Shown: in pieces, positions 1 through 64,000 of the stretch | Position numbering within the stretch: position 1 is the first letter of the stretch | Layout: each line of letters opens with the position of its first letter | Source: a virus | IMG/VR virus record: IMGVR_UViG_3300032288_004815 | Span: 1 to 64,000 of that record | Length of the DNA: 64,000 nt | Strand: one strand, 5' to 3' | Program-made: the position numbers and the translations under genes | Notes under the pieces: generated by a model | Told to the model about the DNA's origin: nothing | Seen by the model: the letters and a program-made list of their open reading frames with translations, nothing else | Databases searched by the model: none

Positions 1-1
1 A

Positions 2-184
2 ACACAGGACGCTAGTAAAAATATTTTCCCAGTGGGTATAATAATCGGTGGAGAAGAACTGCACAACAATCATCATTTGAATCCTGCCAGTGTAAAACTC
101 AGTAAAAAATGGTTTGAATTTGATATTGGGTGGTTTTGGTTGTCGGTGTTGCGTTTTTGCAACTTAGCCAAACTTAATAGATAA
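2..184 (+). CDS. Fatty-acid (acyl-CoA/acyl-lipid) desaturase, C-terminal part
   Basis: Only the last 60 codons lie in the window; the gene runs in from the left edge. The reading frame carries GEELHNNHH, the third histidine box (HxxHH) of membrane delta-9-type desaturases. It is followed by a WFEFD segment and an aromatic stretch, the usual C-terminal order after that box. Enzymes of this family bind a di-iron centre through three His boxes and put a double bond into acyl chains in the membrane. The first two boxes cannot be seen. A tight run of phage genes follows, so a phage-borne lipid-modifying gene is inferred. Family call fairly sure, substrate unknown. Confidence 0.72.
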   Translation, partial: TQDASKNIFPVGIIIGGEELHNNHHLNPASVKLSKKWFEFDIGWFWLSVLRFCNLAKLNR

Positions 185-227
185 TATAATAAATAACGGT
201 TTTCCCAAATTTTCTTCTAAAAAATTC

Positions 228-256
228 TTGCATTTAATTACCAATTGTGCTATAAT
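228..256 (+). promoter_or_regulatory. Sigma70-type promoter, extended -10
   Basis: TTGCAT at 228-233, 17-bp spacer, TATAAT at 251-256 with TGC just before the -10. It points at the SWIM gene starting at 285. The spacer resembles those at 9852 and 15276 (ATTACnAATT-like core), suggesting one family of early promoters read by host RNA polymerase. Confidence 0.75.
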
Positions 257-284
257 ATGGTTATAGCAACAAGTTTTTTCAGCA

Positions 285-632
285 ATGAAATTCTATCAAG
301 AAACCACCAAGTATGATGGTAACTATGCCAATGGCATTTATCTTTTGGACGACCGAAAGACTTTGATGTATGCTTATGTGTCCCCCGGAACCAAAACTCC
401 CAAAGAATTTAAATCACCAATCAGAATTGACACCAGGGGAAGAACATTTATAGAAGTTAAAAACACTTGGAATTTTAAAATTTCCAAAGAAGTCACCGTG
501 AATCCTCGCTGGGAAGTTAAAGGCAGCAAAGGGGATGTTTATGTTGTGGAGCAAACAGAACAAGGGCTAACTTGTAGTTGCACAGGATTTAAATTTAGGG
601 GTAACTGCAAGCATTTATCTATGATTCCGTGA
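285..632 (+). CDS. SWIM zinc-finger phage protein
   Basis: The protein has 115 residues. Near the C-terminus Cys97, Cys99, Cys108 and His110 form CxCx8CxH, the SWIM zinc-finger pattern, which is used for DNA or protein binding in several families. The first 95 residues look like a mixed beta region without a motif I recognise. The gene is first after a strong sigma70-like promoter, so early expression is inferred. I see no good Shine-Dalgarno sequence in front of the ATG. Its role is unknown; small SWIM proteins are common in large marine and freshwater phages. Confidence 0.7.
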   Translation: MKFYQETTKYDGNYANGIYLLDDRKTLMYAYVSPGTKTPKEFKSPIRIDTRGRTFIEVKNTWNFKISKEVTVNPRWEVKGSKGDVYVVEQTEQGLTCSCTGFKFRGNCKHLSMIP

Positions 633-651
633 TAAATAATTTAAACGGGAT
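624..651 (+). promoter_or_regulatory. Late promoter motif in hairpin loop
   Basis: Arms 624-630 (ATTCCGT) and 645-651 (ACGGGAT) pair over 7 bp with one G-T wobble. The 14-nt loop holds GATAAATA (631-638), a T4-type late -10. A late start about six bases after the motif would drop the 5' arm and free the sequence before the ATG at 659. Confidence 0.45.
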
Positions 652-658
652 AATTCAA

Positions 659-1048
659 ATGCCTTATAAAATCACCAGTACTACAACAAAACCAAATCTT
701 TCTGTGCCAAATTTTGATGTTTGGTTAACTACAGTGCCTCAGTCTGTACTTGATCCTTTCCCCGATGCTGCTGGCAAAACACCAGCACAGGTAATTGATG
801 AATCTGTAGCGCAATTAGATGATACAGCAAAAGGCTTTATCAGCCAAGGAGCTGTGCCTGACCAAGACGATCTAGTATGGACTTGGGAAAGTGTTTGGGT
901 TGACAAAGCAGCTTGGACTAATGCAGCAGCAAAAAGTTCTTATATAGATGGCAATGCAAATGTTGGACGAACCGCAGGTAGTTTTCTTAGACAGTTATAC
1001 ATGACAGAAAACAACATTACAGTTACCACTTTCGAATCGAACATTTGA
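659..1048 (+). CDS. Hypothetical phage protein, possibly virion-associated
   Basis: 129 residues beginning MPYKITSTT. I chose ATG 659 over GTG 629 because 629 overlaps the SWIM stop and lies inside the hairpin, while 659 follows the late promoter motif at a normal distance. The protein is acidic, rich in Ala, Thr, Asp and Trp, without Cys or a signal peptide. No family recognised. A late promoter in front suggests a structural or late role, but that is inference only. Confidence 0.55.
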   Translation: MPYKITSTTTKPNLSVPNFDVWLTTVPQSVLDPFPDAAGKTPAQVIDESVAQLDDTAKGFISQGAVPDQDDLVWTWESVWVDKAAWTNAAAKSSYIDGNANVGRTAGSFLRQLYMTENNITVTTFESNI

Positions 1049-1068
1049 CAAAAAAAACATTCACTGCT

Positions 1069-1104
1069 AAAATAACATTGTGTCCAATAAATCAATGTTA
1101 TTTT
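1069..1104 (+). promoter_or_regulatory. 12-bp hairpin ending one base before the ligase ATG
   Basis: Perfect arms 1069-1080 and 1093-1104 with a 12-nt loop and a T-run at the 3' side. It could end upstream transcription like a rho-independent terminator, or hide the start of the ligase gene. Spanning the loop and the first base of the 3' arm is AATAAATC, one base off the late -10 motif. Confidence 0.55.
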
Positions 1105-1105
1105 T

Positions 1106-2425
1106 ATGACCGATCCTTGTTTTCAAGTAATTCGTGACCTAGAGCGTCACAGCAGCAGGCTCAACAAAGAGGCAATCATTCTTGCTCAGGCCCAGCAGGA
1201 AAATAATGAATTTTTTGAGGGTTGCAGACTAGCACTGGACAGCACTGTGACCTTTGGTCTTAAACAAATACCGGAGAAAAAAGATGCGGATGGTGCTGGT
1301 TTATCTTGGAATAGTTTTACTGTCATTGTCGCTGGTTTGGTTAATCGCCAACTCACCGGTAACCTTGCAAGGGATACAGTTGTTGAAATGATGCAATCAG
1401 CCACCAAGGCTGAGTGGAATGACTGGTATCGCAGAATTCTTATCAAAGATCTGCGTTGCGGTGTCAGCGAAAAAACCATTAATAATGTAGTGGCAAAACA
1501 ATACAAACATTATCAAGTGCCTGTGTTCAGTTGTCAGCTGGCTCATGACAGCCAAAATCATGAATCTAAGGTAACTGGCACAAAAAGAATCGAAGTAAAG
1601 TTGGATGGTGTTAGAGTAATTACTATTGTTTATCCTGATGGCCGTGTGGACCAGTTTAGCCGCAACGGCAAAGAACTGGTCAACTTTGAACACATAAAAC
1701 AACAGTTAAGTTTGAATGCCAGTACTTTTAAAGAACCTATGGTACTAGACGGCGAAGTAATGAGCAGTAGTTTTCAAGACTTGATGAAACAAGTGCATCG
1801 TAAAAGCAATGTCAAAGCCAACGATGCTGTGCTTTGGTTGTTTGATATCTTGCCTTTAAAAGATTTTGAGCAAGGTCTTTGCAAACTCAAACAACGGGAT
1901 CGCAGTGCTTGGCTTAACAGTTGGTATGACAGTAATCTAATTCGCAGCATGGCTAATGTGAGGTGTTTGGATCACGCTGAAGTGGACCTTGACACTGACG
2001 ATGGACAAAGGTTATATGCCATGTATAACAAAAGTGCCATTGAAAACGGCTACGAAGGTATCATGCTCAAAGACTTGAATGCGCCTTATGAATGTAAACG
2101 CACCGCCAGTTGGTTGAAACAAAAACCATTTATCGAAGTGTCTTTGGCCGTAACAGCAGTAGAAGAAGGCACAGGAAGAAATCAGGGTAAACTAGGAGCA
2201 TTTATTTGCGAAGGCAAAGATGACGGAAAAAACATTCGTGTTAATGTAGGCAGTGGCTTTACTGACAGTGACCGTGATAGTTATTGGTCTGCTAAATCTA
2301 AAGTTATCGGACAAATTGTGGAAGTCCGTGCTGATGCAGTTACACAAAATCAGGATGGCAGTTATTCGTTGCGTTTTCCGCGTTTCCTCAAATTCCGTGG
2401 CTTTGAAGTGGGCGAGAAAATTTAA
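1106..2425 (+). CDS. ATP-dependent DNA ligase
   Basis: 439 residues, close to the size of T4 gp30 (487). The adenylation motif I is EVKLDGVR with the nucleotidyl-accepting lysine at about residue 165. DGEVMSS (motif III-like), EGIMLKD (motif IV-like) and WLKQKP (motif V-like) follow in the normal order, then an OB-fold region. It seals nicks in double-stranded DNA during phage replication and repair. The ATG sits directly behind a 12-bp hairpin and has no visible Shine-Dalgarno sequence, so translation may be gated by that structure. The next gene starts two bases after the stop. Confidence 0.93.
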   Translation: MTDPCFQVIRDLERHSSRLNKEAIILAQAQQENNEFFEGCRLALDSTVTFGLKQIPEKKDADGAGLSWNSFTVIVAGLVNRQLTGNLARDTVVEMMQSATKAEWNDWYRRILIKDLRCGVSEKTINNVVAKQYKHYQVPVFSCQLAHDSQNHESKVTGTKRIEVKLDGVRVITIVYPDGRVDQFSRNGKELVNFEHIKQQLSLNASTFKEPMVLDGEVMSSSFQDLMKQVHRKSNVKANDAVLWLFDILPLKDFEQGLCKLKQRDRSAWLNSWYDSNLIRSMANVRCLDHAEVDLDTDDGQRLYAMYNKSAIENGYEGIMLKDLNAPYECKRTASWLKQKPFIEVSLAVTAVEEGTGRNQGKLGAFICEGKDDGKNIRVNVGSGFTDSDRDSYWSAKSKVIGQIVEVRADAVTQNQDGSYSLRFPRFLKFRGFEVGEKI

Positions 2426-2426
2426 C

Positions 2427-2660
2427 ATGGAAAAACAAGCAATTAAAGAACTAATGTACGGTGGCATTAACGAACTTTTGCAGAACCGTCGATTCTACTA
2501 TCAAAGTAGCGTTGGTAAAAATTACGATCACTGGACCGACGAAGGTAAAAGTGCTATAACAGAGTTTGTAAACCAAATTTCACATCTCATATTAGATGCG
2601 GAGGCAGTTGAGTTTGATCGGCGTGCTAAACAACAAACTTTTCAAGCATTAAAATCATAG
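2427..2660 (+). CDS. Small conserved phage protein
   Basis: 77 residues, beginning MEKQAIKELMYGGINE. The ATG lies two bases after the ligase stop; longer in-frame starts would run inside the ligase gene and are not credible. Mostly helical, polar, with no Cys motif. I do not recognise the family. Co-transcription with the ligase is likely from the spacing. Confidence 0.6.
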   Translation: MEKQAIKELMYGGINELLQNRRFYYQSSVGKNYDHWTDEGKSAITEFVNQISHLILDAEAVEFDRRAKQQTFQALKS

Positions 2661-2664
2661 GGTC

Positions 2665-2693
2665 TTGATTTTAAATTCACAACACTGTATAAT
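2665..2693 (+). promoter_or_regulatory. Sigma70-type promoter
   Basis: TTGATT at 2665-2670, 17-bp spacer, TATAAT at 2688-2693. It sits in the short gap before the gene at 2724 and probably drives the run of overlapping small genes from 2724 to about 5927. Confidence 0.72.
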
Positions 2694-2723
2694 TGCACTA
2701 ACTTTTCTTAATGGAGAAATTAC

Positions 2724-3236
2724 ATGCTGACTCTTAAAGAATGGATGGAAGTGATTGACTATCGCATCACTGAAGGCAGTGATTACTGTTGGACTTGCTT
2801 TGGCAACAAGCCTTATACTTTATCCTCATGGAACGGAGATCATGATGGATACAGTTTCAATATTACATTTGATACTGGAACTCAAGAAGTCTATATGGTT
2901 GAGAGCTGTGACTACAAACACAACAGAGCATATCGTTTAATTAATCCCGATTGGGTAAAAGCTTATAACGATTATGCTGATCGTGAAAATCCAGAATACA
3001 AAAATGTTGCCTGGGACAATGTCGACTATGTTGATCTTGAAGTTGATGACGATTGGATCCAGAAAGCTTTAGCCATTAAAGCAGGCGAAAACTACGACAC
3101 TCGTGTCAGCGTTCCAGTTGACTTTACCGATGAAGAACTATTTAAGTACATGAAAATGGCACATGAACACGATATGTCTTTGAATCAGTTCATAGAACAG
3201 GCTCTGCGTAAAGTCATTGAGCAGGAGGTACAATGA
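2724..3236 (+). CDS. Hypothetical phage protein with C-terminal helical tail
   Basis: 170 residues, acidic and rich in Asp, Tyr and Trp. The last 40 residues (FTDEELFKYMKMAHEHDMSL onward) look like a ribbon-helix-helix or CopG-type helical segment, as in small DNA-binding or antitoxin proteins; this is only a resemblance. ATG 2724 follows GGAGAA at a good distance. It is first in an early operon and overlaps the next gene by ATGA. Confidence 0.6.
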   Translation: MLTLKEWMEVIDYRITEGSDYCWTCFGNKPYTLSSWNGDHDGYSFNITFDTGTQEVYMVESCDYKHNRAYRLINPDWVKAYNDYADRENPEYKNVAWDNVDYVDLEVDDDWIQKALAIKAGENYDTRVSVPVDFTDEELFKYMKMAHEHDMSLNQFIEQALRKVIEQEVQ

Positions 3237-3475
3237 CAGATCCTATGCGTGAAGCATTTGAGACTATTACATATTTGACATTGAATATTGCGGGTAGTTG
3301 TACAGGTCATGGTCTACGCCGTAAGCTCAATGGAGAGTATGTCAGTGACCTATTAGAAGATCATTGGAATACTTTTCAAGAAGGCTGGGAAGAAGCTGTT
3401 AAATATCTACAGAATAATCAAAACGATAATTATACCGACATTGTCAGCAACGGCGGTATGGACCCAAGAAATTAA
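3233..3475 (+). CDS. Hypothetical small phage protein
   Basis: 80 residues (MTDPMREAFETI...). Starts in an ATGA overlap with the gene before, so the two are translationally coupled. Contains a short SCTGHGLRRK segment and many acidic and Trp residues. No family recognised. Confidence 0.5.
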   Translation: MTDPMREAFETITYLTLNIAGSCTGHGLRRKLNGEYVSDLLEDHWNTFQEGWEEAVKYLQNNQNDNYTDIVSNGGMDPRN

Positions 3476-3476
3476 A

Positions 3477-3851
3477 ATGAAAGTACAAGAGGATCAGTTT
3501 ATATATGAGTGGTTCAGCGGCACCGGCAAAGGAGGACAGCACCGTAACAAGCATCAAAATTGTTGTCGCTGTATACATGAACCAACTGGTATTACCGCCA
3601 ACGGCACAAACAGTCGTAGCCGCGAAGACAACCGGCGGCAAGCCTATATCACTTGTTTAAGCAGAGTCCAAGCGTACTTTCACAAAGACAAAGAAAGGAA
3701 TCTTGCTGGTAATGAACGGATCAGAACTTATCACGAACCTGACAATAGAGTGGTGGATCATGCCAGCAATTATGTTGACACCTATACTAATGTAGTCATA
3801 AAAGGTGATATGGAAAAGGTAATTGAACAACGAGCAAAAGCAGTTAGATAA
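3477..3851 (+). CDS. Peptide chain release factor-like protein (GGQ domain only)
   Basis: 124 residues from ATG 3477. SGTGKGGQHRNK holds the universal GGQ motif at residues 19-21, which triggers peptidyl-tRNA hydrolysis on the ribosome. It is followed by the conserved region GITANGTNSRSREDN. The protein lacks the codon-recognition domains 2 and 4 of RF1/RF2, so it is like the stand-alone ArfB/PrfH class. Inferred role: releasing stalled ribosomes or assisting termination during infection. The tail is less basic than the ArfB tail that enters the mRNA channel. Stop overlaps the next start (TAATG). Confidence 0.85.
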   Translation: MKVQEDQFIYEWFSGTGKGGQHRNKHQNCCRCIHEPTGITANGTNSRSREDNRRQAYITCLSRVQAYFHKDKERNLAGNERIRTYHEPDNRVVDHASNYVDTYTNVVIKGDMEKVIEQRAKAVR

Positions 3852-4060
3852 TGAAAGAAGAACGCGAACATATTGGCTATATCGAGCGCGAAGAAGGGTT
3901 TTACAAACTCTATGCTCCGCTGAAAGGTTCTATTGTGACTCATGCTTTCATTCTCTGTAAGTATTGCAACGGTGCCATCTATCACTGCATGGGTCCAAAA
4001 TATGATGCAGTATGTAAGCCCTGTTTTGAAAGTGCTGAACGGCGTGAAGGATATCTATGA
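3851..4060 (+). CDS. Small putative zinc-ribbon protein
   Basis: 69 residues with two CxxC pairs, CKYC near residue 36 and CKPC near residue 57, spaced as in a zinc ribbon. Overlaps both neighbours by 1-4 bases, so it belongs to the early operon. Zinc binding is inferred from the cysteines alone; function unknown. Confidence 0.58.
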   Translation: MKEEREHIGYIEREEGFYKLYAPLKGSIVTHAFILCKYCNGAIYHCMGPKYDAVCKPCFESAERREGYL

Positions 4061-4269
4061 ATGAACAAATTATACAGGATTTAGTAATTAAGGCAAGAGA
4101 ACTTGCTGTTAGCGCTACGCCTGACAATGGAAAGTGTTTTGACTTAGATGTATTCCACAATAAATTTGCTGAGTTGATTGTTAGGAAATGTATAAAACTT
4201 TGTGACCAGGTTGATATAGTGGGCGCTGACGAATGTATTGATAATGTTCGAAATTATTTTGGGGTCTAA
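4057..4269 (+). CDS. Small phage protein of the KFAELIV family, copy 1
   Basis: 70 residues starting MNEQI and carrying KFAELIVRKC followed by a C-terminal NYFGV. The same layout (MNE[QR]I start, [KR]FA[EK]LIV core) recurs at 4433 and 25542, so these are paralogues. Such proteins are common in T4-like marine phages, often in many copies; no function is known to me. ATGA overlap with the gene before. Confidence 0.62.
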   Translation: MNEQIIQDLVIKARELAVSATPDNGKCFDLDVFHNKFAELIVRKCIKLCDQVDIVGADECIDNVRNYFGV

Positions 4270-4271
4270 AA

Positions 4272-4433
4272 ATGAAAGAAATTGATATTGAACAATACTG
4301 CGATGGCTGGACCGTCAAAGTTGATGGAATAAGTTTTAGTTGGAACCATAATGATGAAGACATGGGAACTGAGGGTATCAAAGCACTGTTAGAATATCTC
4401 GGGCATGATGTAGAGATTGAGGAATGTTACTAA
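4272..4433 (+). CDS. Hypothetical protein, 53 aa
   Basis: Short frame (MKEIDIEQYCDGW...) filling the gap between two coupled genes, two bases after one stop and sharing TAATG with the next start. Acidic (net negative), single Cys near each end. Supported by spacing and uninterrupted frame only. Confidence 0.5.
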   Translation: MKEIDIEQYCDGWTVKVDGISFSWNHNDEDMGTEGIKALLEYLGHDVEIEECY

Positions 4434-4690
4434 TGAACGAACGAATTAAAAAACTCTATAACCAATCGCTTGAGGAAAAGTATCAATATGGTGGAAGTGA
4501 TGCTAAACCTGGCGAGATGTATAGCAATTATATAACGGTGTTGAATCCTGAAAAGTTCGCCAAGTTGATTGTAGAGGAATGTAGGACGGTTGTAACTGAG
4601 GTGTATCGTAAGACTCCTTTAGAATTATGTGGTCCTTTGCTTACAGCCGATGAAAAGATTGAAGAACATTTTTACGGAGTTGAAGAATGA
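4433..4690 (+). CDS. Small phage protein of the KFAELIV family, copy 2
   Basis: 85 residues from ATG 4433 (the upstream ATG 4424 would overlap the previous gene more). It shares the MNERIKKL start and KFAKLIVEEC core with the genes at 4057 and 25542 and ends in EEHFYGVEE, like the NYFGV end of copy 1. Function unknown. Confidence 0.6.
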   Translation: MNERIKKLYNQSLEEKYQYGGSDAKPGEMYSNYITVLNPEKFAKLIVEECRTVVTEVYRKTPLELCGPLLTADEKIEEHFYGVEE

Positions 4691-4860
4691 GAGATAAAAT
4701 TTTTGAATGGTTAGGACGCAATCAACAAAAGATTGCTTATATTGGTGGAACCTGTGGGCTGCTGGCAGCTTTAGGTTACGCATTGCAAGGCAATTATGGT
4801 TTTGCAGCACTTTGGGCAGTTGTTGGCGGTATGATATTTATTGACACCCGAAGGCTGTAA
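4687..4860 (+). CDS. Small membrane protein, 57 aa
   Basis: Two hydrophobic stretches can be seen, around residues 16-31 (IAYIGGTCGLLAAL) and 36-51 (YGFAALWAVVGGMIF). This fits a small two-pass inner-membrane protein with short polar ends. ATGA overlap with the gene before. It lies just upstream of psiE, another membrane gene; a joint role is speculative. Confidence 0.55.
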   Translation: MRDKIFEWLGRNQQKIAYIGGTCGLLAALGYALQGNYGFAALWAVVGGMIFIDTRRL

Positions 4861-4882
4861 ATTAAACTGCAATGAGATATGC

Positions 4883-5302
4883 ATGATTCAAAAAATTAAA
4901 AATGTAGATACACTAGGCAATGCTTTGGTCAGTATATTTCATAAACTGGCCTTATTTGGTATCGGAGCAGCCACCGTCTGGGCCGCAGCATGGGAGTTCA
5001 ATGAATTACTGCAAAAACATCATGCCTCGGTCAGTGATCTATTGTTGTTGTTCATTTATCTAGAAATTGGTGCCATGGTTGGTATCTATTTCAAGACCAA
5101 TCATATGCCAGTTAGATTTTTGCTGTACATTGCAATTACGGCACTAACTCGTCACATGGTGGATATCATGAGTCACTTGCCCATTAATATCCTGGAGATG
5201 TTAGCAGTGGCAGGGTCAACATTTGTTATTGCCGTAAGTGTGCTTATTGTGCGATATACCAGTGCTCGATTCCCCAGTGACCGCAAGGACGATGTTGTAT
5301 AA
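4883..5302 (+). CDS. psiE: PsiE-family phosphate-starvation-inducible membrane protein
   Basis: 139 residues, the same size as E. coli PsiE (136). Four hydrophobic segments are visible. The diagnostic middle part with LLLFIYLEIGAMVGIYFK and YIAITALTRHMV matches the PsiE pattern of YF.YxExxAxxxxYF followed by YIGITAxxR. I took ATG 4883 rather than TTG 4841, which lies in the preceding gene. PsiE is induced by phosphate starvation in enterobacteria; its molecular function is not known. With PhoH at 31909, this phage carries two genes of phosphate-linked families. Confidence 0.8.
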   Translation: MIQKIKNVDTLGNALVSIFHKLALFGIGAATVWAAAWEFNELLQKHHASVSDLLLLFIYLEIGAMVGIYFKTNHMPVRFLLYIAITALTRHMVDIMSHLPINILEMLAVAGSTFVIAVSVLIVRYTSARFPSDRKDDVV

Positions 5303-5927
5303 GATATTATCCAAAATACTGACAAACAGCATGACACCAATTGTAAATCAAAACATAACAATTACAGGCACTACCAGAGGGATTGGTAAATGCTTGTTGC
5401 ATCGTTTAGAATCTGCAAATCGAATAATTGAATTAAATCGGCCCGAATTCAATTTAGAAAAAATCCAAGACATGCAAAATATCAGTTTTAAGTACACAGA
5501 TATTTTGATATTAAATGCTGGATCTTTGGGCATTGGAAAATGTCTATTCAGTGAACACTATCAAGAAGACTGGATTCGGATCATTCAAGCAAATTTAGTT
5601 GGCAATTTATTTTTAATTCAAAAATATATAAGACAACGAGATTCGGGTTTGATAGTAGTTCTAAGCAGTATGCGAGCAGCAAAATTTACCGACGACGCAT
5701 TGGTTTACAGTGCAGCTAAAACAGCACTTAGCATGTCTGTAAGAAATTTGCGTTTAGAACTGAAAAAACAAAATAAAAACATAAGGCTGTTAGATGTAAA
5801 ACCAAGTTTTACCAAGGCAGACTCAAGCCCTGATCCACAAGATAGAAAAGTTTCTACTTATGATCAAGTAGCAGATGGCATTGTTGCTGCTATGACTAAC
5901 AGTCAAATTGAAGAATTACGATTTTAA
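5292..5927 (+). CDS. Short-chain dehydrogenase/reductase
   Basis: About 211 residues. TGTTRGIG (residues 25-32) is the Rossmann glycine motif for NAD(P), NAG lies in the middle, and YSAAK is the catalytic YxxxK, with SS(M) in the place of the active-site Ser. ATG 5292 has AAGGA just upstream but overlaps psiE by 11 bases; ATG 5331 would still keep the whole fold. Substrate unknown; the family includes 3-oxoacyl-ACP reductases and sugar reductases. The C-terminus is somewhat shorter than the usual 250 residues. Confidence 0.85.
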   Translation: MLYKILSKILTNSMTPIVNQNITITGTTRGIGKCLLHRLESANRIIELNRPEFNLEKIQDMQNISFKYTDILILNAGSLGIGKCLFSEHYQEDWIRIIQANLVGNLFLIQKYIRQRDSGLIVVLSSMRAAKFTDDALVYSAAKTALSMSVRNLRLELKKQNKNIRLLDVKPSFTKADSSPDPQDRKVSTYDQVADGIVAAMTNSQIEELRF

Positions 5928-5948
5928 ATAAACTTGGAGAGTCATAAT

Positions 5949-6236
5949 ATGTTACCCGATAATTGGACAGAATTAACAGTGGACCAACGCAACGGTTGGC
6001 TGCGACAGGCTCTTAAGGATGATCTTAACATTACATTTACTAAAGTAGACGGAACCCAAAGATCCATGCCCTGTACTCTAAGAGCTGAAGCACTGCCACC
6101 GCAGACTTTAACAGAGCATCACAAAACTCGTGTGTTCAAACCTGAAACACTGTCGGTTTGGTGTTTGGACAAAAAAGAATGGCGCAGCTTTCGAGTCATG
6201 AATGTTATTTCGGTTAAGAAACTTGATACAGTATAA
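5949..6236 (+). CDS. WYL_2 (former DUF2693) family protein
   Basis: 95 residues. VTF-like start ITFTKVDGTQRSMPCTL and the C-terminal VWCLDKKEWRSFRVMNVI match the pattern of the phage WYL_2/Sm-like SH3 barrel family, seen in many T4-like phages. Start at ATG 5949, behind GGAGAG; TTG 5934 is rejected because the ribosome site would be inside the gene. Probably a small nucleic-acid- or ligand-binding barrel; exact role unknown. Confidence 0.72.
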   Translation: MLPDNWTELTVDQRNGWLRQALKDDLNITFTKVDGTQRSMPCTLRAEALPPQTLTEHHKTRVFKPETLSVWCLDKKEWRSFRVMNVISVKKLDTV

Positions 6237-6245
6237 CCAATAAAA

Positions 6246-6274
6246 TTGACCCCTTGGTATTTTTTGCTTATAAT
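6246..6274 (+). promoter_or_regulatory. Sigma70-type promoter
   Basis: TTGACC at 6246-6251, 17-bp spacer, TATAAT at 6269-6274. Drives the single HTH gene at 6322, which has its own terminator downstream, making a one-gene unit. Confidence 0.78.
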
Positions 6275-6321
6275 AGACCGTAACTGCTAGTAAGCAGTAA
6301 CTTTTAAAAGGAAATTAAATT

Positions 6322-6582
6322 ATGTTTACAAAAGAATCTAAAACTCAACGCCTTCTAAATGCTTTGCAAAATGGTGAAGCAATGACCGCTAGCCAAATCA
6401 GCAAGCGTTTCAGCATTGGCAATCCCCGTGCTGAAGTCAGCCGCATTCGTCACGCTGGCTTTGCCGTTTACGCTAATCAGCGTAAAGCTGGCAACGGTGT
6501 TCGCGTTACCGAGTATCGTTTGGGCAAGCCCAGCCGTGCTCTTGTAGCTGCTGGCTACCGTGCAATGGCTCTAGGCCTGTGA
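6322..6582 (+). CDS. Helix-turn-helix DNA-binding protein
   Basis: 86 residues. The core MTASQISKRFSIGNPRAEVS reads as a helix-turn-helix, followed by RIRHAGFAVYANQR, a winged-helix-like hairpin, and a basic tail with YRLGKPSRALVAAGYRAM. The gene is a closed unit: strong promoter, AAGGAA ribosome site, and UUCG-loop terminator. Its codons (CGT, GGC, GCT) are richer in G+C than those of its neighbours, as in highly expressed genes. It may be an abundant regulator or DNA-coating protein made early. Known small HTH proteins of this type occur in other marine T4-like phages. Confidence 0.78.
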   Translation: MFTKESKTQRLLNALQNGEAMTASQISKRFSIGNPRAEVSRIRHAGFAVYANQRKAGNGVRVTEYRLGKPSRALVAAGYRAMALGL

Positions 6583-6600
6583 TACTGTAAGTATCTTCAA

Positions 6601-6624
6601 AAAGGCACTTCGGTGCCTTTTTTT
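6601..6624 (+). terminator. Rho-independent terminator, UUCG loop
   Basis: AAAGGCAC (6601-6608), TTCG loop, GTGCCTTT (6613-6620), then a T-run. Closes the HTH gene unit. Confidence 0.9.
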
Positions 6625-6628
6625 ATTC

Positions 6629-6636
6629 AATAAATA
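6629..6636 (+). promoter_or_regulatory. Possible late promoter motif
   Basis: AATAAATA ten bases before the ATG of the phosphoesterase gene. The short distance would give an almost leaderless transcript, so confidence is low. Confidence 0.3.
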
Positions 6637-6645
6637 GATTATTCT

Positions 6646-7485
6646 ATGAAATTTTCTGTAATCAGCGATCTGCATCTAGAATTTTCAGATTTGGAACTAC
6701 CTGGCGGAGAAGTTTTAATTCTGTCAGGTGATGTCTGTGAGGCCAAACATGTTCATGCTGAATATGATATCAACAACATCATGAATCCCGGCGGGCCTGC
6801 TGACGGTAATTTTAAGCGGTCAGATCGTTACACACGATTTTTTCATGAAGAGTGCAGCAAATATGACCGAGTAATTTATGTTATGGGTAATCATGAACAC
6901 TACGGCGGCCGTTTTGATAAAACTTATCAGCATCTTACCAGTGTGCTGCCTAAAAAAGTTGAATTACTGGAAAAGACCTACACTGAAATTGACGATGTTG
7001 TTGTAATTGGCGCTACACTATGGACTGACTGCAATCGCGGTGATCCGATTACTATGATGACTTTGAAAAATGGCATGAATGATTATCGTGTGGTTCAAAA
7101 TTTTTATAAACAACAAGATCTGTACTATAAACTTACACCCCAAGTTACAGCAGAAGATCACATGTGGGCCAAAGATTTTATCACAACAACTGCCAAAAAA
7201 TTTGCTAACAGGCCTGTGGTTGTGGTCACGCATCACAGCCCCAGTAGACTCAGCACCAAACCCCGTTATGAAAAAGATTTTCATATGAATGGTGGGTACA
7301 GCAGTAGTTTGGAAGATTTAATTTTGGACAATCCAAATATTAAATATTGGACACACGGACACACACACGATACCTTTCAATACGAAATAGGTCAGTGTAC
7401 GGTGATCTGTAACCCCAGGGGTTATGTTGGTTATGAAGAAAGACCAAAAAGCTTTGACCCTACAGTGGGTTTTGTGCTACAATAA
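6646..7485 (+). CDS. Calcineurin-like metallophosphoesterase
   Basis: 279 residues with all metal-binding blocks in order: SDLHL (residues 7-11), SGDV (27-30), GNHEHY, VTHHSP and GHTHD. These are the signature of the calcineurin-like phosphoesterase fold with a two-metal site. Substrate (nucleotide, DNA or RNA end) cannot be told from sequence. Similar genes are frequent in T4-like phages. The 3' end holds the likely promoter of the following tRNA gene. Confidence 0.9.
   Translation: MKFSVISDLHLEFSDLELPGGEVLILSGDVCEAKHVHAEYDINNIMNPGGPADGNFKRSDRYTRFFHEECSKYDRVIYVMGNHEHYGGRFDKTYQHLTSVLPKKVELLEKTYTEIDDVVVIGATLWTDCNRGDPITMMTLKNGMNDYRVVQNFYKQQDLYYKLTPQVTAEDHMWAKDFITTTAKKFANRPVVVVTHHSPSRLSTKPRYEKDFHMNGGYSSSLEDLILDNPNIKYWTHGHTHDTFQYEIGQCTVICNPRGYVGYEERPKSFDPTVGFVLQ
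7454..7483 (+). promoter_or_regulatory. Likely tRNA promoter
   Basis: TTGACC at 7454-7459, 18-bp spacer, TACAAT at 7478-7483 with TGC before it. Transcription would start at about the first base of the tRNA. It lies within the end of the phosphoesterase gene. Confidence 0.5.
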
Positions 7486-7490
7486 ACTAT

Positions 7491-7565
7491 CTGGCGTTAG
7501 TATAACGGATAATACAGCGGCCTTCTAAGCCGTCAATAGAGGTTCGATTCCTCTACGCCGGACCA
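7491..7565 (+). tRNA. tRNA-Arg (anticodon UCU)
   Basis: 75 nt with CCA encoded. Acceptor CTGGCGT pairs with ACGCCGG (one G-T pair). The anticodon stem GCGGC/GCCGT closes a 7-base loop with TCT at 7524-7526, and the T arm AGAGG-TTCGATT-CCTCT is complete. It reads AGA, a codon used heavily by this AT-rich phage and typically rare in betaproteobacteria, so it likely supplements the host tRNA pool. Confidence 0.92.
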
Positions 7566-7628
7566 AGATTACTTTTATTTTACTCATTGAAATACTAGTA
7601 AATATAACTTTATAAGGAAACTTCTCTA

Positions 7629-8615
7629 ATGAAAAAAACTATAATTGCACTATTAGCCAGTGCGGGATTTGTGGCAGCGGTTCAGGCTCAAGTTACAATT
7701 TCTGGCCAATTTGATGTTGGTTTGATCAACCCCATCGGCGCTCAAAAAACTCGTGTTGATCAATCTGCCAATGGTATGAATCAAATTGTATTCAGTGGCT
7801 CTGAAGATTTGGGTGGGGGCCTTCGCGCTACATTCCGTCTAGCACAAAGATTCAGTCCTGAATCAGGTGCTGCGGATGGAACTTCTGGCAACCGTCCAAT
7901 GTTTCAAGGTGAATCTACAGTTGGTTTAGCTGGTGGCTTTGGTGCTCTAAGATTAGGTCGTGCTGTGACAGCCTTCCAAGGACCTATTAATGACACTGAT
8001 CCATGGGGAACTGCACAGGCAGCAAGCTTGGCCGTATTGACCACTGGTTATGCTACTGCTGCAGATTTTAATTCAGGTTCTGGATCTGGAGCAGGCCGCA
8101 CTGATGGTATATTTTATGTTAGTCCAAAAATTGGTGGTTTTACTGCATCTATGACTTATGGTTTGAAAGACAGCCAGGTAACAGGCACAACTACCACTGG
8201 CAGTAACAGCCTTACCAGTTATTGGTTAGCTTACAACCAAGGTGCTGTTACAGCGGGTGTGGGTATGGAAGAAAACCGCGACGGTGATAAAATCCGCGCA
8301 GTTTTAGCCAGTTATAATCTTGGTTTTGTTCGGGTAGGTACTACTTACGCAGTATTAAATCCTGTTGCTTCTTCCGTTGATCGTAAAAGCTACAATGTAA
8401 GTGCTGTTATGCCCATTGGCAAACTAGTGGTTAAAACAGGTATCGGCCAAAGCAAAGCTGACAATGCTGTAGCCAGTGTAAAGAAAACTGGTCTCGGTGT
8501 TGATTATGTTTTGAGCAAGCGTACATTGATCTACACTAGTATGGCTCGTGATACCGGCAGTGCCATTACAGGCGCAAAAACAGGTTATGATGTTGGTATT
8601 AGACATAGCTTCTAA
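7629..8615 (+). CDS. Gram-negative outer-membrane porin (Porin_4 type)
   Basis: 328 residues. Residues 1-20 form a signal peptide (MKKTIIALLASAGFVAAVQA, cut before Q). Mature start QVTISGQFDVGL, GSEDLGGGLRATFRLAQRF and FGALRLGR are hallmark blocks of betaproteobacterial trimeric porins, and the last residue is Phe (RHSF), needed for outer-membrane assembly by BAM. The length is a little under the usual 350-380. AAGGAA precedes the ATG. Phage genes lie on both sides. A phage porin could change uptake of the infected cell or replace a host receptor, as the lc porin of phage PA-2 does; that is inference. Confidence 0.9.
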   Translation: MKKTIIALLASAGFVAAVQAQVTISGQFDVGLINPIGAQKTRVDQSANGMNQIVFSGSEDLGGGLRATFRLAQRFSPESGAADGTSGNRPMFQGESTVGLAGGFGALRLGRAVTAFQGPINDTDPWGTAQAASLAVLTTGYATAADFNSGSGSGAGRTDGIFYVSPKIGGFTASMTYGLKDSQVTGTTTTGSNSLTSYWLAYNQGAVTAGVGMEENRDGDKIRAVLASYNLGFVRVGTTYAVLNPVASSVDRKSYNVSAVMPIGKLVVKTGIGQSKADNAVASVKKTGLGVDYVLSKRTLIYTSMARDTGSAITGAKTGYDVGIRHSF

Positions 8616-8640
8616 TAGTAATTTAGAATCTTAATAACCG

Positions 8641-8663
8641 CCCCGCACCTGTGCGGGGTTTTT
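8641..8663 (+). terminator. Rho-independent terminator
   Basis: CCCCGCAC (8641-8648), two-base loop, GTGCGGGG (8651-8658), then TTTTT. Ends the porin transcript. Confidence 0.92.
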
Positions 8664-8677
8664 ATTTGTAAAAATAG

Positions 8678-8706
8678 TTGACAAATTGTTTAAGAATATC
8701 TATACT
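8678..8706 (+). promoter_or_regulatory. Sigma70-type promoter
   Basis: TTGACA (8678-8683), 17-bp spacer, TATACT (8701-8706). The -35 is a perfect consensus. Drives the gene at 8718 with a very short leader. Confidence 0.75.
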
Positions 8707-8717
8707 AACACAGTTTT

Positions 8718-9191
8718 ATGATTGATCAATCTAATTCAGCTAAAGGCCGCACAAGTTTTGATGGCAACATTGGCAACGATCTGGTGCATTTTATTAATCG
8801 AAATGTAACGCCTTATGCCACAGAATCTTCAGGGCCAAAATTTGATTTAGTTCCAGTTACTAAACAAAAAGACATAATGGTCAATGCAGCCCGTATGCAT
8901 GCCAAACAAGAATATGACAGGATCATGCAATTGGTTGCTGTGTTGCAACAACAGGCTGCAGACATTAAAAAAAGATTAGACATTACTGATGCAGTACATG
9001 CTGCAAAATATGACTTTCAACTGTATCATGGTCAGTACTATTGGTTAGTATGGGACACTGATAAAAATATAACAAGACTGGTACATAATGGTCCAAATAA
9101 CTGGACCACAGCAGCGCCTAGAAATTATCAATACCTAACTCGCATACAATGGTTAGGAGATCATACATGGAGAGAAGCCAATGACAACTGA
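8718..9191 (+). CDS. DUF2452-like protein
   Basis: 157 residues. Central helical part (IMQLVAVLQQQAADIKKRL) then a part with AKYDFQLYHGQYYWLVWD and ending in WLGDHTW match the overall pattern of DUF2452, a family found in bacteria and phages with no known function. The 3' end overlaps the next gene by 11 bases. Confidence 0.62.
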   Translation: MIDQSNSAKGRTSFDGNIGNDLVHFINRNVTPYATESSGPKFDLVPVTKQKDIMVNAARMHAKQEYDRIMQLVAVLQQQAADIKKRLDITDAVHAAKYDFQLYHGQYYWLVWDTDKNITRLVHNGPNNWTTAAPRNYQYLTRIQWLGDHTWREANDN

Positions 9192-9642
9192 AAATCAGAA
9201 ACATAAAGACGATCTAAACATTCAAATTGATGACTACCAATATGATTGGAATGATTTAAGCAAAAGTTTAAGTATCGGCAATGGTGTAATTGATACAACA
9301 TCAGGTTATAATGGTGCCATATCTGGTGCTTATAGTAGTGGTAATTACACTATTGCAGGTTCTGGTCAAAACACTGTTTGGGCAACTAGTGCATCCCCTT
9401 ATGTAATGAATACTAGTGGCAGAATAGATATCACCGGTGAACAAGCTGATATAAACATGAACGGTAAAAGTCTTAGAACATGGATGGAGGCTGTTGAACA
9501 ACGATTGGCAATTTTGCAACCCAATACCTTATTAGAAGCCGAATGGGCTGAACTAAAAGAACTAGGTGATCGCTATCGTACTTTGGAAAAAGATATCAAA
9601 GAGAAAATGAAAACCTGGGACATTTTAAAACAACCAGAATGA
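9181..9642 (+). CDS. Hypothetical phage protein
   Basis: 153 residues. The first 90 are Gly/Ser/Thr/Asn-rich and look like an extended or beta-fibrous region. The second half (MNGKSLRTWMEAVEQRLAIL onward) is helical and probably coiled coil. A similar helical end (ADI.MNGKSL...) is seen in conserved T4-like cyanophage proteins. Function unknown. Overlaps both neighbours, so translation is coupled. Confidence 0.55.
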   Translation: MTTENQKHKDDLNIQIDDYQYDWNDLSKSLSIGNGVIDTTSGYNGAISGAYSSGNYTIAGSGQNTVWATSASPYVMNTSGRIDITGEQADINMNGKSLRTWMEAVEQRLAILQPNTLLEAEWAELKELGDRYRTLEKDIKEKMKTWDILKQPE

Positions 9643-9854
9643 AATTACAGTGCATCGAGGGTGAATACGAAGTTTCTTGGACCGGACATGCGGATCGAGC
9701 ACATCGAGCCATAACTTGGTGCAATGAACAATTTGGTGCCGGTTGGGGAAAAGTTAACTCTGCAGGCCCTGGGGGTTCAGGTGTGGCCTTTTACAAATTC
9801 ACATTTAAACGACTTTACCATGCACAATGGTTTATGTTGCGTTGGAGTTTATAG
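9639..9854 (+). CDS. Small hypothetical protein, paralogue of next gene
   Basis: 71 residues. Its pattern AITWCNEQFG...FKFTF...AQWFMLRW is repeated in the following 58-residue protein (AIIWAKEQFG...FKFI...ATLFALKW), so the pair arose by tandem duplication. ATGA overlap with the previous gene. Function unknown. Confidence 0.58.
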   Translation: MKLQCIEGEYEVSWTGHADRAHRAITWCNEQFGAGWGKVNSAGPGGSGVAFYKFTFKRLYHAQWFMLRWSL

Positions 9855-9880
9855 ACAATTATTACAAATTGTGTTATAAT
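9852..9880 (+). promoter_or_regulatory. Sigma70-type promoter, extended -10
   Basis: TAGACA (9852-9857), 17-bp spacer, TATAAT (9875-9880), with TGT before the -10. Spacer core ATTACAAATTGTG is very like that of the promoter at 228. Confidence 0.72.
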
Positions 9881-9885
9881 AAACT

Positions 9886-10062
9886 ATGACAACTGTTTAT
9901 GTTAATGGCAATAAAATCAGTACATTTGATGCAATTATTTGGGCCAAAGAGCAATTTGGTTCAGAGGCATTTAAAATAATTACCCCTTTTCCTGGACAAA
10001 ATTGGCAATTTAAATTTATTGATGCGGGCCAAGCTACACTATTTGCACTTAAATGGACTTGA
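9886..10062 (+). CDS. Small hypothetical protein, paralogue of previous gene
   Basis: 58 residues (MTTVYVNGNKISTFDAIIWA...). Resembles the protein at 9639 in the AI.W..EQFG core and the closing F.L.W. The ATG lies six bases after the -10, so the leader is nearly absent. Function unknown. Confidence 0.55.
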   Translation: MTTVYVNGNKISTFDAIIWAKEQFGSEAFKIITPFPGQNWQFKFIDAGQATLFALKWT

Positions 10063-10067
10063 ACTTA

Positions 10068-10331
10068 ATGGCCAAAACTCTTACAATCAGTGTTCAAAAT
10101 TGGCAAAAACTGCAATATAAACTCAAAGAACAATACAAAAACAAGCCCAGCGTAATGCTAATTTCATCAGTGATGCGACAGGAATTAGGATTTACAGTGC
10201 GTCAACACAGCACATGGGAAGATGACTCAAATTTTGGCAAATATCCAGTAGCGGTTATTTGTTTAGATTTTTATGATGATCAATTGGAAACTTTGTTTAG
10301 ATTAAAATATCTGGAATACTGTTATGATTAA
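10068..10331 (+). CDS. Small hypothetical phage protein
   Basis: 87 residues from ATG 10068 (MAKTLTISVQNWQKL); ATG 10053 would overlap the previous gene. N-terminal helix rich in Lys and Gln, then mixed fold. Not recognised. Overlaps the next start by 8 bases. Confidence 0.52.
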   Translation: MAKTLTISVQNWQKLQYKLKEQYKNKPSVMLISSVMRQELGFTVRQHSTWEDDSNFGKYPVAVICLDFYDDQLETLFRLKYLEYCYD

Positions 10332-10596
10332 TATAAGATTTTCAATCACCAATCCTTGGAGCAGACTTTGGGATGCAGGCTGGTCTTGGGCTAATCAGCT
10401 GACCAAAAACAAAGCGTGGGAACTACAAATTTATCGTGCCAATATCGTTGCAGAATTTCAATTTGAGTTTACCCACAGACAAGATCATGCTGGACTGAGA
10501 CTAGAGTTTGGTCTTTTTAGTTGGTGTGCAACCTTTGTAATTCACGACACCAGACATTGGAACTATGCCACCGAACGATGGGAAACTTTCGAATAA
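10324..10596 (+). CDS. Conserved phage protein, Trp-rich
   Basis: 90 residues with WSRLWDAGWSW, HRQDHAGLRLEFGLF and DTRHWNYATERWE. I recall this HRQDHAG...DTRHWN pattern from many tailed-phage genomes, without a known function. Short, probably cytoplasmic. Confidence 0.58.
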   Translation: MINIRFSITNPWSRLWDAGWSWANQLTKNKAWELQIYRANIVAEFQFEFTHRQDHAGLRLEFGLFSWCATFVIHDTRHWNYATERWETFE

Positions 10597-10607
10597 CAGG
10601 AATCGAA

Positions 10608-10904
10608 ATGAGTACAGACTATTGGCAGCGACTGGCATACAAGCCTAAATATTTCATAGGTGACAGAGTTTTTGGTCACTGGAATAAAATTCCATTTGTT
10701 GGATCGATAGGTAACGACACTGTAATATCCTCGGCACAAGGACCAAGAATAACTGTGCTTTTAGATTTGCCCATTGTCTACAATAATAAAGTTCACAATA
10801 TTATAGTTACAAAACATAAATACATAGCAAAACTTGTTAGTTTTGACAACCTACTCCCTATTAAAAAGAAAACGAATACAAATGGAAAAAATTCAATCCA
10901 CTGA
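10608..10904 (+). CDS. Hypothetical phage protein
   Basis: 98 residues from ATG 10608, behind AGGAA; the longer frame to 10521 would overlap the previous gene. Beta-rich middle (FIGDRVFGHWNKIPFVGSIG) suggests a small barrel; basic tail KKKTNTNGKN. Not recognised. Confidence 0.55.
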   Translation: MSTDYWQRLAYKPKYFIGDRVFGHWNKIPFVGSIGNDTVISSAQGPRITVLLDLPIVYNNKVHNIIVTKHKYIAKLVSFDNLLPIKKKTNTNGKNSIH

Positions 10905-11616
10905 TGTCTTACTTTCTCCACACAGACCAAAAGGCGCCTTTGTTGAAGATGTAACGCCACCTGCTAGTTTTACTTGGCTACCTTTACCAGATTTGCCACA
11001 CCCTCCTGAACACTTTATTCAAAGAGCGTATGAACTGCAAGAAAAAGGCAGTCAGGGATTACTAGAAGATGTTATTTTAAAAGCCGGTTATATCACCAAA
11101 GAACACAGAAACAGAACCATAGTGAAAAATGGTAAAGAACAAAAAGGACAACACCAAGTTGGTTTTGCCATGGGCGCAGACTGGGAGCAATGGGTAAGAG
11201 AAAATATCACCGAATATTTTTACGATACCCATGTAAGAACAACAGGTTCCCCGGATCCTAATAATGCCACAGAACTAGGGCCACACACGGACGGAACAAA
11301 ACTCAGACTGTTCTATCTAATTGAAAGAGGCAGCGACGAAACCAGTACCAGTTTTTATGTCAAACCAGGGTGGCCAATGGTCATTGATCATCGAAAAGTA
11401 CAAAAAGATTCTACTACAACTCCACATGTGGACAATGTAGACAAAGATGTAGTAGAAATAGATAGGGCATTTTTCCCTATTAGGCAATGGGTTCTATTGA
11501 ACAGTTGGGTATTACATGGGGTGAATAATATTCCTGCTGTTTTTAAAAGACTAAATTTTCAAATTGCTATTCCCAGCAGTTCTATCGTTCATCAAATAAA
11601 ATTTAAAAAACCATAA
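10882..11616 (+). CDS. Putative 2OG-Fe(II) oxygenase-like protein
   Basis: 244 residues. PHTDGTKLRLFYLIE supplies an HxD metal pair, and WVLHGVNNI a distal His, with RLNFQIAI after it, the order expected in a double-stranded beta-helix dioxygenase. Such proteins are common in cyanophages and other T4-like phages; substrates are unknown. A second protein of this kind is at 35154. Start at ATG 10882 overlaps the previous gene by 23 bases. Confidence 0.62.
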   Translation: MEKIQSTDVLLSPHRPKGAFVEDVTPPASFTWLPLPDLPHPPEHFIQRAYELQEKGSQGLLEDVILKAGYITKEHRNRTIVKNGKEQKGQHQVGFAMGADWEQWVRENITEYFYDTHVRTTGSPDPNNATELGPHTDGTKLRLFYLIERGSDETSTSFYVKPGWPMVIDHRKVQKDSTTTPHVDNVDKDVVEIDRAFFPIRQWVLLNSWVLHGVNNIPAVFKRLNFQIAIPSSSIVHQIKFKKP

Positions 11617-11655
11617 CAGATAATTTAAAAATTATGTTGCGATATTAAATATTGA

Positions 11656-12393
11656 ATGCGTAATTTTTTTATATTTTTAACATTTTATTTGACTTTGACT
11701 TGTAATTATGCACAAAATCATAGCATAATAGTCTATAACACCCAAAACAATTCTATAATTAAGCAGTCAAATGCAGATGTGGTCAGGCCCATTGCCAGTA
11801 TTACTAAACTGATGACTGCTATTGTGGCCTTAGAAACATATAAGTTAGAACAAATTATTCACATAACAAAAAAACAAACAGTGGCTGTGGCTGATTTAAT
11901 CACTAGTTTACTGGTTCGCAGTGATAATTTTGCTGGTGAGCTATTAGCTAGACATTATCCCGGAGGCCGTGCAGCTTTTATAGCAACAATGAACGCTAAA
12001 GCAAAAGAATATAATTTAGTCAATACAAAATTTATTGATCCCACTGGTCTTGGAATTTTAAATATAAGCACAGCACTTGAACTTGTAAATTTAGTAGTCA
12101 AAGCTTACGAATATCCGTTCATAAGAACTGTATCCAATCAACCAGAAATTTACACCACAATAAAAACTAAATATGGATATAAGGAAATACCTATATATAC
12201 TAATACAAGTAGGGATTTGCTAAATGAATTCGACAATATTTTGCTTACCAAAACAGGCTATACCAGTGGCGCAGGACGGTGCATTACAGTAATGATTGAA
12301 AAAGATAATCAAAAACAAATAATAGTTATTTTGGGCGAACGGTCCAAACAGCATCGCGATAATTTGGCAAGACAGCTAATAGCTCAAATTTAA
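11656..12393 (+). CDS. D-alanyl-D-alanine carboxypeptidase/endopeptidase (S11, PBP7-like)
   Basis: 245 residues. A hydrophobic N-terminal signal (residues about 1-19) sends it to the periplasm. The three penicillin-binding active-site motifs are present: SxxK as SITK (48-51), SxN as SDN, and KTG in LLTKTGYTSGAG. It lacks the C-terminal membrane anchor domain of PBP5, so it resembles soluble PBP7-type endopeptidases. It would cut peptide side chains or cross-links of peptidoglycan. In a phage this may aid lysis or reshape the wall of infected cells; inference. Confidence 0.87.
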   Translation: MRNFFIFLTFYLTLTCNYAQNHSIIVYNTQNNSIIKQSNADVVRPIASITKLMTAIVALETYKLEQIIHITKKQTVAVADLITSLLVRSDNFAGELLARHYPGGRAAFIATMNAKAKEYNLVNTKFIDPTGLGILNISTALELVNLVVKAYEYPFIRTVSNQPEIYTTIKTKYGYKEIPIYTNTSRDLLNEFDNILLTKTGYTSGAGRCITVMIEKDNQKQIIVILGERSKQHRDNLARQLIAQI

Positions 12394-12399
12394 CATCAG

Positions 12400-12408
12400 T
12401 GTTATAAT
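12400..12408 (+). promoter_or_regulatory. Possible extended -10 element
   Basis: TGTTATAAT just before the gene at 12415. No good -35 is seen 17 bases upstream, so this is weak. Confidence 0.3.
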
Positions 12409-12414
12409 ACAGTT

Positions 12415-13002
12415 ATGAAAAAAATGAGTCGTAGTCCGGATCGACATAGTTTTCAAAAACGAAGCTATCAACGAAAGATAGAACAGGCAAAAAGCCAAAA
12501 CAGTGTGGACGCTGCTTTGTCCATGCTTAATCTATATGAAACTTGGAATCAACAGGAGTTGGAATTAGAAGAAAGTGATGAGTGGAAAAAGAACAACATG
12601 AGTTATGATCTTTGCACCACTGATTGGATTTTGGATAAAGTTAGATCCAGTAAAGCTTATGCTCAAAACTTGTATGCTGCTATGTGCAACAATAGTTTCC
12701 AAAAAATAGAAACCTGGCCAATTTTAAAAGACGAACAATGGTCCTGCAGTTGGCGCAGTGCAGGTGGTATTATAGCTGACATGCGTCAAGAAGGCGATTA
12801 CATAGATTGGTACTGTTCGGGGATCAGAAATTCTGATACAAGCACAGATGAAGAGCAATCAAATTGGACAGAAGAACAAAAACATAATTGGCAAACTATT
12901 TTTTCAAAATATGTTTCAGAAAGTTGTGTTACTGAAGAAATTGAAAATGATTTGAATAAACTAGGATGGCGAGTAATTAAAGATGACAACAAACCCATTT
13001 AA
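12415..13002 (+). CDS. Conserved T4-like phage protein
   Basis: 195 residues. Basic N-terminus (MSRSPDRHSFQKRSYQRK), then a mainly acidic helical body. SCSWRSAGGIIADMRQEGDY with DWYCSG is a block I recognise from many phage genomes with no assigned role. Overlaps the next gene by 20 bases. Confidence 0.6.
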   Translation: MKKMSRSPDRHSFQKRSYQRKIEQAKSQNSVDAALSMLNLYETWNQQELELEESDEWKKNNMSYDLCTTDWILDKVRSSKAYAQNLYAAMCNNSFQKIETWPILKDEQWSCSWRSAGGIIADMRQEGDYIDWYCSGIRNSDTSTDEEQSNWTEEQKHNWQTIFSKYVSESCVTEEIENDLNKLGWRVIKDDNKPI

Positions 13003-13378
13003 AGATCAAGAGAAGTTTATGCGAGCCTGCGATCAAACTGTAGGTGAAGTAAATTATCAGCAAAAGATGCTGTATACCAATTTGATTGAAGAAGAATTCA
13101 ATGAGCTGAAAACTGCAAACAGTGAAGTTGAAGAACTCGACGCTCTAATTGATATTTTAGTTGTTACTATTGGAGCCATACATTCAATGGGTGCCGATGG
13201 GGAAGGTGCTTGGCGAGAAGTCATGCGTACAAACTTCGCGAAGATTGATTCCACAACAGGCAAGGTTCGTAAACGCGAAGATGGTAAAGTTTTGAAACCT
13301 GAAGGTTGGCAACCCCCCAACTTAAAGCCTTATGTTCGTCATGACATAGGCAATGGTTTTGTTCCAGAATTTTTTTAA
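12983..13378 (+). CDS. MazG-like / PRA-PH family NTP pyrophosphohydrolase
   Basis: 131 residues. LIEEEFNELKTA (EExxE) followed by VEELDALIDILVVTIGAIHSMG (ExxDxxxD) is the metal-binding pattern of all-alpha NTP pyrophosphatases. The end GKVRKREDGKVLKPEGWQPP is typical of phage members of the phosphoribosyl-ATP pyrophosphohydrolase-like group. It would hydrolyse a nucleoside triphosphate to the monophosphate, cleaning nucleotide pools or altering alarmones. Substrate not predictable. Confidence 0.83.
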   Translation: MTTNPFKDQEKFMRACDQTVGEVNYQQKMLYTNLIEEEFNELKTANSEVEELDALIDILVVTIGAIHSMGADGEGAWREVMRTNFAKIDSTTGKVRKREDGKVLKPEGWQPPNLKPYVRHDIGNGFVPEFF

Positions 13379-13388
13379 GGAGTATATC

Positions 13389-14063
13389 ATGGACACAGTA
13401 ATTTATCGTACAGCCGGTGCAGTAAACGACGCAATGGTTCGTGTATATCAACACATGAGTCTTGCTGTGATTACCAGTATGGTAGTCAGTTATTTGGTGG
13501 GCACAACACCAGAACTGTTACAATTTTTCTTTACAGGTGTAATGAAATGGATTGTAATTTTATCACCTATTGCGGCTATTCTGGCTTTTAGTTTTGCAGC
13601 AGACAAATTCAGCAAACAAGGACTAACAATGTTCTTGCATGGCTTTGCAGCACTAATGGGACTGAGTTTTAGTGTTATCTTTGCTGTTTACACCATGGGA
13701 TCTATTGTATCAGCGTTTATGGGAGGTGCAATCTTGTTTGCGGTAATGAGCTTTTATGGTTATTTTACTCGCAGAGATTTGACTAGCATAGGGCAATTTT
13801 TATTTGTAGGTGTCATAGCCATTGTAATTGCCAGCCTTGTTAACTTGTTTATTGGCAGCACAGTAATGCAAATGGTAATAAGTGCTATTGCTATTATTGT
13901 ATTTCTGGGATTAACTGCTTATGATACACAAAATATTAGACAGTTGGTCAGCCAAGACACAGATACAGGTCGAGAAGAAGTTCTTGGTGCGCTAACACTT
14001 TATCTAGATTTTATCAATTTATTTTTAAGCCTATTACAGTTGTTGGGCGGAAAGAAGGAATGA
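13389..14063 (+). CDS. Bax inhibitor-1 / YccA-like membrane protein
   Basis: 224 residues from ATG 13389, behind AAGGAG. Seven hydrophobic segments can be traced from about residue 25 to 215. YGYFTRRDLTSIGQFLFVG and LGLTAYDTQNIRQL are signature blocks of the BI-1/YbhL/YccA family, in which conserved acidic residues near the end take part in cation leak. In bacteria YccA binds the FtsH protease and slows it. A phage copy may protect phage membrane proteins or steady the membrane before lysis; inference. Confidence 0.87.
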   Translation: MDTVIYRTAGAVNDAMVRVYQHMSLAVITSMVVSYLVGTTPELLQFFFTGVMKWIVILSPIAAILAFSFAADKFSKQGLTMFLHGFAALMGLSFSVIFAVYTMGSIVSAFMGGAILFAVMSFYGYFTRRDLTSIGQFLFVGVIAIVIASLVNLFIGSTVMQMVISAIAIIVFLGLTAYDTQNIRQLVSQDTDTGREEVLGALTLYLDFINLFLSLLQLLGGKKE

Positions 14064-14896
14064 GAAACTATTGGTCTTGCACACCTTTTGCGGACTGGCT
14101 AAGAGGTACTAAAAAACTTAAATATGGTACAGGGCCGCAATGGGATGAATGGGACAGTAATGCTAAAAAGGCACATCCCATTCGTTGGTGGCTGGCTGAA
14201 GAAGCCCTAGATCGTGTGCAAGATGTAGTTTTGTTTATTCCTGATAAATTACATGCTATTAAGTACTATATTAATAACCGTTGGATTACTCGCACTCATA
14301 GTCTTACCGCTAACTCACGGGACATTAAACCCGGTCAGTGGTGCGACGTGGGCGACCGGTTTCTACCTTGTTTGTTCAATGAGTTACAAGACTTTGTTGA
14401 AGTTGAGCTAGCATGGTGGCATCTTGCCTGGGAAGGCCCTGAAGTTCGTAAACAGTATAACATGCCATGGTGGGCTGTAGGTTGGTGGCGTGTTCGTGCA
14501 TGGCGCTGTCCGCAGGCCGGGCTTGACAATCTAAAGTGGCAAAGCGAACTTGTTTGGAAAGAAGAAGAATGTGAATCGGGCAGTCCAAATATCGGCAAGC
14601 CTACATATCAAGCCATTAAAGCACAAGAAATTCTAACACTATACAAGTGGTGGACTGAAGTGTATCCCAATCGCCCAGACCCGCATGATGCAAGTGGCTG
14701 GAGTGCTTACTGCGAAGCAATGCGTTTAAAATATCCAGGTAGTTTTATGTCTAGTCTAAACAGTAAAGATTCCGAAGACCGTAAAGCTAGCGACAAGGCT
14801 CATAAGCTACTTCGTAAAATTGAAGCAGCTTATGAAAAAGAAGATGAACAAATGATGATTCGTTTGATCAAAGTAAGAAATTCACTTTGGACCTAA
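14060..14896 (+). CDS. Conserved phage protein, Trp-rich
   Basis: 278 residues, starting MRNYWSCTPFADWLRGTKK. Contains YYINNRWITRTHSL, DIKPGQWCDVGDRFLPCLFNEL and DFVEVELAWWHLAW, blocks I recall from many marine T4-like and other phages. No catalytic motif is evident. G+C-richer codon use in the middle part than in the neighbours. Stays unassigned. Confidence 0.65.
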   Translation: MRNYWSCTPFADWLRGTKKLKYGTGPQWDEWDSNAKKAHPIRWWLAEEALDRVQDVVLFIPDKLHAIKYYINNRWITRTHSLTANSRDIKPGQWCDVGDRFLPCLFNELQDFVEVELAWWHLAWEGPEVRKQYNMPWWAVGWWRVRAWRCPQAGLDNLKWQSELVWKEEECESGSPNIGKPTYQAIKAQEILTLYKWWTEVYPNRPDPHDASGWSAYCEAMRLKYPGSFMSSLNSKDSEDRKASDKAHKLLRKIEAAYEKEDEQMMIRLIKVRNSLWT

Positions 14897-14898
14897 AT

Positions 14899-15261
14899 AT
14901 GGACTTGATTATCGAATTTGCAATTTTTATGCTACAGGCATTTGGCTGGTATTTGGTTTTATCTTTAGTATTTGCCTGGATTTTAAAATTGAATGGCTAT
15001 GAAAAAAAAGTAGCACAGATTACTCAATTTAAAGAAAAAATAAATGAAATTGTTCACAGGGTTTCAGTAGAAAAACATGGAGAAATTTATTTGTGGTTTG
15101 ACGAGGATGACGGCGAATTTTTGGGCCAGGGCCGAACAGATCAAGAATGTATAGATCATATTAAACAAAGATTCCCGCAACATTTATTTCTTTTTAGTAA
15201 TAATCTTTATATTAAAGGTCCAGAGTGGACTTTTCAAAAGTACACTTTAGAAAAAAATTAA
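14899..15261 (+). CDS. Small membrane-anchored phage protein
   Basis: 120 residues from ATG 14899. One N-terminal membrane span (about residues 5-30, FAIFMLQAFGWYLVLSLVF) then a polar domain with YLWFDEDDGEFLGQG and ECIDHIKQRFP. The soluble part resembles short phage proteins that sit at the membrane surface. Function unknown. Confidence 0.55.
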   Translation: MDLIIEFAIFMLQAFGWYLVLSLVFAWILKLNGYEKKVAQITQFKEKINEIVHRVSVEKHGEIYLWFDEDDGEFLGQGRTDQECIDHIKQRFPQHLFLFSNNLYIKGPEWTFQKYTLEKN

Positions 15262-15275
15262 AACCAAAGTTTTAC

Positions 15276-15304
15276 TTGTCCAATAATTACAATTCTGCTA
15301 TAAT
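15276..15304 (+). promoter_or_regulatory. Sigma70-type promoter, extended -10
   Basis: TTGTCC (15276-15281), 17-bp spacer, TATAAT (15299-15304) with TGC before it. Spacer contains ATTACAATTCTGC, like those at 228 and 9852. Confidence 0.75.
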
Positions 15305-15336
15305 AAAGCCTTTGTAACAACTTAAAGGTTATCGCC

Positions 15337-15735
15337 GTGTCAATGCACTTGCATCATCCTAGTTTGAGTCTAGCTGGTAAGAAAAAAGGCAAGCAAAAAT
15401 TTCGTAATGCTGCCGAAGCACAAAGAGCCAGACAGTTAGCTGAAGATTGGGTATTGTTAAAACAAAGACACGGCGTGCCCAGCAAGGAGAAGTCTATGGG
15501 GAAGTTTTTTGAACCGTTGCACACTGCTTACAAACTTACCGCACCGCCTGGTCGCGAAACACAATCCGTAGGTCGCAGTGTTCCTGATACCCATCTCGGA
15601 GCAGTGACCAGTAAACCTCGTCAACACTATACAGGTACTAAAATGATTGGTATTGGCACACTGCATAAAAGCAATGCTGTGCCTATTTTCAGCGACGAAG
15701 ATGCCAAAGATCAAGCAAGGATGCGCCGTGGCTAA
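15337..15735 (+). CDS. Conserved phage protein
   Basis: 132 residues beginning with GTG 15337, which has AAAGG nine bases upstream; ATG 15343 is the alternative. HHPSLSLAGKKKGKQKFRNA with AEAQRARQLAEDW recurs in many phages. Basic N-terminal part may bind nucleic acid. Function unknown. Confidence 0.6.
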   Translation: MSMHLHHPSLSLAGKKKGKQKFRNAAEAQRARQLAEDWVLLKQRHGVPSKEKSMGKFFEPLHTAYKLTAPPGRETQSVGRSVPDTHLGAVTSKPRQHYTGTKMIGIGTLHKSNAVPIFSDEDAKDQARMRRG

Positions 15736-15988
15736 TTACATATATTATGGTATTAAAGATGACTATATGTGGTGTCTAAAAGGCGAAAGATTATTAACTG
15801 AATGGTTTTATCCACAATTATTTCGTGACAGTGACAGAGTTTATCGTCAAGGTCCCAAAGGAGGCGTAAAACTAGTGCGCTCAAATTGGGACATACCCAG
15901 AGCGCCTATGCTGGGTTACATAGGCGATAATCAAAGACTACTGAAAGAATTTATGTGGATCAAGTTAAAAGCTAAACATTTAAATTAA
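15728..15988 (+). CDS. Small hypothetical phage protein
   Basis: 86 residues from GTG 15728 (MANYIYYGIKDDYMW), overlapping the previous stop; the longer frame to 15647 lies inside the previous gene. Basic, Tyr/Trp-rich. Not recognised. Confidence 0.5.
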   Translation: MANYIYYGIKDDYMWCLKGERLLTEWFYPQLFRDSDRVYRQGPKGGVKLVRSNWDIPRAPMLGYIGDNQRLLKEFMWIKLKAKHLN

Positions 15989-16012
15989 ACATATAAGGAG
16001 AACAATTTAAAA

Positions 16013-16231
16013 GTGGCCAAAGAAGAAGCAATGAAAATGCAGGGCAAAGTTACAGAAGTTCTGGGCAATGCTATGTTTCGTGTACAGTTAGATAATTCAG
16101 ATCACATGGTAACCGCCTATGTGGGCGGTAAAATGCGAAAACATGATATCAAAATTATTGCTGGTGATAAAGTTTCATTAGAAATAAGCCCCTATGATCT
16201 AACAAAAGGTCGCATCATGTATAGGCAATAA
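16013..16231 (+). CDS. infA: Translation initiation factor IF-1
   Basis: 72 residues, exactly the size of bacterial IF-1. [38 protein letters not shown] and [13 protein letters not shown] follow the E. coli protein almost block by block, including the GKMRK ribosome-contact loop. GTG start with AAGGAG 12 bases upstream. IF-1 binds the 30S A site during initiation with IF-2 and IF-3. A phage copy could shift initiation toward phage mRNAs, many of which have weak ribosome sites here. It heads a three-gene run with the SOD-like and Fe-S carrier genes. Confidence 0.93.
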
Positions 16232-16239
16232 ATAATTGC
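16225..16239 (+). promoter_or_regulatory. Late-like motif in short hairpin before SOD-like gene
   Basis: GCAAT (16225-16229) and ATTGC (16235-16239) flank AAATA; the hairpin contains AATAAATA (16227-16234) and ends directly before the ATG at 16240. The stem is only 5 bp, so weak. Confidence 0.3.
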
Positions 16240-16800
16240 ATGACACAAGAAATAAAAAAATTAATTGATTTAGTAGAATCTAAGGGCAAACAATTAGAAC
16301 TGATAAAATTGCCCTATGGCCGTAGTAGTTTAGCACCTATTATGAGCAAGCAAACTATAGATTATCATTATGGTAAACTGGCTCAGGGGTATGTAGATCG
16401 TTACAATAAAAAACAAGGAGATCCTGTTTTCAACGAAGCAGGTGCTTTCCTACATAATATTCTTTTTAGCCAATTTTCAAATCCCAGACCTAGTAATCAA
16501 CCCAGTGGGGCCAGCCTAAATCTTATCAAAAAGAAATATGGCGGTTTCAAAGAATTCAAAGAAAAATTCAAAGAAGAAGCCATGAAAATCCAAGGCTCCG
16601 GTTGGATTTACATGAGCCGTACGGGAGAGATTAAAACTATCAAAAATCACCAAATTAAAAACGATATAGCACTTTTAATTGATTGGTGGGAACATGCCTG
16701 GGCGTTGGACTATGGTGCCGACAAACAGCGATATTTAGATCGTATATGGCAATTGATTAATTGGGATCGTGTTAATATTAGAATCTACGCAGGAAAATAA
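16240..16800 (+). CDS. Fe/Mn superoxide dismutase-like protein, altered metal site
   Basis: 186 residues, near the 193 of Sod[31 protein letters not shown] and [19 protein letters not shown] match the SOD fold throughout. Set against E. coli SodB, however, the first ligand His (in APHIS) is Ile34 here (APIMS). The second (in WNHTF) falls on Asn, with His one place earlier (LHNIL). The Asp and His of DWWEH remain. So the canonical four-residue site is incomplete; the protein may use another metal geometry or have a non-enzymatic role. Alignment done by eye. Confidence 0.82.
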
Positions 16801-16802
16801 TT

Positions 16803-17129
16803 ATGTTAACTATTAGTGAAAATGCAGTTAACAAAATTCGTGACTTGTTAGCTGAAGAAAACAATCCTCATTTAAAACTACGCACTTTTGTACAAGGTGG
16901 CGGCTGTTCAGGTATGCAGTATGGTTTTACTTTTGACGAAGAGCAGAATGAAGATGATTTTACTATAGAAGAAAATGGTGTTACTGTTTTAATAGACAGT
17001 GCTAGCATGATGTACTTAGACGGCGCCAGCATCGATTACAAAGAAGATGTCATGGGCAGCAGTTTTACTATCAATAATCCCAACGCAGAAACCACTTGCG
17101 GTTGCGGCAGCAGTTTTAGCCCTTATTAA
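16803..17129 (+). CDS. A-type iron-sulfur carrier (IscA/ErpA/HesB family)
   Basis: 108 residues with the three Fe-S binding cysteines Cys35 ([10 protein letters not shown]), Cys99 and Cys101 (CGCGSSF). Length and blocks ([23 protein letters not shown]) match ErpA. It would carry and insert Fe-S clusters into client proteins; three radical SAM enzymes in this window are possible clients. Starts two bases after the SOD-like gene. A-type carriers are known in several marine phages. Confidence 0.9.
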
Positions 17130-17130
17130 A

Positions 17131-17168
17131 GTTTTAAACCCGCTAAATAAGTAAAACGGGTTTAAAAC
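17131..17168 (+). promoter_or_regulatory. Late promoter motif in loop of a 12-bp hairpin
   Basis: Perfect arms GTTTTAAACCCG (17131-17142) and CGGGTTTAAAAC (17157-17168). The loop begins with CTAAATA (17143-17149). A late start near 17155 would lose the 5' arm. The tail gene ATG is four bases after the hairpin. No T-run follows, so it is not an ordinary terminator. Confidence 0.6.
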
Positions 17169-17172
17169 AACT

Positions 17173-18045
17173 ATGGCTTTATTACCAAATATCAATGTAG
17201 GATCAGCACCTAATGACGGTACAGGAGATACCATTAGGAATGCGTTCATCAAAGTAAATGAAAACTTTCAATTTATTGAAACTTTTTTTCCTAATACAGA
17301 TGTTGCTAATTTAACTGCTAATATTACTAGCACAGGTACCAGCACTTTTAACATTGTCAATGCTGCAACTGTTGGTAATGCGGGAACTACCTTTGTCGGA
17401 ACAAGTATTTCAGCTGCAACTGTTGGTAATTCGGGCACAGCTTTTACCGGAGCTAGTTTAAGCGCAGCAACAATTGGTAATGCGGGTACAGCTTTTACCG
17501 GAGCAAGTATTTTAGCTGCAACGGTTGGTAATGCAGGAACTGCTTTTACTGGGGCAAGTATAAATGCAGCCACCATTGGTAACACTAATGCTCTACTCAC
17601 TGGAACATTAACCACACCAGTTCAATCAAATATAAGCCAAATAGGATCGTCTATTACATCAAATGTATCTATTGTGGGTAACATTACATTATCAAGTACA
17701 ACAATTACAGGTTTGTTAGCAACAGTCAATCAAGTTGGAACAAGAACAGGCGGTGATCATAATATAGGATTTACAACCTCTAATATTCAAACTATTGCTT
17801 TTTACATGAACAGTAATGTAAATTTAACTTTAGTAGGCACAATCGAATCTGGTACCCAAAAAGATTTTTATTTTATTAACAACACCGGCACACTAAAATC
17901 AACAAATATATTTGTATATGGTAACAGAACAAATAAAGGAACAAATGTTAATATAGGAGTTGCTAGTAACACTGTGACTTTAATAAAAATGATTGCCTTA
18001 GATACTACACCTAATAACTTAGTGGCTATTATAAGCAATGTATAA
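17173..18045 (+). CDS. Tail-fibre-like virion protein with 17-aa tandem repeats
   Basis: 290 residues. N-terminus NVGSAPNDGTGDTIRNAFIK with VNENF is a block found at the start of many T4-like fibre or baseplate proteins. Residues 64-148 are five 17-residue repeats (AATVGNAGTAFTGAS type), likely a beta-solenoid shaft. The rest is a beta-rich C-terminal domain. It follows a late promoter motif and heads three likely tail genes. Host-contact role inferred. Confidence 0.72.
   Translation: MALLPNINVGSAPNDGTGDTIRNAFIKVNENFQFIETFFPNTDVANLTANITSTGTSTFNIVNAATVGNAGTTFVGTSISAATVGNSGTAFTGASLSAATIGNAGTAFTGASILAATVGNAGTAFTGASINAATIGNTNALLTGTLTTPVQSNISQIGSSITSNVSIVGNITLSSTTITGLLATVNQVGTRTGGDHNIGFTTSNIQTIAFYMNSNVNLTLVGTIESGTQKDFYFINNTGTLKSTNIFVYGNRTNKGTNVNIGVASNTVTLIKMIALDTTPNNLVAIISNV
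17362..17616 (+). repeat. 51-bp tandem repeats in fibre gene
   Basis: Five in-frame units of 51 bp, the last one diverged. Encodes AAT(V/I)GNAGTAFTGAS(I/L)x. Such repeats change copy number by recombination and can alter shaft length. Confidence 0.85.
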
Positions 18046-18054
18046 AGAATAAAA

Positions 18055-20877
18055 ATGGCTAACACCGCACCAATTTGGATAACTCCCCCCGGTAATTTAG
18101 GTATAATTCCTGAGCAAGAATACTATGAATTACCACTGGATGCCTATGATCCCTTGGCTGCACCATATCCGCCCTTGCAATTTAGTATTGTTGCTGGCAG
18201 TTTACCTGCAGGCTTGCAAATTTATGATGATGGCAGAATATTAGGCATTCCTGTACTAGGACAAATACGCGGTGTTCCTTCACCTGTAAGCAAAGTAACA
18301 ACCAGTACTTTTACAGTAAGAATTAAAAATATTCAAAATCAGGTAGCAGATAGAACATTTACTTTGACGGTAGCAGGCCTAACCCCACCTATTATTATTC
18401 CTACAAACAGTGATTTAGGCACTTACATAGATGGAACTTATGTTGATATACAGTTAGAATCTATAGAGCCAAATAATTTACTTACTCCTGTTTTTAGTAT
18501 AATAGATGGGGCTTTACCAGAAGGAGTAACTTTATCTAGTAATGGAAGAATAAGCGGCTATATAAGACCTGTAACCAGTGATCAAACCACACAAGGACAG
18601 GGTTATGATGTAAGTCCATTTGATCTTTACGGTTTTGATTTTAGTGGTATCAATGTTGACAGAAACTTTCAATTTACAGTTCAAGTTGCCGATGGAGTAA
18701 ATTTTGATACTCAAATTTACACGATTTATGTAATTTCTAGACAAAGTCTTACAGCAGATAATGATACAACCACAGTGGATAGTTCGTATATTACTGCAGA
18801 TGATACTACACTTTACAGTCCAGTAATTTACACTGAAGCTGGAAGTTTAGGTTCAATAAGACAGAACACAAGATTTGCTTATCAAATTGAAGCAGAAGAC
18901 TATGACGCAGATGCTATTACATATGAAATTACCACTGGTGCTTTGCCAACAGGATTAACATTGAACGCTACTAGTGGTTGGATTTCGGGGTTAGTTCCGT
19001 TTGGTGTGCTGGGCAGTATTACATATAATTTCGGTATTAGGGTTTATAAAACTGGAAATCCAAGCTATACCAGCGAAACTAAAAACTTCAGCTTAAAAGT
19101 ACTAGGTCAAATTTCAGACACTGTAACATGGGAAACAGATTCTGAACTTGGTATAATCTATACTGGCGCTATCAGTGATTTGTATATTAGTGCTACTACT
19201 CCCAGTAACCGCTTTTTACAGTATAGTTTAATTACTACAGGTGGTCTTCCAATTGGGTTAGAACTACAAAAAGATGGTACTATAACTGGTAGAGTAAGTT
19301 TTGAAACTTTTGGTTTAGATGGAGGAACTGTTACTTTCGATGACGGACTGACTACATGGGATCAAAAATATACATTCACAGTGTCTGTCAATGATTCAGA
19401 CAACTATGTGTATGACGAAAAAACATTTACACTAACAGTGTATAAACGAGACAATCAACCTTACGAAAATTTATATTGTCAACTACTGCCAACAAGAGCT
19501 CAAAGAGACATATTCTATGGCATTATAAACAACTCCGATATAATACCAAACAGCTATATTTACAGACCGTGGGATCCATGGTTTGGTGTTAATTTTTTGC
19601 GTAGAGTTTTACTGCAAACAGGTTTGAATCCAAAACAAATAGCAGAGTATGTGTCTGCGATGACTTTAAATCATTACTGGAAAACACTGCAATTTGGCAA
19701 TGTAAAAACCGCACGGGCCCAAGATGCGGATCTTAATACAATATACGAGGTTGTTTATTTAGAACTTATTGACAGTGTGGTCAATGACCAAGGACTAGGA
19801 CCAAATCTTGCAATTAGTTGGCCATTAAATAACAGCGGTATTACTACAGTATATCCCAATAGTTTTCCTAACATGTATCAAAGAATAGGAGATAATATAG
19901 GGTATGAAAATAGAAGTATTTTACCTGCATGGATGACCAGTACTCAGTCTGACGGAACTGTATTAGGATTTACACGAGCATTCGTAATTTGTTACACTCA
20001 ACCAAACAAGTCGCAAGAAGTTGCATATAGACTGAGCACAGTCATTGAAGAATTTGGATTAATTAATTTCACTATTGATAGATACGAATATGACAGCGTT
20101 TTGAGTGAAAATTTTGAAAAAAATAATGCCACAGGTACAGGCACAATTACATCTAATACTAGCAGTAATATAGTTATTGGCACAGGTACTGCGTTTACCA
20201 GTGAGCTGTATCCGGGTAAAACAATTTTCGTAAACAATATCACACTAGGCACAGTAAACACAGTAAGCAATGCTAGCGTTCTTTTATTAACTGCTAATGC
20301 TAACAGTAATGTCTCAGCAAACAGCTTTACTTATGATACTAATGTGTTTATAATCAATAATTTCGTAATTGCTTCAGGTAATATTACAGCAAACACTAAT
20401 AGCAAATATATTCAAGGTATTGTTACAAACATTACAGGTACAGGACTGATAACTGCCAATGTTGATAGTACAACAGTAACTGGTATTGGTACCGCTTTTA
20501 ACACTGAATTAACTGTGGGTAAACAGTTATATTACACAGGTAACAGCATTGGTACTATAACCAGCATTAGAAGCAATGCAATTTTAACACTTGATGCTCC
20601 AGTCAGCTCAAATTTAACTAATGTTGCATTTACTGCAGACGGAACTACTACTTTGTTCCTTACAGAATTGCATTTAAACGACACTATTGTTGTCAACACT
20701 AATGTGCGATTGGGAACTGTGGCTAATATTCACAGCGACACAAATGTGGAATTATACAGCAATAGTTTAAGCACAGTTTCTAATGTTAGTTACAGTCATA
20801 CCGCAAGAGATATATATACCACACCGACAACAGGAGATAAATATCTGAAGTACCCACAAATCGGAGTTTTGCCCTAA
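18055..20877 (+). CDS. Large tail/baseplate protein with putative Ig-like domains
   Basis: 940 residues. The first 480 hold about four repeats of a cadherin/He_PIG-like module (FSIVAGSLPAGLQIYDDGRI, FSIIDGALPEGVTLSSNGRI, YEITTGALPTGLTLN, YSLITTGGLPIGLELQKDG), each ending in an R/ISG turn. A unique middle (480-690) follows, with NHYWKTLQFGNVKTARAQD. The C-terminus has GTGTAF.SEL-type beta repeats. This build is typical of long tail-fibre or baseplate-wedge proteins of marine T4-like phages. Ig modules often bind sugars weakly. Exact place in the virion not known. Confidence 0.78.
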   Translation: MANTAPIWITPPGNLGIIPEQEYYELPLDAYDPLAAPYPPLQFSIVAGSLPAGLQIYDDGRILGIPVLGQIRGVPSPVSKVTTSTFTVRIKNIQNQVADRTFTLTVAGLTPPIIIPTNSDLGTYIDGTYVDIQLESIEPNNLLTPVFSIIDGALPEGVTLSSNGRISGYIRPVTSDQTTQGQGYDVSPFDLYGFDFSGINVDRNFQFTVQVADGVNFDTQIYTIYVISRQSLTADNDTTTVDSSYITADDTTLYSPVIYTEAGSLGSIRQNTRFAYQIEAEDYDADAITYEITTGALPTGLTLNATSGWISGLVPFGVLGSITYNFGIRVYKTGNPSYTSETKNFSLKVLGQISDTVTWETDSELGIIYTGAISDLYISATTPSNRFLQYSLITTGGLPIGLELQKDGTITGRVSFETFGLDGGTVTFDDGLTTWDQKYTFTVSVNDSDNYVYDEKTFTLTVYKRDNQPYENLYCQLLPTRAQRDIFYGIINNSDIIPNSYIYRPWDPWFGVNFLRRVLLQTGLNPKQIAEYVSAMTLNHYWKTLQFGNVKTARAQDADLNTIYEVVYLELIDSVVNDQGLGPNLAISWPLNNSGITTVYPNSFPNMYQRIGDNIGYENRSILPAWMTSTQSDGTVLGFTRAFVICYTQPNKSQEVAYRLSTVIEEFGLINFTIDRYEYDSVLSENFEKNNATGTGTITSNTSSNIVIGTGTAFTSELYPGKTIFVNNITLGTVNTVSNASVLLLTANANSNVSANSFTYDTNVFIINNFVIASGNITANTNSKYIQGIVTNITGTGLITANVDSTTVTGIGTAFNTELTVGKQLYYTGNSIGTITSIRSNAILTLDAPVSSNLTNVAFTADGTTTLFLTELHLNDTIVVNTNVRLGTVANIHSDTNVELYSNSLSTVSNVSYSHTARDIYTTPTTGDKYLKYPQIGVLP

Positions 20878-22086
20878 ATGACCAGCAGTATTAATTATAC
20901 CAATATAGATGCAACTTTTCCAGTAGCTGGACAAGACAACAGCAGCCAAGGTTTTCGTGATAATTTCCAAAATATCAAGACTAACTTCCAATATGCAGCT
21001 ACAGAAATTTCCGCATTACAAGCCAATGCAGTGCAAGCGGGGCAAACTAGTAATTTGTCTGGTAGTGTTTTGGCTAATGCAGCTTTATCTGGACTTAGGG
21101 AAGTAGTATTTGATCATGGCACAGTCACTAGCGGAAGTTTAACTTATAATTTTTATAATGGAAGTTACCAATTAGTTAATCTCGGTGCTAGCTTAACTGT
21201 AAGTTTTAGTAACTTCAATACTATTACTGATCAGGCTATTACAATTAGACTGGCAGTTGTCGTTCCTAATACTGCCTATACTGTAACATGGCCGGCCAGT
21301 GTTAGTCAGAATATTTCAACTATTGACAGACAATCTGGTCAAGTAACCAGATTTGCCAATACAGGATATTATGTATTTCAACTAACTACAACCAATGGCG
21401 GCACAACTTGGTCAATTACAGAACTTACCAGAAATCAAAATGAATTTCAGGGTAATGTAAACTTTTATACAGTGGTCAGCAACACTGCGGTAGCAGGTGT
21501 AACAATTACGGTGGCTAATGTAGGCGGAGTAGTTAAAGGTAATATTTACGCAAACAATGTTATTGTAGACAGTGTAATTACCAGCGGCACTAATGCTACC
21601 TATACTGGTAATGTAACTGCGGGTAATTTAATTGCTAATACTGGCATCTATGGTAATGTCCTTACAGCAGTACAAACTGGAATTACTTTACTAGGCACTC
21701 AAACTTCTTTAAGTGTAAGTGGTAATGCTAATGTGGGCAATCTTACAGTTACTGGCATGACTGACATGTGCGGGGGTACCACTTATGGTGTACAAAATGC
21801 CACAATGGTCAATGGTGGTAGCACTCAAATTTTCAGTAATATCGGATTTGCATTGTTGAGAACAGGAGCAGGCGTTGGTACAATTGCTACTCATACAATT
21901 ATTATGCCAGCAACACCAATGAATGGCCAAGCCATCCAAATTGGTTTTGCAAATACAGTAACAGCATTGACTCAAAGCGGGTCTGGTTCACAGACTGTAA
22001 ATGGCGCATTTACCACTGCTAATACAAGTTTTGGTGCAACTTGGGTTTACGAATCTAGTACCAATGCTTGGTACAGAGTTGGTTAA
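20878..22086 (+). CDS. Tail-fibre-like virion protein
   Basis: 402 residues. N-terminus FPVAGQDNSSQGFRDNFQNI is a recurring block in T4-like fibre proteins and is related in form to the start of the gene at 17173. The body is Thr/Val/Asn/Gly-rich beta structure with repeats such as NVTAGNLIANTGIYGNV. ATG directly follows the previous stop. Likely a distal fibre or its accessory. Confidence 0.75.
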   Translation: MTSSINYTNIDATFPVAGQDNSSQGFRDNFQNIKTNFQYAATEISALQANAVQAGQTSNLSGSVLANAALSGLREVVFDHGTVTSGSLTYNFYNGSYQLVNLGASLTVSFSNFNTITDQAITIRLAVVVPNTAYTVTWPASVSQNISTIDRQSGQVTRFANTGYYVFQLTTTNGGTTWSITELTRNQNEFQGNVNFYTVVSNTAVAGVTITVANVGGVVKGNIYANNVIVDSVITSGTNATYTGNVTAGNLIANTGIYGNVLTAVQTGITLLGTQTSLSVSGNANVGNLTVTGMTDMCGGTTYGVQNATMVNGGSTQIFSNIGFALLRTGAGVGTIATHTIIMPATPMNGQAIQIGFANTVTALTQSGSGSQTVNGAFTTANTSFGATWVYESSTNAWYRVG

Positions 22087-22093
22087 AATTAAT

Positions 22094-22122
22094 TTGATTA
22101 TTTGAAATTAATTCTGTATAAT
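22094..22122 (+). promoter_or_regulatory. Sigma70-type promoter
   Basis: TTGATT (22094-22099), 17-bp spacer, TATAAT (22117-22122), in the gap after the fibre genes. Restarts early-type transcription for the small genes from 22138. Confidence 0.74.
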
Positions 22123-22137
22123 TTGCTCTATACTGTT

Positions 22138-22260
22138 ATGAGTGACGAGCTTTACCGAGAACTAACAAAAGTTTTGCAATTAATGGCTTGTGGTAAAATT
22201 TTTGCTGCAAGAGAAATGTTGGAAAAATTGTTAGGCACAGAACAAAAGGATCGAGCATAA
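22138..22260 (+). CDS. Small hypothetical protein, 40 aa
   Basis: MSDELYRELTKVLQLMACGK..., a helical 40-residue frame 16 bases after the -10, sharing TAATG with the next gene. Supported by promoter, spacing and coupling; function unknown. Confidence 0.5.
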   Translation: MSDELYRELTKVLQLMACGKIFAAREMLEKLLGTEQKDRA

Positions 22261-22496
22261 TGCATCCATTTACTCCGGATTTGTCTCAGACCAGTGATGC
22301 TGAGTTAACTAAAAAACACAGCGAACTTATGACAAAATTGAATGCTGCTTACAGAATGAATAACGGCTCACTGATAAATCAACTGCAAATGATCCTAGAT
22401 GATTACACTCAAGAAATTAATCGCAGACGGCAAAAAGAATTAGAAGAAATTCTCAAGAAAAACGACAAGTTTGATAAAATAATCGATATAAAGTGA
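22260..22496 (+). CDS. Small helical phage protein
   Basis: 78 residues. SDAELTKKHSELMTKLNAAYRM and the Lys/Glu-rich end suggest a coiled coil. The form recalls short conserved T4-like proteins of unknown role. Coupled to both neighbours by overlaps. Confidence 0.57.
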   Translation: MHPFTPDLSQTSDAELTKKHSELMTKLNAAYRMNNGSLINQLQMILDDYTQEINRRRQKELEEILKKNDKFDKIIDIK

Positions 22497-23008
22497 AATA
22501 TAACAATTACGGCGAATTAATTGTCGATGAGCATGACTTATTCGATTTGTTATACACAAATCCAAATCTAGACTTGACTAGATTTCGAGTACAAGACCCT
22601 TCGTTGTATAACAGTGCTGTTAAAACTTTACATGCAGAATTAGACAAACTAACTGAATATCATCCAGTAGACTATGCAAACATTGAAGATTTCGATCATC
22701 AACATCAAACTCAATGGATCATGCCTGATGAATATAAAAAATTTGACATTGCAGCGTGGTTGTTGGATCAATGCACAACAGAAGAACAACTACAGCGAGT
22801 TGGTCAAGAATTAATTATGTATCAGGATCGTAACTTATTTGATCTACTAAAGTTTATGAAATATCTAGTAGACAACATGAGAAAGAATAATATAGTATGG
22901 GGTGTTGGTCGAGGATCAAGTGTGGCCAGTTATGTTTTGTACTTAATTGGTGTACACAAAATTGATTCAATATATTATCAGTTAGACATCGAAGAATTCC
23001 TTAAATAA
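22493..23008 (+). CDS. Mini-protein with DNA polymerase III alpha-like GRGSS segment
   Basis: 171 residues from GTG 22493 (GTGA overlap). The C-terminal 50 residues, NIVWGVGRGSSVASYVLYLI with GVHKIDSI and YQLDIEEFL, match the GRGSSA.S block and following FERFL segment of bacterial C-family (DnaE) polymerases. The PHP domain and the catalytic aspartates that follow in DnaE are absent, so it cannot be a complete polymerase. It may be a leftover, a decoy or a regulator that uses this nucleotide-contacting part of the palm. I recall similar short proteins in other phages but no function. Confidence 0.65.
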   Translation: MKYNNYGELIVDEHDLFDLLYTNPNLDLTRFRVQDPSLYNSAVKTLHAELDKLTEYHPVDYANIEDFDHQHQTQWIMPDEYKKFDIAAWLLDQCTTEEQLQRVGQELIMYQDRNLFDLLKFMKYLVDNMRKNNIVWGVGRGSSVASYVLYLIGVHKIDSIYYQLDIEEFLK

Positions 23009-23025
23009 GTGTAAAGGATAATAAC

Positions 23026-23250
23026 ATGCCAAACGGAATATATAGAACAGCATTTGGAAAAACTGTTAATTTAGATCAATTGAGATTAATGCACGAAAAT
23101 ACAAAAGCTGTAGGCAACATGAATGCCAACGCTCGTGGTGATATTGTGGCCGCAGATGGATCAGTGGTCAAAGGTCGCAACCAAAGAATGCATGAACAAT
23201 ATCAACACAGGCCACCAGTTAACTTAAATCAATTACGACGAGGAAAATAA
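23026..23250 (+). CDS. Small conserved phage protein
   Basis: 74 residues. FGKTVNLDQLRLMHENTKAVG, NANARGDIVAADGS and PVNLNQLRRGK form a clear internal echo (VNLDQLRLM / VNLNQLRRG). AAAGGA ribosome site. Seen by memory in T4-like phages, often near the gp31-like gene; unknown role. Confidence 0.58.
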   Translation: MPNGIYRTAFGKTVNLDQLRLMHENTKAVGNMNANARGDIVAADGSVVKGRNQRMHEQYQHRPPVNLNQLRRGK

Positions 23251-23672
23251 TGCCAATCGAAAATCCTTATGATCAAAAAATAGGCTACAAATTTGCTAAC
23301 AAAGTAAAGAAATTAATTCCATTAAACGACCATGTTCTAGCCACAGACATGAATTTTGGCCAAAGAACACTGACCAGTGGTATTATCTTAATGGGCGATG
23401 ACGGAAAAACTGACGGTATTAGACCTCGTTGGTGTCGCGTGTACGCAGTTGGCCCTACTCAACAAGATGTAAAACCTGGCCAGTGGATTCTAGTAGAACA
23501 CGGTCGTTGGACTAGAGGTATTGAAGTTGAAATAGAAGGTAAACAATTCACTGTGCGTAGAATAGACGCTGCGGCGATTATGATGGTTTCCGACGAAGAA
23601 CCTAATTCAATTGATACTATTAGTACAGCACTTCATGCCGAAAGACGATCAAGAGAATACTATGGAGAATAA
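23250..23672 (+). CDS. GroES/gp31-like co-chaperonin
   Basis: 140 residues. LIPLNDHVLATDMNFGQRTL opens like GroES (xxPLxDRVLV). TSGIILMGDDGKTDG lies where the mobile loop that binds GroEL is expected, and PRWCRVYAVGP..QDVKPGQWILVEHG matches the barrel. A C-terminal extension of about 35 residues follows. T4 gp31 replaces GroES to fold the capsid protein; the same role is inferred here. Overlaps the following gene by 11 bases. Confidence 0.85.
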   Translation: MPIENPYDQKIGYKFANKVKKLIPLNDHVLATDMNFGQRTLTSGIILMGDDGKTDGIRPRWCRVYAVGPTQQDVKPGQWILVEHGRWTRGIEVEIEGKQFTVRRIDAAAIMMVSDEEPNSIDTISTALHAERRSREYYGE

Positions 23673-23847
23673 AAAAATCTGGACGGTTCAACTTGAAGAA
23701 GATCCAGAAACGCCAGGTGAACTGTTGTTTACTTTTCCTATGGATTTGTTAATTGCAGCAGGGTGGGCAGCAGGCGACACTATAGCATGGAGTCAAGACT
23801 CTCTAGGATCGTGGATTTTAAAAAAGAAATCTGACTTAGACAAATAA
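23662..23847 (+). CDS. Small phage protein, AbrB-like fold suspected
   Basis: 61 residues from ATG 23662. WTVQLEEDPETPGELLFTFP then GWAAGDTIAW and GSWILKKK give a swapped-hairpin-like pattern as in AbrB/MazE proteins. The resemblance is only in form. ATG lies within the end of the GroES-like gene. Confidence 0.55.
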   Translation: MENKKIWTVQLEEDPETPGELLFTFPMDLLIAAGWAAGDTIAWSQDSLGSWILKKKSDLDK

Positions 23848-23857
23848 TAGATATCAA

Positions 23858-24112
23858 ATGGGTTTTAAAATTTCATGGGACAAGGCCGATATAGAACGGC
23901 AGTTGATGAGAATGTCGGGGGAATTAAATAACCCATTGAATGACGGTTTTTCAGCCTGGGCCATAAAAAAAGATCTATTAGAAATTGAATTCTTATTACA
24001 TGAACTAATATCAAAATCATATACCTTTGGCGATACCGAATCTAACTTTATAAATGAGTTAGAAAAGAAAAAAACTTGGAAAATATTAAATGACAAAACA
24101 AGCAATAATTAA
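23858..24112 (+). CDS. Hypothetical small phage protein
   Basis: 84 residues, mainly helical (KADIERQLMRMSGELNNPL, WAIKKDLLEIEFLLHELI). No motif recognised. Overlaps the next gene by 23 bases. Confidence 0.5.
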   Translation: MGFKISWDKADIERQLMRMSGELNNPLNDGFSAWAIKKDLLEIEFLLHELISKSYTFGDTESNFINELEKKKTWKILNDKTSNN

Positions 24113-24302
24113 TCAAGATAGTTTCTGCACTTTTCTTGAAATTAAAAAACTGTCAATTGAAAGCCACCGAGGTTGTTATGCTTTAAAGTTTAGCACTACT
24201 TTTAGTAATGCCAAAGAACCTGCTGCAGAACAAACCAAATATCAGTTATTTTTAACACAACAAGAATTTTTAAAACTTAAGGATCTTATCAATGCGGTGT
24301 AA
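24090..24302 (+). CDS. Hypothetical small phage protein
   Basis: 70 residues (MTKQAIINQDSFCTFLEIKK...). Two-layer pattern of beta strands followed by a helix LTQQEFLKLKDLI. Not recognised. Overlaps both neighbours. Confidence 0.5.
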   Translation: MTKQAIINQDSFCTFLEIKKLSIESHRGCYALKFSTTFSNAKEPAAEQTKYQLFLTQQEFLKLKDLINAV

Positions 24303-24456
24303 TGTTTGTAATAAAGATTATAGTGTAACCTGTGATTATAATCAAGGTCGTTGTCCGCATCATCCACCTATAATAAATTCACACTCGTTTAGATTTTTAA
24401 ATTTATTTCGTACTTTAAAGGAGTGGATCAGTGGAAATTCAACCAAAAGATCCTAG
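24292..24456 (+). CDS. Small putative zinc-binding protein, 54 aa
   Basis: Starts MRCNVCNKDYSVTCDYN and continues GRCPHHPP; the CxxC...C...CxHH set could bind one zinc. Frame is open from an overlap with the previous stop to TAG 24454-24456. Function unknown. Confidence 0.5.
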   Translation: MRCNVCNKDYSVTCDYNQGRCPHHPPIINSHSFRFLNLFRTLKEWISGNSTKRS

Positions 24457-24598
24457 TAAATGGCATTTTAGAATCAGTTTAATAAAAAGTGGCATTAGAA
24501 TTATTGCCGCTTGGAGGCTTATTCAGGGTGATTTACTGGCTGCGGGTATATTGTTTATAGCAGCCGAATTACTAGGCATTGCAGAGGAAATGTTTTAA
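24431..24598 (+). CDS. Small protein with hydrophobic helix, 55 aa
   Basis: GTG start with AAAGGAG eight bases upstream, a better ribosome site than most genes here. Residues 20-50 form an amphipathic to hydrophobic stretch (GIRIIAAWRLIQGDLLAAGI) that may lie in the membrane. Shares TAATG with the next gene. Function unknown. Confidence 0.52.
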   Translation: MEIQPKDPSKWHFRISLIKSGIRIIAAWRLIQGDLLAAGILFIAAELLGIAEEMF

Positions 24599-25101
24599 TG
24601 ATATTCAATAAAGTAAGAGAACTTAAAGACAAAGGTCTGCGGATTGGAATAACTTTTAGCACATTTGATTTATTACATGCTGGGCATGTAGCTATGTTAA
24701 GTGAATGTAAAAACCATTGCGATTATTTAATTGCAGGGCTTCAGACTGATCCTACTATTGATAGACCCGACACAAAAAATCCACCAGTACAAAGTATTGT
24801 CGAAAGGCAAATACAATTAAATGCCACTAGATATGTTGATGAAATCGTAGTGTATCAGACTGAAAAAGATCTGGAAGATATTTTACTAACCTTGCCAATT
24901 GATGTAAGAATTTTGGGCATTGAATACGAGCACAAAGATTTTACAGGGCGTAATATTTGTCTTGACAGAGGTATTGATATAGTTTACAATAAGCGCGATC
25001 ACAGTTTTAGCAGCAGTAGTTTGCGTAAACGAGTGGCCGAAGCAGAAGCACAAAAACATAGCAGTTTGTACAATGATCCTAATATACAACGAATACGATG
25101 A
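24598..25101 (+). CDS. Cytidylyltransferase-like nucleotidyltransferase (TagD type)
   Basis: 167 residues. GITFSTFDLLHAGHVAML has the HxGH catalytic motif (residues 27-30), and SFSSSSLRKRV matches the second nucleotide-binding block (ISSTxLR). These define glycerol-3-phosphate cytidylyltransferase-like enzymes, which join CTP to a phosphorylated alcohol or sugar and release diphosphate. The acceptor is unknown. T4-like cyanophages carry similar genes. A second HxGH domain lies at the start of the protein at 45897. Confidence 0.85.
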   Translation: MIFNKVRELKDKGLRIGITFSTFDLLHAGHVAMLSECKNHCDYLIAGLQTDPTIDRPDTKNPPVQSIVERQIQLNATRYVDEIVVYQTEKDLEDILLTLPIDVRILGIEYEHKDFTGRNICLDRGIDIVYNKRDHSFSSSSLRKRVAEAEAQKHSSLYNDPNIQRIR

Positions 25102-25246
25102 TGTTTATGTTTGGGTTGAACCCAACGACCACAACATACCATTAAGTCCTGAATTTGATGAAGAACAACAAGCTTTGTTATGGAAAACAAGAATAAAAAA
25201 CATAATCAAAGAAGAACTTAAAAGTGGTCGTCTAGAAATAAAATGA
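25073..25246 (+). CDS. Hypothetical small protein, 57 aa
   Basis: MILIYNEYDDVYVWVEPNDH..., acidic start and helical, charged end. Overlaps the nucleotidyltransferase by 29 bases and the next gene by ATGA. Supported by the uninterrupted frame and coupling only. Confidence 0.48.
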   Translation: MILIYNEYDDVYVWVEPNDHNIPLSPEFDEEQQALLWKTRIKNIIKEELKSGRLEIK

Positions 25247-25542
25247 CTGAAAATTCCGGGGGAAAAGGATCAGCACCTAGACCATTCAGTGTTGATCAAA
25301 AAACTTTCAGCGACAATTGGGACTTAATTTTTGGCAGCAAAAGTAAAACTGCAGGAAAACCAGATTGTTATTGCTATAATTGCAACAAGAATTATGCCGA
25401 ACCAGGGTTTCACTTTCCGTATGTAATGACCAGGATGATTGTTTGTCCTATGTGCGGAAACAAACGCTGTCCACATGCTACCGATCATAGCTTTGCTTGT
25501 ACCAATAGCAATGATCCTGGCCAACCAGGAAGTAGATATTAA
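25243..25542 (+). CDS. Conserved phage zinc-finger-like protein
   Basis: 99 residues. GKGSAPRPFSVDQKTFSDNWDLIFG at the start is a widespread phage block. CYCYNCNKNY, CPMCGNKRCPH and HSFACTNSNDPGQPGS give eight cysteines in CxxC-type pairs, so one or two zinc sites are likely. Function unknown. Confidence 0.65.
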   Translation: MTENSGGKGSAPRPFSVDQKTFSDNWDLIFGSKSKTAGKPDCYCYNCNKNYAEPGFHFPYVMTRMIVCPMCGNKRCPHATDHSFACTNSNDPGQPGSRY

Positions 25543-25730
25543 TGAACGAACAAATTAAAAAACTGATAGAACAAGTAGGCACAGATACCAGCGGCAAATG
25601 GATCAGCGTGGACAATGCCGAAAAATTTGCAAAATTAATCATTGAAGAATACAATAAAGAACTTCGAGAGTCTCGAAGAGAAACAAAACACAAATTAGGT
25701 TATAGTCGTATTGGATTGAAAAACATATGA
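25542..25730 (+). CDS. Small phage protein of the KFAELIV family, copy 3
   Basis: 62 residues. MNEQIKKLIEQ start and NAEKFAKLIIEEYN core match the genes at 4057 and 4433, 21 kb away. The C-terminal FGVE end of the others is missing, so this copy may be shortened. Shares ATG/TAA overlap with the previous gene. Confidence 0.58.
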   Translation: MNEQIKKLIEQVGTDTSGKWISVDNAEKFAKLIIEEYNKELRESRRETKHKLGYSRIGLKNI

Positions 25731-25918
25731 AAGAACACTTTAAAAATCAAATTGAACAGGGTGCTACAGAAATGTTTTTCTATGCACTTGAAAATGTAGA
25801 TCAAACTCGAGTCGAAGTAAAGAGCCACAAAGGCACAATTGATACTTTTCCTGAACTAGAATACATCCGCCATTTAACTGATGGCGTACCATTGTTTCGG
25901 AAACAAATTATGGACTGA
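25727..25918 (+). CDS. Hypothetical small phage protein
   Basis: 63 residues (MKEHFKNQIEQGATEMFFYA...), ATGA overlap with the gene before. The start KEHF could be the lost C-terminal part of the preceding family copy (EEHF/KEHF), but the rest does not match. Unknown. Confidence 0.48.
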   Translation: MKEHFKNQIEQGATEMFFYALENVDQTRVEVKSHKGTIDTFPELEYIRHLTDGVPLFRKQIMD

Positions 25919-25924
25919 AAAATG

Positions 25925-25956
25925 CTCTCTGTGTATAAATAACTATATACGGAGAG
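25925..25956 (+). promoter_or_regulatory. Late promoter TATAAATA inside a 13-bp hairpin covering the ribosome site
   Basis: Arms 25925-25937 and 25944-25956 pair over 13 positions with two G-T wobbles. GGAGAG (25951-25956), the ribosome site for the ATG at 25961, is in the 3' arm. TATAAATA (25934-25941) overlaps the 5' arm and loop, so a late transcript starting near 25947 would lack the 5' arm. Same layout as T4 I-TevI. Confidence 0.7.
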
Positions 25957-25960
25957 AAAA

Positions 25961-26659
25961 ATGTCCTACAAGAAACCACAAGCTGAAGAAATCGATACAA
26001 CTGAACTCTGCGAATACGGTTGCGGGACACACGCACGATATAAGTTCTGGAACGGAAAAGTATGCTGTTCTAAACATCACAACTCCTGCAAAGGCAAGCG
26101 TGAGGCTTTTTCTAAGTTAGATCATACAGAAAGAACTTCTAAATCACTTGCTACTCGAATCGAAAAAGGTATCACGAAAACTTCGCAAATCAAAGGGGCC
26201 GCCACTCGTAAAGAAAATAATCATTACGAAAAATTGGCGCATACAATGCGAGACCACTGGGCTAAGAATCCTTGGGACAACAATGCTCAATGTCCTATTA
26301 CCGAATTTAAAAATACAGGCGTAGTATATCAAGGCACTTATGAATTTGAGTTTCTTGAAGAATTGGAAGCAGAATACGGATTAGAATGGATCACTAAAAA
26401 TGTCACTCGCGGGCCAAGTGTTTGGTTTGACGATCCTACGGATAATGTCAAAAAACTTTACATCAGCGACTTTTTAATACACAATACAGTGTACGAGATT
26501 AAATCATCGTGGACTTGGAATAAGAATGGTACTGACATTAATCTTGAACGAAAAAATAAAGCAAAACTGACTGAATGTATTAATCAAAAATATAACGTAG
26601 TATTAGTATTAAATCAAAAAAGGATAGAGTATGCGAGAGTTATGGACGGAGTTGTATAG
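25961..26659 (+). CDS. Homing-type endonuclease, PD-(D/E)xK
   Basis: 232 residues. N-terminal Cys/His block CEYGCGTHARYKFWNGKVCC with SKHHNSCKGKR looks like a zinc-binding DNA-recognition module. A helical linker with KGITKTSQIKGAATRK follows. The C-terminal YEFEFLEELEAEYGLEWI, LYISDFLI and YEIKSSW give the E...D...ExK site of Vsr-like PD-(D/E)xK nucleases. It sits directly before the clamp-loader gene and overlaps its start by 29 bases, as expected for a free-standing homing endonuclease. Late, hairpin-gated expression is inferred. Confidence 0.8.
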   Translation: MSYKKPQAEEIDTTELCEYGCGTHARYKFWNGKVCCSKHHNSCKGKREAFSKLDHTERTSKSLATRIEKGITKTSQIKGAATRKENNHYEKLAHTMRDHWAKNPWDNNAQCPITEFKNTGVVYQGTYEFEFLEELEAEYGLEWITKNVTRGPSVWFDDPTDNVKKLYISDFLIHNTVYEIKSSWTWNKNGTDINLERKNKAKLTECINQKYNVVLVLNQKRIEYARVMDGVV

Positions 26660-27554
26660 GCCCAAAACAGTTGATGAATATGTGTTCACTGATCAATCAG
26701 TAAAGGAACAAGTACAGGGCTGGATCGAAGAAGGCGCTTGTCCGCATCTACTGTTACATGGACCTGCGGGTACAGGTAAAACTACATTGGCCAAGGTGTT
26801 AGTAAATCAACTTGGTATAGACAACTTTGACTTTTTACAAGTAAACGCTAGTCGAGACAACGGTGTAGACTTTCTTAAAACTAAAATTGAAGGATTTGTC
26901 AGTACTTTGCCATTTGGACATCTTAAAATAGTGCTACTGGACGAAGCAGATTACTTGAGTCCAAACGCACAAGGCCTGCTGCGTGGACTCATGGAAACTT
27001 ATCAAGCACAGGCTAGATTTATTTTAACTTGTAACTTAGTACACAAAATCATTACTCCTATCAAAAGCCGTTGTGTAGATTTACAAATTAATAAAACTGA
27101 TCCAACAGAGTTCACTGCTCGCGTAGCAACTGTGTTAATGACTGAAAATATAGAGTTTGACTTAGACACACTAGACAGCTATGTCAAAGCCACTTACCCA
27201 GATCTTCGTAATTGTTTAAAACTAGTACAGCAAAACAGCAATACTGGCAAACTGATCAGTCCCCGAGAAGAACAGAACAGTACTGCAGATTACAGATTGA
27301 CCATGGTAGACTTGTTCAAACAACGCCGAATCCGCGAAGCAAGAAAACTATTGTGCGAACAGGCCAGGCCTGAAGAAATGGAAGAAATTTTTCGGTGGAT
27401 GTATGATAATCTAGATTTATGGTCCGCTACTGAAGAAGGCCGAGATGAAGCTATTATGATTATTCGTAAAGGCATTGTATGGCATAGTCAATGTGCGGAT
27501 CCAGAAATTAATTTAAGTGCGACTATTACTGAACTGGCGGGAATTCGATCTTGA
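26631..27554 (+). CDS. Clamp loader large subunit (T4 gp44-like AAA+ ATPase)
   Basis: 307 residues, near T4 gp44 (319). Walker A GPAGTGKT (residues 44-51), Walker B LLDEADYLS, sensor 1 FILTCN and the SRC arginine-finger motif are in place (PIKSRCVDL). It uses ATP to open the sliding clamp and load it on primer-template DNA. The partner small subunit (gp62) and clamp (gp45) are not in this window. Starts within the endonuclease gene; its stop overlaps the next TTG start. Confidence 0.93.
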   Translation: MRELWTELYRPKTVDEYVFTDQSVKEQVQGWIEEGACPHLLLHGPAGTGKTTLAKVLVNQLGIDNFDFLQVNASRDNGVDFLKTKIEGFVSTLPFGHLKIVLLDEADYLSPNAQGLLRGLMETYQAQARFILTCNLVHKIITPIKSRCVDLQINKTDPTEFTARVATVLMTENIEFDLDTLDSYVKATYPDLRNCLKLVQQNSNTGKLISPREEQNSTADYRLTMVDLFKQRRIREARKLLCEQARPEEMEEIFRWMYDNLDLWSATEEGRDEAIMIIRKGIVWHSQCADPEINLSATITELAGIRS

Positions 27555-28633
27555 ATTCAAGATTAAAATTTGGTGATACTTTTTGTGTTTTGCCTTGGAT
27601 CGAGCAGCATATTGATATTAAAGGCCAAAAAAGATTTTGTTGTCACTCTAACCAAACTTTAGATTCTGAAGAAACAGCTAATAATTTGCGGCATCAAATT
27701 TGGCAAGGTATTAAAATACCAGATTGTAGCTATTGCTATAGTTTAGAATTAAAAAAAGTTATAAGTCCGCGACAAAAAGAAAGTGCAAGATGGCTGCAAG
27801 ATAAAGATATAAAATTACATTTTGAAGCATCGCAGTGCCCCGAGCCAAAAGTAAAATTTTACGATTTAAGATTCGACAATAAATGTAATTTAGCTTGTAT
27901 TTCTTGCAATGCAGACGATAGTAGTTTTTGGGCTAAAGAACTTACAATACCTATAGTAAATAAAGTCAGAAAAATTGATTTTAATTTAGAAGGTATTAAA
28001 AAAATCTATTTTGCAGGTGGCGAGCCGTTAATAATAAAAAAATACATAGATATATTAGAAACTATTGCAAAAGATTACCCAGAAATTGAAGTAGTAATAA
28101 ACACAAATTTAAGTAGTTTATCTGACAGGTTTTTAAATGCTATTAGTCAAATTGATAATATTTCATTTATGGTGTCAATTGATGCATATAAAAAAGTAAA
28201 TGAATATCATAGATATCCAATTTCATGGGATAAATTTTACAATAATTTAAACTTATTGTTAACAAAAGATGCCGTTATACATTTTAATACTGTAGTAGAC
28301 GCAGTGTCCGTTTTTGGACTAGCAGATTTAAAAAAATTGCAGGATATTCCTATAACTTGGAATCTAACAGTGTTACAAAAACCAAATTGGTTAGTGCTTA
28401 AAAATATTCCAGAAAATTATAAATCTTTGGCGTTAGATGCAGTGCAAAAATTTTCAACTGATAATAAATTTTATTCAAATAGTTTAGATTTTAAATCTAA
28501 AATAAATCAAATTCAAAAAGAAATAAAAGAAATAGGCGATAAAAAACTTTTCATTGATAAAATCACAGAATTGGATATGAGACGAAATATCAATCACAGT
28601 GATTACTTGGGATTTGATTTCAATCAAAAATAA
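27551..28633 (+). CDS. Radical SAM protein, twitch-type
   Basis: 360 residues from TTG 27551. FCVLPWIEQHIDIKGQKRFC and CSYCYSLE form an N-terminal Cys region. NKCNLACISC is the CxxxCxxC cluster motif, followed by YFAGGEPL (GGEP, SAM binding). A similar order is found in the protein at 57277. The family makes 5'-deoxyadenosyl radicals; targets of phage members are not known. Lys/Asn-rich, more AT-rich than its neighbours, hinting at separate origin. Confidence 0.82.
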   Translation: MNSRLKFGDTFCVLPWIEQHIDIKGQKRFCCHSNQTLDSEETANNLRHQIWQGIKIPDCSYCYSLELKKVISPRQKESARWLQDKDIKLHFEASQCPEPKVKFYDLRFDNKCNLACISCNADDSSFWAKELTIPIVNKVRKIDFNLEGIKKIYFAGGEPLIIKKYIDILETIAKDYPEIEVVINTNLSSLSDRFLNAISQIDNISFMVSIDAYKKVNEYHRYPISWDKFYNNLNLLLTKDAVIHFNTVVDAVSVFGLADLKKLQDIPITWNLTVLQKPNWLVLKNIPENYKSLALDAVQKFSTDNKFYSNSLDFKSKINQIQKEIKEIGDKKLFIDKITELDMRRNINHSDYLGFDFNQK

Positions 28634-28636
28634 ATA
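28629..28636 (+). promoter_or_regulatory. Possible late promoter motif
   Basis: AATAAATA overlapping the previous stop and five bases before the ATG at 28641. Too close for a normal leader, so low confidence. Confidence 0.28.
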
Positions 28637-28640
28637 TTAT

Positions 28641-28886
28641 ATGATTCCAGGAATGTTCAAACCCAAGAAAAAGAAGGTTGTTGACCCCAATGCGCCCCCA
28701 AGGCCTACATTGTTGGGACACGAAAAAGAAATGAAATCTTGGCGTGAACAGTTTACTAAATTAGCTCAAACAAATACAGATCAAGCTATGGAGATAGCGT
28801 TTCTTCGTAGAAAATTAAACAGACTTGAAAATCAACTTGAAGCAACAATTGGTGTTGTTCAAAGACTTCAACAACAAAGAAGATAA
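28641..28886 (+). CDS. Coiled-coil phage protein
   Basis: 81 residues from ATG 28641 (MIPGMFKPKKKK). Basic start, then KVVDPNAPPRPTLLG and a heptad-like helix MEIAFLRRKLNRLENQLEATI. A conserved small phage protein, probably oligomeric. The longer frame to 28599 lies inside the radical SAM gene. Confidence 0.58.
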   Translation: MIPGMFKPKKKKVVDPNAPPRPTLLGHEKEMKSWREQFTKLAQTNTDQAMEIAFLRRKLNRLENQLEATIGVVQRLQQQRR

Positions 28887-28909
28887 TATCCCAGTTTAGG
28901 AGTACCTTG

Positions 28910-28936
28910 TATAAATACTTGTATGAAACAAGTATT
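28910..28936 (+). promoter_or_regulatory. Late promoter TATAAATA with hairpin around the HNH start codon
   Basis: TATAAATA at 28910-28917. Arms AATACTTGT (28914-28922) and ACAAGTATT (28928-28936) are perfectly paired with the ATG (28923-28925) in the 5-base loop. A late start near 28923 would miss the 5' arm and open the start codon. Confidence 0.68.
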
Positions 28937-29450
28937 ACACAAACATCATATTATTCCCAGACACGCAGGCGGCACAGACGACCCATCTAATTTAGTATAT
29001 CTAACAATTGAAGAACACGCTAACGCACATAAAAAATTGTTTGAACAATATGGCAGACAGGAAGATTTTTTAGCATGGAAAGGTCTTGATGGATTAATCG
29101 GCAAAGACGAGATGGTCAAATTGAAATGTTCATTGAATTCATCAAGACCCGGAGAACTTAACACTTTTTATGGTATGAAGCACACAGACGAAACAAAAAG
29201 AAAAATATCAGAAAAGAATAAAGGACATTCGTATAATAAGGGAATTCCAAAGTCAGACGAGCATAAAAAGAAAATAAGTGAAAGAAGAAAAGCTCAGGCA
29301 AAAAAGTATACATTTGAACATAAGGACGGAAGAACATTTACTGGAACTACAGGCGACTTAGTCAAAATAACTGGATCACAAGGAGCAGAAGCGTGGAAAC
29401 TTGTTGTCGGTATCTATAAAACACATAAAGGGTGGATTTTTAAAAAATGA
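28923..29450 (+). CDS. HNH homing endonuclease with NUMOD3 repeats
   Basis: 175 residues. HKHHIIPRHAGGTDDPSNLV and EEHANAHKKLF form the HNH nuclease site (HH...N...H). KHTDETKRKISEKNKGHSY and the next SDEHKKKISERRK are two NUMOD3-type DNA-binding helices, then a small C-terminal domain (NUMOD1-like FTGTTGDLVKITGS). Free-standing HNH homing genes are common in T4-like phages. Expression appears gated by the late-promoter hairpin over its start. Overlaps the HAD gene by ATGA. Confidence 0.9.
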   Translation: MKQVLHKHHIIPRHAGGTDDPSNLVYLTIEEHANAHKKLFEQYGRQEDFLAWKGLDGLIGKDEMVKLKCSLNSSRPGELNTFYGMKHTDETKRKISEKNKGHSYNKGIPKSDEHKKKISERRKAQAKKYTFEHKDGRTFTGTTGDLVKITGSQGAEAWKLVVGIYKTHKGWIFKK

Positions 29451-30043
29451 TGAATAAAAAAATTATATTAGTTGATTGTGATGGCGTCTTGTTAGACTGG
29501 GAGTATAGTTTTGATGTGTGGATGCAGCAACACGGATTTAATAAAGTAGATGGAGGAAACTTAAAATATAATATAGGAACCAGATATGGAATTGACCACG
29601 ATCAAGGCCGAAAACTCATTAAAATATTTAATGAATCTGCTCACATGGGTTTTTTACCTCCTCTCCGTGATGCCATGTACTATGTTAAACGATTGCACGA
29701 AGAACATGGTTTTATATTTCACTGTATTACTTCATTGACCACAGATGAAAATGCTCAAGAACTTAGAAAAATGAATCTAAGAAAGCTCTTTGGAACAACA
29801 GCATTTGAAAAGTTTGTATTTTTGGAAACCGGCGCAGACAAAGATCATGCACTAGAACCATACAGAAACAGTGGCTACTATTGGATTGAAGATAAAATTA
29901 TTAACGCTCAAGTTGGGTATAATTTAGGTCTTAATAGTTTATTAATGGAACACGGGCATAACATGAATGCCGATGTTGAATTTCCAATTGTAAAAAATTG
30001 GCGTGAAATTTATGAAATAGTTGCCAATTGTAAACATGTTTAA
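29447..30043 (+). CDS. HAD-superfamily phosphatase/nucleotidase-like protein
   Basis: 198 residues. IILVDCDGVLLDW is HAD motif I (DxDGV), FHCITSLTTD supplies motif II (T/S), and a late YWIEDKI region the motif IV acidic residues. This resembles phage 5'-nucleotidase or NIF-like HAD enzymes with a small helical cap. Substrate unknown. Overlaps the next gene by 8 bases. Confidence 0.78.
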   Translation: MMNKKIILVDCDGVLLDWEYSFDVWMQQHGFNKVDGGNLKYNIGTRYGIDHDQGRKLIKIFNESAHMGFLPPLRDAMYYVKRLHEEHGFIFHCITSLTTDENAQELRKMNLRKLFGTTAFEKFVFLETGADKDHALEPYRNSGYYWIEDKIINAQVGYNLGLNSLLMEHGHNMNADVEFPIVKNWREIYEIVANCKHV

Positions 30044-30878
30044 TAATGATGTAAATATCTTTTACACGGGCGGCAGCGGTGGATTTTTTTTATTACACAA
30101 TATTTTACTTTTGAATAAACATAATATATGCGTTCATTCACAGGCAATGAATCAAAGTTATATCAATTCAAAAGGAACTTTACTTTTAGATAAAGATAAT
30201 TTCGATACATTTAAAAGATTAGGCTGGCCGTCATATGAAGAATACTATAATCTTAATGTTTGGAATAAAAATTATATTAGTAAAATAAACGACTACACTT
30301 TGCAGGAAATATCAACAGTTGAAAAAATAAATGGATCAATAGGTCATCATTTACAAGACTATATGGATTTTGTAATTGATTTTTTAATTAAAAATCAATG
30401 GACAGAAACAGGATCGAAATGGAAGTGGAGTGAAATATGGCCAGATAATCTAAAAACATTAGAAACTTATTTTCATAATCATAGAAAATTTAAAATATAT
30501 TTTACTTGCAACGATATTGATCAATGGGTGACTTATCCTGGCACTAAAATTGTTTTGTATACAGACTTAAAGTCACAAATTAGATTAGCTTGGTACAAGA
30601 AAGCTAATTGGTTCTGTGATAAACATTTTCACAAAATGATAGAAACTAAAAAAATGATTAAACATCTAATACAAACTCATGATATTCAAAATCAAATTCA
30701 CACTTTAACAAAAAAAGCTATTAATATTTGCGATTATGCTATTAAATTACAAGATATCATTCACAGCCCGGATAAATTCCACTTTGTCACACAGGCTCAT
30801 AAAGATCTAAAATTTAGATGGTTGCAAAATCATCCCAACCATTTACTCAAGAAATGCCACATTGATTATCGCATTTAA
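30036..30878 (+). CDS. Sulfotransferase-like P-loop protein
   Basis: 280 residues from ATG 30036. NIFYTGGSGGFFLLHNILLL is a strand, glycine loop and helix in the place of the PAPS-binding loop of sulfotransferase-like phage proteins. KIYFTCNDIDQW and KIVLYTDLKSQIRLAW give the second strand and following helix. The truncated frame at 58753 has the same opening (FPGGASGHFIANL). No clear substrate site. Its 3' end overlaps the convergent radical SAM gene by 32 bases. Confidence 0.6.
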   Translation: MFNNDVNIFYTGGSGGFFLLHNILLLNKHNICVHSQAMNQSYINSKGTLLLDKDNFDTFKRLGWPSYEEYYNLNVWNKNYISKINDYTLQEISTVEKINGSIGHHLQDYMDFVIDFLIKNQWTETGSKWKWSEIWPDNLKTLETYFHNHRKFKIYFTCNDIDQWVTYPGTKIVLYTDLKSQIRLAWYKKANWFCDKHFHKMIETKKMIKHLIQTHDIQNQIHTLTKKAINICDYAIKLQDIIHSPDKFHFVTQAHKDLKFRWLQNHPNHLLKKCHIDYRI

Positions 30879-31878
30879 ATAACCTACCATTTAAGTAAGA
30901 AGATTTTAACCAGCTTTGTTCAACTGCATTAAACCAACCAATGGCAGTTTCTAAACCTTGTTCCAGTGCGTTATTATTTTTTGCCATAGTCTGTAGAAAC
31001 ATGTTATCATGTTGCCAAGGATATTGATAATCTAATTTTGGATAAAATCCTAACCAACAACAAGGATAAACTTCACCAGTGGCAGTTACATAAATTTGCT
31101 GTGATTGTTTTGCTGCACAATTTACTTGTTTTTTCACAGGCAATATTTTATACTGTATTAATCTCGTATCAGGCAAATCGCCGTTTTTACCCCATTCTTT
31201 CCAAATTTCAATTCTTTTTGGATATTCAAAATTAATCATGTTAGGCAAATTACCTATATGGTATACAAAATTACCATGTCTATCATAAACTGGGCCCGAA
31301 TCTCTACCATCATCAAGCAAATCAAACCGTTGAAAACCTAACTCTCTACTCATTTGTCTACAACGATCAATCTGATGTTTGTTGTGGTCAAATTTAATCA
31401 TACGCCATATTGCGGTACCACCTGCTTCAATAAATTTTTTAGCATTAGTTATTACGGTTTTCCAATTTGTATTTCGTCTGTATATAGTATGAGTATCTTC
31501 TAATCCATCTATTGCAAATCCTATTTGTATGTTAGGTATTTTACCCAGTTGTTCCCATAGCCCGATTCGGCCGCCCGATGCATTTGTGCTAATTTCTATT
31601 CGCAGTTGTGGGTTACACATGCTAAAATATTGAACTATAGCCAAATTATCTTTGGCAGTAATGAAATCGCCGAAATTACCGTTTATTAATATATGATCTA
31701 GTTGATTCAAAAAATCAGGTGTAAATATTTTTTTGGCTTGAACTAGAGTCATGTCAGTTACTGGATAACCTAAGTCTTCGTCGTAACCTGAAGAATTTCT
31801 TGGACACATTGGACAGGCAGCATTACATCGTGTACTGATTTCTAAATGTACACTGCGAATGTTATTATAGTCGATCAT
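30847..31878 (-). CDS. Radical SAM/SPASM-domain protein
   Basis: 343 residues. STRCNAACPMCPRN holds CxxxCxxC for the radical SAM 4Fe-4S cluster. INGNFGDF takes the place of GGEP, and the C-terminal CAAK..., GEVYPCCW and FKCDNQCG give the SPASM auxiliary-cluster cysteines. Such enzymes modify peptides, proteins or sugars. It is the downstream gene of the only minus-strand island and converges with the gene at 30036. Substrate unknown. Confidence 0.85.
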   Translation of the reverse strand: MIDYNNIRSVHLEISTRCNAACPMCPRNSSGYDEDLGYPVTDMTLVQAKKIFTPDFLNQLDHILINGNFGDFITAKDNLAIVQYFSMCNPQLRIEISTNASGGRIGLWEQLGKIPNIQIGFAIDGLEDTHTIYRRNTNWKTVITNAKKFIEAGGTAIWRMIKFDHNKHQIDRCRQMSRELGFQRFDLLDDGRDSGPVYDRHGNFVYHIGNLPNMINFEYPKRIEIWKEWGKNGDLPDTRLIQYKILPVKKQVNCAAKQSQQIYVTATGEVYPCCWLGFYPKLDYQYPWQHDNMFLQTMAKNNNALEQGLETAIGWFNAVEQSWLKSSYLNGRLFKCDNQCGIS

Positions 31879-31908
31879 ATTGTTATTTACGATCGACTAC
31901 TTTAACAG

Positions 31909-32649
31909 TTATATCTCTCGATATACCTTTAATACTTCTTTTACAGCAGGATGTCTTTGGATATCTCTTCCGGTAAGCTCTACTCCTGCTATATATTGAC
32001 AATTTTTGTAGTCTTCAACTAGTGCTTTGAAGTCTAATAGACCATTGTCGGGGTCTTGACGGTCCGCTTGTCGGGTGTCACCGGTAACAACCATTTTACT
32101 ATTTTCGCCTAAACGAGTTAACAGCATTTTCATCTGATTTGGTGTCGCGTTTTGCATTTCGTCTGCAATAATCCACGCATTTTTAAATGTCCGTCCTCGC
32201 ATGAATGCCAGTGGAGATATCTCTATAATTTGTTCGTCTAGCATTCGGGCTACTTCTTTTTTATCGTAATATTCATATAACACATCAAACAAAGGTCTAG
32301 TCCATGGTTCCATTTTTTGATTTAAATCACCAGGCAAAAAACCGTGTCGTTCATCGTCTACACCCACAGCAGGTCTTGTAAGAACAATTTTAGTTATACT
32401 GCCGTCTTTTAAGGCTTTTATTCCTGCTAACATAGCTAACATAGTTTTACCTGTACCAGCAGGGCCAGTGGCAAAAATTATTAGTTTGTTAGTGTCTGTG
32501 AGAAGATTAATATAGGTTTCTTGATTAAGTGTTTTGGGTAATAATTGAACTTGTCTTTTTTTGGTGTTATAGTAAGTGTTAATACTAACTACATTGTTTT
32601 CTACTTTTTGTTCAGGTTGGTAGAACAACCTACTCTTACGCTTCGACAA
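31909..32649 (-). CDS. phoH: PhoH-like ATPase
   Basis: About 246 residues. Walker A GPAGTGKT, then LTRPAVGVDDERHGFLPGDL, SPLAFMRGRTFKNAWIIADE (Walker B DE), QMKMLLTRLGENSKMVVTGD and the closing ELTGRDIQRHPAVKEVL, a full PhoH domain as in T4-like cyanophages. I prefer TTG 32649, which has GGAGGA just upstream; TTG 32661 would place that site inside the gene. PhoH is linked to phosphate starvation in E. coli; its phage role, perhaps RNA metabolism, is unsettled. Confidence 0.92.
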   Translation of the reverse strand: MSKRKSRLFYQPEQKVENNVVSINTYYNTKKRQVQLLPKTLNQETYINLLTDTNKLIIFATGPAGTGKTMLAMLAGIKALKDGSITKIVLTRPAVGVDDERHGFLPGDLNQKMEPWTRPLFDVLYEYYDKKEVARMLDEQIIEISPLAFMRGRTFKNAWIIADEMQNATPNQMKMLLTRLGENSKMVVTGDTRQADRQDPDNGLLDFKALVEDYKNCQYIAGVELTGRDIQRHPAVKEVLKVYREI

Positions 32650-32775
32650 TATGTCCTCCAAATGTGTAAATATGGACTCGAGTAGCGGACTCTAAACTCA
32701 GTGTCCACAATATTATTTAAAAATCGGATGAGATTACAAAACGCAGTTATAATTCTTGTAATACAGGACTAAGTA

Positions 32776-33498
32776 TTAGGCTAACTTGCTGTAAACAAAG
32801 TACAGTCTATCGTTAGCATCTTGCTTAAAAGTTTCTAATCTTAGATTATATTTGTCGGCAAACTCTTTCACTATGCTAAACGACCAGGGAAAGATATCAA
32901 CATATGGGCCTGTTTTATGCGTGATTCCAGGATTAGCTCTCAAATAAAAGTTACCTCCTGGTTTTAGAACACTAATACATTTTGAAAAACGAGCTTCAAT
33001 TTCATCACGACTGTTAAAATTTATACTGCCTAAAGCAATTAAAACATCGTGCTCACCTGTATAGTCTAATATGTCTACCATATAGTCAGCACAATTATTA
33101 TATGGATCAATACCTATTAAATTTTTAATTCTACCTTTAAAAGGATGATACCCACAGCCAATGTCTAAAACACTTTGAGGATTAAGTTGATTTATTTCGT
33201 CAGCTAGCTGCCAACCAGTATAATCATAGTCATTTGTACGGGGTTTCCAGATTTCTGCAAAAAATCTGTGAATGTATCGCTCACTTAAATCATGCGTAAT
33301 ATCTTTAAGAGTACCAAAATAATCGCAAGGCAAGCTTAATTCTGCCTCAACTATATCTTTAAATTTCCTATATCTTGCAGGAGTCCAGGGTAATTGATCT
33401 ACCAGAGTTGTTTCGTCAATTGAAATATTTGCATACTTGGGCAAATTAAATGCAGACTGCAAATTTTTTTGTAAAAGAGTAAAAATTTTCGTATTCAT
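32776..33498 (-). CDS. SAM-dependent methyltransferase
   Basis: 240 residues. VLDIGCGYHPFKG is motif I (GxGxxxxG-like), LIGIDPY the acidic loop after strand 2, and SVLKPGGNFYLRANPGI the motif after strand 5. These are class I methyltransferase features. The N-terminal 90 residues are unlike known DNA methyltransferases, and no DPPY or PC motif is visible, so a small-molecule, protein or lipid target is more likely. First gene of the minus-strand island. A 126-bp gap to phoH shows no clear promoter. Confidence 0.8.
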   Translation of the reverse strand: MNTKIFTLLQKNLQSAFNLPKYANISIDETTLVDQLPWTPARYRKFKDIVEAELSLPCDYFGTLKDITHDLSERYIHRFFAEIWKPRTNDYDYTGWQLADEINQLNPQSVLDIGCGYHPFKGRIKNLIGIDPYNNCADYMVDILDYTGEHDVLIALGSINFNSRDEIEARFSKCISVLKPGGNFYLRANPGITHKTGPYVDIFPWSFSIVKEFADKYNLRLETFKQDANDRLYFVYSKLA

Positions 33499-33518
33499 AA
33501 TAAATTTTTTTGTTTAGA

Positions 33519-33525
33519 CTAAATA
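33519..33525 (+). promoter_or_regulatory. Late-like motif CTAAATA before TctC gene
   Basis: CTAAATA 56 bases before the receptor ATG. TTTTGTT (33508-33514) and AACAAAA (33538-33544) enclose it as a weak stem. AT-rich surroundings lower confidence. Confidence 0.35.
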
Positions 33526-33580
33526 TTTTTGTATTCGAACAAAATTTTTCAAGTAAAGTATTTAATCTATAAGGAACATC

Positions 33581-34540
33581 ATGAAACAATTTTTATCATT
33601 ATTAGCTTTAGTGCCGGCCATGGCTTTGGCTTGGCAACCAACTAAACCTGTTACAGTAATATTTCCCAATGGTCCCGGAGCAGGCAATGAAATATCATTT
33701 CGTATTGTAGCAGAACAAATTGAACGAACTTCGAATGTAAAGTTTGTGTCAGAATATAAACCAGGAGCCGACGGTAATATTGCTGGCAATTATTTTAATT
33801 CGTTACTGCCCGACGGACATACTATCATGGTACCTGCCTGTCAAAGCAATTGGGTAACACCAGATATTTGGTATAGTAAAATGGTCAAATATGATGCACA
33901 AAATTGGGAGCCTGTGGCAAACATTGCAAGAAGTCCACTGGCATTTTGGGCTAATCCTAAAAGTCCAATTAATACTCCTGAAGATTTGGTCAAATTAATT
34001 AACAGTAAATCCAGACCTGTAAACATAGCAATCGGCGGTGGCGGGCATAAACTAGCAGTAGAATATCTGACTACTTATTTGTCAGTTCCAGGTGGTGACC
34101 GTGTAGAAACACCCATGTACAAAGGACCCGCACAAGCACTGTTAGATGTTATGGGAGGTTCTGTAGAATTTGGTGTAACTCCAGTAGCAGTAGGCTACCC
34201 CCATGTTCAAGCAGGAAAACTAAAACTAATTGGTATTGCAGATACTAGAGTTTTACCAGGATTAGAAAAATATCCTTTAATGACTGCTGTTGTGCCCAAT
34301 CTCAGTATACACGGCTGCTGGAACATTGTGCTGCCCCCAGGAACACCCCAAGAAATACAGTCTTGGTACAATAAAAATTTTGTACCTGTAATAAGAAATG
34401 CACAGTCTGCAGAAAAATTTAAAGAAAATATGATGTACATAACTGTCAACGAGCATTCGCCCGAAGGAGTTAGAGCCAGTATGCATAAACTTAGACAACA
34501 ATGGCAACCCATTGCAAAGAAAATTAATCCACAACAATGA
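33581..34540 (+). CDS. TctC/Bug-family periplasmic solute-binding protein
   Basis: 319 residues. Signal peptide MKQFLSLLALVPAMALA, then PTKPVTVIFPNGPGAGNEIS and YKPGADGNIAGNYF, the usual opening of tripartite tricarboxylate transporter receptors. GPAQALLDVMGGSVEFGVTP with QAGKLKLIGIAD continues the fold to the C-terminus. Length equals host Bug proteins. They capture carboxylates and other small molecules and hand them to TctAB. The TctA and TctB genes are absent, so the phage protein would rely on host transporters or act alone. This family is hugely expanded in Burkholderiales. Confidence 0.9.
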   Translation: MKQFLSLLALVPAMALAWQPTKPVTVIFPNGPGAGNEISFRIVAEQIERTSNVKFVSEYKPGADGNIAGNYFNSLLPDGHTIMVPACQSNWVTPDIWYSKMVKYDAQNWEPVANIARSPLAFWANPKSPINTPEDLVKLINSKSRPVNIAIGGGGHKLAVEYLTTYLSVPGGDRVETPMYKGPAQALLDVMGGSVEFGVTPVAVGYPHVQAGKLKLIGIADTRVLPGLEKYPLMTAVVPNLSIHGCWNIVLPPGTPQEIQSWYNKNFVPVIRNAQSAEKFKENMMYITVNEHSPEGVRASMHKLRQQWQPIAKKINPQQ

Positions 34541-35157
34541 AATATATTTTTGTGTCTGGCGCTCCAGGATCTAAGTGGAGCAGTGTAGTTAAAAACATTT
34601 ACTATAGTTCTAGTATTGACTCAAGTGACGCAAGCCCTAGTCGAGAATATTACCATGATGCCACTGGAGAAATGCAGCTCATGCACATGGGGGTATATTG
34701 GGGACCAGCTATGGAATTTGGAGACTGGTTTGAAAATCTTGATCAGTACTCGAAAGAAACCAACGAAGCTGAATTTGATCGTCCATTCTCGGGTAAAGGC
34801 ATAAGGATTATCAAAAGTCATGTGTTTGGTTATCATATAGATTACATTAAAAAAACTTGGCCAGACTGTCCAATTGTGCTTATAGATAGGTCAGATGATG
34901 CCTGTTTAGGCTGGTGGGTAAAGTGCGGAGAATTTAAAATTACCTATCCTTTGTATCGTGATTATTACAAAGATCTTAGACAAATGGCTGAATGTATTCG
35001 TAAGGAAAACCTGGGCAACAGGCGGGCTGCTAGAGAATGGCCCAGTAAGACTGTAGAAACAAACTTGCAGTTATCAAGATTACTGGGACTTTCGGACCCT
35101 CCACTATGTTATCGGCAAGATTACACTGCATCAGATATAAAGGTAACAGTTATATGA
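34537..35157 (+). CDS. Sulfotransferase-like protein
   Basis: 206 residues. YIFVSGAPGSKWSSVVKNIY gives strand, phosphate loop and helix of the PAPS-binding site, and CPIVLIDRSDDACLGWW the second PAPS-contacting strand (R/S after it). IRIIKSHVFGYH resembles the core IKSH strand seen in phage sulfotransferases. Often found next to a 2OG-oxygenase in cyanophages, as here. Acceptor unknown. Confidence 0.72.
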   Translation: MKYIFVSGAPGSKWSSVVKNIYYSSSIDSSDASPSREYYHDATGEMQLMHMGVYWGPAMEFGDWFENLDQYSKETNEAEFDRPFSGKGIRIIKSHVFGYHIDYIKKTWPDCPIVLIDRSDDACLGWWVKCGEFKITYPLYRDYYKDLRQMAECIRKENLGNRRAAREWPSKTVETNLQLSRLLGLSDPPLCYRQDYTASDIKVTVI

Positions 35158-35807
35158 AGTCCAATTGGGAATTGACCAAAGCTCGTAGCCAATATCATTT
35201 TGATACCGATAAGTGGAATCCTAAATGGGATCGTGTAGAAAGAATTGGGTCTATTCCAGTTACTTGGAAAAGCGAATTACTTGAAGTAATACAGTCAGCA
35301 CTGCCTGTAACTTGGCGAACAAGGGGCAGAAACAATGATCCTTTAAAACGCCAAGATATAGAGTATGATCAAGAAGATTATGATTTAGAACAACAGGGCT
35401 ACGGCAAAGATTATGTAATAACGAATTTAACATATTCATTGCCCTCAGTATTTCAGTCTATTGCAGATAAATTTTGTTTAGAAAACTGTATGGCTCGTGT
35501 GCATGTACAGCAGCCAGGGCAAGTATGGAATTTGCATTTAGACAAGTTAGAAAAATGGATGCCCGAAGACCCCACAAAAGTAGTTAGATATTTTGTACAA
35601 TTAACAGACTGGCAACAGGGTCATTTTTGGAATTTTGGCAACTATACTTGGTGGGGATGGCATGCAGGGGATGTTACAACTTTTGACTGGTTGAATGTTC
35701 CCCACAGCACCGCCAATGCAGGGCACACAGCCCGAGCAACACTACAAATTACAGGTTTAAAAACTATCAAAACTCAAGAGTATTTGAACTCTCTTGAATA
35801 TAAATAA
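35154..35807 (+). CDS. 2OG-Fe(II) oxygenase-like protein (aspartyl-hydroxylase type)
   Basis: 217 residues from ATG 35154 (ATGA overlap). VWNLHLDKLEKW supplies HxD, FDWLNVPHSTAN the distal His, and GHTARATLQITG the 2-oxoglutarate-binding Arg. WNFGNYTWWGWHAGDVTTF is the double-stranded beta-helix core block. Family known in T4-like cyanophages. The neighbouring sulfotransferase suggests a joint modification pathway; substrate unknown. Confidence 0.75.
   Translation: MKSNWELTKARSQYHFDTDKWNPKWDRVERIGSIPVTWKSELLEVIQSALPVTWRTRGRNNDPLKRQDIEYDQEDYDLEQQGYGKDYVITNLTYSLPSVFQSIADKFCLENCMARVHVQQPGQVWNLHLDKLEKWMPEDPTKVVRYFVQLTDWQQGHFWNFGNYTWWGWHAGDVTTFDWLNVPHSTANAGHTARATLQITGLKTIKTQEYLNSLEYK
35799..35806 (+). 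promoter_or_regulatory. Late promoter motif TATAAATA
   Basis: Perfect T4 late -10, six bases before the ATG at 35812. A hairpin TCAAGAG (35774-35780) with CTCTTGA (35791-35797) lies directly upstream and could stop or slow read-through from the genes before. Confidence 0.45.
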
Positions 35808-35811
35808 CTAC

Positions 35812-36342
35812 ATGCCTGCAAATATTAAAAAAATATTAGATAATACCAAAGATATCTACATGACTGACAGCAGTTTAGAAACTCTGCTGGATTTTGAGCG
35901 TGTATTAGATGACATGGACTTGTACGCTTTTCCCAATTGGAAAAAAGGAGAATTAGTTGAAGGTCCTGTGTATGAAAAATATTTCGTAACTTGTACTTTT
36001 ATGTATGATTACAAAGACATGCCAGATCCTGATGGTGGTGAAAGATTATTAAACTATGGCTGCGAAATAACTTACAAAAAAGATACCTTAGAGTACCCTG
36101 TACAAGTTAAAAGCCCCGATGATTTTAAACCTGGTACAAAAGTTCCCCGACTAGTCAGTAAGCCAATTTGGCTTGTTTCTATTACTATGCCCAAACAGCT
36201 AATGACTGACATAGAACAAGGCAGTATAGAACTAGAGAACGACTTGTTAGACCAAGAAGAAATTGAACAAGCAGCTGAACAAGGTGAAACAAATGATGTG
36301 TTTCAGCAAGACATGGAGCAACAAAATGCACCCGCTATCTAA
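35812..36342 (+). CDS. Conserved T4-like marine phage protein
   Basis: 176 residues from ATG 35812. DSSLETLLDFERVLDDMDLY, WKKGELVEGP, DMPDPDGGERLLNYGC and KSPDDFKPG are blocks I recall from many T4-like phages, next to a partner like the following gene. C-terminal acidic tail rich in Gln and Glu. Possibly structural; no function known to me. Confidence 0.68.
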   Translation: MPANIKKILDNTKDIYMTDSSLETLLDFERVLDDMDLYAFPNWKKGELVEGPVYEKYFVTCTFMYDYKDMPDPDGGERLLNYGCEITYKKDTLEYPVQVKSPDDFKPGTKVPRLVSKPIWLVSITMPKQLMTDIEQGSIELENDLLDQEEIEQAAEQGETNDVFQQDMEQQNAPAI

Positions 36343-36886
36343 GCTATTTGAAGGTCTTGAACAAGGAGACCTTAAAAGACTGATAATTCCTGAGCTGCAC
36401 ATTGATGAATTCAAAAGTAAAATGGGTACCGATGAAGATATCATTGTTGTTAGTTTTAAAGTTAAAGAAAAACAGCCAGCAAATGCCTTAATGGTATTCA
36501 TGGAAACAGGTTATGAATTCATATTAGACGGAGATGTAAGTTCAGGGGTCATGGATGATGGCGATTATATTGTATTTGCAGAAATAGAAAGAAACCGTGA
36601 AGCTCCAAAACTTATTATGCGTCTAATAGATGATATTTTAAATTTAACCGATCAAGATATAACAGAGTGGCAATTTCAATATAGAAAGAATGCCAAGCTA
36701 TATGATTTAACTGAAGAAAACATTGCAAACATAGTGCCTTTGGAACCAAAGATTTATAAACAAAAATTCAAAGACAGCAACAATGAAATTACAGCCATGC
36801 AAGAAGCTGCTAGAGTACCTATCAACAAAACTGCCCCAATCAATTCATGGACAGAGCACTTACGAGTAGCAGCAGGCCTGAAGTAA
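36326..36886 (+). CDS. Conserved T4-like phage protein
   Basis: 186 residues from ATG 36326. PELHIDEFKSKMGTDEDIIV, VSFKVKEKQPANAL, LDGDVSSGVMDDGDYIVFAE and EWQFQYRKNAKLYDLTEENI are conserved blocks with the preceding gene in T4-like marine phages. The pair likely acts together in virion assembly; inference from co-occurrence. Confidence 0.68.
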   Translation: MHPLSKLFEGLEQGDLKRLIIPELHIDEFKSKMGTDEDIIVVSFKVKEKQPANALMVFMETGYEFILDGDVSSGVMDDGDYIVFAEIERNREAPKLIMRLIDDILNLTDQDITEWQFQYRKNAKLYDLTEENIANIVPLEPKIYKQKFKDSNNEITAMQEAARVPINKTAPINSWTEHLRVAAGLK

Positions 36887-37746
36887 TTGATATAATTGTA
36901 GTTGCATATCGCAATGACATTTTTCTATTAGAACTTCAAGCTAGATCAATTTCCTTATACTTTCCACAGGAACGCATTGGCAATATTTACATATGTGTAA
37001 ATGATGAAGATCATTATTGTACAGATATAAACCTAGACTGGTGGGGCGAAAATAAAACAAAAGTAAAAATTATTGCCCGTAGCAATTTTGGGTCCGATCC
37101 TAGTTTAGATGGTTGGAGAAGTCAACAACTTTATAAATTATTACTGGCTAATCAAGCCAAATCAAACTGGAGCCTGTGTTTAGACAGTAAAACTTGTTTT
37201 GTACAAAAGTTAGACTGGAACAGTTTATTTGACCAGTTGGGACGAGTAAATTTTAAACATTTGCCAACAATTAATGCTTTTCTATCCGCACAGTATTTTA
37301 TAGAAGAATATTTTCAAATTTCTTGCCCTCAAGTGCTAGGACCAGGCGGGGTGCCTTTTATGTTTCACACAACCACAGTAAACTCTATGATCAGTGAAAT
37401 TCCAGATTTTTTTAACTTCTTTTGTCAAAATGTTAAGAGTCCCAATGAGTTAACAGAATTTATGCTGTATACTGGTTTTGTGCTTTACAAATATGGCAAA
37501 TTTGATGACTTATACACCGACAATCAATACTACAGTATTTTCAATTTAGCAGATTTTCAAGTAAAAGATTTTGATAAAACATGGAGTTGTACAAAACAAT
37601 CTAATTTACTAACTGCCAGTGTACAAGAAAGAGCTTACCCTAATTTATCCAATGAACAATTTGATATTTGGGTAGATTTTTTGCAGAACAAAAACTTACT
37701 GACCAAAGATGATGCAATAGTCCAAAAGCTAAATACTTTGAGATAA
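36847..37746 (+). CDS. Glycosyltransferase-like protein (DUF6492-like)
   Basis: 299 residues. DIIVVAYRNDIFLLELQARS, NIYICVNDEDHY and WSLCLDSKTCFVQ follow the layout of a GT-A fold, with LDSK in place of the usual DxD. GPGGVPFMFHTTTV lies in the acceptor half. Overlaps the previous gene by 40 bases. Sugar donor and target unknown; another glycosyltransferase-like gene is at 44501. Confidence 0.55.
   Translation: MDRALTSSSRPEVIDIIVVAYRNDIFLLELQARSISLYFPQERIGNIYICVNDEDHYCTDINLDWWGENKTKVKIIARSNFGSDPSLDGWRSQQLYKLLLANQAKSNWSLCLDSKTCFVQKLDWNSLFDQLGRVNFKHLPTINAFLSAQYFIEEYFQISCPQVLGPGGVPFMFHTTTVNSMISEIPDFFNFFCQNVKSPNELTEFMLYTGFVLYKYGKFDDLYTDNQYYSIFNLADFQVKDFDKTWSCTKQSNLLTASVQERAYPNLSNEQFDIWVDFLQNKNLLTKDDAIVQKLNTLR
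37728..37735 (+). promoter_or_regulatory. Late promoter motif before endolysin
   Basis: GCTAAATA, 28 bases before the endolysin ATG, with GAGGAG as ribosome site between them. Position and target gene fit late lysis expression. Confidence 0.5.
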
Positions 37747-37763
37747 TATTTCGAGGAGTTTTT

Positions 37764-38396
37764 ATGGCCAATGGATTCGATTTTGATTTCACAGTAGATA
37801 AACTTAATGAATGTGTACATGGTAACCCATACATTCAGCAATGGTATAGCGCATTTTGCAAAATACTGCCCGATTATGAAATTCATACTATTCCCCGTGT
37901 AGCAGCGTTTGTGGCACAAACAGCACACGAAAGTGGGGGATTTAAGTTTATCACAGAAAACTTAAATTACAAAGCAGCTAGTCTACGCCGAGTATGGCCT
38001 AAATATTTTCCCGACGACGAAACTGCTGCAAGATATGCAAATAAACCTGAAATGATTGCTAACCGTGCTTACGGAAATAGAATGGGCAATGGTCCTGAAG
38101 AATCTGGCGACGGTTGGCGTTATCGTGGCAAAGGCCTTATTCAGCTTACTGGCAAAGACAATTATACTCGTTATGCAGAAAGCTTAGAAATTAGCGTTGA
38201 AGAAGCAGCAGAACATTTAACAACCTTTGAAGGTTGTGTACAATCAGCAGCTTGGTTTTGGGAAGCAAATAATCTAAACACTTGGGCAGATAAAGGTGAT
38301 ATACTTACACTGACCAAACGCATTAATGGTGGCACCTTAGGTTTAGAAGATCGCATCAAACATTACAAACATGCAATGGAAGTGTTTAACAGCTGA
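37764..38396 (+). CDS. Endolysin, glycoside hydrolase family 19 (chitinase-like)
   Basis: 210 residues. AAFVAQTAHESGGFKFITEN carries the catalytic Glu of GH19, and YRGKGLIQLTGKDNYTRYAE the substrate-binding block. NLNYKAASLRRVWPKYFP is typical of phage members that cut peptidoglycan. No signal peptide, so it needs a holin. The ribosome site is GAGGAG. Heads the lysis cassette with spanin-like and holin genes. Confidence 0.92.
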   Translation: MANGFDFDFTVDKLNECVHGNPYIQQWYSAFCKILPDYEIHTIPRVAAFVAQTAHESGGFKFITENLNYKAASLRRVWPKYFPDDETAARYANKPEMIANRAYGNRMGNGPEESGDGWRYRGKGLIQLTGKDNYTRYAESLEISVEEAAEHLTTFEGCVQSAAWFWEANNLNTWADKGDILTLTKRINGGTLGLEDRIKHYKHAMEVFNS

Positions 38397-38884
38397 TGTT
38401 TTTTTTAAGTTTTGTACCCGACGCTTGGTTAGAAATGGCAGTAAATGCCATGTTAATCACGGGCGCAATCTTAACATTTTTAAGCTTTTTTATTATTAAC
38501 AGGATATTAAGTTTTTGGCCTGGACTGTCGCCTTATTATCATGTTTTACAGATAGTCAGTGCTGCCATGTTGCTTGGCGGTGTCTATTTTAAAGGTAGTT
38601 ATCACACTGAAGCGCAATGGCGTGCAAAAGTTGCAGCAGCGGAAGAAAAAGTAAAAATTGCGGAAAAGCAAGCTGCCGAAGCCACAGGCAAAATTGAAAC
38701 TAAAGTTGTGACAAAAACAAAAGTAATAAAAGACAAAGCAGAAATAATTGAAAAAGAAATTGTAAAAGAAATTGTTAAATTCGACACAAAATTTGTGCCT
38801 GGGGGCGAATGTGAAATTCCAAAAGAATTTATTCTACTGCACAATCGTTCTGCAGAATCTCCCGCAGTCAAGGATAAAAAATAA
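38396..38884 (+). CDS. Putative inner-membrane spanin (Rz-like) protein
   Basis: 162 residues. Two hydrophobic spans (about 14-36 and 46-62), then a long Lys/Glu/Ala coiled coil (residues 70-125) and an end with IPKEFILLHNRSAE, similar in form to the end of phage Rz-like proteins (PxxFxxxH..A). Followed by two small lipoprotein-like genes, matching an Rz/Rz1 layout. It would link inner and outer membranes at lysis; inferred. Confidence 0.62.
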   Translation: MFFLSFVPDAWLEMAVNAMLITGAILTFLSFFIINRILSFWPGLSPYYHVLQIVSAAMLLGGVYFKGSYHTEAQWRAKVAAAEEKVKIAEKQAAEATGKIETKVVTKTKVIKDKAEIIEKEIVKEIVKFDTKFVPGGECEIPKEFILLHNRSAESPAVKDKK

Positions 38885-39186
38885 TGGACCATGATCAAAA
38901 TCGAAAAAGTACAATTTTTCTATCAACAATCTTTCTTTTGGTTATACTGGCCACTTGTGCGGGTTGTTCTACTCCACCTGTCAAACAAAAATGGCCCGAA
39001 GCCCCTAGTATAGCAATGCAAGCCTGTCCAGACTTAGACAAGTTAGGCAATGATGCTAAACTCAGTGATATTGCAAAAACTATAAACATTAACTACAGTA
39101 GATATTACGAATGTGCAGTTAAGGTTGATGCGTGGATAGAATGGTATAATATACAAAAAACAATTTATGAAAGTACTCACAAATGA
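38884..39186 (+). CDS. Putative outer-membrane spanin lipoprotein
   Basis: 100 residues. Hydrophobic N-terminal segment (FLSTIFLLVILATCAG) ends at a Cys followed by Ser-Thr-Pro, like a lipoprotein cut site, although the -3 residue is unusual. The mature part starts with PPVKQKWPEAP, Pro-rich as in Rz1 proteins. Directly follows the Rz-like gene. Confidence 0.6.
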   Translation: MDHDQNRKSTIFLSTIFLLVILATCAGCSTPPVKQKWPEAPSIAMQACPDLDKLGNDAKLSDIAKTININYSRYYECAVKVDAWIEWYNIQKTIYESTHK

Positions 39187-39548
39187 AAAGACTTTTAATT
39201 ATATTAGGTTTAAGTTTTTCACTGTCTGCCTGTAGCGTTATAGCAGTGGTGAAAACATACTGGCCACGAAATCATGACCCTGTGATGTTTGACACACTGG
39301 TAGTTGTTGAACAAGAATTAGATGCAGTAGATTGTAAGAAACCAGATTGGTCAAAAGTACATTATCATGTTAAAAAATTAGATAGGTATGCAGCACTGCG
39401 TGATGATCCACAAAAAGAAAATATAAAAGGTCTTAATAATCATATAGAAAAGCTAAGTTCAAACACTAATCCAGTGTTTTGCGACTTAGGCAAAAGAACA
39501 GGCAAACAAAGAATTGAAGCAGCATTTTCTGCTTGGAAGGGACGATAA
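39183..39548 (+). CDS. Small lipoprotein
   Basis: 121 residues. MKRLLIILGLSFSLSACS is a clean lipoprotein signal (LSAC lipobox, Cys17). The mature part has a few conserved Cys and Lys. It may be a second outer-membrane component of lysis or of superinfection control. ATGA overlap with the gene before. Confidence 0.65.
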   Translation: MKRLLIILGLSFSLSACSVIAVVKTYWPRNHDPVMFDTLVVVEQELDAVDCKKPDWSKVHYHVKKLDRYAALRDDPQKENIKGLNNHIEKLSSNTNPVFCDLGKRTGKQRIEAAFSAWKGR

Positions 39549-39736
39549 TGACAAAGTTGGTAGATGAAATACAATTAATTGATGAACAATATAAACTTGG
39601 TAATATTGGTGCAGAAGAAAGAAATTATCTTTTAACAGAAATACGAGACATTCGTGCTGCACAAGAATGTGCTGGCAACGAAGAACTTTTTAGATATATT
39701 GTTCAATGCTGTAATGTGGCTATGTCAGTGGTATGA
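39548..39736 (+). CDS. Hypothetical small protein
   Basis: 62 residues from ATG 39548 (TAATG overlap). Helical, ending in hydrophobic VQCCNVAMSVV. Not recognised; placed between the lysis lipoprotein and holin genes. Confidence 0.5.
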   Translation: MTKLVDEIQLIDEQYKLGNIGAEERNYLLTEIRDIRAAQECAGNEELFRYIVQCCNVAMSVV

Positions 39737-40029
39737 ACAAAACAGAACATTGGACCGAAAAAAAATGGCGTCCAATGATGGGTTGGATGTATATGATTAT
39801 CTGTTTTTTAGATTTCGCTGTGTTTCCAATACTTTGGTCAATTTTACAGGCTTATTACAAAGGTGAAGTTACTAATCAATGGGATCCATTGACGCTACAA
39901 GGTGCAGGTTTATTTCATGTTGCAATGGGTGCAGTTTTAGGGGTAGCTGCATGGAGTCGTGGTCAAGAAAAAATACAAGGAATGCAAAATGAACAGTCAT
40001 CCAGCTTGTCCTCAACTTATAAACCCTAA
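39733..40029 (+). CDS. Putative holin (3TM-type family)
   Basis: 98 residues. RPMMGWMYMIICFLDFAVFP, then LTLQGAGLFHVAMGAVLGVA and AAWSRGQEK match the pattern of the phage holin family described for gene-transfer-agent release (Holin of 3TMs). Two to three short membrane spans. It would open the inner membrane for the GH19 endolysin. Position in the lysis cassette supports the call. Confidence 0.78.
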   Translation: MNKTEHWTEKKWRPMMGWMYMIICFLDFAVFPILWSILQAYYKGEVTNQWDPLTLQGAGLFHVAMGAVLGVAAWSRGQEKIQGMQNEQSSSLSSTYKP

Positions 40030-40147
40030 AGCGCAAACACCAGTTACTCAAGAAAAAACTAACGATTATTTGTCTGATCAGTATCGAGCAGCCTTAGTAC
40101 AAGCAGCTTTAGAGGCGTATCTTCGTAAGGATACAAAAGATAAGTAA
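39989..40147 (+). CDS. Hypothetical small protein, 52 aa
   Basis: MNSHPACPQLINPKAQTPVT..., starts inside the holin end (41-base overlap). The C-terminal helix QYRAALVQAALEAYLRK is amphipathic. Could modulate the holin as an overlapping gene product; unsupported beyond position. Confidence 0.45.
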   Translation: MNSHPACPQLINPKAQTPVTQEKTNDYLSDQYRAALVQAALEAYLRKDTKDK

Positions 40148-40185
40148 TTACAAAGGTTCTAATAATTTACACAAAGGAATATATT

Positions 40186-40404
40186 ATGAAATTATATGCA
40201 ATTATTCTAAGTTTGGCAGTTGGGTTAGGTTTAGCTAGCACCGCACAAGCCGAAGCACAAGTGAAAGAAGTTTGTAAAGAAGTAATTGGTAAAGATGGTA
40301 AACCAATGAAAGATGCTAAAGGCAAACCAGTTCAAAAATGTACAAAAATAAAAGTGCATAAAAAAGTTGAAGGCGAAAAAGTGCCTGACAACAAGAAAAA
40401 ATAA
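40186..40404 (+). CDS. Small secreted lysine-rich protein
   Basis: 72 residues. Signal peptide MKLYAIILSLAVGLGLASTAQA, then a 50-residue basic mature part with two Cys and KDGKPMKDAKGKPVQKCTK. AAAGGA ribosome site and a terminator behind it. It would be a small periplasmic protein, perhaps linked to lysis or exclusion; unknown. Confidence 0.6.
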   Translation: MKLYAIILSLAVGLGLASTAQAEAQVKEVCKEVIGKDGKPMKDAKGKPVQKCTKIKVHKKVEGEKVPDNKKK

Positions 40405-40418
40405 TAGACTGGGCTGAT

Positions 40419-40449
40419 AAACCGGACTGTTGACTCTGTCCGGTTTTTC
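40419..40449 (+). terminator. Rho-independent terminator
   Basis: AAACCGGAC (40419-40427) and GTCCGGTTT (40438-40446) with a 10-base loop, then TTTCTTTT. Ends the lysis region. Confidence 0.88.
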
Positions 40450-40464
40450 TTTTACAATTATAAT

Positions 40465-41295
40465 ATGAGTCATTATGACACTTTGGGCATACAAAGAACT
40501 GCTACGCCTGAGGAAATAAAAAGAGCATATAGAAAATTAGCCAGTCAGCATCACCCTGACAAAGGCGGAGATACGGGTAAATTTCAAGAAGTAGAAGAAG
40601 CATACAGAGTATTAAGCGATCCTCAAAAAAAAGCAGAATATGATAATCCAAGACAAAACAGTGTACACTTTAATTTTGGTGATGGGCAGAACTTTAATTT
40701 AGACGAAATTTTCAACAGATTTGGTTTTGGAAATCCTTTTGCCAATCACCCAAATTTTAGACAGCCCGAACGGCGCAACAAAGATATTCGCGCCGACATT
40801 CACATGTTTTTGGTTGATACACTGATAAGTCAAAGCAAGACATTAAGAATCAAAACCAGTAATGATCAAATACACACCGTGGACATTACTATTCCGGCCG
40901 GCATTACCTCTGGCACTACAATGAAATATCCCGGATTGGGCGACAATATGTTTACCAATCTTCAGCGAGGCGATCTGTATATTACTGTGCATGTAAACAA
41001 TAACACACAGTTTGAAGTAAGTGGTCTAGATCTTTCAACAACCTTGACTGTTAATTGTTTTCAAGCTATAATAGGCAGTGAGCAAACAGTTTTGGGATTA
41101 GACGGAAAACAATTTTTGATTAAAACACCTCCAGGTTGTCAACCAGACACTAAATTAAAAATTGCTGGAGAAGGGTTACCTGCATTTCAAAAAGATATCA
41201 AGGGTAATTTGTACATCAAAATTAAAATTACTATTCCAACTGATCTCGATGACAACGATCTTGAACAAATTCGTAAACTAAACTACAATTCATAA
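40465..41295 (+). CDS. DnaJ-like co-chaperone (CbpA type)
   Basis: 276 residues. J-domain in residues 2-65 with HPD at 30-32, a short Gly/Phe segment (FGDGQNFNLDEIFNRFGFGN), then a two-part DnaJ C-terminal substrate domain. The zinc-finger region is missing, so it is like CbpA rather than DnaJ. It would stimulate the host DnaK. Found directly before clpA and after the lysis genes; a folding or assembly role in late infection is inferred. Confidence 0.9.
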   Translation: MSHYDTLGIQRTATPEEIKRAYRKLASQHHPDKGGDTGKFQEVEEAYRVLSDPQKKAEYDNPRQNSVHFNFGDGQNFNLDEIFNRFGFGNPFANHPNFRQPERRNKDIRADIHMFLVDTLISQSKTLRIKTSNDQIHTVDITIPAGITSGTTMKYPGLGDNMFTNLQRGDLYITVHVNNNTQFEVSGLDLSTTLTVNCFQAIIGSEQTVLGLDGKQFLIKTPPGCQPDTKLKIAGEGLPAFQKDIKGNLYIKIKITIPTDLDDNDLEQIRKLNYNS

Positions 41296-41306
41296 ATATT
41301 TTTATG
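41291..41306 (+). promoter_or_regulatory. Late promoter motif with hairpin over clpA start
   Basis: CATAAATA (41291-41298). CATAAA (41291-41296) pairs with TTTATG (41301-41306), which contains the start codon 41304-41306. Only 6 bp and AT-rich, so weaker than the hairpins at 25925 and 45873. Confidence 0.4.
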
Positions 41307-43598
41307 CTTGAATCAGGTCCAGAAATTGATAAACTTATTTTAGCAGCAACAAAAATTGCCGCTGATAAAAATCATCAGTATTTTACATTAGAGCATTTGG
41401 CTTTGGCCATGGTCACTGATGAATCTTTCGGACAATTTTGTCGAGACTATGGAGCAGATGTCGATGCGTTGACCCGGGATCTTCAAAACTATCTAGATCA
41501 ACAAACAGAAATTTTAGTCAACAAAAACAAAACTGGTACTCCAAAGAAAACAAGAACACTGGAAAGAGTTTTTAATAGAGCGTTTACACAGGTATTGTTT
41601 AGTGGTAGAAACAATCTACAAGTGATTGATCTATTCTTGAGCATTCTTGATGAAGAAGCCAGTCATGCTGTTTATTTTCTAACAAAGTACGGTTTTGAAA
41701 AAGACAAAATTATTAACTTTTGGAATAAAAGTTTTACCAAAACACACAAGAGAAAACCCAATAATCAAATCGAAGCTATTCTAAACGAATACTGCGATAA
41801 CTTGAATGTCAAAGCACAAAAAGGCAACATTGATCCTGTTATTGGTAGAGATTCAGAAATACAAGAAATTGTAGAAGTGTTGGCCAAACGAAACAAGTCT
41901 AACATTTTAATGGTAGGCGATCCCGGTGTAGGTAAAACAGCCATAGCCGAAGGACTGGCAAGAAAAATCATTGAGCAAGAAGTACCTGAATATCTATTGA
42001 ATCACACAGTGTATAATTTAGATATTGGAAGTCTGTTAGCAGGCAGTAAATATCGGGGTGAATTTGAAGAAAAATTCAAAGATGTAATGAAGGCCTTGGC
42101 CACAAAAGAAAAATGTATTTTGTTCATTGATGAAGCACATACAATGCGTGGGGCTGGGTCAGGTAGCAGCAGTAGTTTAGATTTTAGCAACATGATTAAA
42201 CCTGCGCTTACTAAAAGTAATATTAAAGTCATAGCTTCCACAACTTGGGAAGAATACAGTCAAAGCTTTGAAAAAGATCGTGCGCTAATGCGTCGTTTTT
42301 ATCGTATGACAGTTGAAGAGCCCACACCCGTTGTGGCCAAAGAAATATTGCACGGACTTAAAGATTACTTTGAAGAATTTCATAACGGTTCTGTAAGCAA
42401 CGAAGCCATTGACGCCGCAGTGGATCTCAGCGTAAGGTTTCAAACAGATAAGAGATTGCCCGACAAAGCCATTGATCTAATTGATGCCAGCATGGCAAGA
42501 TTAAAACTTGTTGCTCCTAATTTTGTACTGCGTAAAAGTCATATTATTGACAGTCTAAGTAAATTTACCAAGATACCAGTTTATCAATTGGATAATGAAA
42601 CTACAAAAAATCTAGAAAATCTTGAACCAAATATTAAAACAAGGTTGTTTGGCCAAGACTTTGCTGTGGAAAATGTATTAGATAAAATTTATGTCAGCCG
42701 TGCAGGACTAAAGTCGCTGAATAAACCTGTGGGCAGCTTTTTATTCTTAGGACCCACAGGCACTGGTAAAACAGAACTGGCAAAATTGTTGGCAGAAAAT
42801 CTTGGCATGAAGCTGTTGAGATATGACATGAGTGAATATCAAGAAAAACATTCAGTGGCCAAGCTGATCGGAGCTCCCCCCGGATATGTTGGCTATGATG
42901 ATGGAAATCTCGGCGGCGGCTTATTGATCAGCGAAGTTGAAAAGAATCCCAACTGTATTATATTATTTGATGAAATTGAAAAAGCACACCCGGATGTCAG
43001 CAACCTTTTGTTGAGTTTAATGGACGAGGGTGTGATAACCAGCAGTAACGGTAAAAAAGCTGATTGCAGAAACAGCATTGTTATTCTTACCAGTAACTTA
43101 GGTGCTCAAGACAGCGAACGCAATAGTATTGGATTTACCAGTCTCGAACGCCAAGGCGAAGATGATCAAGCAGTAAAAGATTTTTTTAAACCTGAGTTTA
43201 GAAATAGATTAGATGGTGTTGTCAAATTCAATAAATTGAACAAAAATCATATTGAAAAAATTGTTGATAAGTTTGTTAAAGAAATTAACGATTTGCTCAG
43301 CGACAAGCACATCACTATTAAACTCAGATCCAGTGCAGTGGATGAAATTATTGAAAAAGGCTACGACAGCAAAATGGGTGCAAGACCCTTGGCTCGTAAA
43401 ATCAATGAATTAATTAAAACACCGTTAAGTAAAAAGATTTTATTTGAAAATCTGCAAAATTGTACAGTGATCATTGATTTTATTGACCAACAATTTGATT
43501 TTGATGTAAGAGAAAATGAATACATTCTTTATCCCACTAACAAAGCAATAGATGAAAATGGATATGTTGTCTTGGACGAAGTTAAATCCAACCTGTAA
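41304..43598 (+). CDS. clpA: ClpA-like AAA+ unfoldase
   Basis: 764 residues, like E. coli ClpA (758). N-terminal Clp_N domain (residues 1-145). First AAA+ with GDPGVGKTAIAEGLAR and second with GPTGTGKTELAKLLAENL, without the long middle domain of ClpB. KGYDSKMGARPLARKI lies in the C-terminal domain. The region after sensor 1 has SIGF, matching the IGL/IGF loop that docks ClpA and ClpX on ClpP, so it may feed the host ClpP. The host ClpS contact surface could not be judged. Role in clearing or remodelling proteins in infection is inferred. Confidence 0.92.
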   Translation: MLESGPEIDKLILAATKIAADKNHQYFTLEHLALAMVTDESFGQFCRDYGADVDALTRDLQNYLDQQTEILVNKNKTGTPKKTRTLERVFNRAFTQVLFSGRNNLQVIDLFLSILDEEASHAVYFLTKYGFEKDKIINFWNKSFTKTHKRKPNNQIEAILNEYCDNLNVKAQKGNIDPVIGRDSEIQEIVEVLAKRNKSNILMVGDPGVGKTAIAEGLARKIIEQEVPEYLLNHTVYNLDIGSLLAGSKYRGEFEEKFKDVMKALATKEKCILFIDEAHTMRGAGSGSSSSLDFSNMIKPALTKSNIKVIASTTWEEYSQSFEKDRALMRRFYRMTVEEPTPVVAKEILHGLKDYFEEFHNGSVSNEAIDAAVDLSVRFQTDKRLPDKAIDLIDASMARLKLVAPNFVLRKSHIIDSLSKFTKIPVYQLDNETTKNLENLEPNIKTRLFGQDFAVENVLDKIYVSRAGLKSLNKPVGSFLFLGPTGTGKTELAKLLAENLGMKLLRYDMSEYQEKHSVAKLIGAPPGYVGYDDGNLGGGLLISEVEKNPNCIILFDEIEKAHPDVSNLLLSLMDEGVITSSNGKKADCRNSIVILTSNLGAQDSERNSIGFTSLERQGEDDQAVKDFFKPEFRNRLDGVVKFNKLNKNHIEKIVDKFVKEINDLLSDKHITIKLRSSAVDEIIEKGYDSKMGARPLARKINELIKTPLSKKILFENLQNCTVIIDFIDQQFDFDVRENEYILYPTNKAIDENGYVVLDEVKSNL

Positions 43599-44286
43599 GG
43601 TCAAGGATACAAAAAAAATTTTTTACAGCCGATATTTGTACAAGGCTGTGCTGTATGTACCTATGGGTCAAATAGTCAGAGACGACAACGATGACAGTAT
43701 GATAATCGAAGCACAAATTGCTGCTAGAAAATCAAATTTTATTCGTTTTGGCAATCCTGGAACTTGGGCTTATTCTAATAGACGAAAACAATATGAACAT
43801 GCACGAGTAGATCAATTGATGTATTGGAAACAAAATTTTGTAAAACACAAGGATCAACTTAGGTATAGAATTGAAGAACCTTTAATACAGTTATACAGTA
43901 ACAATGAACAATTAATTTATGATTTAGTTGCTCAAGACAGCACAGCACTGCGTGAAATATATAGACCTAATAATAATTTAGCAAAATTGGCCTTGGAATC
44001 AAATCAAATTGTTGTTTCACGGCTGCCGGAGTATGAATACAAAATTTATCTTCGTGAGGGGATAAATCTAACCAACGACATACGAATAAGTATTGGTCAG
44101 TACTTAACAAATTTAGGCAGCGAAGTAAAGATCCCCGCAGCAACTTTACATAATTTTACCACAAGAAAATTATGGTTTACAAACTGTTATCTTTATGCTA
44201 AAGATAGTCAAATTGCCACTTTTCTAACATTAATGGCCCCAGGTATCATTGCAGGAATTTTTAAACAGGTATATATAAAACCATAA
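43564..44286 (+). CDS. Conserved phage protein of unknown function
   Basis: 240 residues from ATG 43564; ATG 43552 is also possible. YLYKAVLYVPMGQIVRD, YSNRRKQYEHARVDQLMYW and RLPEYEYKIYLREGINL are visible. Mixed, basic, with no catalytic motif I know. Its start overlaps clpA by 35 bases. The C-terminus is hydrophobic. Not recognised. Confidence 0.6.
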   Translation: MLSWTKLNPTCKVKDTKKIFYSRYLYKAVLYVPMGQIVRDDNDDSMIIEAQIAARKSNFIRFGNPGTWAYSNRRKQYEHARVDQLMYWKQNFVKHKDQLRYRIEEPLIQLYSNNEQLIYDLVAQDSTALREIYRPNNNLAKLALESNQIVVSRLPEYEYKIYLREGINLTNDIRISIGQYLTNLGSEVKIPAATLHNFTTRKLWFTNCYLYAKDSQIATFLTLMAPGIIAGIFKQVYIKP

Positions 44287-44289
44287 ATA
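44282..44289 (+). promoter_or_regulatory. Late promoter motif
   Basis: CATAAATA 24 bases before the ATG at 44313, with AAGGA between them. Weak outer pairing CCATA/TATGG would include the start codon. Confidence 0.42.
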
Positions 44290-44312
44290 ATTTAAAATTC
44301 AAGGACTGCACT

Positions 44313-44477
44313 ATGGCCAAAATTCAAGAACAAAATATTGTAATTACCGTTAGTAAACTAGTCAAAAACGACCAAGCAGACAAGTTGGTAATTTCACAAG
44401 AAGTTGCAGATGCTCTGGCATCTGTAGCAGAAGAATTACTAGGCAACAGTGTTGTTGTCGAAGTTAACTTAGCATAA
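44313..44477 (+). CDS. Small conserved phage protein, 54 aa
   Basis: MAKIQEQNIVITVSKLVKND..., beta then helical, ending NSVVVEVNLA. AAGGA ribosome site and a late motif upstream. I recall similar short proteins before glycosyltransferase-like genes in T4-like phages. Function unknown. Confidence 0.6.
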   Translation: MAKIQEQNIVITVSKLVKNDQADKLVISQEVADALASVAEELLGNSVVVEVNLA

Positions 44478-44500
44478 TCAACCACTTAAGAAAGAAACTC

Positions 44501-45436
44501 ATGAGCGATTCAAACAAAACAGTCGAAGCTAAAGAAATTACCCCCACTGAAACTTCAACCCCAGTTCCTAAACTTACTAAAGCCATTATGCCTGTGCCTG
44601 ATTTGGCAAAAACTGCTCCTCAGATGCCACAAGGTAATCAATTTGATTTTAGTAAGGTACATGTACACTTTGCAGTACCCTGTTATGGCGGTATGGTCAG
44701 TGAACCTACTATGACCAGCTTCTTGCGTTTTACACTATTGGCACAGCGAGTAGGACTAAACTGGAGCTTGGACACTATGGTCAATGAATCATTGGTCACA
44801 AGAGCAAGAAATAACTTATGTGCTAAAATGATGACTAATGCGGCTGCTACACATTTTATGTTTATTGATGCTGATATTAGATTTGAACCCGAAGCTATTT
44901 TTGGCATGATTGCAGCAGACAAAGATGTTATTGGTGGTCTGTATCCTAAAAAATCATTACCCATTGACTATGTTATCAATTTGAAGAACGGTGGTCGCAT
45001 TGAGGGACCTATTTTCCAAGTAGACACACAGGGCACAGGTTTCTTATTGTTCAGAAAGTCAGTGTATGAACAGCTGATCAAGGCTCACCCAGAGTGCAAG
45101 TATGTAGACGACATTGGCCTGGGCAAGCAGTTTGAACCGTTTATGTACAGTATTTTTGACACTGTAATCGATGAGCGTGGTCACTATCTCAGCGAAGACT
45201 GGACTTTCTGTCGTCGCTGGCAGGCCATGGGCGGCGATATTTGGGCTGACAGCCGTGTGCTATTGAATCATATTGGACATTATGAATTCAAGGGTGATTT
45301 GGCAGCACTAGAGCGCAAAGGTCTCAAGCGAGTTGATGCTAACAGTCCTGAAGGCCAGGCTGCAATAGAAGCACAAAAGGCCGCAGCGCAAAAGGCACTG
45401 GGAACGGCCAAAGTGGCAGTAAATGAATCAGCCTAA
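44501..45436 (+). CDS. Glycosyltransferase-like protein (GT-A, DxD)
   Basis: 311 residues. VHFAVPCYGGMVSEPTMTSF, ARNNLCAKMM, THFMFIDADIRFEPEAIFGM (DAD metal motif) and DVIGGLYPKK are the standard blocks of the phage glycosyltransferase-like family. LSEDWTFCRRWQAMGGDIWA gives the acceptor-side (ED) motif. The last 45 residues are an Ala/Lys-rich tail. It could decorate virion proteins or host surface; substrate unknown. Ends overlapping the next ATG by 14 bases. Confidence 0.82.
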   Translation: MSDSNKTVEAKEITPTETSTPVPKLTKAIMPVPDLAKTAPQMPQGNQFDFSKVHVHFAVPCYGGMVSEPTMTSFLRFTLLAQRVGLNWSLDTMVNESLVTRARNNLCAKMMTNAAATHFMFIDADIRFEPEAIFGMIAADKDVIGGLYPKKSLPIDYVINLKNGGRIEGPIFQVDTQGTGFLLFRKSVYEQLIKAHPECKYVDDIGLGKQFEPFMYSIFDTVIDERGHYLSEDWTFCRRWQAMGGDIWADSRVLLNHIGHYEFKGDLAALERKGLKRVDANSPEGQAAIEAQKAAAQKALGTAKVAVNESA

Positions 45437-45866
45437 GGAAACACTGAATTTTAAAATAACTTTAAGCGGCACTTACTGGGACAAAGTGCCTGCTTACAGT
45501 GTGTTGCTTGACTCAGTGTTATTTGCTCAAGGTTCAGCTACTAAAGAACCCATAACAGTTGAGTTTACAACTGATGTAGATGAAGACAAAGAACATATAC
45601 TGGAAATAAGACTAGAAAATAAAAAAAACAGTGACACTGTTGAAAATGAAAGTCAAACAGCAATTGTTAAAGATCTTTTGTTGAACATTGACAAGATTGA
45701 AATTGACGAAATAGACATTGCTGCACTTAAATGGTCAGCCAGTGAATTTATAGCAGACGACGCAGATAGACCCTTGCTGAAAAACTGTGTTAATTTAGGA
45801 TGGAATGGCAGCTATAAATTGAAGTTTTCAAGCCCATTTTATCTTTGGTTGTTAGAAAACATGTAA
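45423..45866 (+). CDS. Putative carbohydrate-binding-like beta-sandwich protein
   Basis: 147 residues. LNFKITLSGTYWDKVPAYSV, LDSVLFAQGSA and EHILEIRLENKKNSDTV resemble the xylan-binding-like modules (CBM-type jelly roll) found beside phage tail or glycosyltransferase genes. A related short one is at 48879. No catalytic residues expected. Virion surface role inferred. Confidence 0.58.
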   Translation: MNQPKETLNFKITLSGTYWDKVPAYSVLLDSVLFAQGSATKEPITVEFTTDVDEDKEHILEIRLENKKNSDTVENESQTAIVKDLLLNIDKIEIDEIDIAALKWSASEFIADDADRPLLKNCVNLGWNGSYKLKFSSPFYLWLLENM

Positions 45867-45867
45867 A

Positions 45868-45898
45868 GCTAAATACTGTATTAGATTTAATACAGTAT
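45868..45898 (+). promoter_or_regulatory. Late promoter motif with 11-bp hairpin over start codon
   Basis: GCTAAATA at 45868-45875. ATACTGTATTA (45873-45883) and TAATACAGTAT (45888-45898) pair perfectly, loop GATT. The ATG at 45897 starts in the 3' arm. A late start near 45881 removes most of the 5' arm. Confidence 0.65.
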
Positions 45899-47801
45899 GT
45901 TTGCACACGAATTATACGAACAAAACAAACCCCGTGTTATTGTAACTTATCCAGGCCGTTTTCAGCCTTTTCATCAAGGACACGCGGAAGTTTTTGCACA
46001 GTTACAAAAGAAATTTGGTGCAGACAATGTTTTTATTGTCACTAGCAATGATACCAGCAGTGCTAAAAGTCCTTTTAATTTTGCTGACAAGTATCAATTG
46101 ATCACAGCAGCAGGTATCGCTGGAAATCACATTGTTGAAGCTAACAAAATGTATGTGTTACCTGATGGCATTGATCCAGCAAACACTGTGTTTATCGCTG
46201 CTGTAGGCGGGCCGGATGCTGATAGACTGCGCCCAGACAGTGTAACCAAAAGAGATCAAAAGGACGAACAAGGTAATATAATTAAACCTGCAGGAAGTCC
46301 CGGTTATTACAAAACTTGGGGTATTGATCCAAAACCTGTAACAGCAGACAAGCACGGTTATGTTATTGTTATTCCCGAAGTTCGAAAATCAATAACAATA
46401 AAAGGCAAAGAATATGATGTAAGTCATGGCACCGAATGCCGTAATTTATGGAACGCAATTAGAAATGATCAAAAATCAAGACAAGAATTTTTAGGTCAAA
46501 TGTATCGAAGACCTAGCGCAGAAATTGCAGCTATTTACGATAAAATTCCACAGAGCGCCACTGAAGATATTGTAGGTGTAAGTTCAGACACCAGCAGTCC
46601 TATTCCAGGCAGATTAGAAGAAATGGGTGGAGTTGGTGTTATTGCTAGCAAACGACAGGCAAAAGATCCAAGATATAGTAACAGTCTTACAAAAGATGTT
46701 AGACCAGGTGCAATAGAAAAAAATCTCAAAGCTTTTAGATTAGCTGAAGACGAAGACAGCAATAAGCTTGCATTGGCTGCTTTAGACTTTTACAAGAACC
46801 AAGTAGGCAATATTCAAGCTCAGCCCGTTGACAACTATACTAATCAAGCTAAACAATTACTTGCTCGTGCAGATTCAGACATTAAGCCTAAAGTATTAGA
46901 CATTCTTAAAAAAGGACAAAAGAATCCTTATCTGCAAGGTGGCATTATTACCACTGTGGGTGCATTATTAGCCGGTGGCTTACTGGCCAGTGCCCAGCAA
47001 ATGAATTTAAATCCTACACAAACTAACATGTTGTTACAGGCTGTGTTAAACACAGTTATTCCAACAATGGTCAGTCGTGTCAATGGAAAAAGTTGGATAG
47101 ATACTATTAAATATACTTTGGCCAGTGCTGGCATCGGGACTGGCATTGCAGCAGTAACGGAACAACAACCCACACTGACTGGCAAATTGCCTATGGTTAC
47201 ACCACCTGGCCTAAAAAGTCCTCAACAACAGGCAGCAGCACAGTTAGGCCATGGCGAAGAAGAACTTGAAGAAAAATGGACAAAAAAATATAAACAAGCC
47301 ATCAACTGCAATAATCCCAAAGGTTTCAGCCAGCGAGCTCACTGTGCTGGTCGTCGTGCAAGACAAGCAGGTCATAGTACAAAAAGTAAATCTGTAAGTG
47401 AAGATCAAAATAACAGCATCAGTAAAGAAGAAATTATACAAATGCTGTCAGACTTTTTGCCAATGGCCGCAGAACAACTGAACCTTAAAAAATTACCGCA
47501 AATCATAATTCAAAAACATGTTGAAACACATGACGGTCAAGCAACTTTCGGTCGTTTTGTCAATGATGAAGTTAAAATATATATAAGCATAGCAGACAGG
47601 CACCCTGTAGACATACTGCGTACATTAGCTCATGAACTAGTACATTTTAAACAATTTATAGATGGAAAAATGTATCAGGGTGCAGGTGAAACTGGTACTC
47701 CTATTGAAAATCAAGCCAATGCAGTTGCTGGCATAATCATGCGTAACTTTAACAAAAAGTATCCAGATGCAGTAAAAAGTAAACCCTTGGAGTTGCAATG
47801 A
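45897..47801 (+). CDS. Fusion: HxGH nucleotidyltransferase plus HExxH-like metallopeptidase
   Basis: 634 residues. Residues 12-160: PGRFQPFHQGH (HxGH at 26-29) opens a cytidylyl/adenylyltransferase domain. Residues 270-420 are helical with hydrophobic stretches (GGIITTVGALLAGGLLASAQ). A basic linker with NPKGFSQRAHCAGRRARQAG, a recurrent module in phage virion proteins, precedes the C-terminal domain. There LAHELVHFKQ (HELVH at 579-583) and ETGTPIENQANAVAG give a gluzincin/minigluzincin-like zinc site. Late expression and VSED/LAED sites suggest a virion or head-internal protein cut by the prohead protease; inference. Confidence 0.75.
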   Translation: MFAHELYEQNKPRVIVTYPGRFQPFHQGHAEVFAQLQKKFGADNVFIVTSNDTSSAKSPFNFADKYQLITAAGIAGNHIVEANKMYVLPDGIDPANTVFIAAVGGPDADRLRPDSVTKRDQKDEQGNIIKPAGSPGYYKTWGIDPKPVTADKHGYVIVIPEVRKSITIKGKEYDVSHGTECRNLWNAIRNDQKSRQEFLGQMYRRPSAEIAAIYDKIPQSATEDIVGVSSDTSSPIPGRLEEMGGVGVIASKRQAKDPRYSNSLTKDVRPGAIEKNLKAFRLAEDEDSNKLALAALDFYKNQVGNIQAQPVDNYTNQAKQLLARADSDIKPKVLDILKKGQKNPYLQGGIITTVGALLAGGLLASAQQMNLNPTQTNMLLQAVLNTVIPTMVSRVNGKSWIDTIKYTLASAGIGTGIAAVTEQQPTLTGKLPMVTPPGLKSPQQQAAAQLGHGEEELEEKWTKKYKQAINCNNPKGFSQRAHCAGRRARQAGHSTKSKSVSEDQNNSISKEEIIQMLSDFLPMAAEQLNLKKLPQIIIQKHVETHDGQATFGRFVNDEVKIYISIADRHPVDILRTLAHELVHFKQFIDGKMYQGAGETGTPIENQANAVAGIIMRNFNKKYPDAVKSKPLELQ

Positions 47802-48898
47802 GAGCTCGTGAATTTGTTAGAGTCCAGCCGCAAGGCACTTTGACTATATTTGATATAGACGATACACTGATGCATACCACTGCCAAGATTCGTGTAGTGC
47901 GTGATGGCAAAACTGTTAAAGAATTAACTAATCAGCAATTTAACAATTATCGACTCCAACCTGGTGAAGAATTTGATTTCGGTGAATTTAGAGACGCAGA
48001 AAAATTTGCTCAAGAAAGCACACCAATTAAACCAATGATTCGCGAACTCAAAGCTATACTAGCTTATACTCGTGGCCGTGTTATCATGTTGACTGCTAGG
48101 GCTGATTTTGATGATCGCGACACTTTTATTGACACTTTCCAACGATTAGGCATTGACATGAGTCGTGTGCATGTTCATCGTGCAGGCAATTTGCCTGGTA
48201 ATGAAAATCCTGCTTATAAAAAGGCAGTTTGGGTTCGTAGATACTTGGACACTGGCAAATATCGTCAGGTAAGTTTGTATGACGACAGCATGACCAATCT
48301 TCGTGTGTTTAAAGAACTGGCTGCAGAATATCCCCAAGTAACTTTTAATGCTTACTATATTGGGCCCAAAGGTGCTGCCACTGAAGTTGAAGAAGATTAT
48401 CATCCAAATGATACGCCTCCGGGTCCAGAATTTAAACCTACCATGCCCAAAGGAACAGTGAGAGTTGATGTGTCGGATGTGTATGACTGGTACAAACTAG
48501 GGCAGCATATCAGCAATTTAAAGGGACTAGGTCGCCATGACTTTGGACAAGGGCCGCCAAGCACTATTTTTTCTTTTGGCAGTGAAGATGAAGAACATGA
48601 GTATATCAAAGACCTTGAAAAAACAGGACTCACTACCACAGACATAGATCCAGTTGACCCCAATCAACCAAAAGGCATGAAGCGTCAAAAAACTGATCCC
48701 ACATACAATGTGGGCGAAAACTTTGCTGACGGCCGCAACCCTGGACGCAAAGGACTAAGCCAGCGTGTGGGAATTCCCAAAGGTGCTTCCATAGCACAAC
48801 TTGAAAAACTTAAGAACGCTGAAGGCGAACGAGGTCGTATGGCTCGCTGGCAATTGAACATGCGTCGAGGTAAAAATCGTGCAGGATCTAAGAATTGA
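47798..48898 (+). CDS. HAD-family phosphatase with basic C-terminal module
   Basis: 366 residues. TLTIFDIDDTLMHTTAK is HAD motif I (DxDDT), VIMLTARADFDDRDTFI motif II, and VSLYDDSMTNL motif IV, as in the phosphatase half of polynucleotide kinase. The C-terminal 70 residues carry NPGRKGLSQRVGIPKGASIA and MARWQLNMRRGKNRAG, a basic module seen in other phage proteins and perhaps DNA-binding. ATGA overlap with the gene before. Substrate unknown. Confidence 0.75.
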   Translation: MRAREFVRVQPQGTLTIFDIDDTLMHTTAKIRVVRDGKTVKELTNQQFNNYRLQPGEEFDFGEFRDAEKFAQESTPIKPMIRELKAILAYTRGRVIMLTARADFDDRDTFIDTFQRLGIDMSRVHVHRAGNLPGNENPAYKKAVWVRRYLDTGKYRQVSLYDDSMTNLRVFKELAAEYPQVTFNAYYIGPKGAATEVEEDYHPNDTPPGPEFKPTMPKGTVRVDVSDVYDWYKLGQHISNLKGLGRHDFGQGPPSTIFSFGSEDEEHEYIKDLEKTGLTTTDIDPVDPNQPKGMKRQKTDPTYNVGENFADGRNPGRKGLSQRVGIPKGASIAQLEKLKNAEGERGRMARWQLNMRRGKNRAGSKN

Positions 48899-49157
48899 AG
48901 TTGATGTCTATTGCAACTGGCAAACTGAGCCACAGGCCTATAGACTATACATAGACAACGATTTATACACTGAACGCACTTATATTTGGCGCAACCCTCA
49001 TCAGTGGGTGCGTGAAATACTGATAGCAGAACTGACCCCAGGTTCACACTCTATTACTTTGCAGCCTGTAAACAATCAATTCAATGGATTTACACTGGTA
49101 AACTTTGCTGTTGACAACAAGTTTCAAATGTTAGAAAATGGCAAGTTTACAATTTAA
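48879..49157 (+). CDS. Small carbohydrate-binding-like beta protein
   Basis: 92 residues from GTG 48879. LRIEVDVYCNWQTEPQAYRL and LYTERTYIWRN, then GSHSITLQPV, form a jelly-roll-like strand pattern like that at 45423. Overlaps the previous gene by 20 bases. Probably a virion accessory; unsure. Confidence 0.52.
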   Translation: MQDLRIEVDVYCNWQTEPQAYRLYIDNDLYTERTYIWRNPHQWVREILIAELTPGSHSITLQPVNNQFNGFTLVNFAVDNKFQMLENGKFTI

Positions 49158-49158
49158 A

Positions 49159-49165
49159 CTAAATA
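49159..49165 (+). promoter_or_regulatory. Late promoter motif
   Basis: CTAAATA 22 bases before the ATG at 49187. Distance matches the other late motifs; no strong hairpin seen. Confidence 0.45.
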
Positions 49166-49186
49166 TACAATATCTGGGATAAAAAT

Positions 49187-50077
49187 ATGAAAAGTTCACA
49201 ATTTTTAGGCGAAAATTTTGTTGAAGACGCACATTCAGTTCATCAAGATCACGAAGTACAAATGGCTCGTGAAGAATTATATCACTCAGCAGAATACGCA
49301 TTAAGATTACACAAGTTATTACGCAATGTTGATGAACAACAAGGTTTAGAAGGGTGGGTCAGCAGTAAAATTACATTGGCCAGCGACTATCTGAAAACTG
49401 TGTTGGAATACATGGAATACGAACTAATGACTGCGGCTAATCAGCAAACTATGTTACCTATAGCCGAAAATATGCAGCAAGGTGTGGCGGAAGGCTCCGA
49501 ACAAGATGATCGTTATAAAGGTATAACACCTGGAAATGGCAGGAGTGCCGCAAGAAATGCTCATAGATTAGGAAAAACTTATAATAATCCGCACAACCCT
49601 AAGTACCATAAAGCAGCACATGCGGAATGGGAAAAAGAGTATAACAACGAAATAGCACGCCTAAAGAAGAAAAGTGTGGCGGAAGACATGTCTCGAAGAG
49701 TAGCAATTGGACCCGATGGTCAAGTGACAGGAGGTTATCAACCAAGCACTTCTGGTGAACCTGTAGCAACTCAACCAAAAAGTCCTGAAGAAATTGAATT
49801 TGATAAAAAACAAGCAGACTGGCAAAAGCAAAAACAAGAAAATTTATATCAACAAAAATTAAACAATTACATGCGTGGTGATAATAGAGGCGCAGGCTTT
49901 GGTTTTCAACCGAGACCAGAAGATATAGAAAAAGCCAATGCAGCGAGATCAAAATTAGGGATAAACGAAATGTCTGCTGGCAGTGTTGCAACTGTAGTTA
50001 ATCCAACGCCCAAAAACAAAGCAAAAACAGGCACACTGTTTGGTGGTACTTATAAACAACCTAAGGCTAAAAAGTAA
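49187..50077 (+). CDS. Modular virion-associated protein with VAE cleavage-like sites
   Basis: 296 residues. Residues 1-95 are a helical domain (MAREELYHSAEYALRLHKLL). QGVAEG ends it (Glu102). A basic module with NPHNPKYHKAAHAEWEKEYN then reaches SVAED (Glu166), and a Gln/Lys-rich part follows. The VAE|G or VAE|D pattern is like the [IL]xE sites cut by T4 prohead protease gp21, so this may be a packaged polyprotein. Same motif recurs in the gene at 54461. Function otherwise unknown. Confidence 0.62.
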   Translation: MKSSQFLGENFVEDAHSVHQDHEVQMAREELYHSAEYALRLHKLLRNVDEQQGLEGWVSSKITLASDYLKTVLEYMEYELMTAANQQTMLPIAENMQQGVAEGSEQDDRYKGITPGNGRSAARNAHRLGKTYNNPHNPKYHKAAHAEWEKEYNNEIARLKKKSVAEDMSRRVAIGPDGQVTGGYQPSTSGEPVATQPKSPEEIEFDKKQADWQKQKQENLYQQKLNNYMRGDNRGAGFGFQPRPEDIEKANAARSKLGINEMSAGSVATVVNPTPKNKAKTGTLFGGTYKQPKAKK

Positions 50078-53000
50078 TGCAGGATAAAAATAATCAAGAT
50101 TTTAAAAAAAAATCTTTTAGTGATTATTTTAAAACTTTAGAATCCAGTCACGAGTTTACAAATGAGCAGGCAAGACCGAAGCCCAGCACAGTAGATCAAC
50201 CTAGACCGGGCACTGCACCAACTAGACCTTCACAACCAATACAGGGTCCAAGTCAAGTAAGACCTCCAGGAACAACAGCAGCACCTTCTACGGCTGTAGT
50301 TAGACCTGTACCTACTGCAACCGCACCTGCTCCAGCCGCTGCCCCAGCTGCCGCTGCACCAGCTGGTCAATCTACTAGCACTTTAGGTAGAATTGCTCAG
50401 TCTGTGGCACCTTATGTGGCCAGAGCTGGCGCAGCAATAACCGGTGCATTAACACCAGGTAATGTGGGTCAGCAATACGATTTTCCTCAACAGGGTCCAC
50501 TGCGAGGGTCTGAACTTAATCCGTTAACTAATAAACCGTGGACTAAACAAGAGTTAGACTTATACAAAGCTGATCCCACAAAGTTCCTAAGACCACCTCA
50601 GCAACAACCATCAGCTGATGTCAGAAGACCAGAGCTAGACGATCCATTAAGAAGACAGCCTGCAACTAGACCAGCTGCGCCACAATCTGTGCCTACTTCC
50701 AGTGCAGAAATTAAAGCATTGCAAGATAGATTAAGACAAGCAGGTGCAAATATTAGAACAGATGGAATAATGGGCCCACAAACACGACTGGCCATGCAAC
50801 AGTTTCCGCAAGCTGTTCAACCAGCAGTATCTCAACCTGCTGGATCAGCTACTAGTGCAAGAAGACCAGAACTAGATGATCCATTAAGAAGGCAACCAGT
50901 TAGGCAACCTGTAATTGAGCCAGAACAAAGAGCAGATGTCAGAAGACCAGAACTAGATGATCCATTAAGAAGGCAACCAGTTGCTGTACAAAGTCCAACA
51001 ACCGCAGTTTCTCAAGTAACAGTACCGTCAGACGGTATAGTCCCAACAGGATTACCTATGCCTAGGCCGCCTATAGTGAGACCAGGGCCGTTAACTCCAC
51101 AACCTCCGCCAGGCACACCTGTACCTCCTATTAAGCCTGTCCCTGGCACACCAATACCGCCAAGGCCCGTAGAACAACCAGTACCAGAGCCAAGACCACC
51201 AATAACACCTGTGCCTGGAACACCAATTCCCCCAAGACCGCAACCCGCTCCAGCACCCGCTCCAGCACCAGGTCCTGCACCAGCACCAAGGCCACCAATT
51301 CCTTTACCTGAGCCGGTTACACCTCCAGGACCTCCTACTAGGCCGCAACCAGCGCCGGCTCCTGCTCCAGCACCAAGACCAGAACCAGTAAAACCAACAG
51401 AACCGGTGCCAGCGGCGCCCAGTCCACCATCTGAGTCACCGCCACAAGCTCCTCCTGTGGCGCCACCTAGACCTCTTAGAGTTCCAACAGAAAGACCTGC
51501 AGAACAACCTGCTCCAGCACCTGCTCCGGCTCCAGCACCTGCAGGACCTAAACCACAACCTATGCCAACAGGAGAAACGCCTGCACCTGCTGCTCCTCCT
51601 GTGCCCCCTGCTCCACCAGCTCCACCACTTCCCCCTGAGCCAGGTCCTGTCCCTCCTATTAAGCCTGTACCTCCACCAGAACCAGGCCCGCCTCCTGCCA
51701 CACAACAACCGCCAGCATCTGCGCCCCCAGTTAGACCAGTGCCTGTACCTGTTACACCCGGTGAACCTGAACAGCGCAGAAATTTAGATTTTTGGCGCTG
51801 GGGCGGGCAAAAATCAGGGCCTCCAGGTGCTTATAGGTCTGACAAAGAAATGGGCTATAGAGAAAGTTTTGAACACATGACCGACATGCAGAAAAGCATT
51901 TACATAGTTGAATCTATGTCAAAAGCTGAACAAAAATCAACAGGACCAAAGTTTCCAGGTTATTGGAAAGGCACAGATCCTGCCAGTATGAGTCGCAATA
52001 GAATGGTGGGCGGCAGCGAACAACAGCAAGAAAATATACTCAGTGATTTAGAAAGCACAATGAAAAAAACTAGGACACTGAAACAGTTAAAAGAAAAATG
52101 GCAAAAATTTAAAGAAGGCGATGTAATTTCCTTTCCAAGTAGCTCCTCCAATGATCCCAAATTTAAAAATTTAAGTATAGTTCCCACTGAGCCTGCAACT
52201 GCCGGCACTACATCACCACCGTTGGCAGAACCATCAGGTGTTCAATCAGCAACTGGCAAACCCACAACAAGTTCTACAACTGGCCAATCGACTGTAAAAC
52301 CAGAGATGTCTGTGGGAGATCGATATAGACAAAATTTAGGAGCTGTGCCTAATACACAATCAAGTGCTGCTCAATCAAGTGCTGTTCAAACTACAGGGAA
52401 ACCTAGTAATGTTGTTGAATTACCTAAAAGCACAGTATCTACTTCTACCACAACAGGAGCGGCGCCTGCTCAATCCAGTAATGTTGTGCAGATGCCTAGA
52501 TCAGCCCCGGCTGCTGCCGGCTCTTCAATTTTAAAAGGTATTGGGCAAACTGCATCAAAAGTTCTCGGGCCATTGGGAGTAGTGGGATTGGCAACAAACG
52601 CAGCGGCCGTGGCAGATTATGTGCAAAGTCCTGAAGTAGATTTAGGCCGCAGACTAGCTTCTGGTGAAGGATCGGCAGCAGAAAAACACGCTGCCTGGCT
52701 TCAAAAAAGTACAAACATAAGTCAGTACACCCCAACAGCACAGGAAGCTGCAAATTTACTGGCCAGCGGTGATAAAAGAACCATTGATATCTTTGGTGGA
52801 CAAGATAAATTAAAGCAACTGGCGGGCACAACAAAAGCTGCTGAACCCAGTGCTGGTAGTGTAGATAAGATTGTACAAAAAGCCGTTGATGTTGTAAATC
52901 CAAAACAATATCAATACAATCAATTGACTCCAGCGCAACTTGAATACATAAAAAAACGATATGCTGAAGCAGGACAAGGCGCAGGTAGTGATGCACAAAG

Positions 53001-54456
53001 AGTAATTTCAAATGCATTAGACTTTAATAACTTACCAGCAAATAACAGAGAAGCAATTTTTAAATCTTTAGAAGATCCTCGCATTAAACAAGAAATTCAA
53101 CAGTTAGAAAAATCAATGCCACAAAGACCTGGAAGCATAACTAGCACGCAGCCAGGAGCTAAACCATATGGCAACACTGTATTGGATGTAACAGATTCCA
53201 ATTCTGTGGCTGAATACAATAGAATAATTGGTGGTAGGGAGGGAGGAGCAAAAGGATATGATGCTGCATTTATAGCTCCAGGTTATAAAACTCCTGAACA
53301 ATGGTCTAAACAAACATTGGGAGTAGCAAAGAAATTATCTGACATGACATTAGATGAAGTTTTGCGATATCAAAAATTCAGAGGACCTCAGGACAATGCA
53401 GCTGGCAAATATGGTATGGTGCAAAGCACAGTGTTTGGAGAACTTAGAAACGGCAAATTTACCGGTTTAATAAATGATTTGGGAATAACTCCAGAAAATC
53501 TAAAAAGTCAAAAGTTTAGTTCTGATTTTCAAGAACGCCTCCAAGCTGCATTATTCCAAAGACAACAGGCTTCACTTCGACAAAATGGATTAGAATTAAC
53601 TCCTGCAAACCTATATGGATCACATAGTATAGGTGCTGGAGGTCATGCTCAGGTAATGCAAGCAGCAAAAACACAACCCAATACACCAGTAGTTGAAATA
53701 TTAGCTAATAATGCAGCAACAGCTAGAAATTTACAACCAGGATCTCGAGCATACAATGAATTTGTTAAGAAGCACAGCGAGTTTCTAACTAAAAGAAATC
53801 CACACCTACTTACTCCAGCAGGACAGTGGTATAATAGAATGGTGCAGATAGTTGATAATAAAACTGCGGTAAGGGAAACAAGAATGACAAACAAAAAAGA
53901 TGTGGCTGACAGATATAGTTTTGATGAGTTTGACGATTTAGTAAGAAGATTAGGTCAACGGGCTAAAGAACAAGAACGCCGATATGGTCCGGTGGATATC
54001 AAACAATTAGCACAAAGACTGCGCGACATTGCCGACAAGGATGACAAGCCTATCAAAGAACAAGACCCGGCAACTGATCCCACTCGTCAGTCAACTTCAC
54101 CAACTTTACAGGCTACTAGTGCCAACCAACAGGACACTAATCCAAATCAACAGATCACAAGCCAGACTGGCACTAGTCAAGAGCGTAAAGAAAAACAAGC
54201 ACAAGCACAAGACACTGCCACTGCTAAAACCATGGCCAGTAGTTTGACCACAGTTGTTCCTCCTGGAACTAACACAAACGCATTGGCGCAGGCCATAGTA
54301 AATACAAATGACGGTAGACCTTTAAGTGCCGACCAACAAAAAGCTATCAGTGTATTACAACCATTGGTTTTAAAAGCAGCAGAAACTCCAACAACTGCTA
54401 GCGCATTAGGTAGTGCTTTGCAAAAAGCTGGTATGTTAAGTAAACAAGGAAAATAA
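50077..54456 (+). CDS. Giant Pro-rich virion protein with peptidoglycan-binding and lysozyme-like domains
   Basis: 1459 residues. Order: short polar start, Pro/Ala-rich stretch (30-120), first PELDDPLRRQP repeat, PG-binding_1-like domain (about 207-245, IRTDGIMGPQTRLAMQQF), two more repeats, and very Pro-rich segment (about 328-565). Low-complexity Ser/Thr/Gln regions follow, then a globular end (about 1045-1260) with GGREGGAKGYDAAF (Glu1055) and AAGKYGMVQSTVFGEL, like a goose-type or soluble lytic transglycosylase. A charged tail closes it. It looks like a virion-associated wall-degrading or ejection protein. The 3' third is repeated in mirror image from 63211. Confidence 0.68.
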   Translation: MQDKNNQDFKKKSFSDYFKTLESSHEFTNEQARPKPSTVDQPRPGTAPTRPSQPIQGPSQVRPPGTTAAPSTAVVRPVPTATAPAPAAAPAAAAPAGQSTSTLGRIAQSVAPYVARAGAAITGALTPGNVGQQYDFPQQGPLRGSELNPLTNKPWTKQELDLYKADPTKFLRPPQQQPSADVRRPELDDPLRRQPATRPAAPQSVPTSSAEIKALQDRLRQAGANIRTDGIMGPQTRLAMQQFPQAVQPAVSQPAGSATSARRPELDDPLRRQPVRQPVIEPEQRADVRRPELDDPLRRQPVAVQSPTTAVSQVTVPSDGIVPTGLPMPRPPIVRPGPLTPQPPPGTPVPPIKPVPGTPIPPRPVEQPVPEPRPPITPVPGTPIPPRPQPAPAPAPAPGPAPAPRPPIPLPEPVTPPGPPTRPQPAPAPAPAPRPEPVKPTEPVPAAPSPPSESPPQAPPVAPPRPLRVPTERPAEQPAPAPAPAPAPAGPKPQPMPTGETPAPAAPPVPPAPPAPPLPPEPGPVPPIKPVPPPEPGPPPATQQPPASAPPVRPVPVPVTPGEPEQRRNLDFWRWGGQKSGPPGAYRSDKEMGYRESFEHMTDMQKSIYIVESMSKAEQKSTGPKFPGYWKGTDPASMSRNRMVGGSEQQQENILSDLESTMKKTRTLKQLKEKWQKFKEGDVISFPSSSSNDPKFKNLSIVPTEPATAGTTSPPLAEPSGVQSATGKPTTSSTTGQSTVKPEMSVGDRYRQNLGAVPNTQSSAAQSSAVQTTGKPSNVVELPKSTVSTSTTTGAAPAQSSNVVQMPRSAPAAAGSSILKGIGQTASKVLGPLGVVGLATNAAAVADYVQSPEVDLGRRLASGEGSAAEKHAAWLQKSTNISQYTPTAQEAANLLASGDKRTIDIFGGQDKLKQLAGTTKAAEPSAGSVDKIVQKAVDVVNPKQYQYNQLTPAQLEYIKKRYAEAGQGAGSDAQRVISNALDFNNLPANNREAIFKSLEDPRIKQEIQQLEKSMPQRPGSITSTQPGAKPYGNTVLDVTDSNSVAEYNRIIGGREGGAKGYDAAFIAPGYKTPEQWSKQTLGVAKKLSDMTLDEVLRYQKFRGPQDNAAGKYGMVQSTVFGELRNGKFTGLINDLGITPENLKSQKFSSDFQERLQAALFQRQQASLRQNGLELTPANLYGSHSIGAGGHAQVMQAAKTQPNTPVVEILANNAATARNLQPGSRAYNEFVKKHSEFLTKRNPHLLTPAGQWYNRMVQIVDNKTAVRETRMTNKKDVADRYSFDEFDDLVRRLGQRAKEQERRYGPVDIKQLAQRLRDIADKDDKPIKEQDPATDPTRQSTSPTLQATSANQQDTNPNQQITSQTGTSQERKEKQAQAQDTATAKTMASSLTTVVPPGTNTNALAQAIVNTNDGRPLSADQQKAISVLQPLVLKAAETPTTASALGSALQKAGMLSKQGK
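50613..50985 (+). repeat. Three copies of RRPELDDPLRRQP coding repeat
   Basis: Near-identical units at 50613-50660, 50857-50901 and 50932-50985. The second and third are nearly identical in DNA over about 40 bases, pointing to recent duplication. They flank the peptidoglycan-binding-like domain. Confidence 0.85.
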
Positions 54457-54460
54457 AATT

Positions 54461-56416
54461 ATGTTTCTCTCGGATTTATACAATAAAAGAAATGTAAATG
54501 AAAACATAAGTCCCATTGATTTGGCAGAACTGTTGTTTAATGCAGTGCTGAAAAACTTTCCTGAAGCAATCACTCGCTATGGTCACGAAGTAGTAGGTGA
54601 TGCTGTGTTAGATTATGCCGAAGAAGCCACAGATTTGCGTAGCATGAGTGACATTGATATTGCTGCACAAGAAATATTAGACGACTTAGCAAACTATCAA
54701 GGAGATCGTACTAACGAACTAGAACCTGAAAAAAATAATGCTATTTCTGAAAATCTACGCAAATGGTTCAAAGAAAAATGGGTTCGTTTTGGTCCTGATG
54801 GTAAGATACGGGGAGCTTGTGCAAGGGGCGACGACAGCGAAGGCAAACCAAAGTGTTTACCACAAAGTAAAGCCCATGCATTAGGTAAAGCAGGTCGTGC
54901 CAGTGCAGCGGCAAGAAAACGCAGACAAGATCCAAATCCTGAACGCAGTGGTGCAGCTATCAATGTTGCCACTAAAAAGAAATCAAACGAAGGTGTGGCG
55001 GAGGGCTTCAGTGTAGTAAAAAGTGACTATGACTTAGATCAGATGGTGCTGACTTTTGACATTGAAGGTCCGCGTAAAGGCAAACCTTTACAGTTCACCT
55101 ACTGGGACTATGACGAAGATTTCGCCAACGCTGAACGCCGAGATGTGTTCGATCAACTGCAACAACAATCCTGGTATGCGGGTCTGGATCATCCTACCAA
55201 GATGGAAATACTTGATGCATCATACAAGGCTATCAGAGGTGAAGAACCCAGCGAATACAAACCTACAGTAGATGATGAACCTTTGGACGAACAAGGTGTG
55301 TCGGAAGGCTCTCTAGATGAACTACATGCTGACATGTCAAATGTATATAATAAACTTGCTCCCGGAATTGAAAAATACAAAGATAAATCTGGTGCCGATA
55401 AATTATATCAATCATTATTTTCAGTGGCACAACAACACGGTGCTAGCGCCATATTTGAATTCAAAAGAATGTTAAATAACGCCAGAAATAGTGCTCATAT
55501 GGACTATGATACTAATCCCGGTGGGTTCGAAAATTGGTTCTGGTATTTGCCATTCGCAGATGACGAGCAAGGTGTAGCAGAAGGCTTACAGCAGACTTTA
55601 CGCAAGATTGTCCCTGGATATGCCAAGCGTGAGATTGATAAAAAGATGGACACTGGAAAGTTTGGTAAGACTGATGCAGATAAAGATGCAAACTTCTATC
55701 GTTATAAAAAGATCCAAGACAAGATCAAAGGGCAAGGTATAGTGGAAGAAAAATGTCCACATTGTGGTGGCCCTTCCTTTAACAATTTAATTTTAGCAGA
55801 AAAACAGGATGCTTGTTATCACAAGGTAAAAAGTAGATACAAAGTATGGCCCAGTGCTTACGCTAGTGGTGCATTGGTTCAGTGTCGCAAAAAAGGTGCA
55901 GCCAATTGGGGCAAAAAGAAAACCAATGAGACTAAACAGCCGAGCTTGGATTCAGACACAGTTAAAAGATTACAAAATTACCTTAATATTAAGTTTGGAG
56001 CAAATTTAGATGTAGATGGCGTATTAGGCAATCTTACAAAAAAATCTATCAAGAAATTTATGAAAAAAACAAAAACTAAACTTGCTCCTGAGCCAGATAG
56101 AACCACCGCAGTACAGGGTAAGACAAAAAAAGTAAATGAAACAAGATTTTATTTTTATCCAAAAGCCACAGATGCCAGCACACTGGTCAACGAGTTTAAG
56201 TTAACCAAAGACAACCAAGGTTGGTACTTAACTGAATCACAAGGACCTGCAGCAGTGCTAGAAGCACAACGAGCATTTGGTATTCCAAAAATCAAAGAAG
56301 TCAAATTAAAAGAATTTAATCTGGCAGCTTTCAGTGGCAGTGCTGCAATTAAAGGCGATGACAATGTACTAAGTCCCATTGGCAGCAAGGCATTGAAAGG
56401 TCGTAAACATGCGTAA
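54461..56416 (+). CDS. Modular virion-associated polyprotein with three V(A/S)E-G sites
   Basis: 651 residues. Module 1 (1-181) ends with a basic segment KWVRFGPDGKIRGACARGDD, PKCLPQSKAHALGKAGRASA and NEGVAEG (Glu181). Module 2 (182-282) ends DEQGVSEG. Module 3 (283-374) ends DEQGVAEG. Module 4 has CPHCGG, then DACYHKVKSRYKVWPSAYAS, a block in many T4-like virion proteins. A PG-binding-like helix set (VKRLQNYLNIKFGANLDVDG) and a beta domain close the chain. Cutting at the sites would give four products. Head-internal role is inferred. Exact second copy in the right arm. Confidence 0.68.
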   Translation: MFLSDLYNKRNVNENISPIDLAELLFNAVLKNFPEAITRYGHEVVGDAVLDYAEEATDLRSMSDIDIAAQEILDDLANYQGDRTNELEPEKNNAISENLRKWFKEKWVRFGPDGKIRGACARGDDSEGKPKCLPQSKAHALGKAGRASAAARKRRQDPNPERSGAAINVATKKKSNEGVAEGFSVVKSDYDLDQMVLTFDIEGPRKGKPLQFTYWDYDEDFANAERRDVFDQLQQQSWYAGLDHPTKMEILDASYKAIRGEEPSEYKPTVDDEPLDEQGVSEGSLDELHADMSNVYNKLAPGIEKYKDKSGADKLYQSLFSVAQQHGASAIFEFKRMLNNARNSAHMDYDTNPGGFENWFWYLPFADDEQGVAEGLQQTLRKIVPGYAKREIDKKMDTGKFGKTDADKDANFYRYKKIQDKIKGQGIVEEKCPHCGGPSFNNLILAEKQDACYHKVKSRYKVWPSAYASGALVQCRKKGAANWGKKKTNETKQPSLDSDTVKRLQNYLNIKFGANLDVDGVLGNLTKKSIKKFMKKTKTKLAPEPDRTTAVQGKTKKVNETRFYFYPKATDASTLVNEFKLTKDNQGWYLTESQGPAAVLEAQRAFGIPKIKEVKLKEFNLAAFSGSAAIKGDDNVLSPIGSKALKGRKHA

Positions 56417-56837
56417 CTTTATTAATATCATGGAGGCAGCAGCAAAAAACTGTCCTGTGGCCACACACAACATTGATGTTAATCTTAAAAATAGGCAAAA
56501 AGCTATAGATTCTTATCATTATGGTCCAGCTAATCCCGACAAACCCGACAACTACTGGCGGCAAGCAGCTAAAAGATTCAAAGTTTCTGAAGCAGTGGCC
56601 AAGACCATGCAGTGCGCTAACTGTGCAGCTTTTGATGTCAGTGACAGTATGCGTGAATGCATTGCCAGCGGTATTCGTGGCAGCGAAACAAACATTGATG
56701 CTAATGCTAGTATAAATATTGCAGACATAGGCTATTGTAATTTCCTGCATTTCAAATGTGCAGGAGCAAGAAGTTGTGCTGCATGGATCACCGGCGGACC
56801 AATTACAGAAAAAGACAAAAATAAAAAGGCAGCATAA
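56409..56837 (+). CDS. Conserved cysteine-rich phage protein
   Basis: 142 residues. CANCAAFDVSDSMRECI with GYCNFLHFKCAGARSCAAWI and TGGPI gives at least six conserved cysteines (CxxC...C...C...C...C), seen in T4-like phages and thought by pattern to bind metal or an Fe-S cluster. Overlaps the previous gene by 8 bases and ends one base before the Dps-like start. Function unknown. Confidence 0.68.
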   Translation: MRNFINIMEAAAKNCPVATHNIDVNLKNRQKAIDSYHYGPANPDKPDNYWRQAAKRFKVSEAVAKTMQCANCAAFDVSDSMRECIASGIRGSETNIDANASINIADIGYCNFLHFKCAGARSCAAWITGGPITEKDKNKKAA

Positions 56838-56838
56838 A

Positions 56839-57273
56839 ATGGAAGAATTAATTAAAGCTACGAAAATAGGATTCAGCAGTACTTTTAGTTTTTATTTAAA
56901 AGCACACTACTTTCACTGGAATGTTGAAGGATCTGACTTTTTAGAATATCATGAGTTGTTTGGTAAAATCTACGAAGAAGTATATGGCAGCATCGATGAT
57001 TTTGCCGAAAATATTCGTAAACTAGGCAGCTATACTCCTGGCAGTTACACAAGACTCAGTATGCTTAGTCAAATTGAAGATGAAACAGCAGTGCTGCCCA
57101 AAGATGCCATGGTAACTGAATTATTGGCAGACAATGATAAAATTCTTAAAATCATTAAACTTGTCTATGATTTAGCCGAACGCGAAGGACAACACGGGCT
57201 CAGCAACTTTTTAGCCGAGAGGCTAGATGCACATCAAAAGCATGGTTGGATGCTAAGAGCCAGTCTTAAATAA
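56839..57273 (+). CDS. Dps-like ferritin-family protein
   Basis: 144 residues from ATG 56839. KAHYFHWNVEG (His26) and SIDDFAENIRKLG hold the inter-subunit ferroxidase residues of Dps (H...D...E), and the last helix is HQKHGWMLRA. The N-terminal basic tail of E. coli Dps is missing. It would oxidise and store iron or protect DNA from peroxide. The fold is clear; whether it binds DNA is not. Confidence 0.85.
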   Translation: MEELIKATKIGFSSTFSFYLKAHYFHWNVEGSDFLEYHELFGKIYEEVYGSIDDFAENIRKLGSYTPGSYTRLSMLSQIEDETAVLPKDAMVTELLADNDKILKIIKLVYDLAEREGQHGLSNFLAERLDAHQKHGWMLRASLK

Positions 57274-57276
57274 TTG

Positions 57277-58392
57277 ATGAAAGACTATTACTGTAGTGCA
57301 ATAGACACAGGTCTATTTGTGTCTGTCAACGGCGGCGTGGGTCTATGTTGTAGCGGCGACGGTTTTTTTGGTTCTGTAAGACAGCAACCAATACAGGAAA
57401 TTTTTACCGCGAATAAATTTACACAACTACAACAAGACCTGCATACAGGGCAGTCGAATGATTATTGCAAAGGTTGTTATAAAATTGAAAATACTGCTCC
57501 AGGCAGTAGTCAATGGTCTGCATTCAACGACCAATTTCAAAGGCAAACACAAAGACAACTTAAACTTATAGATATTCGCTGGAGCAATGTTTGTAATTTG
57601 ACCTGTAGATACTGTAACACACATGACAGCAGTGAATGGCGAAAAATAAGAAATTTACCCATCGAGTCAGTGAATAGGGATTATACAGAGTCGTTGTTTG
57701 ACTTAGTTGAAGAAAATTTACACAGTATAGAAGTTGTTTATCTATTAGGCGGAGAACCTCTGTTACAAAAACACAATATAAGATTATTAGACATGCTGCC
57801 CAAACATGTTAAGATTGATATATTAACCAACGGCAGTGTTGATTTGATAAACAACAAAGTATATGAAAAACTAACTGAATTTAAAAATACTTATTGGAAT
57901 TTAAGTTTCGATAATGTTGCCGATAGGTTTGAATATGTGCGAGCAGGCAGCAATTGGAATTTGCTGTGCAATAATATCAATATACTCAAACAAGACTTTA
58001 CAGCTAACAATGTAACTTTTCATCCTGTTTACAGTATTTTTAATGCCACAAGACTTAAAGAATTATATGACTTTTCAGACAGGTGCGGCAGTTTAAGAAT
58101 TAATTGGCAACTGGCTTTAGCCACTGTCGATCCTTATAATTTACCCACTGACAGTTTTTTAATTTTTGGACACAATCGTGAAATAATTAATTTGGCCTTG
58201 GAAGAAATTGATCAGTTAGATTTTGATGATTATTTCTTAAGCGGTGTTAAAACCAGTTTACAAGACAACATTACAGATCCCACAAAATCTCAAAAATTTT
58301 TAAATTGGATAGATCAAATGGAGCAAACAATTGTTCCAAAATATAGTTTCCAAGCACTGTGGCCTGAATTAAATACATTATTGAACAAATAA
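57277..58392 (+). CDS. Radical SAM protein, twitch-type
   Basis: 371 residues. GGVGLCCSGDGFFGS and DYCKGCYKIE form the N-terminal Cys region, NVCNLTCRYC the CxxxCxxC cluster site, and YLLGGEPLL the SAM-binding GGEP. Same plan as the protein at 27551, so paralogues. Target unknown. ATG 57277 is used rather than TTG 57274. Mirror copy at 59275-60390. Confidence 0.83.
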   Translation: MKDYYCSAIDTGLFVSVNGGVGLCCSGDGFFGSVRQQPIQEIFTANKFTQLQQDLHTGQSNDYCKGCYKIENTAPGSSQWSAFNDQFQRQTQRQLKLIDIRWSNVCNLTCRYCNTHDSSEWRKIRNLPIESVNRDYTESLFDLVEENLHSIEVVYLLGGEPLLQKHNIRLLDMLPKHVKIDILTNGSVDLINNKVYEKLTEFKNTYWNLSFDNVADRFEYVRAGSNWNLLCNNINILKQDFTANNVTFHPVYSIFNATRLKELYDFSDRCGSLRINWQLALATVDPYNLPTDSFLIFGHNREIINLALEEIDQLDFDDYFLSGVKTSLQDNITDPTKSQKFLNWIDQMEQTIVPKYSFQALWPELNTLLNK

Positions 58393-58427
58393 ACCTTGGC
58401 CTTAGGACCGGGTGGGCGGCTACTGCC

Positions 58428-58456
58428 TTGACTTATGCGATTCGCTACCGTATAAT
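58428..58456 (+). promoter_or_regulatory. Sigma70-type promoter of dsbA
   Basis: TTGACT (58428-58433), 17-bp spacer, TATAAT (58451-58456). Start codon 58490 lies 34 bases on, with AGGAG before it. Confidence 0.82.
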
Positions 58457-58489
58457 CTAGAGTGTAGCACATTTCAATTAGGAGATTCC

Positions 58490-58756
58490 ATGACAGACTA
58501 CAATCGCAGCTTCAACGGTGAAGCTAAAATTAAACTTACCCAACTTATTAACGAAGGCATGCAAGTAATGGCCGAAGTCGACGATTTAAACGCAGGACTC
58601 AATGACACCATCAAAGCCATTGCCGAAGAACTAGAAATAAAACCTGCAACTCTTAAAAAAGCAATTAAAATTGCACACAAAGCCAAATTAGGCGAGACTA
58701 ATCGCGATCACGATGAGCTGAATACTATTTTAGAAACTGTAGGAAAAACTTTGTGA
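58490..58756 (+). CDS. dsbA: DsbA-like double-stranded DNA-binding protein
   Basis: 88 residues from ATG 58490, next to 89 in T4 DsbA. TAGGAG precedes it, and the promoter lies between this ATG and the longer frame, which therefore is not the true start. ELEIKPATLKKAIKIAHKAK and HDELNTILETVGKTL match the helical DsbA pattern of T4-like phages. T4 DsbA binds near late promoters and supports late transcription. Having its own early promoter fits a regulator that acts before the late stage. Confidence 0.82.
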   Translation: MTDYNRSFNGEAKIKLTQLINEGMQVMAEVDDLNAGLNDTIKAIAEELEIKPATLKKAIKIAHKAKLGETNRDHDELNTILETVGKTL

Positions 58757-58833
58757 CAAACATTGTTGTGTGTTTTCCGGGCGGAGCAAGCGGGCATTTT
58801 ATAGCAAATTTATGTAGCTTGTTATTATTTAAT
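58753..58833 (+). pseudogene. Sulfotransferase-like gene cut by the palindrome centre
   Basis: GTG 58753 overlaps the dsbA stop (GTGA). 27 codons run to the turning point: NIVVCFPGGASGHFIANLCS has the strand, glycine loop and helix seen at the start of the gene at 30036. After the turn the frame meets a stop within three codons. The native gene surely continued, so this end is not natural. Confidence 0.7.
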
Positions 58834-58914
58834 ATTAAATAATAACAAGCTACATAAATTTGCTATAAAATGCCCGCTTGCTCCGCCCGGAAAACACACA
58901 ACAATGTTTGTCAC
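58834..58914 (-). pseudogene. Mirror copy of the cut sulfotransferase-like gene
   Basis: Same 27 codons as 58753-58833, on the other strand. Confidence 0.65.
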
Positions 58915-59177
58915 AAAGTTTTTCCTACAGTTTCTAAAATAGTATTCAGCTCATCGTGATCGCGATTAGTCTCGCCTAATTTGGCTTTGTGTGCAATTTT
59001 AATTGCTTTTTTAAGAGTTGCAGGTTTTATTTCTAGTTCTTCGGCAATGGCTTTGATGGTGTCATTGAGTCCTGCGTTTAAATCGTCGACTTCGGCCATT
59101 ACTTGCATGCCTTCGTTAATAAGTTGGGTAAGTTTAATTTTAGCTTCACCGTTGAAGCTGCGATTGTAGTCTGTCAT
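58911..59177 (-). CDS. dsbA: DsbA-like protein, mirror copy
   Basis: Identical to 58490-58756, with its promoter mirrored at 59211-59239. Not independent evidence of a second gene. Confidence 0.75.
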   Translation of the reverse strand: MTDYNRSFNGEAKIKLTQLINEGMQVMAEVDDLNAGLNDTIKAIAEELEIKPATLKKAIKIAHKAKLGETNRDHDELNTILETVGKTL

Positions 59178-59210
59178 GGAATCTCCTAATTGAAATGTGC
59201 TACACTCTAG

Positions 59211-59239
59211 ATTATACGGTAGCGAATCGCATAAGTCAA
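59211..59239 (-). promoter_or_regulatory. Sigma70-type promoter, mirror copy
   Basis: Reverse complement of 58428-58456. Confidence 0.7.
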
Positions 59240-59274
59240 GGCAGTAGCCGCCCACCCGGTCCTAAGGCCAAGGT

Positions 59275-60390
59275 TTATTTGTTCAATAATGTATTTAATT
59301 CAGGCCACAGTGCTTGGAAACTATATTTTGGAACAATTGTTTGCTCCATTTGATCTATCCAATTTAAAAATTTTTGAGATTTTGTGGGATCTGTAATGTT
59401 GTCTTGTAAACTGGTTTTAACACCGCTTAAGAAATAATCATCAAAATCTAACTGATCAATTTCTTCCAAGGCCAAATTAATTATTTCACGATTGTGTCCA
59501 AAAATTAAAAAACTGTCAGTGGGTAAATTATAAGGATCGACAGTGGCTAAAGCCAGTTGCCAATTAATTCTTAAACTGCCGCACCTGTCTGAAAAGTCAT
59601 ATAATTCTTTAAGTCTTGTGGCATTAAAAATACTGTAAACAGGATGAAAAGTTACATTGTTAGCTGTAAAGTCTTGTTTGAGTATATTGATATTATTGCA
59701 CAGCAAATTCCAATTGCTGCCTGCTCGCACATATTCAAACCTATCGGCAACATTATCGAAACTTAAATTCCAATAAGTATTTTTAAATTCAGTTAGTTTT
59801 TCATATACTTTGTTGTTTATCAAATCAACACTGCCGTTGGTTAATATATCAATCTTAACATGTTTGGGCAGCATGTCTAATAATCTTATATTGTGTTTTT
59901 GTAACAGAGGTTCTCCGCCTAATAGATAAACAACTTCTATACTGTGTAAATTTTCTTCAACTAAGTCAAACAACGACTCTGTATAATCCCTATTCACTGA
60001 CTCGATGGGTAAATTTCTTATTTTTCGCCATTCACTGCTGTCATGTGTGTTACAGTATCTACAGGTCAAATTACAAACATTGCTCCAGCGAATATCTATA
60101 AGTTTAAGTTGTCTTTGTGTTTGCCTTTGAAATTGGTCGTTGAATGCAGACCATTGACTACTGCCTGGAGCAGTATTTTCAATTTTATAACAACCTTTGC
60201 AATAATCATTCGACTGCCCTGTATGCAGGTCTTGTTGTAGTTGTGTAAATTTATTCGCGGTAAAAATTTCCTGTATTGGTTGCTGTCTTACAGAACCAAA
60301 AAAACCGTCGCCGCTACAACATAGACCCACGCCGCCGTTGACAGACACAAATAGACCTGTGTCTATTGCACTACAGTAATAGTCTTTCAT
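59275..60390 (-). CDS. Radical SAM protein, mirror copy
   Basis: Identical to 57277-58392. Confidence 0.75.
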   Translation of the reverse strand: MKDYYCSAIDTGLFVSVNGGVGLCCSGDGFFGSVRQQPIQEIFTANKFTQLQQDLHTGQSNDYCKGCYKIENTAPGSSQWSAFNDQFQRQTQRQLKLIDIRWSNVCNLTCRYCNTHDSSEWRKIRNLPIESVNRDYTESLFDLVEENLHSIEVVYLLGGEPLLQKHNIRLLDMLPKHVKIDILTNGSVDLINNKVYEKLTEFKNTYWNLSFDNVADRFEYVRAGSNWNLLCNNINILKQDFTANNVTFHPVYSIFNATRLKELYDFSDRCGSLRINWQLALATVDPYNLPTDSFLIFGHNREIINLALEEIDQLDFDDYFLSGVKTSLQDNITDPTKSQKFLNWIDQMEQTIVPKYSFQALWPELNTLLNK

Positions 60391-60393
60391 CAA

Positions 60394-60828
60394 TTATTTA
60401 AGACTGGCTCTTAGCATCCAACCATGCTTTTGATGTGCATCTAGCCTCTCGGCTAAAAAGTTGCTGAGCCCGTGTTGTCCTTCGCGTTCGGCTAAATCAT
60501 AGACAAGTTTAATGATTTTAAGAATTTTATCATTGTCTGCCAATAATTCAGTTACCATGGCATCTTTGGGCAGCACTGCTGTTTCATCTTCAATTTGACT
60601 AAGCATACTGAGTCTTGTGTAACTGCCAGGAGTATAGCTGCCTAGTTTACGAATATTTTCGGCAAAATCATCGATGCTGCCATATACTTCTTCGTAGATT
60701 TTACCAAACAACTCATGATATTCTAAAAAGTCAGATCCTTCAACATTCCAGTGAAAGTAGTGTGCTTTTAAATAAAAACTAAAAGTACTGCTGAATCCTA
60801 TTTTCGTAGCTTTAATTAATTCTTCCAT
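60394..60828 (-). CDS. Dps-like protein, mirror copy
   Basis: Identical to 56839-57273. Confidence 0.76.
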   Translation of the reverse strand: MEELIKATKIGFSSTFSFYLKAHYFHWNVEGSDFLEYHELFGKIYEEVYGSIDDFAENIRKLGSYTPGSYTRLSMLSQIEDETAVLPKDAMVTELLADNDKILKIIKLVYDLAEREGQHGLSNFLAERLDAHQKHGWMLRASLK

Positions 60829-60829
60829 T

Positions 60830-61258
60830 TTATGCTGCCTTTTTATTTTTGTCTTTTTCTGTAATTGGTCCGCCGGTGATCCATGCAGCACAACTTCTTG
60901 CTCCTGCACATTTGAAATGCAGGAAATTACAATAGCCTATGTCTGCAATATTTATACTAGCATTAGCATCAATGTTTGTTTCGCTGCCACGAATACCGCT
61001 GGCAATGCATTCACGCATACTGTCACTGACATCAAAAGCTGCACAGTTAGCGCACTGCATGGTCTTGGCCACTGCTTCAGAAACTTTGAATCTTTTAGCT
61101 GCTTGCCGCCAGTAGTTGTCGGGTTTGTCGGGATTAGCTGGACCATAATGATAAGAATCTATAGCTTTTTGCCTATTTTTAAGATTAACATCAATGTTGT
61201 GTGTGGCCACAGGACAGTTTTTTGCTGCTGCCTCCATGATATTAATAAAGTTACGCAT
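60830..61258 (-). CDS. Cysteine-rich phage protein, mirror copy
   Basis: Identical to 56409-56837. Confidence 0.62.
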   Translation of the reverse strand: MRNFINIMEAAAKNCPVATHNIDVNLKNRQKAIDSYHYGPANPDKPDNYWRQAAKRFKVSEAVAKTMQCANCAAFDVSDSMRECIASGIRGSETNIDANASINIADIGYCNFLHFKCAGARSCAAWITGGPITEKDKNKKAA

Positions 61259-63206
61259 GTTTACGACCTTTCAATGCCTTGCTGCCAATGGGACTTAGTA
61301 CATTGTCATCGCCTTTAATTGCAGCACTGCCACTGAAAGCTGCCAGATTAAATTCTTTTAATTTGACTTCTTTGATTTTTGGAATACCAAATGCTCGTTG
61401 TGCTTCTAGCACTGCTGCAGGTCCTTGTGATTCAGTTAAGTACCAACCTTGGTTGTCTTTGGTTAACTTAAACTCGTTGACCAGTGTGCTGGCATCTGTG
61501 GCTTTTGGATAAAAATAAAATCTTGTTTCATTTACTTTTTTTGTCTTACCCTGTACTGCGGTGGTTCTATCTGGCTCAGGAGCAAGTTTAGTTTTTGTTT
61601 TTTTCATAAATTTCTTGATAGATTTTTTTGTAAGATTGCCTAATACGCCATCTACATCTAAATTTGCTCCAAACTTAATATTAAGGTAATTTTGTAATCT
61701 TTTAACTGTGTCTGAATCCAAGCTCGGCTGTTTAGTCTCATTGGTTTTCTTTTTGCCCCAATTGGCTGCACCTTTTTTGCGACACTGAACCAATGCACCA
61801 CTAGCGTAAGCACTGGGCCATACTTTGTATCTACTTTTTACCTTGTGATAACAAGCATCCTGTTTTTCTGCTAAAATTAAATTGTTAAAGGAAGGGCCAC
61901 CACAATGTGGACATTTTTCTTCCACTATACCTTGCCCTTTGATCTTGTCTTGGATCTTTTTATAACGATAGAAGTTTGCATCTTTATCTGCATCAGTCTT
62001 ACCAAACTTTCCAGTGTCCATCTTTTTATCAATCTCACGCTTGGCATATCCAGGGACAATCTTGCGTAAAGTCTGCTGTAAGCCTTCTGCTACACCTTGC
62101 TCGTCATCTGCGAATGGCAAATACCAGAACCAATTTTCGAACCCACCGGGATTAGTATCATAGTCCATATGAGCACTATTTCTGGCGTTATTTAACATTC
62201 TTTTGAATTCAAATATGGCGCTAGCACCGTGTTGTTGTGCCACTGAAAATAATGATTGATATAATTTATCGGCACCAGATTTATCTTTGTATTTTTCAAT
62301 TCCGGGAGCAAGTTTATTATATACATTTGACATGTCAGCATGTAGTTCATCTAGAGAGCCTTCCGACACACCTTGTTCGTCCAAAGGTTCATCATCTACT
62401 GTAGGTTTGTATTCGCTGGGTTCTTCACCTCTGATAGCCTTGTATGATGCATCAAGTATTTCCATCTTGGTAGGATGATCCAGACCCGCATACCAGGATT
62501 GTTGTTGCAGTTGATCGAACACATCTCGGCGTTCAGCGTTGGCGAAATCTTCGTCATAGTCCCAGTAGGTGAACTGTAAAGGTTTGCCTTTACGCGGACC
62601 TTCAATGTCAAAAGTCAGCACCATCTGATCTAAGTCATAGTCACTTTTTACTACACTGAAGCCCTCCGCCACACCTTCGTTTGATTTCTTTTTAGTGGCA
62701 ACATTGATAGCTGCACCACTGCGTTCAGGATTTGGATCTTGTCTGCGTTTTCTTGCCGCTGCACTGGCACGACCTGCTTTACCTAATGCATGGGCTTTAC
62801 TTTGTGGTAAACACTTTGGTTTGCCTTCGCTGTCGTCGCCCCTTGCACAAGCTCCCCGTATCTTACCATCAGGACCAAAACGAACCCATTTTTCTTTGAA
62901 CCATTTGCGTAGATTTTCAGAAATAGCATTATTTTTTTCAGGTTCTAGTTCGTTAGTACGATCTCCTTGATAGTTTGCTAAGTCGTCTAATATTTCTTGT
63001 GCAGCAATATCAATGTCACTCATGCTACGCAAATCTGTGGCTTCTTCGGCATAATCTAACACAGCATCACCTACTACTTCGTGACCATAGCGAGTGATTG
63101 CTTCAGGAAAGTTTTTCAGCACTGCATTAAACAACAGTTCTGCCAAATCAATGGGACTTATGTTTTCATTTACATTTCTTTTATTGTATAAATCCGAGAG
63201 AAACAT
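61251..63206 (-). CDS. Modular virion polyprotein, mirror copy
   Basis: Identical to 54461-56416, with the same three V(A/S)E-G sites. Confidence 0.62.
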   Translation of the reverse strand: MFLSDLYNKRNVNENISPIDLAELLFNAVLKNFPEAITRYGHEVVGDAVLDYAEEATDLRSMSDIDIAAQEILDDLANYQGDRTNELEPEKNNAISENLRKWFKEKWVRFGPDGKIRGACARGDDSEGKPKCLPQSKAHALGKAGRASAAARKRRQDPNPERSGAAINVATKKKSNEGVAEGFSVVKSDYDLDQMVLTFDIEGPRKGKPLQFTYWDYDEDFANAERRDVFDQLQQQSWYAGLDHPTKMEILDASYKAIRGEEPSEYKPTVDDEPLDEQGVSEGSLDELHADMSNVYNKLAPGIEKYKDKSGADKLYQSLFSVAQQHGASAIFEFKRMLNNARNSAHMDYDTNPGGFENWFWYLPFADDEQGVAEGLQQTLRKIVPGYAKREIDKKMDTGKFGKTDADKDANFYRYKKIQDKIKGQGIVEEKCPHCGGPSFNNLILAEKQDACYHKVKSRYKVWPSAYASGALVQCRKKGAANWGKKKTNETKQPSLDSDTVKRLQNYLNIKFGANLDVDGVLGNLTKKSIKKFMKKTKTKLAPEPDRTTAVQGKTKKVNETRFYFYPKATDASTLVNEFKLTKDNQGWYLTESQGPAAVLEAQRAFGIPKIKEVKLKEFNLAAFSGSAAIKGDDNVLSPIGSKALKGRKHA

Positions 63207-63210
63207 AATT

Positions 63211-64000
63211 TTATTTTCCTTGTTTACTTAACATACCAGCTTTTTGCAAAGCACTACCTAATGCGCTAGCAGTTGTTGGAGTTTCTGCTGCTTTTAAAAC
63301 CAATGGTTGTAATACACTGATAGCTTTTTGTTGGTCGGCACTTAAAGGTCTACCGTCATTTGTATTTACTATGGCCTGCGCCAATGCGTTTGTGTTAGTT
63401 CCAGGAGGAACAACTGTGGTCAAACTACTGGCCATGGTTTTAGCAGTGGCAGTGTCTTGTGCTTGTGCTTGTTTTTCTTTACGCTCTTGACTAGTGCCAG
63501 TCTGGCTTGTGATCTGTTGATTTGGATTAGTGTCCTGTTGGTTGGCACTAGTAGCCTGTAAAGTTGGTGAAGTTGACTGACGAGTGGGATCAGTTGCCGG
63601 GTCTTGTTCTTTGATAGGCTTGTCATCCTTGTCGGCAATGTCGCGCAGTCTTTGTGCTAATTGTTTGATATCCACCGGACCATATCGGCGTTCTTGTTCT
63701 TTAGCCCGTTGACCTAATCTTCTTACTAAATCGTCAAACTCATCAAAACTATATCTGTCAGCCACATCTTTTTTGTTTGTCATTCTTGTTTCCCTTACCG
63801 CAGTTTTATTATCAACTATCTGCACCATTCTATTATACCACTGTCCTGCTGGAGTAAGTAGGTGTGGATTTCTTTTAGTTAGAAACTCGCTGTGCTTCTT
63901 AACAAATTCATTGTATGCTCGAGATCCTGGTTGTAAATTTCTAGCTGTTGCTGCATTATTAGCTAATATTTCAACTACTGGTGTATTGGGTTGTGTTTTT
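63211..64000 (-). CDS. Giant Pro-rich virion protein, C-terminal part, mirror copy
   Basis: Mirror of 53667-54456. The gene runs out of the window at its 5' side, so only the last 262 residues are seen. An internal ATG at 63828 is not a start. Confidence 0.62.
   Translation of the reverse strand, partial: KTQPNTPVVEILANNAATARNLQPGSRAYNEFVKKHSEFLTKRNPHLLTPAGQWYNRMVQIVDNKTAVRETRMTNKKDVADRYSFDEFDDLVRRLGQRAKEQERRYGPVDIKQLAQRLRDIADKDDKPIKEQDPATDPTRQSTSPTLQATSANQQDTNPNQQITSQTGTSQERKEKQAQAQDTATAKTMASSLTTVVPPGTNTNALAQAIVNTNDGRPLSADQQKAISVLQPLVLKAAETPTTASALGSALQKAGMLSKQGK

What the first reader, a model, noticed from the sequence alone, without database searches (positions are those of the whole stretch)
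49484..55585. Repeated GVAEG peptide and DNA motif joins virion modules
GGTGTGGCGGAAGGC or close forms occur at 49481, 49673, 54992, 55295 and 55571. The coded V(A/S)E followed by G or D resembles prohead protease sites. The codons GCG and TCG are rare in this AT-rich genome yet kept, which suggests spread or selection at DNA level. The proteins may be polyproteins made of exchangeable head-internal modules joined by a cuttable linker.
Basis: partly seen in the sequence, partly recalled or inferred. Interest (0 to 1): 0.7.

Follow-up and report, generated by a model that had tools for sequence, protein, structure and literature searches.

The report
Shuffled phage polyproteins with cuttable linkers
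Uncultivated T4-like giant phages appear to build long proteins from interchangeable small modules joined by one 18-letter DNA sequence, which seems to serve both as the joint where modules are swapped and as the site where the phage's own head protease cuts them apart before they are injected into the host.

Summary
GGTGTGGCGGAAGGC (really NAAGGTGTGGCGGAAGGY, coding (Q/K/E)-GVAE|G) recurs in frame in over 100 uncultivated phage contigs, up to 8 near-copies per protein, and is absent as a repeat from 257 Gb of bacterial and archaeal genomes. Three signals agree. (1) DNA: synonymous positions are frozen (Ala GCG 88% versus 6.7% background; Val GTG 91% versus 20%) within about 18 nt. (2) Recombination: homology between proteins starts and stops at the motif (181 of 1165 ends versus 7 in a control); module families have many different neighbours; near-identical genes differ by one module with the motif at its junction. 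(3) Protein: changes keep Glu at P1 and an aliphatic residue at P3 and little else, the rule of T4 prohead protease gp21. Ten motif-bearing contigs encode gp21; all 81 capsid proteins examined have L-x-E at the propeptide border. Polyprotein N-termini resemble T4 capsid-targeting sequences, and Tat/Sec signal peptides follow predicted cuts. Best reading: head-targeted, gp21-cut polyproteins of injected proteins whose modules shuffle at the linker. Cutting, packaging and the DNA-level mechanism are inferred. No earlier description was found.

The parts
49187..50077 (+). Polyprotein gene A, 296 aa, two linker copies
   Evidence: no Pfam or PHROG match
49187..49216 (+). Capsid-targeting-like N-terminus MKSSQFLGEN with a LxE site (LGE|N)
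   Evidence: pattern in 20 of 115 polyprotein starts versus 5 of 1687 internal Met
49478..49495 (+). Linker copy 1, CAAGGTGTGGCGGAAGGC (exact), QGVAE|G, predicted cut after 49492
49493..49684 (+). Module between linkers 1 and 2 (64 aa)
   Evidence: boundaries from the linker
49670..49687 (+). Linker copy 2, AAAAGTGTGGCGGAAGAC, KSVAE|D
50077..54456 (+). Neighbouring 1459-aa proline-rich protein with PG_binding-like stretch; no linker copy; possibly another virion protein
54461..56416 (+). Polyprotein gene C, 651 aa, three linkers and one decayed linker
54461..55003 (+). N-terminal module(s) including basic phrog_23735-like stretch
54989..55006 (+). Linker copy 3, GAAGGTGTGGCGGAGGGC, EGVAE|G
55004..55306 (+). 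Module GFSVVKSDYDLDQ..; same kind of module found next to other neighbours in L067 and L042
55292..55309 (+). Linker copy 4, CAAGGTGTGTCGGAAGGC, QGVSE|G
55307..55582 (+). Module GSLDELHADMS.. (92 aa)
55568..55585 (+). Linker copy 5, CAAGGTGTAGCAGAAGGC, QGVAE|G
55583..55747 (+). Module GLQQTLRKIVPGYAKREIDKK..YKKIQDKIKGQGIVE; homologues follow the linker in L007 and precede a different module in L065
55733..55750 (+). Decayed linker, CAAGGTATAGTGGAAGAA, GIVE|E (5 mismatches; keeps aliphatic-x-Glu)
   Evidence: the same EKCPHC module follows an intact GVAE in L112 and L248
55748..56413 (+). C-terminal basic module(s), phrog_727 / DUF5872-like
62082..62675 (-). Mirror copies of linkers 3 to 5 (inverted duplicate of the contig, not independent)

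Best explanation
Genes A and C encode head-targeted polyproteins: strings of small, mostly independent proteins (median internal module 77 aa) carried into the prohead by a capsid-targeting N-terminus, cut after Glu at VAE|G linkers by the phage's T4-type prohead protease gp21, and injected with the DNA. The 18-nt linker DNA is also the joint at which modules are gained, lost, duplicated and exchanged between co-infecting phages, most likely by the phage's homologous or annealing recombination. Copies that stay identical to the pool recombine more often, which keeps the synonymous positions fixed. Shown here: DNA-level conservation, module exchange at the motif, protein-level constraint on P1 and P3, co-occurrence with gp21, CTS-like N-termini. 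Inferred: cutting, packaging, injection, and the recombination mechanism behind the codon conservation.
For: Codons: GCG 114/129 and GTG 117/129 after dropping one exact copy per ORF; in contigs chosen by capsid gene instead, 5/8 GCG and 8/8 GTG. The preceding codon is CAA, AAA or GAA, with CAG in only 4 of 393. Logo sharply bounded. Homology ends at the motif 181/1165 versus 7 in control. One module family has 11 copies with 9 right-hand neighbours. Presence/absence pairs L092/L254, L068/L024, L011/L002. Substitutions: P1 Glu 23 synonymous, 4 not; P3 Val to Met/Leu/Ile 31, to Ala 1; P4, P2 and P1' lax. gp21 (PF03420) in 10 motif contigs. L-x-E in 81/81 capsid proteins. CTS-like N-termini: odds ratio about 70 over internal Met. 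Eight signal-peptide-like segments lie 4-13 aa after a linker cut, and three more follow LTE|G, VDE|G or INE|D; two are Pfam TAT_signal. Module 0 folds as a small domain with disordered linker ends and resembles a free 60-aa phage protein (TM 0.87). T4 rules from PMC9026906 and PMC5694885.
Against: No virion proteomics exists for these uncultivated phages. The window's own record is a fragment with neither gp21 nor gp23, and several long motif contigs (G007, G008, G009, G036) show no gp21 in the stretch available. The usual P3 residue is Val, whereas T4 sites are L/I-x-E and these phages' capsid sites are L-x-E, so the linker may be a weak site. Cultured relatives tested (PA5oct, Vibrio 2.275.O, Phosso, BF, two cyanophages) lack the motif. 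Only 17-34% of the polyprotein starts match the CTS pattern. The signal-peptide modules belong to only a few families. Most loci were chosen by an exact copy, so identity figures are partly biased; the capsid-selected set is small (8 copies).
Confidence: 0.75

Rival explanations
1. The 18-nt sequence is a target of a dedicated site-specific recombinase, homing endonuclease or similar enzyme, which moves modules as cassettes; cutting of the protein is secondary.
For: Sharp boundaries and frozen third positions of about 18 nt; exact cassette insertion between two copies in L092 versus L254.
Against: No recombinase or endonuclease gene was seen beside the polyprotein genes in the window; this was not checked systematically in the other loci. 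The site is not palindromic, and substitutions at P4, P2 and P1' are tolerated at DNA level while P1 and P3 are kept by amino acid, which a pure DNA target does not predict.
Confidence: 0.12
2. Ordinary protein linker of recently spread modules: identity reflects recent horizontal transfer, with no DNA-level function and no cutting.
For: Modules are clearly mobile between phages; aligned sites are often in related contigs.
Against: At aligned sites with only 20-50% protein identity around them, linker codons are 84% identical against 42% for the same amino acids in the flanks (small sample). Glu and aliphatic constraint and signal peptides placed just after the site are unexplained.
Confidence: 0.08
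3. The linkers are cut, but by a host or other phage protease after injection rather than by gp21 in the prohead.
For: Several motif contigs show no gp21; P3 is Val rather than Leu; some modules carry signal peptides that act only in the host.
Against: CTS-like N-termini ending in hydrophobic-x-Glu, gp21 in ten motif contigs, the same Glu/aliphatic rule as the capsid propeptide.
Confidence: 0.1
4. A mobile mini-element that inserts in frame into existing genes, like the Rickettsia palindromic elements, creating the appearance of linkers.
For: Short dispersed in-frame sequence in many genes.
Against: Aligned homologues almost never have the motif opposite a short gap (2 of 170 with gaps of 4-12); homology stops at the motif instead. 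No palindrome.
Confidence: 0.02

Closest known systems
T4 internal head proteins (IPI-IPIII, Alt) with capsid-targeting sequence and gp21 processing (PMC9026906, PMC5694885, PMC3012670)
   Same: Short N-terminal targeting peptide removed by gp21, cut rule hydrophobic-x-Glu, small diverse injected proteins (mature IPI is 76 aa; modules here have a median of 77 aa), rapid turnover between relatives.
   Different: T4 proteins are separate genes with one or two cuts; here many modules sit in one chain, joined by a repeated linker whose DNA is conserved and at which modules recombine.
Polyvalent proteins of phages and plasmids (Iyer et al. 2017, PMC5512222)
   Same: Long multidomain proteins with disparate domains (ParB-like, acetyltransferase, deaminase, DUF5710 found here) thought to enter the host with the DNA.
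   Different: In the passages read they are not described as joined by one repeated DNA-conserved linker or cut by a prohead protease at each joint; proposed processing is by built-in metallopeptidases.
phiKZ / SPN3US ejection proteins cut by gp175 / gp245
   Same: Giant-phage head proteins cut after Glu at a three-residue motif, often several sites per propeptide.
   Different: Those sites are S/A-x-E or A-x-E; here P3 is V/M/L/I. There the cut parts are mostly discarded propeptides, not a string of domains.
Integron cassettes (from general knowledge)
   Same: Exchangeable units bounded by a conserved short DNA site.
   Different: Integron cassettes are separate genes moved by an integrase at structured attC sites; here units are in-frame parts of one protein and no integrase is known.

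Membership tests
T4-type gp21-processed head-internal proteins | gp21 family S77 prohead protease encoded by the same phage | tested here: met
   PF03420 over cut-off in ten motif-bearing contigs; not in the window's own fragment record
T4-type gp21-processed head-internal proteins | Cut-site rule hydrophobic(L/I)-x-Glu | tested here: met
   Substitution spectrum keeps Glu at P1 and V/M/L/I at P3; commonest residue is Val, a mild departure; capsid site L-x-E in 81/81
T4-type gp21-processed head-internal proteins | N-terminal capsid-targeting sequence | tested here: inconclusive
   Pattern strongly enriched, 20/115 (strict) or 39/115 (loose) starts versus 5/1687 and 15/1687 internal Met, but most starts do not match and targeting itself is untested
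T4-type gp21-processed head-internal proteins | Present and cut in the virion | not testable with these tools
   No virion proteome for these uncultivated phages
Polyvalent proteins | Several domains of disparate activity in one polypeptide | tested here: met
   GNAT plus dCMP deaminase in one protein (L032); GNAT, DUF5710, ParB-like and nucleotidyltransferase-like domains across others
Polyvalent proteins | Delivered into the host with the DNA | not testable with these tools
   Needs infection experiments
phiKZ-type S/A-x-E prohead protease substrates | Ser/Ala at P3 | tested here: not met
   P3 is V, M, L or I with one Ala change
Palindromic mini-elements inserted in ORFs | Insertion into otherwise continuous genes | tested here: not met
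   Only 2 of 170 aligned sites lie opposite a short gap
Rak2/PA5oct-like T4-related jumbo phages (carrier) | gp23 homologue closest to that group | tested here: met
   60-66% identity to PA5oct, Serratia BF, Vibrio 2.275.O capsid proteins, tested on a relative of the window phage only

The most novel reading that the evidence does not exclude
A cassette system inside proteins: one 18-nt sequence selected twice, as a recombination joint at DNA level and as a prohead-protease site at protein level, lets a large group of phages assemble and swap arrays of injected small proteins, including ones fitted with Tat or Sec signals that only work once the linker is cut.
Probability: 0.6. Interest if true: 0.9.

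Novelty: new variant of a known kind. Interest (0 to 1): 0.82.

Why it matters
It would explain how T4-like giant phages diversify the set of proteins they inject, and would turn a mass of hypothetical proteins in environmental phages into a readable catalogue: every stretch between two linkers is a candidate injected protein. It offers a natural in-frame shuffling joint, a delivery system in which many small proteins ride in one chain, and a testable claim that phages send signal-peptide-bearing proteins back out to the host envelope.

Tried and rejected
Insertion of a mobile mini-element: rejected. Chance: rejected. phiKZ-type cut rule: rejected. Looking for the motif in cultured relatives: absent. 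tblastn of two polyproteins against 50,697 phage records: no match. ADP-ribosyltransferase (Alt-like) identity of the YLWHGSRQKIPMLEPRQ module: structure model too poor (pLDDT 42), no PDB or PHROG match, so not claimed. PDB fold search of module 0: nothing significant. Pfam on 18 polyproteins: most modules unmatched. Literature: no paper with GVAEG and phage, or with QGVAEG; no paper found on cut-linker module shuffling; the library lacks most subscription journals and preprints, so earlier description cannot be excluded. One align_proteins call failed on wrong coordinates.

Full report
Observation. Nine matches with up to three mismatches stand against 0.5 expected; three of them are mirror copies because the record (117,666 bp) is an inverted duplicate about 58,833 (5167 of 5167 mirrored bases agree in the window; G000 copies at 49481 and 68172 are symmetric), and one is unrelated. 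The rare-codon remark is right (P about 1e-4). A sixth, decayed linker lies at 55733 (GIVE|E).

Extent. Reading all exact matches, nearly all lie in long open frames as (Q/K/E)GVAEG, often two to six per gene; a minority, mostly GC-rich, are chance. A pattern open at every synonymous position gave 60 matches in 38 contigs and 1 in the reversed control. Of 13 contigs of 50 kb or more chosen only by their capsid gene, five carry it. In 257 Gb of bacterial and archaeal genomes there are 26 single matches of the 18-mer, all in DNA of 53% GC or more without a second copy.

DNA-level conservation. In 172 non-redundant ORFs with 394 sites, after dropping one exact copy per ORF to reduce selection bias, Ala is GCG in 114 of 129 (background 6.7%) and Val is GTG in 117 of 129 (background 19.6%). 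In the capsid-chosen contigs 5 of 8 are GCG and 8 of 8 GTG. The codon before is CAA, AAA or GAA, that is Q, K or E with the last two bases kept, while CAG is almost absent. The logo rises and falls within about 18 nt. Where two proteins align across the site at 20-50% identity, linker codons agree in 84% against 42% in the flanks (9 pairs).

Module exchange. DNA homology between ORFs ends at the linker in both partners for 86 of 563 right ends and 95 of 602 left ends, against 5 and 2 when the ends are shifted. Internal modules have a median of 77 aa. The module GSNDTIYPNAEVI / GHADQQRK.. occurs 11 times in 10 loci with nine different right neighbours, and is tandemly duplicated with its linker in L247. 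L092 and L254 are 91-98% identical on both sides of a 300-nt module that L092 has and L254 lacks, with the linker at the junction; L068/L024 and L011/L002 are similar cases, some with decayed linkers. In the window, the module GLQQTLRKIVPGYAKREIDKK.. has relatives after an exact linker in L007 and before a different module in L065.

Protein-level constraint. Among copies with up to three mismatches, changes at P1 Glu are 23 synonymous and 4 not; Val at P3 changes to Met, Leu or Ile 31 times and to Ala once; P4, P2 and P1' vary freely. This is the rule of T4 gp21, L/I-x-E (PMC9026906), with Val instead of Leu/Ile most often. gp21 (PF03420) is present in ten motif contigs. In 81 of 81 capsid proteins of this group the border of the propeptide reads L-x-E|(S/N/A/T/Q), the L and E invariant and the neighbours variable.

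Head targeting and what is carried. T4 internal proteins are targeted by 10-19 residue N-terminal propeptides that gp21 removes (PMC9026906). Starts here such as MRAHEFIVE, MKSSQFLGE, MKINEIISE match M[RK] followed within a few residues by two hydrophobics, any residue and Glu in 20 of 115 polyproteins (39 with a looser pattern) against 5 (15) of 1687 internal Met. Domains include GNAT, dCMP deaminase, DUF5710, DUF6321, ParB-like and nucleotidyltransferase-like. Eight signal-peptide-like segments begin 4 to 13 residues after a linker cut, and three more of the same kinds follow LTE|G, VDE|G and INE|D; two are matched by Pfam TAT_signal just under its curated cut-off. Other hydrophobic segments in the same scan lie elsewhere and do not look like these two signal types. 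A signal peptide works only at an N-terminus, so this placement argues that the linker is cut. They belong to a few families and are not independent events. A predicted structure of module 0 is a compact beta-beta-beta-beta-alpha domain (pLDDT near 88) with disordered ends that include the linker; its best match among viral models is a free 60-residue phage protein (E 5.5e-4, TM 0.87).

Carrier. The capsid protein of a relative is 60-66% identical to those of PA5oct, Serratia BF and Vibrio 2.275.O jumbo phages. The cultured phages tested do not have the linker. Cyanophages have the same basic modules without this linker.

Mechanism and limits. Shown: DNA-level conservation, exchange at the motif, Glu/aliphatic constraint, co-occurrence with gp21, targeting-like N-termini. 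Inferred: cutting by gp21 in the prohead, packaging, injection, and recombination as the reason for codon conservation. No virion data exist and the window's own record lacks the protease and capsid genes, being a fragment.

Novelty. The parts are known kinds (T4 internal proteins, polyvalent proteins); a repeated in-frame linker conserved as DNA, at which modules recombine, and which reads as a protease site, was not found in the literature held.

Noticed in passing
window 58834-64000; record G000: The 117,666-bp record is an inverted duplicate about 58,833; probably an assembly artefact, or a head-to-head dimer. Counts from it should be halved.
   Followed up: partly
L315:724-3270 (Synechococcus phage ACG-2014f), L316:3476-4954 (S-SSM7): Cyanophage proteins with the same basic modules carry their own repeated stretch (KEHFSNWRDD, KEQFSNWRDN, KEGFSSWRDDL; EELYSDWRGEL in S-SSM7), possibly an analogous linker.
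   Followed up: no
L281, L119, L112, L118, L102, L010 and others: Many ORFs without the linker in the same phages also begin MRAxEF(I/L)xE; this targeting-like start may list further injected proteins.
   Followed up: partly
L244, L066, L143, L271, L112, L279: Tat- and Sec-type signal peptides directly after predicted cuts suggest injected proteins sent to the host envelope.
   Followed up: partly
window 7629-8615 and 33581-34540: Porin-like and TctC-like (tricarboxylate binding) genes of bacterial look in a phage contig, perhaps Burkholderiales-like (from memory, not searched); a possible host hint.
   Followed up: no
window 50077-54456: 1459-aa protein with a long proline-rich stretch, PG-binding-like stretch and a lysozyme-like C-terminal half (by eye), between the two polyprotein genes.
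   Followed up: no
window 57274-58392 and 27551-28633: Two radical-SAM-like genes (by eye).
   Followed up: no
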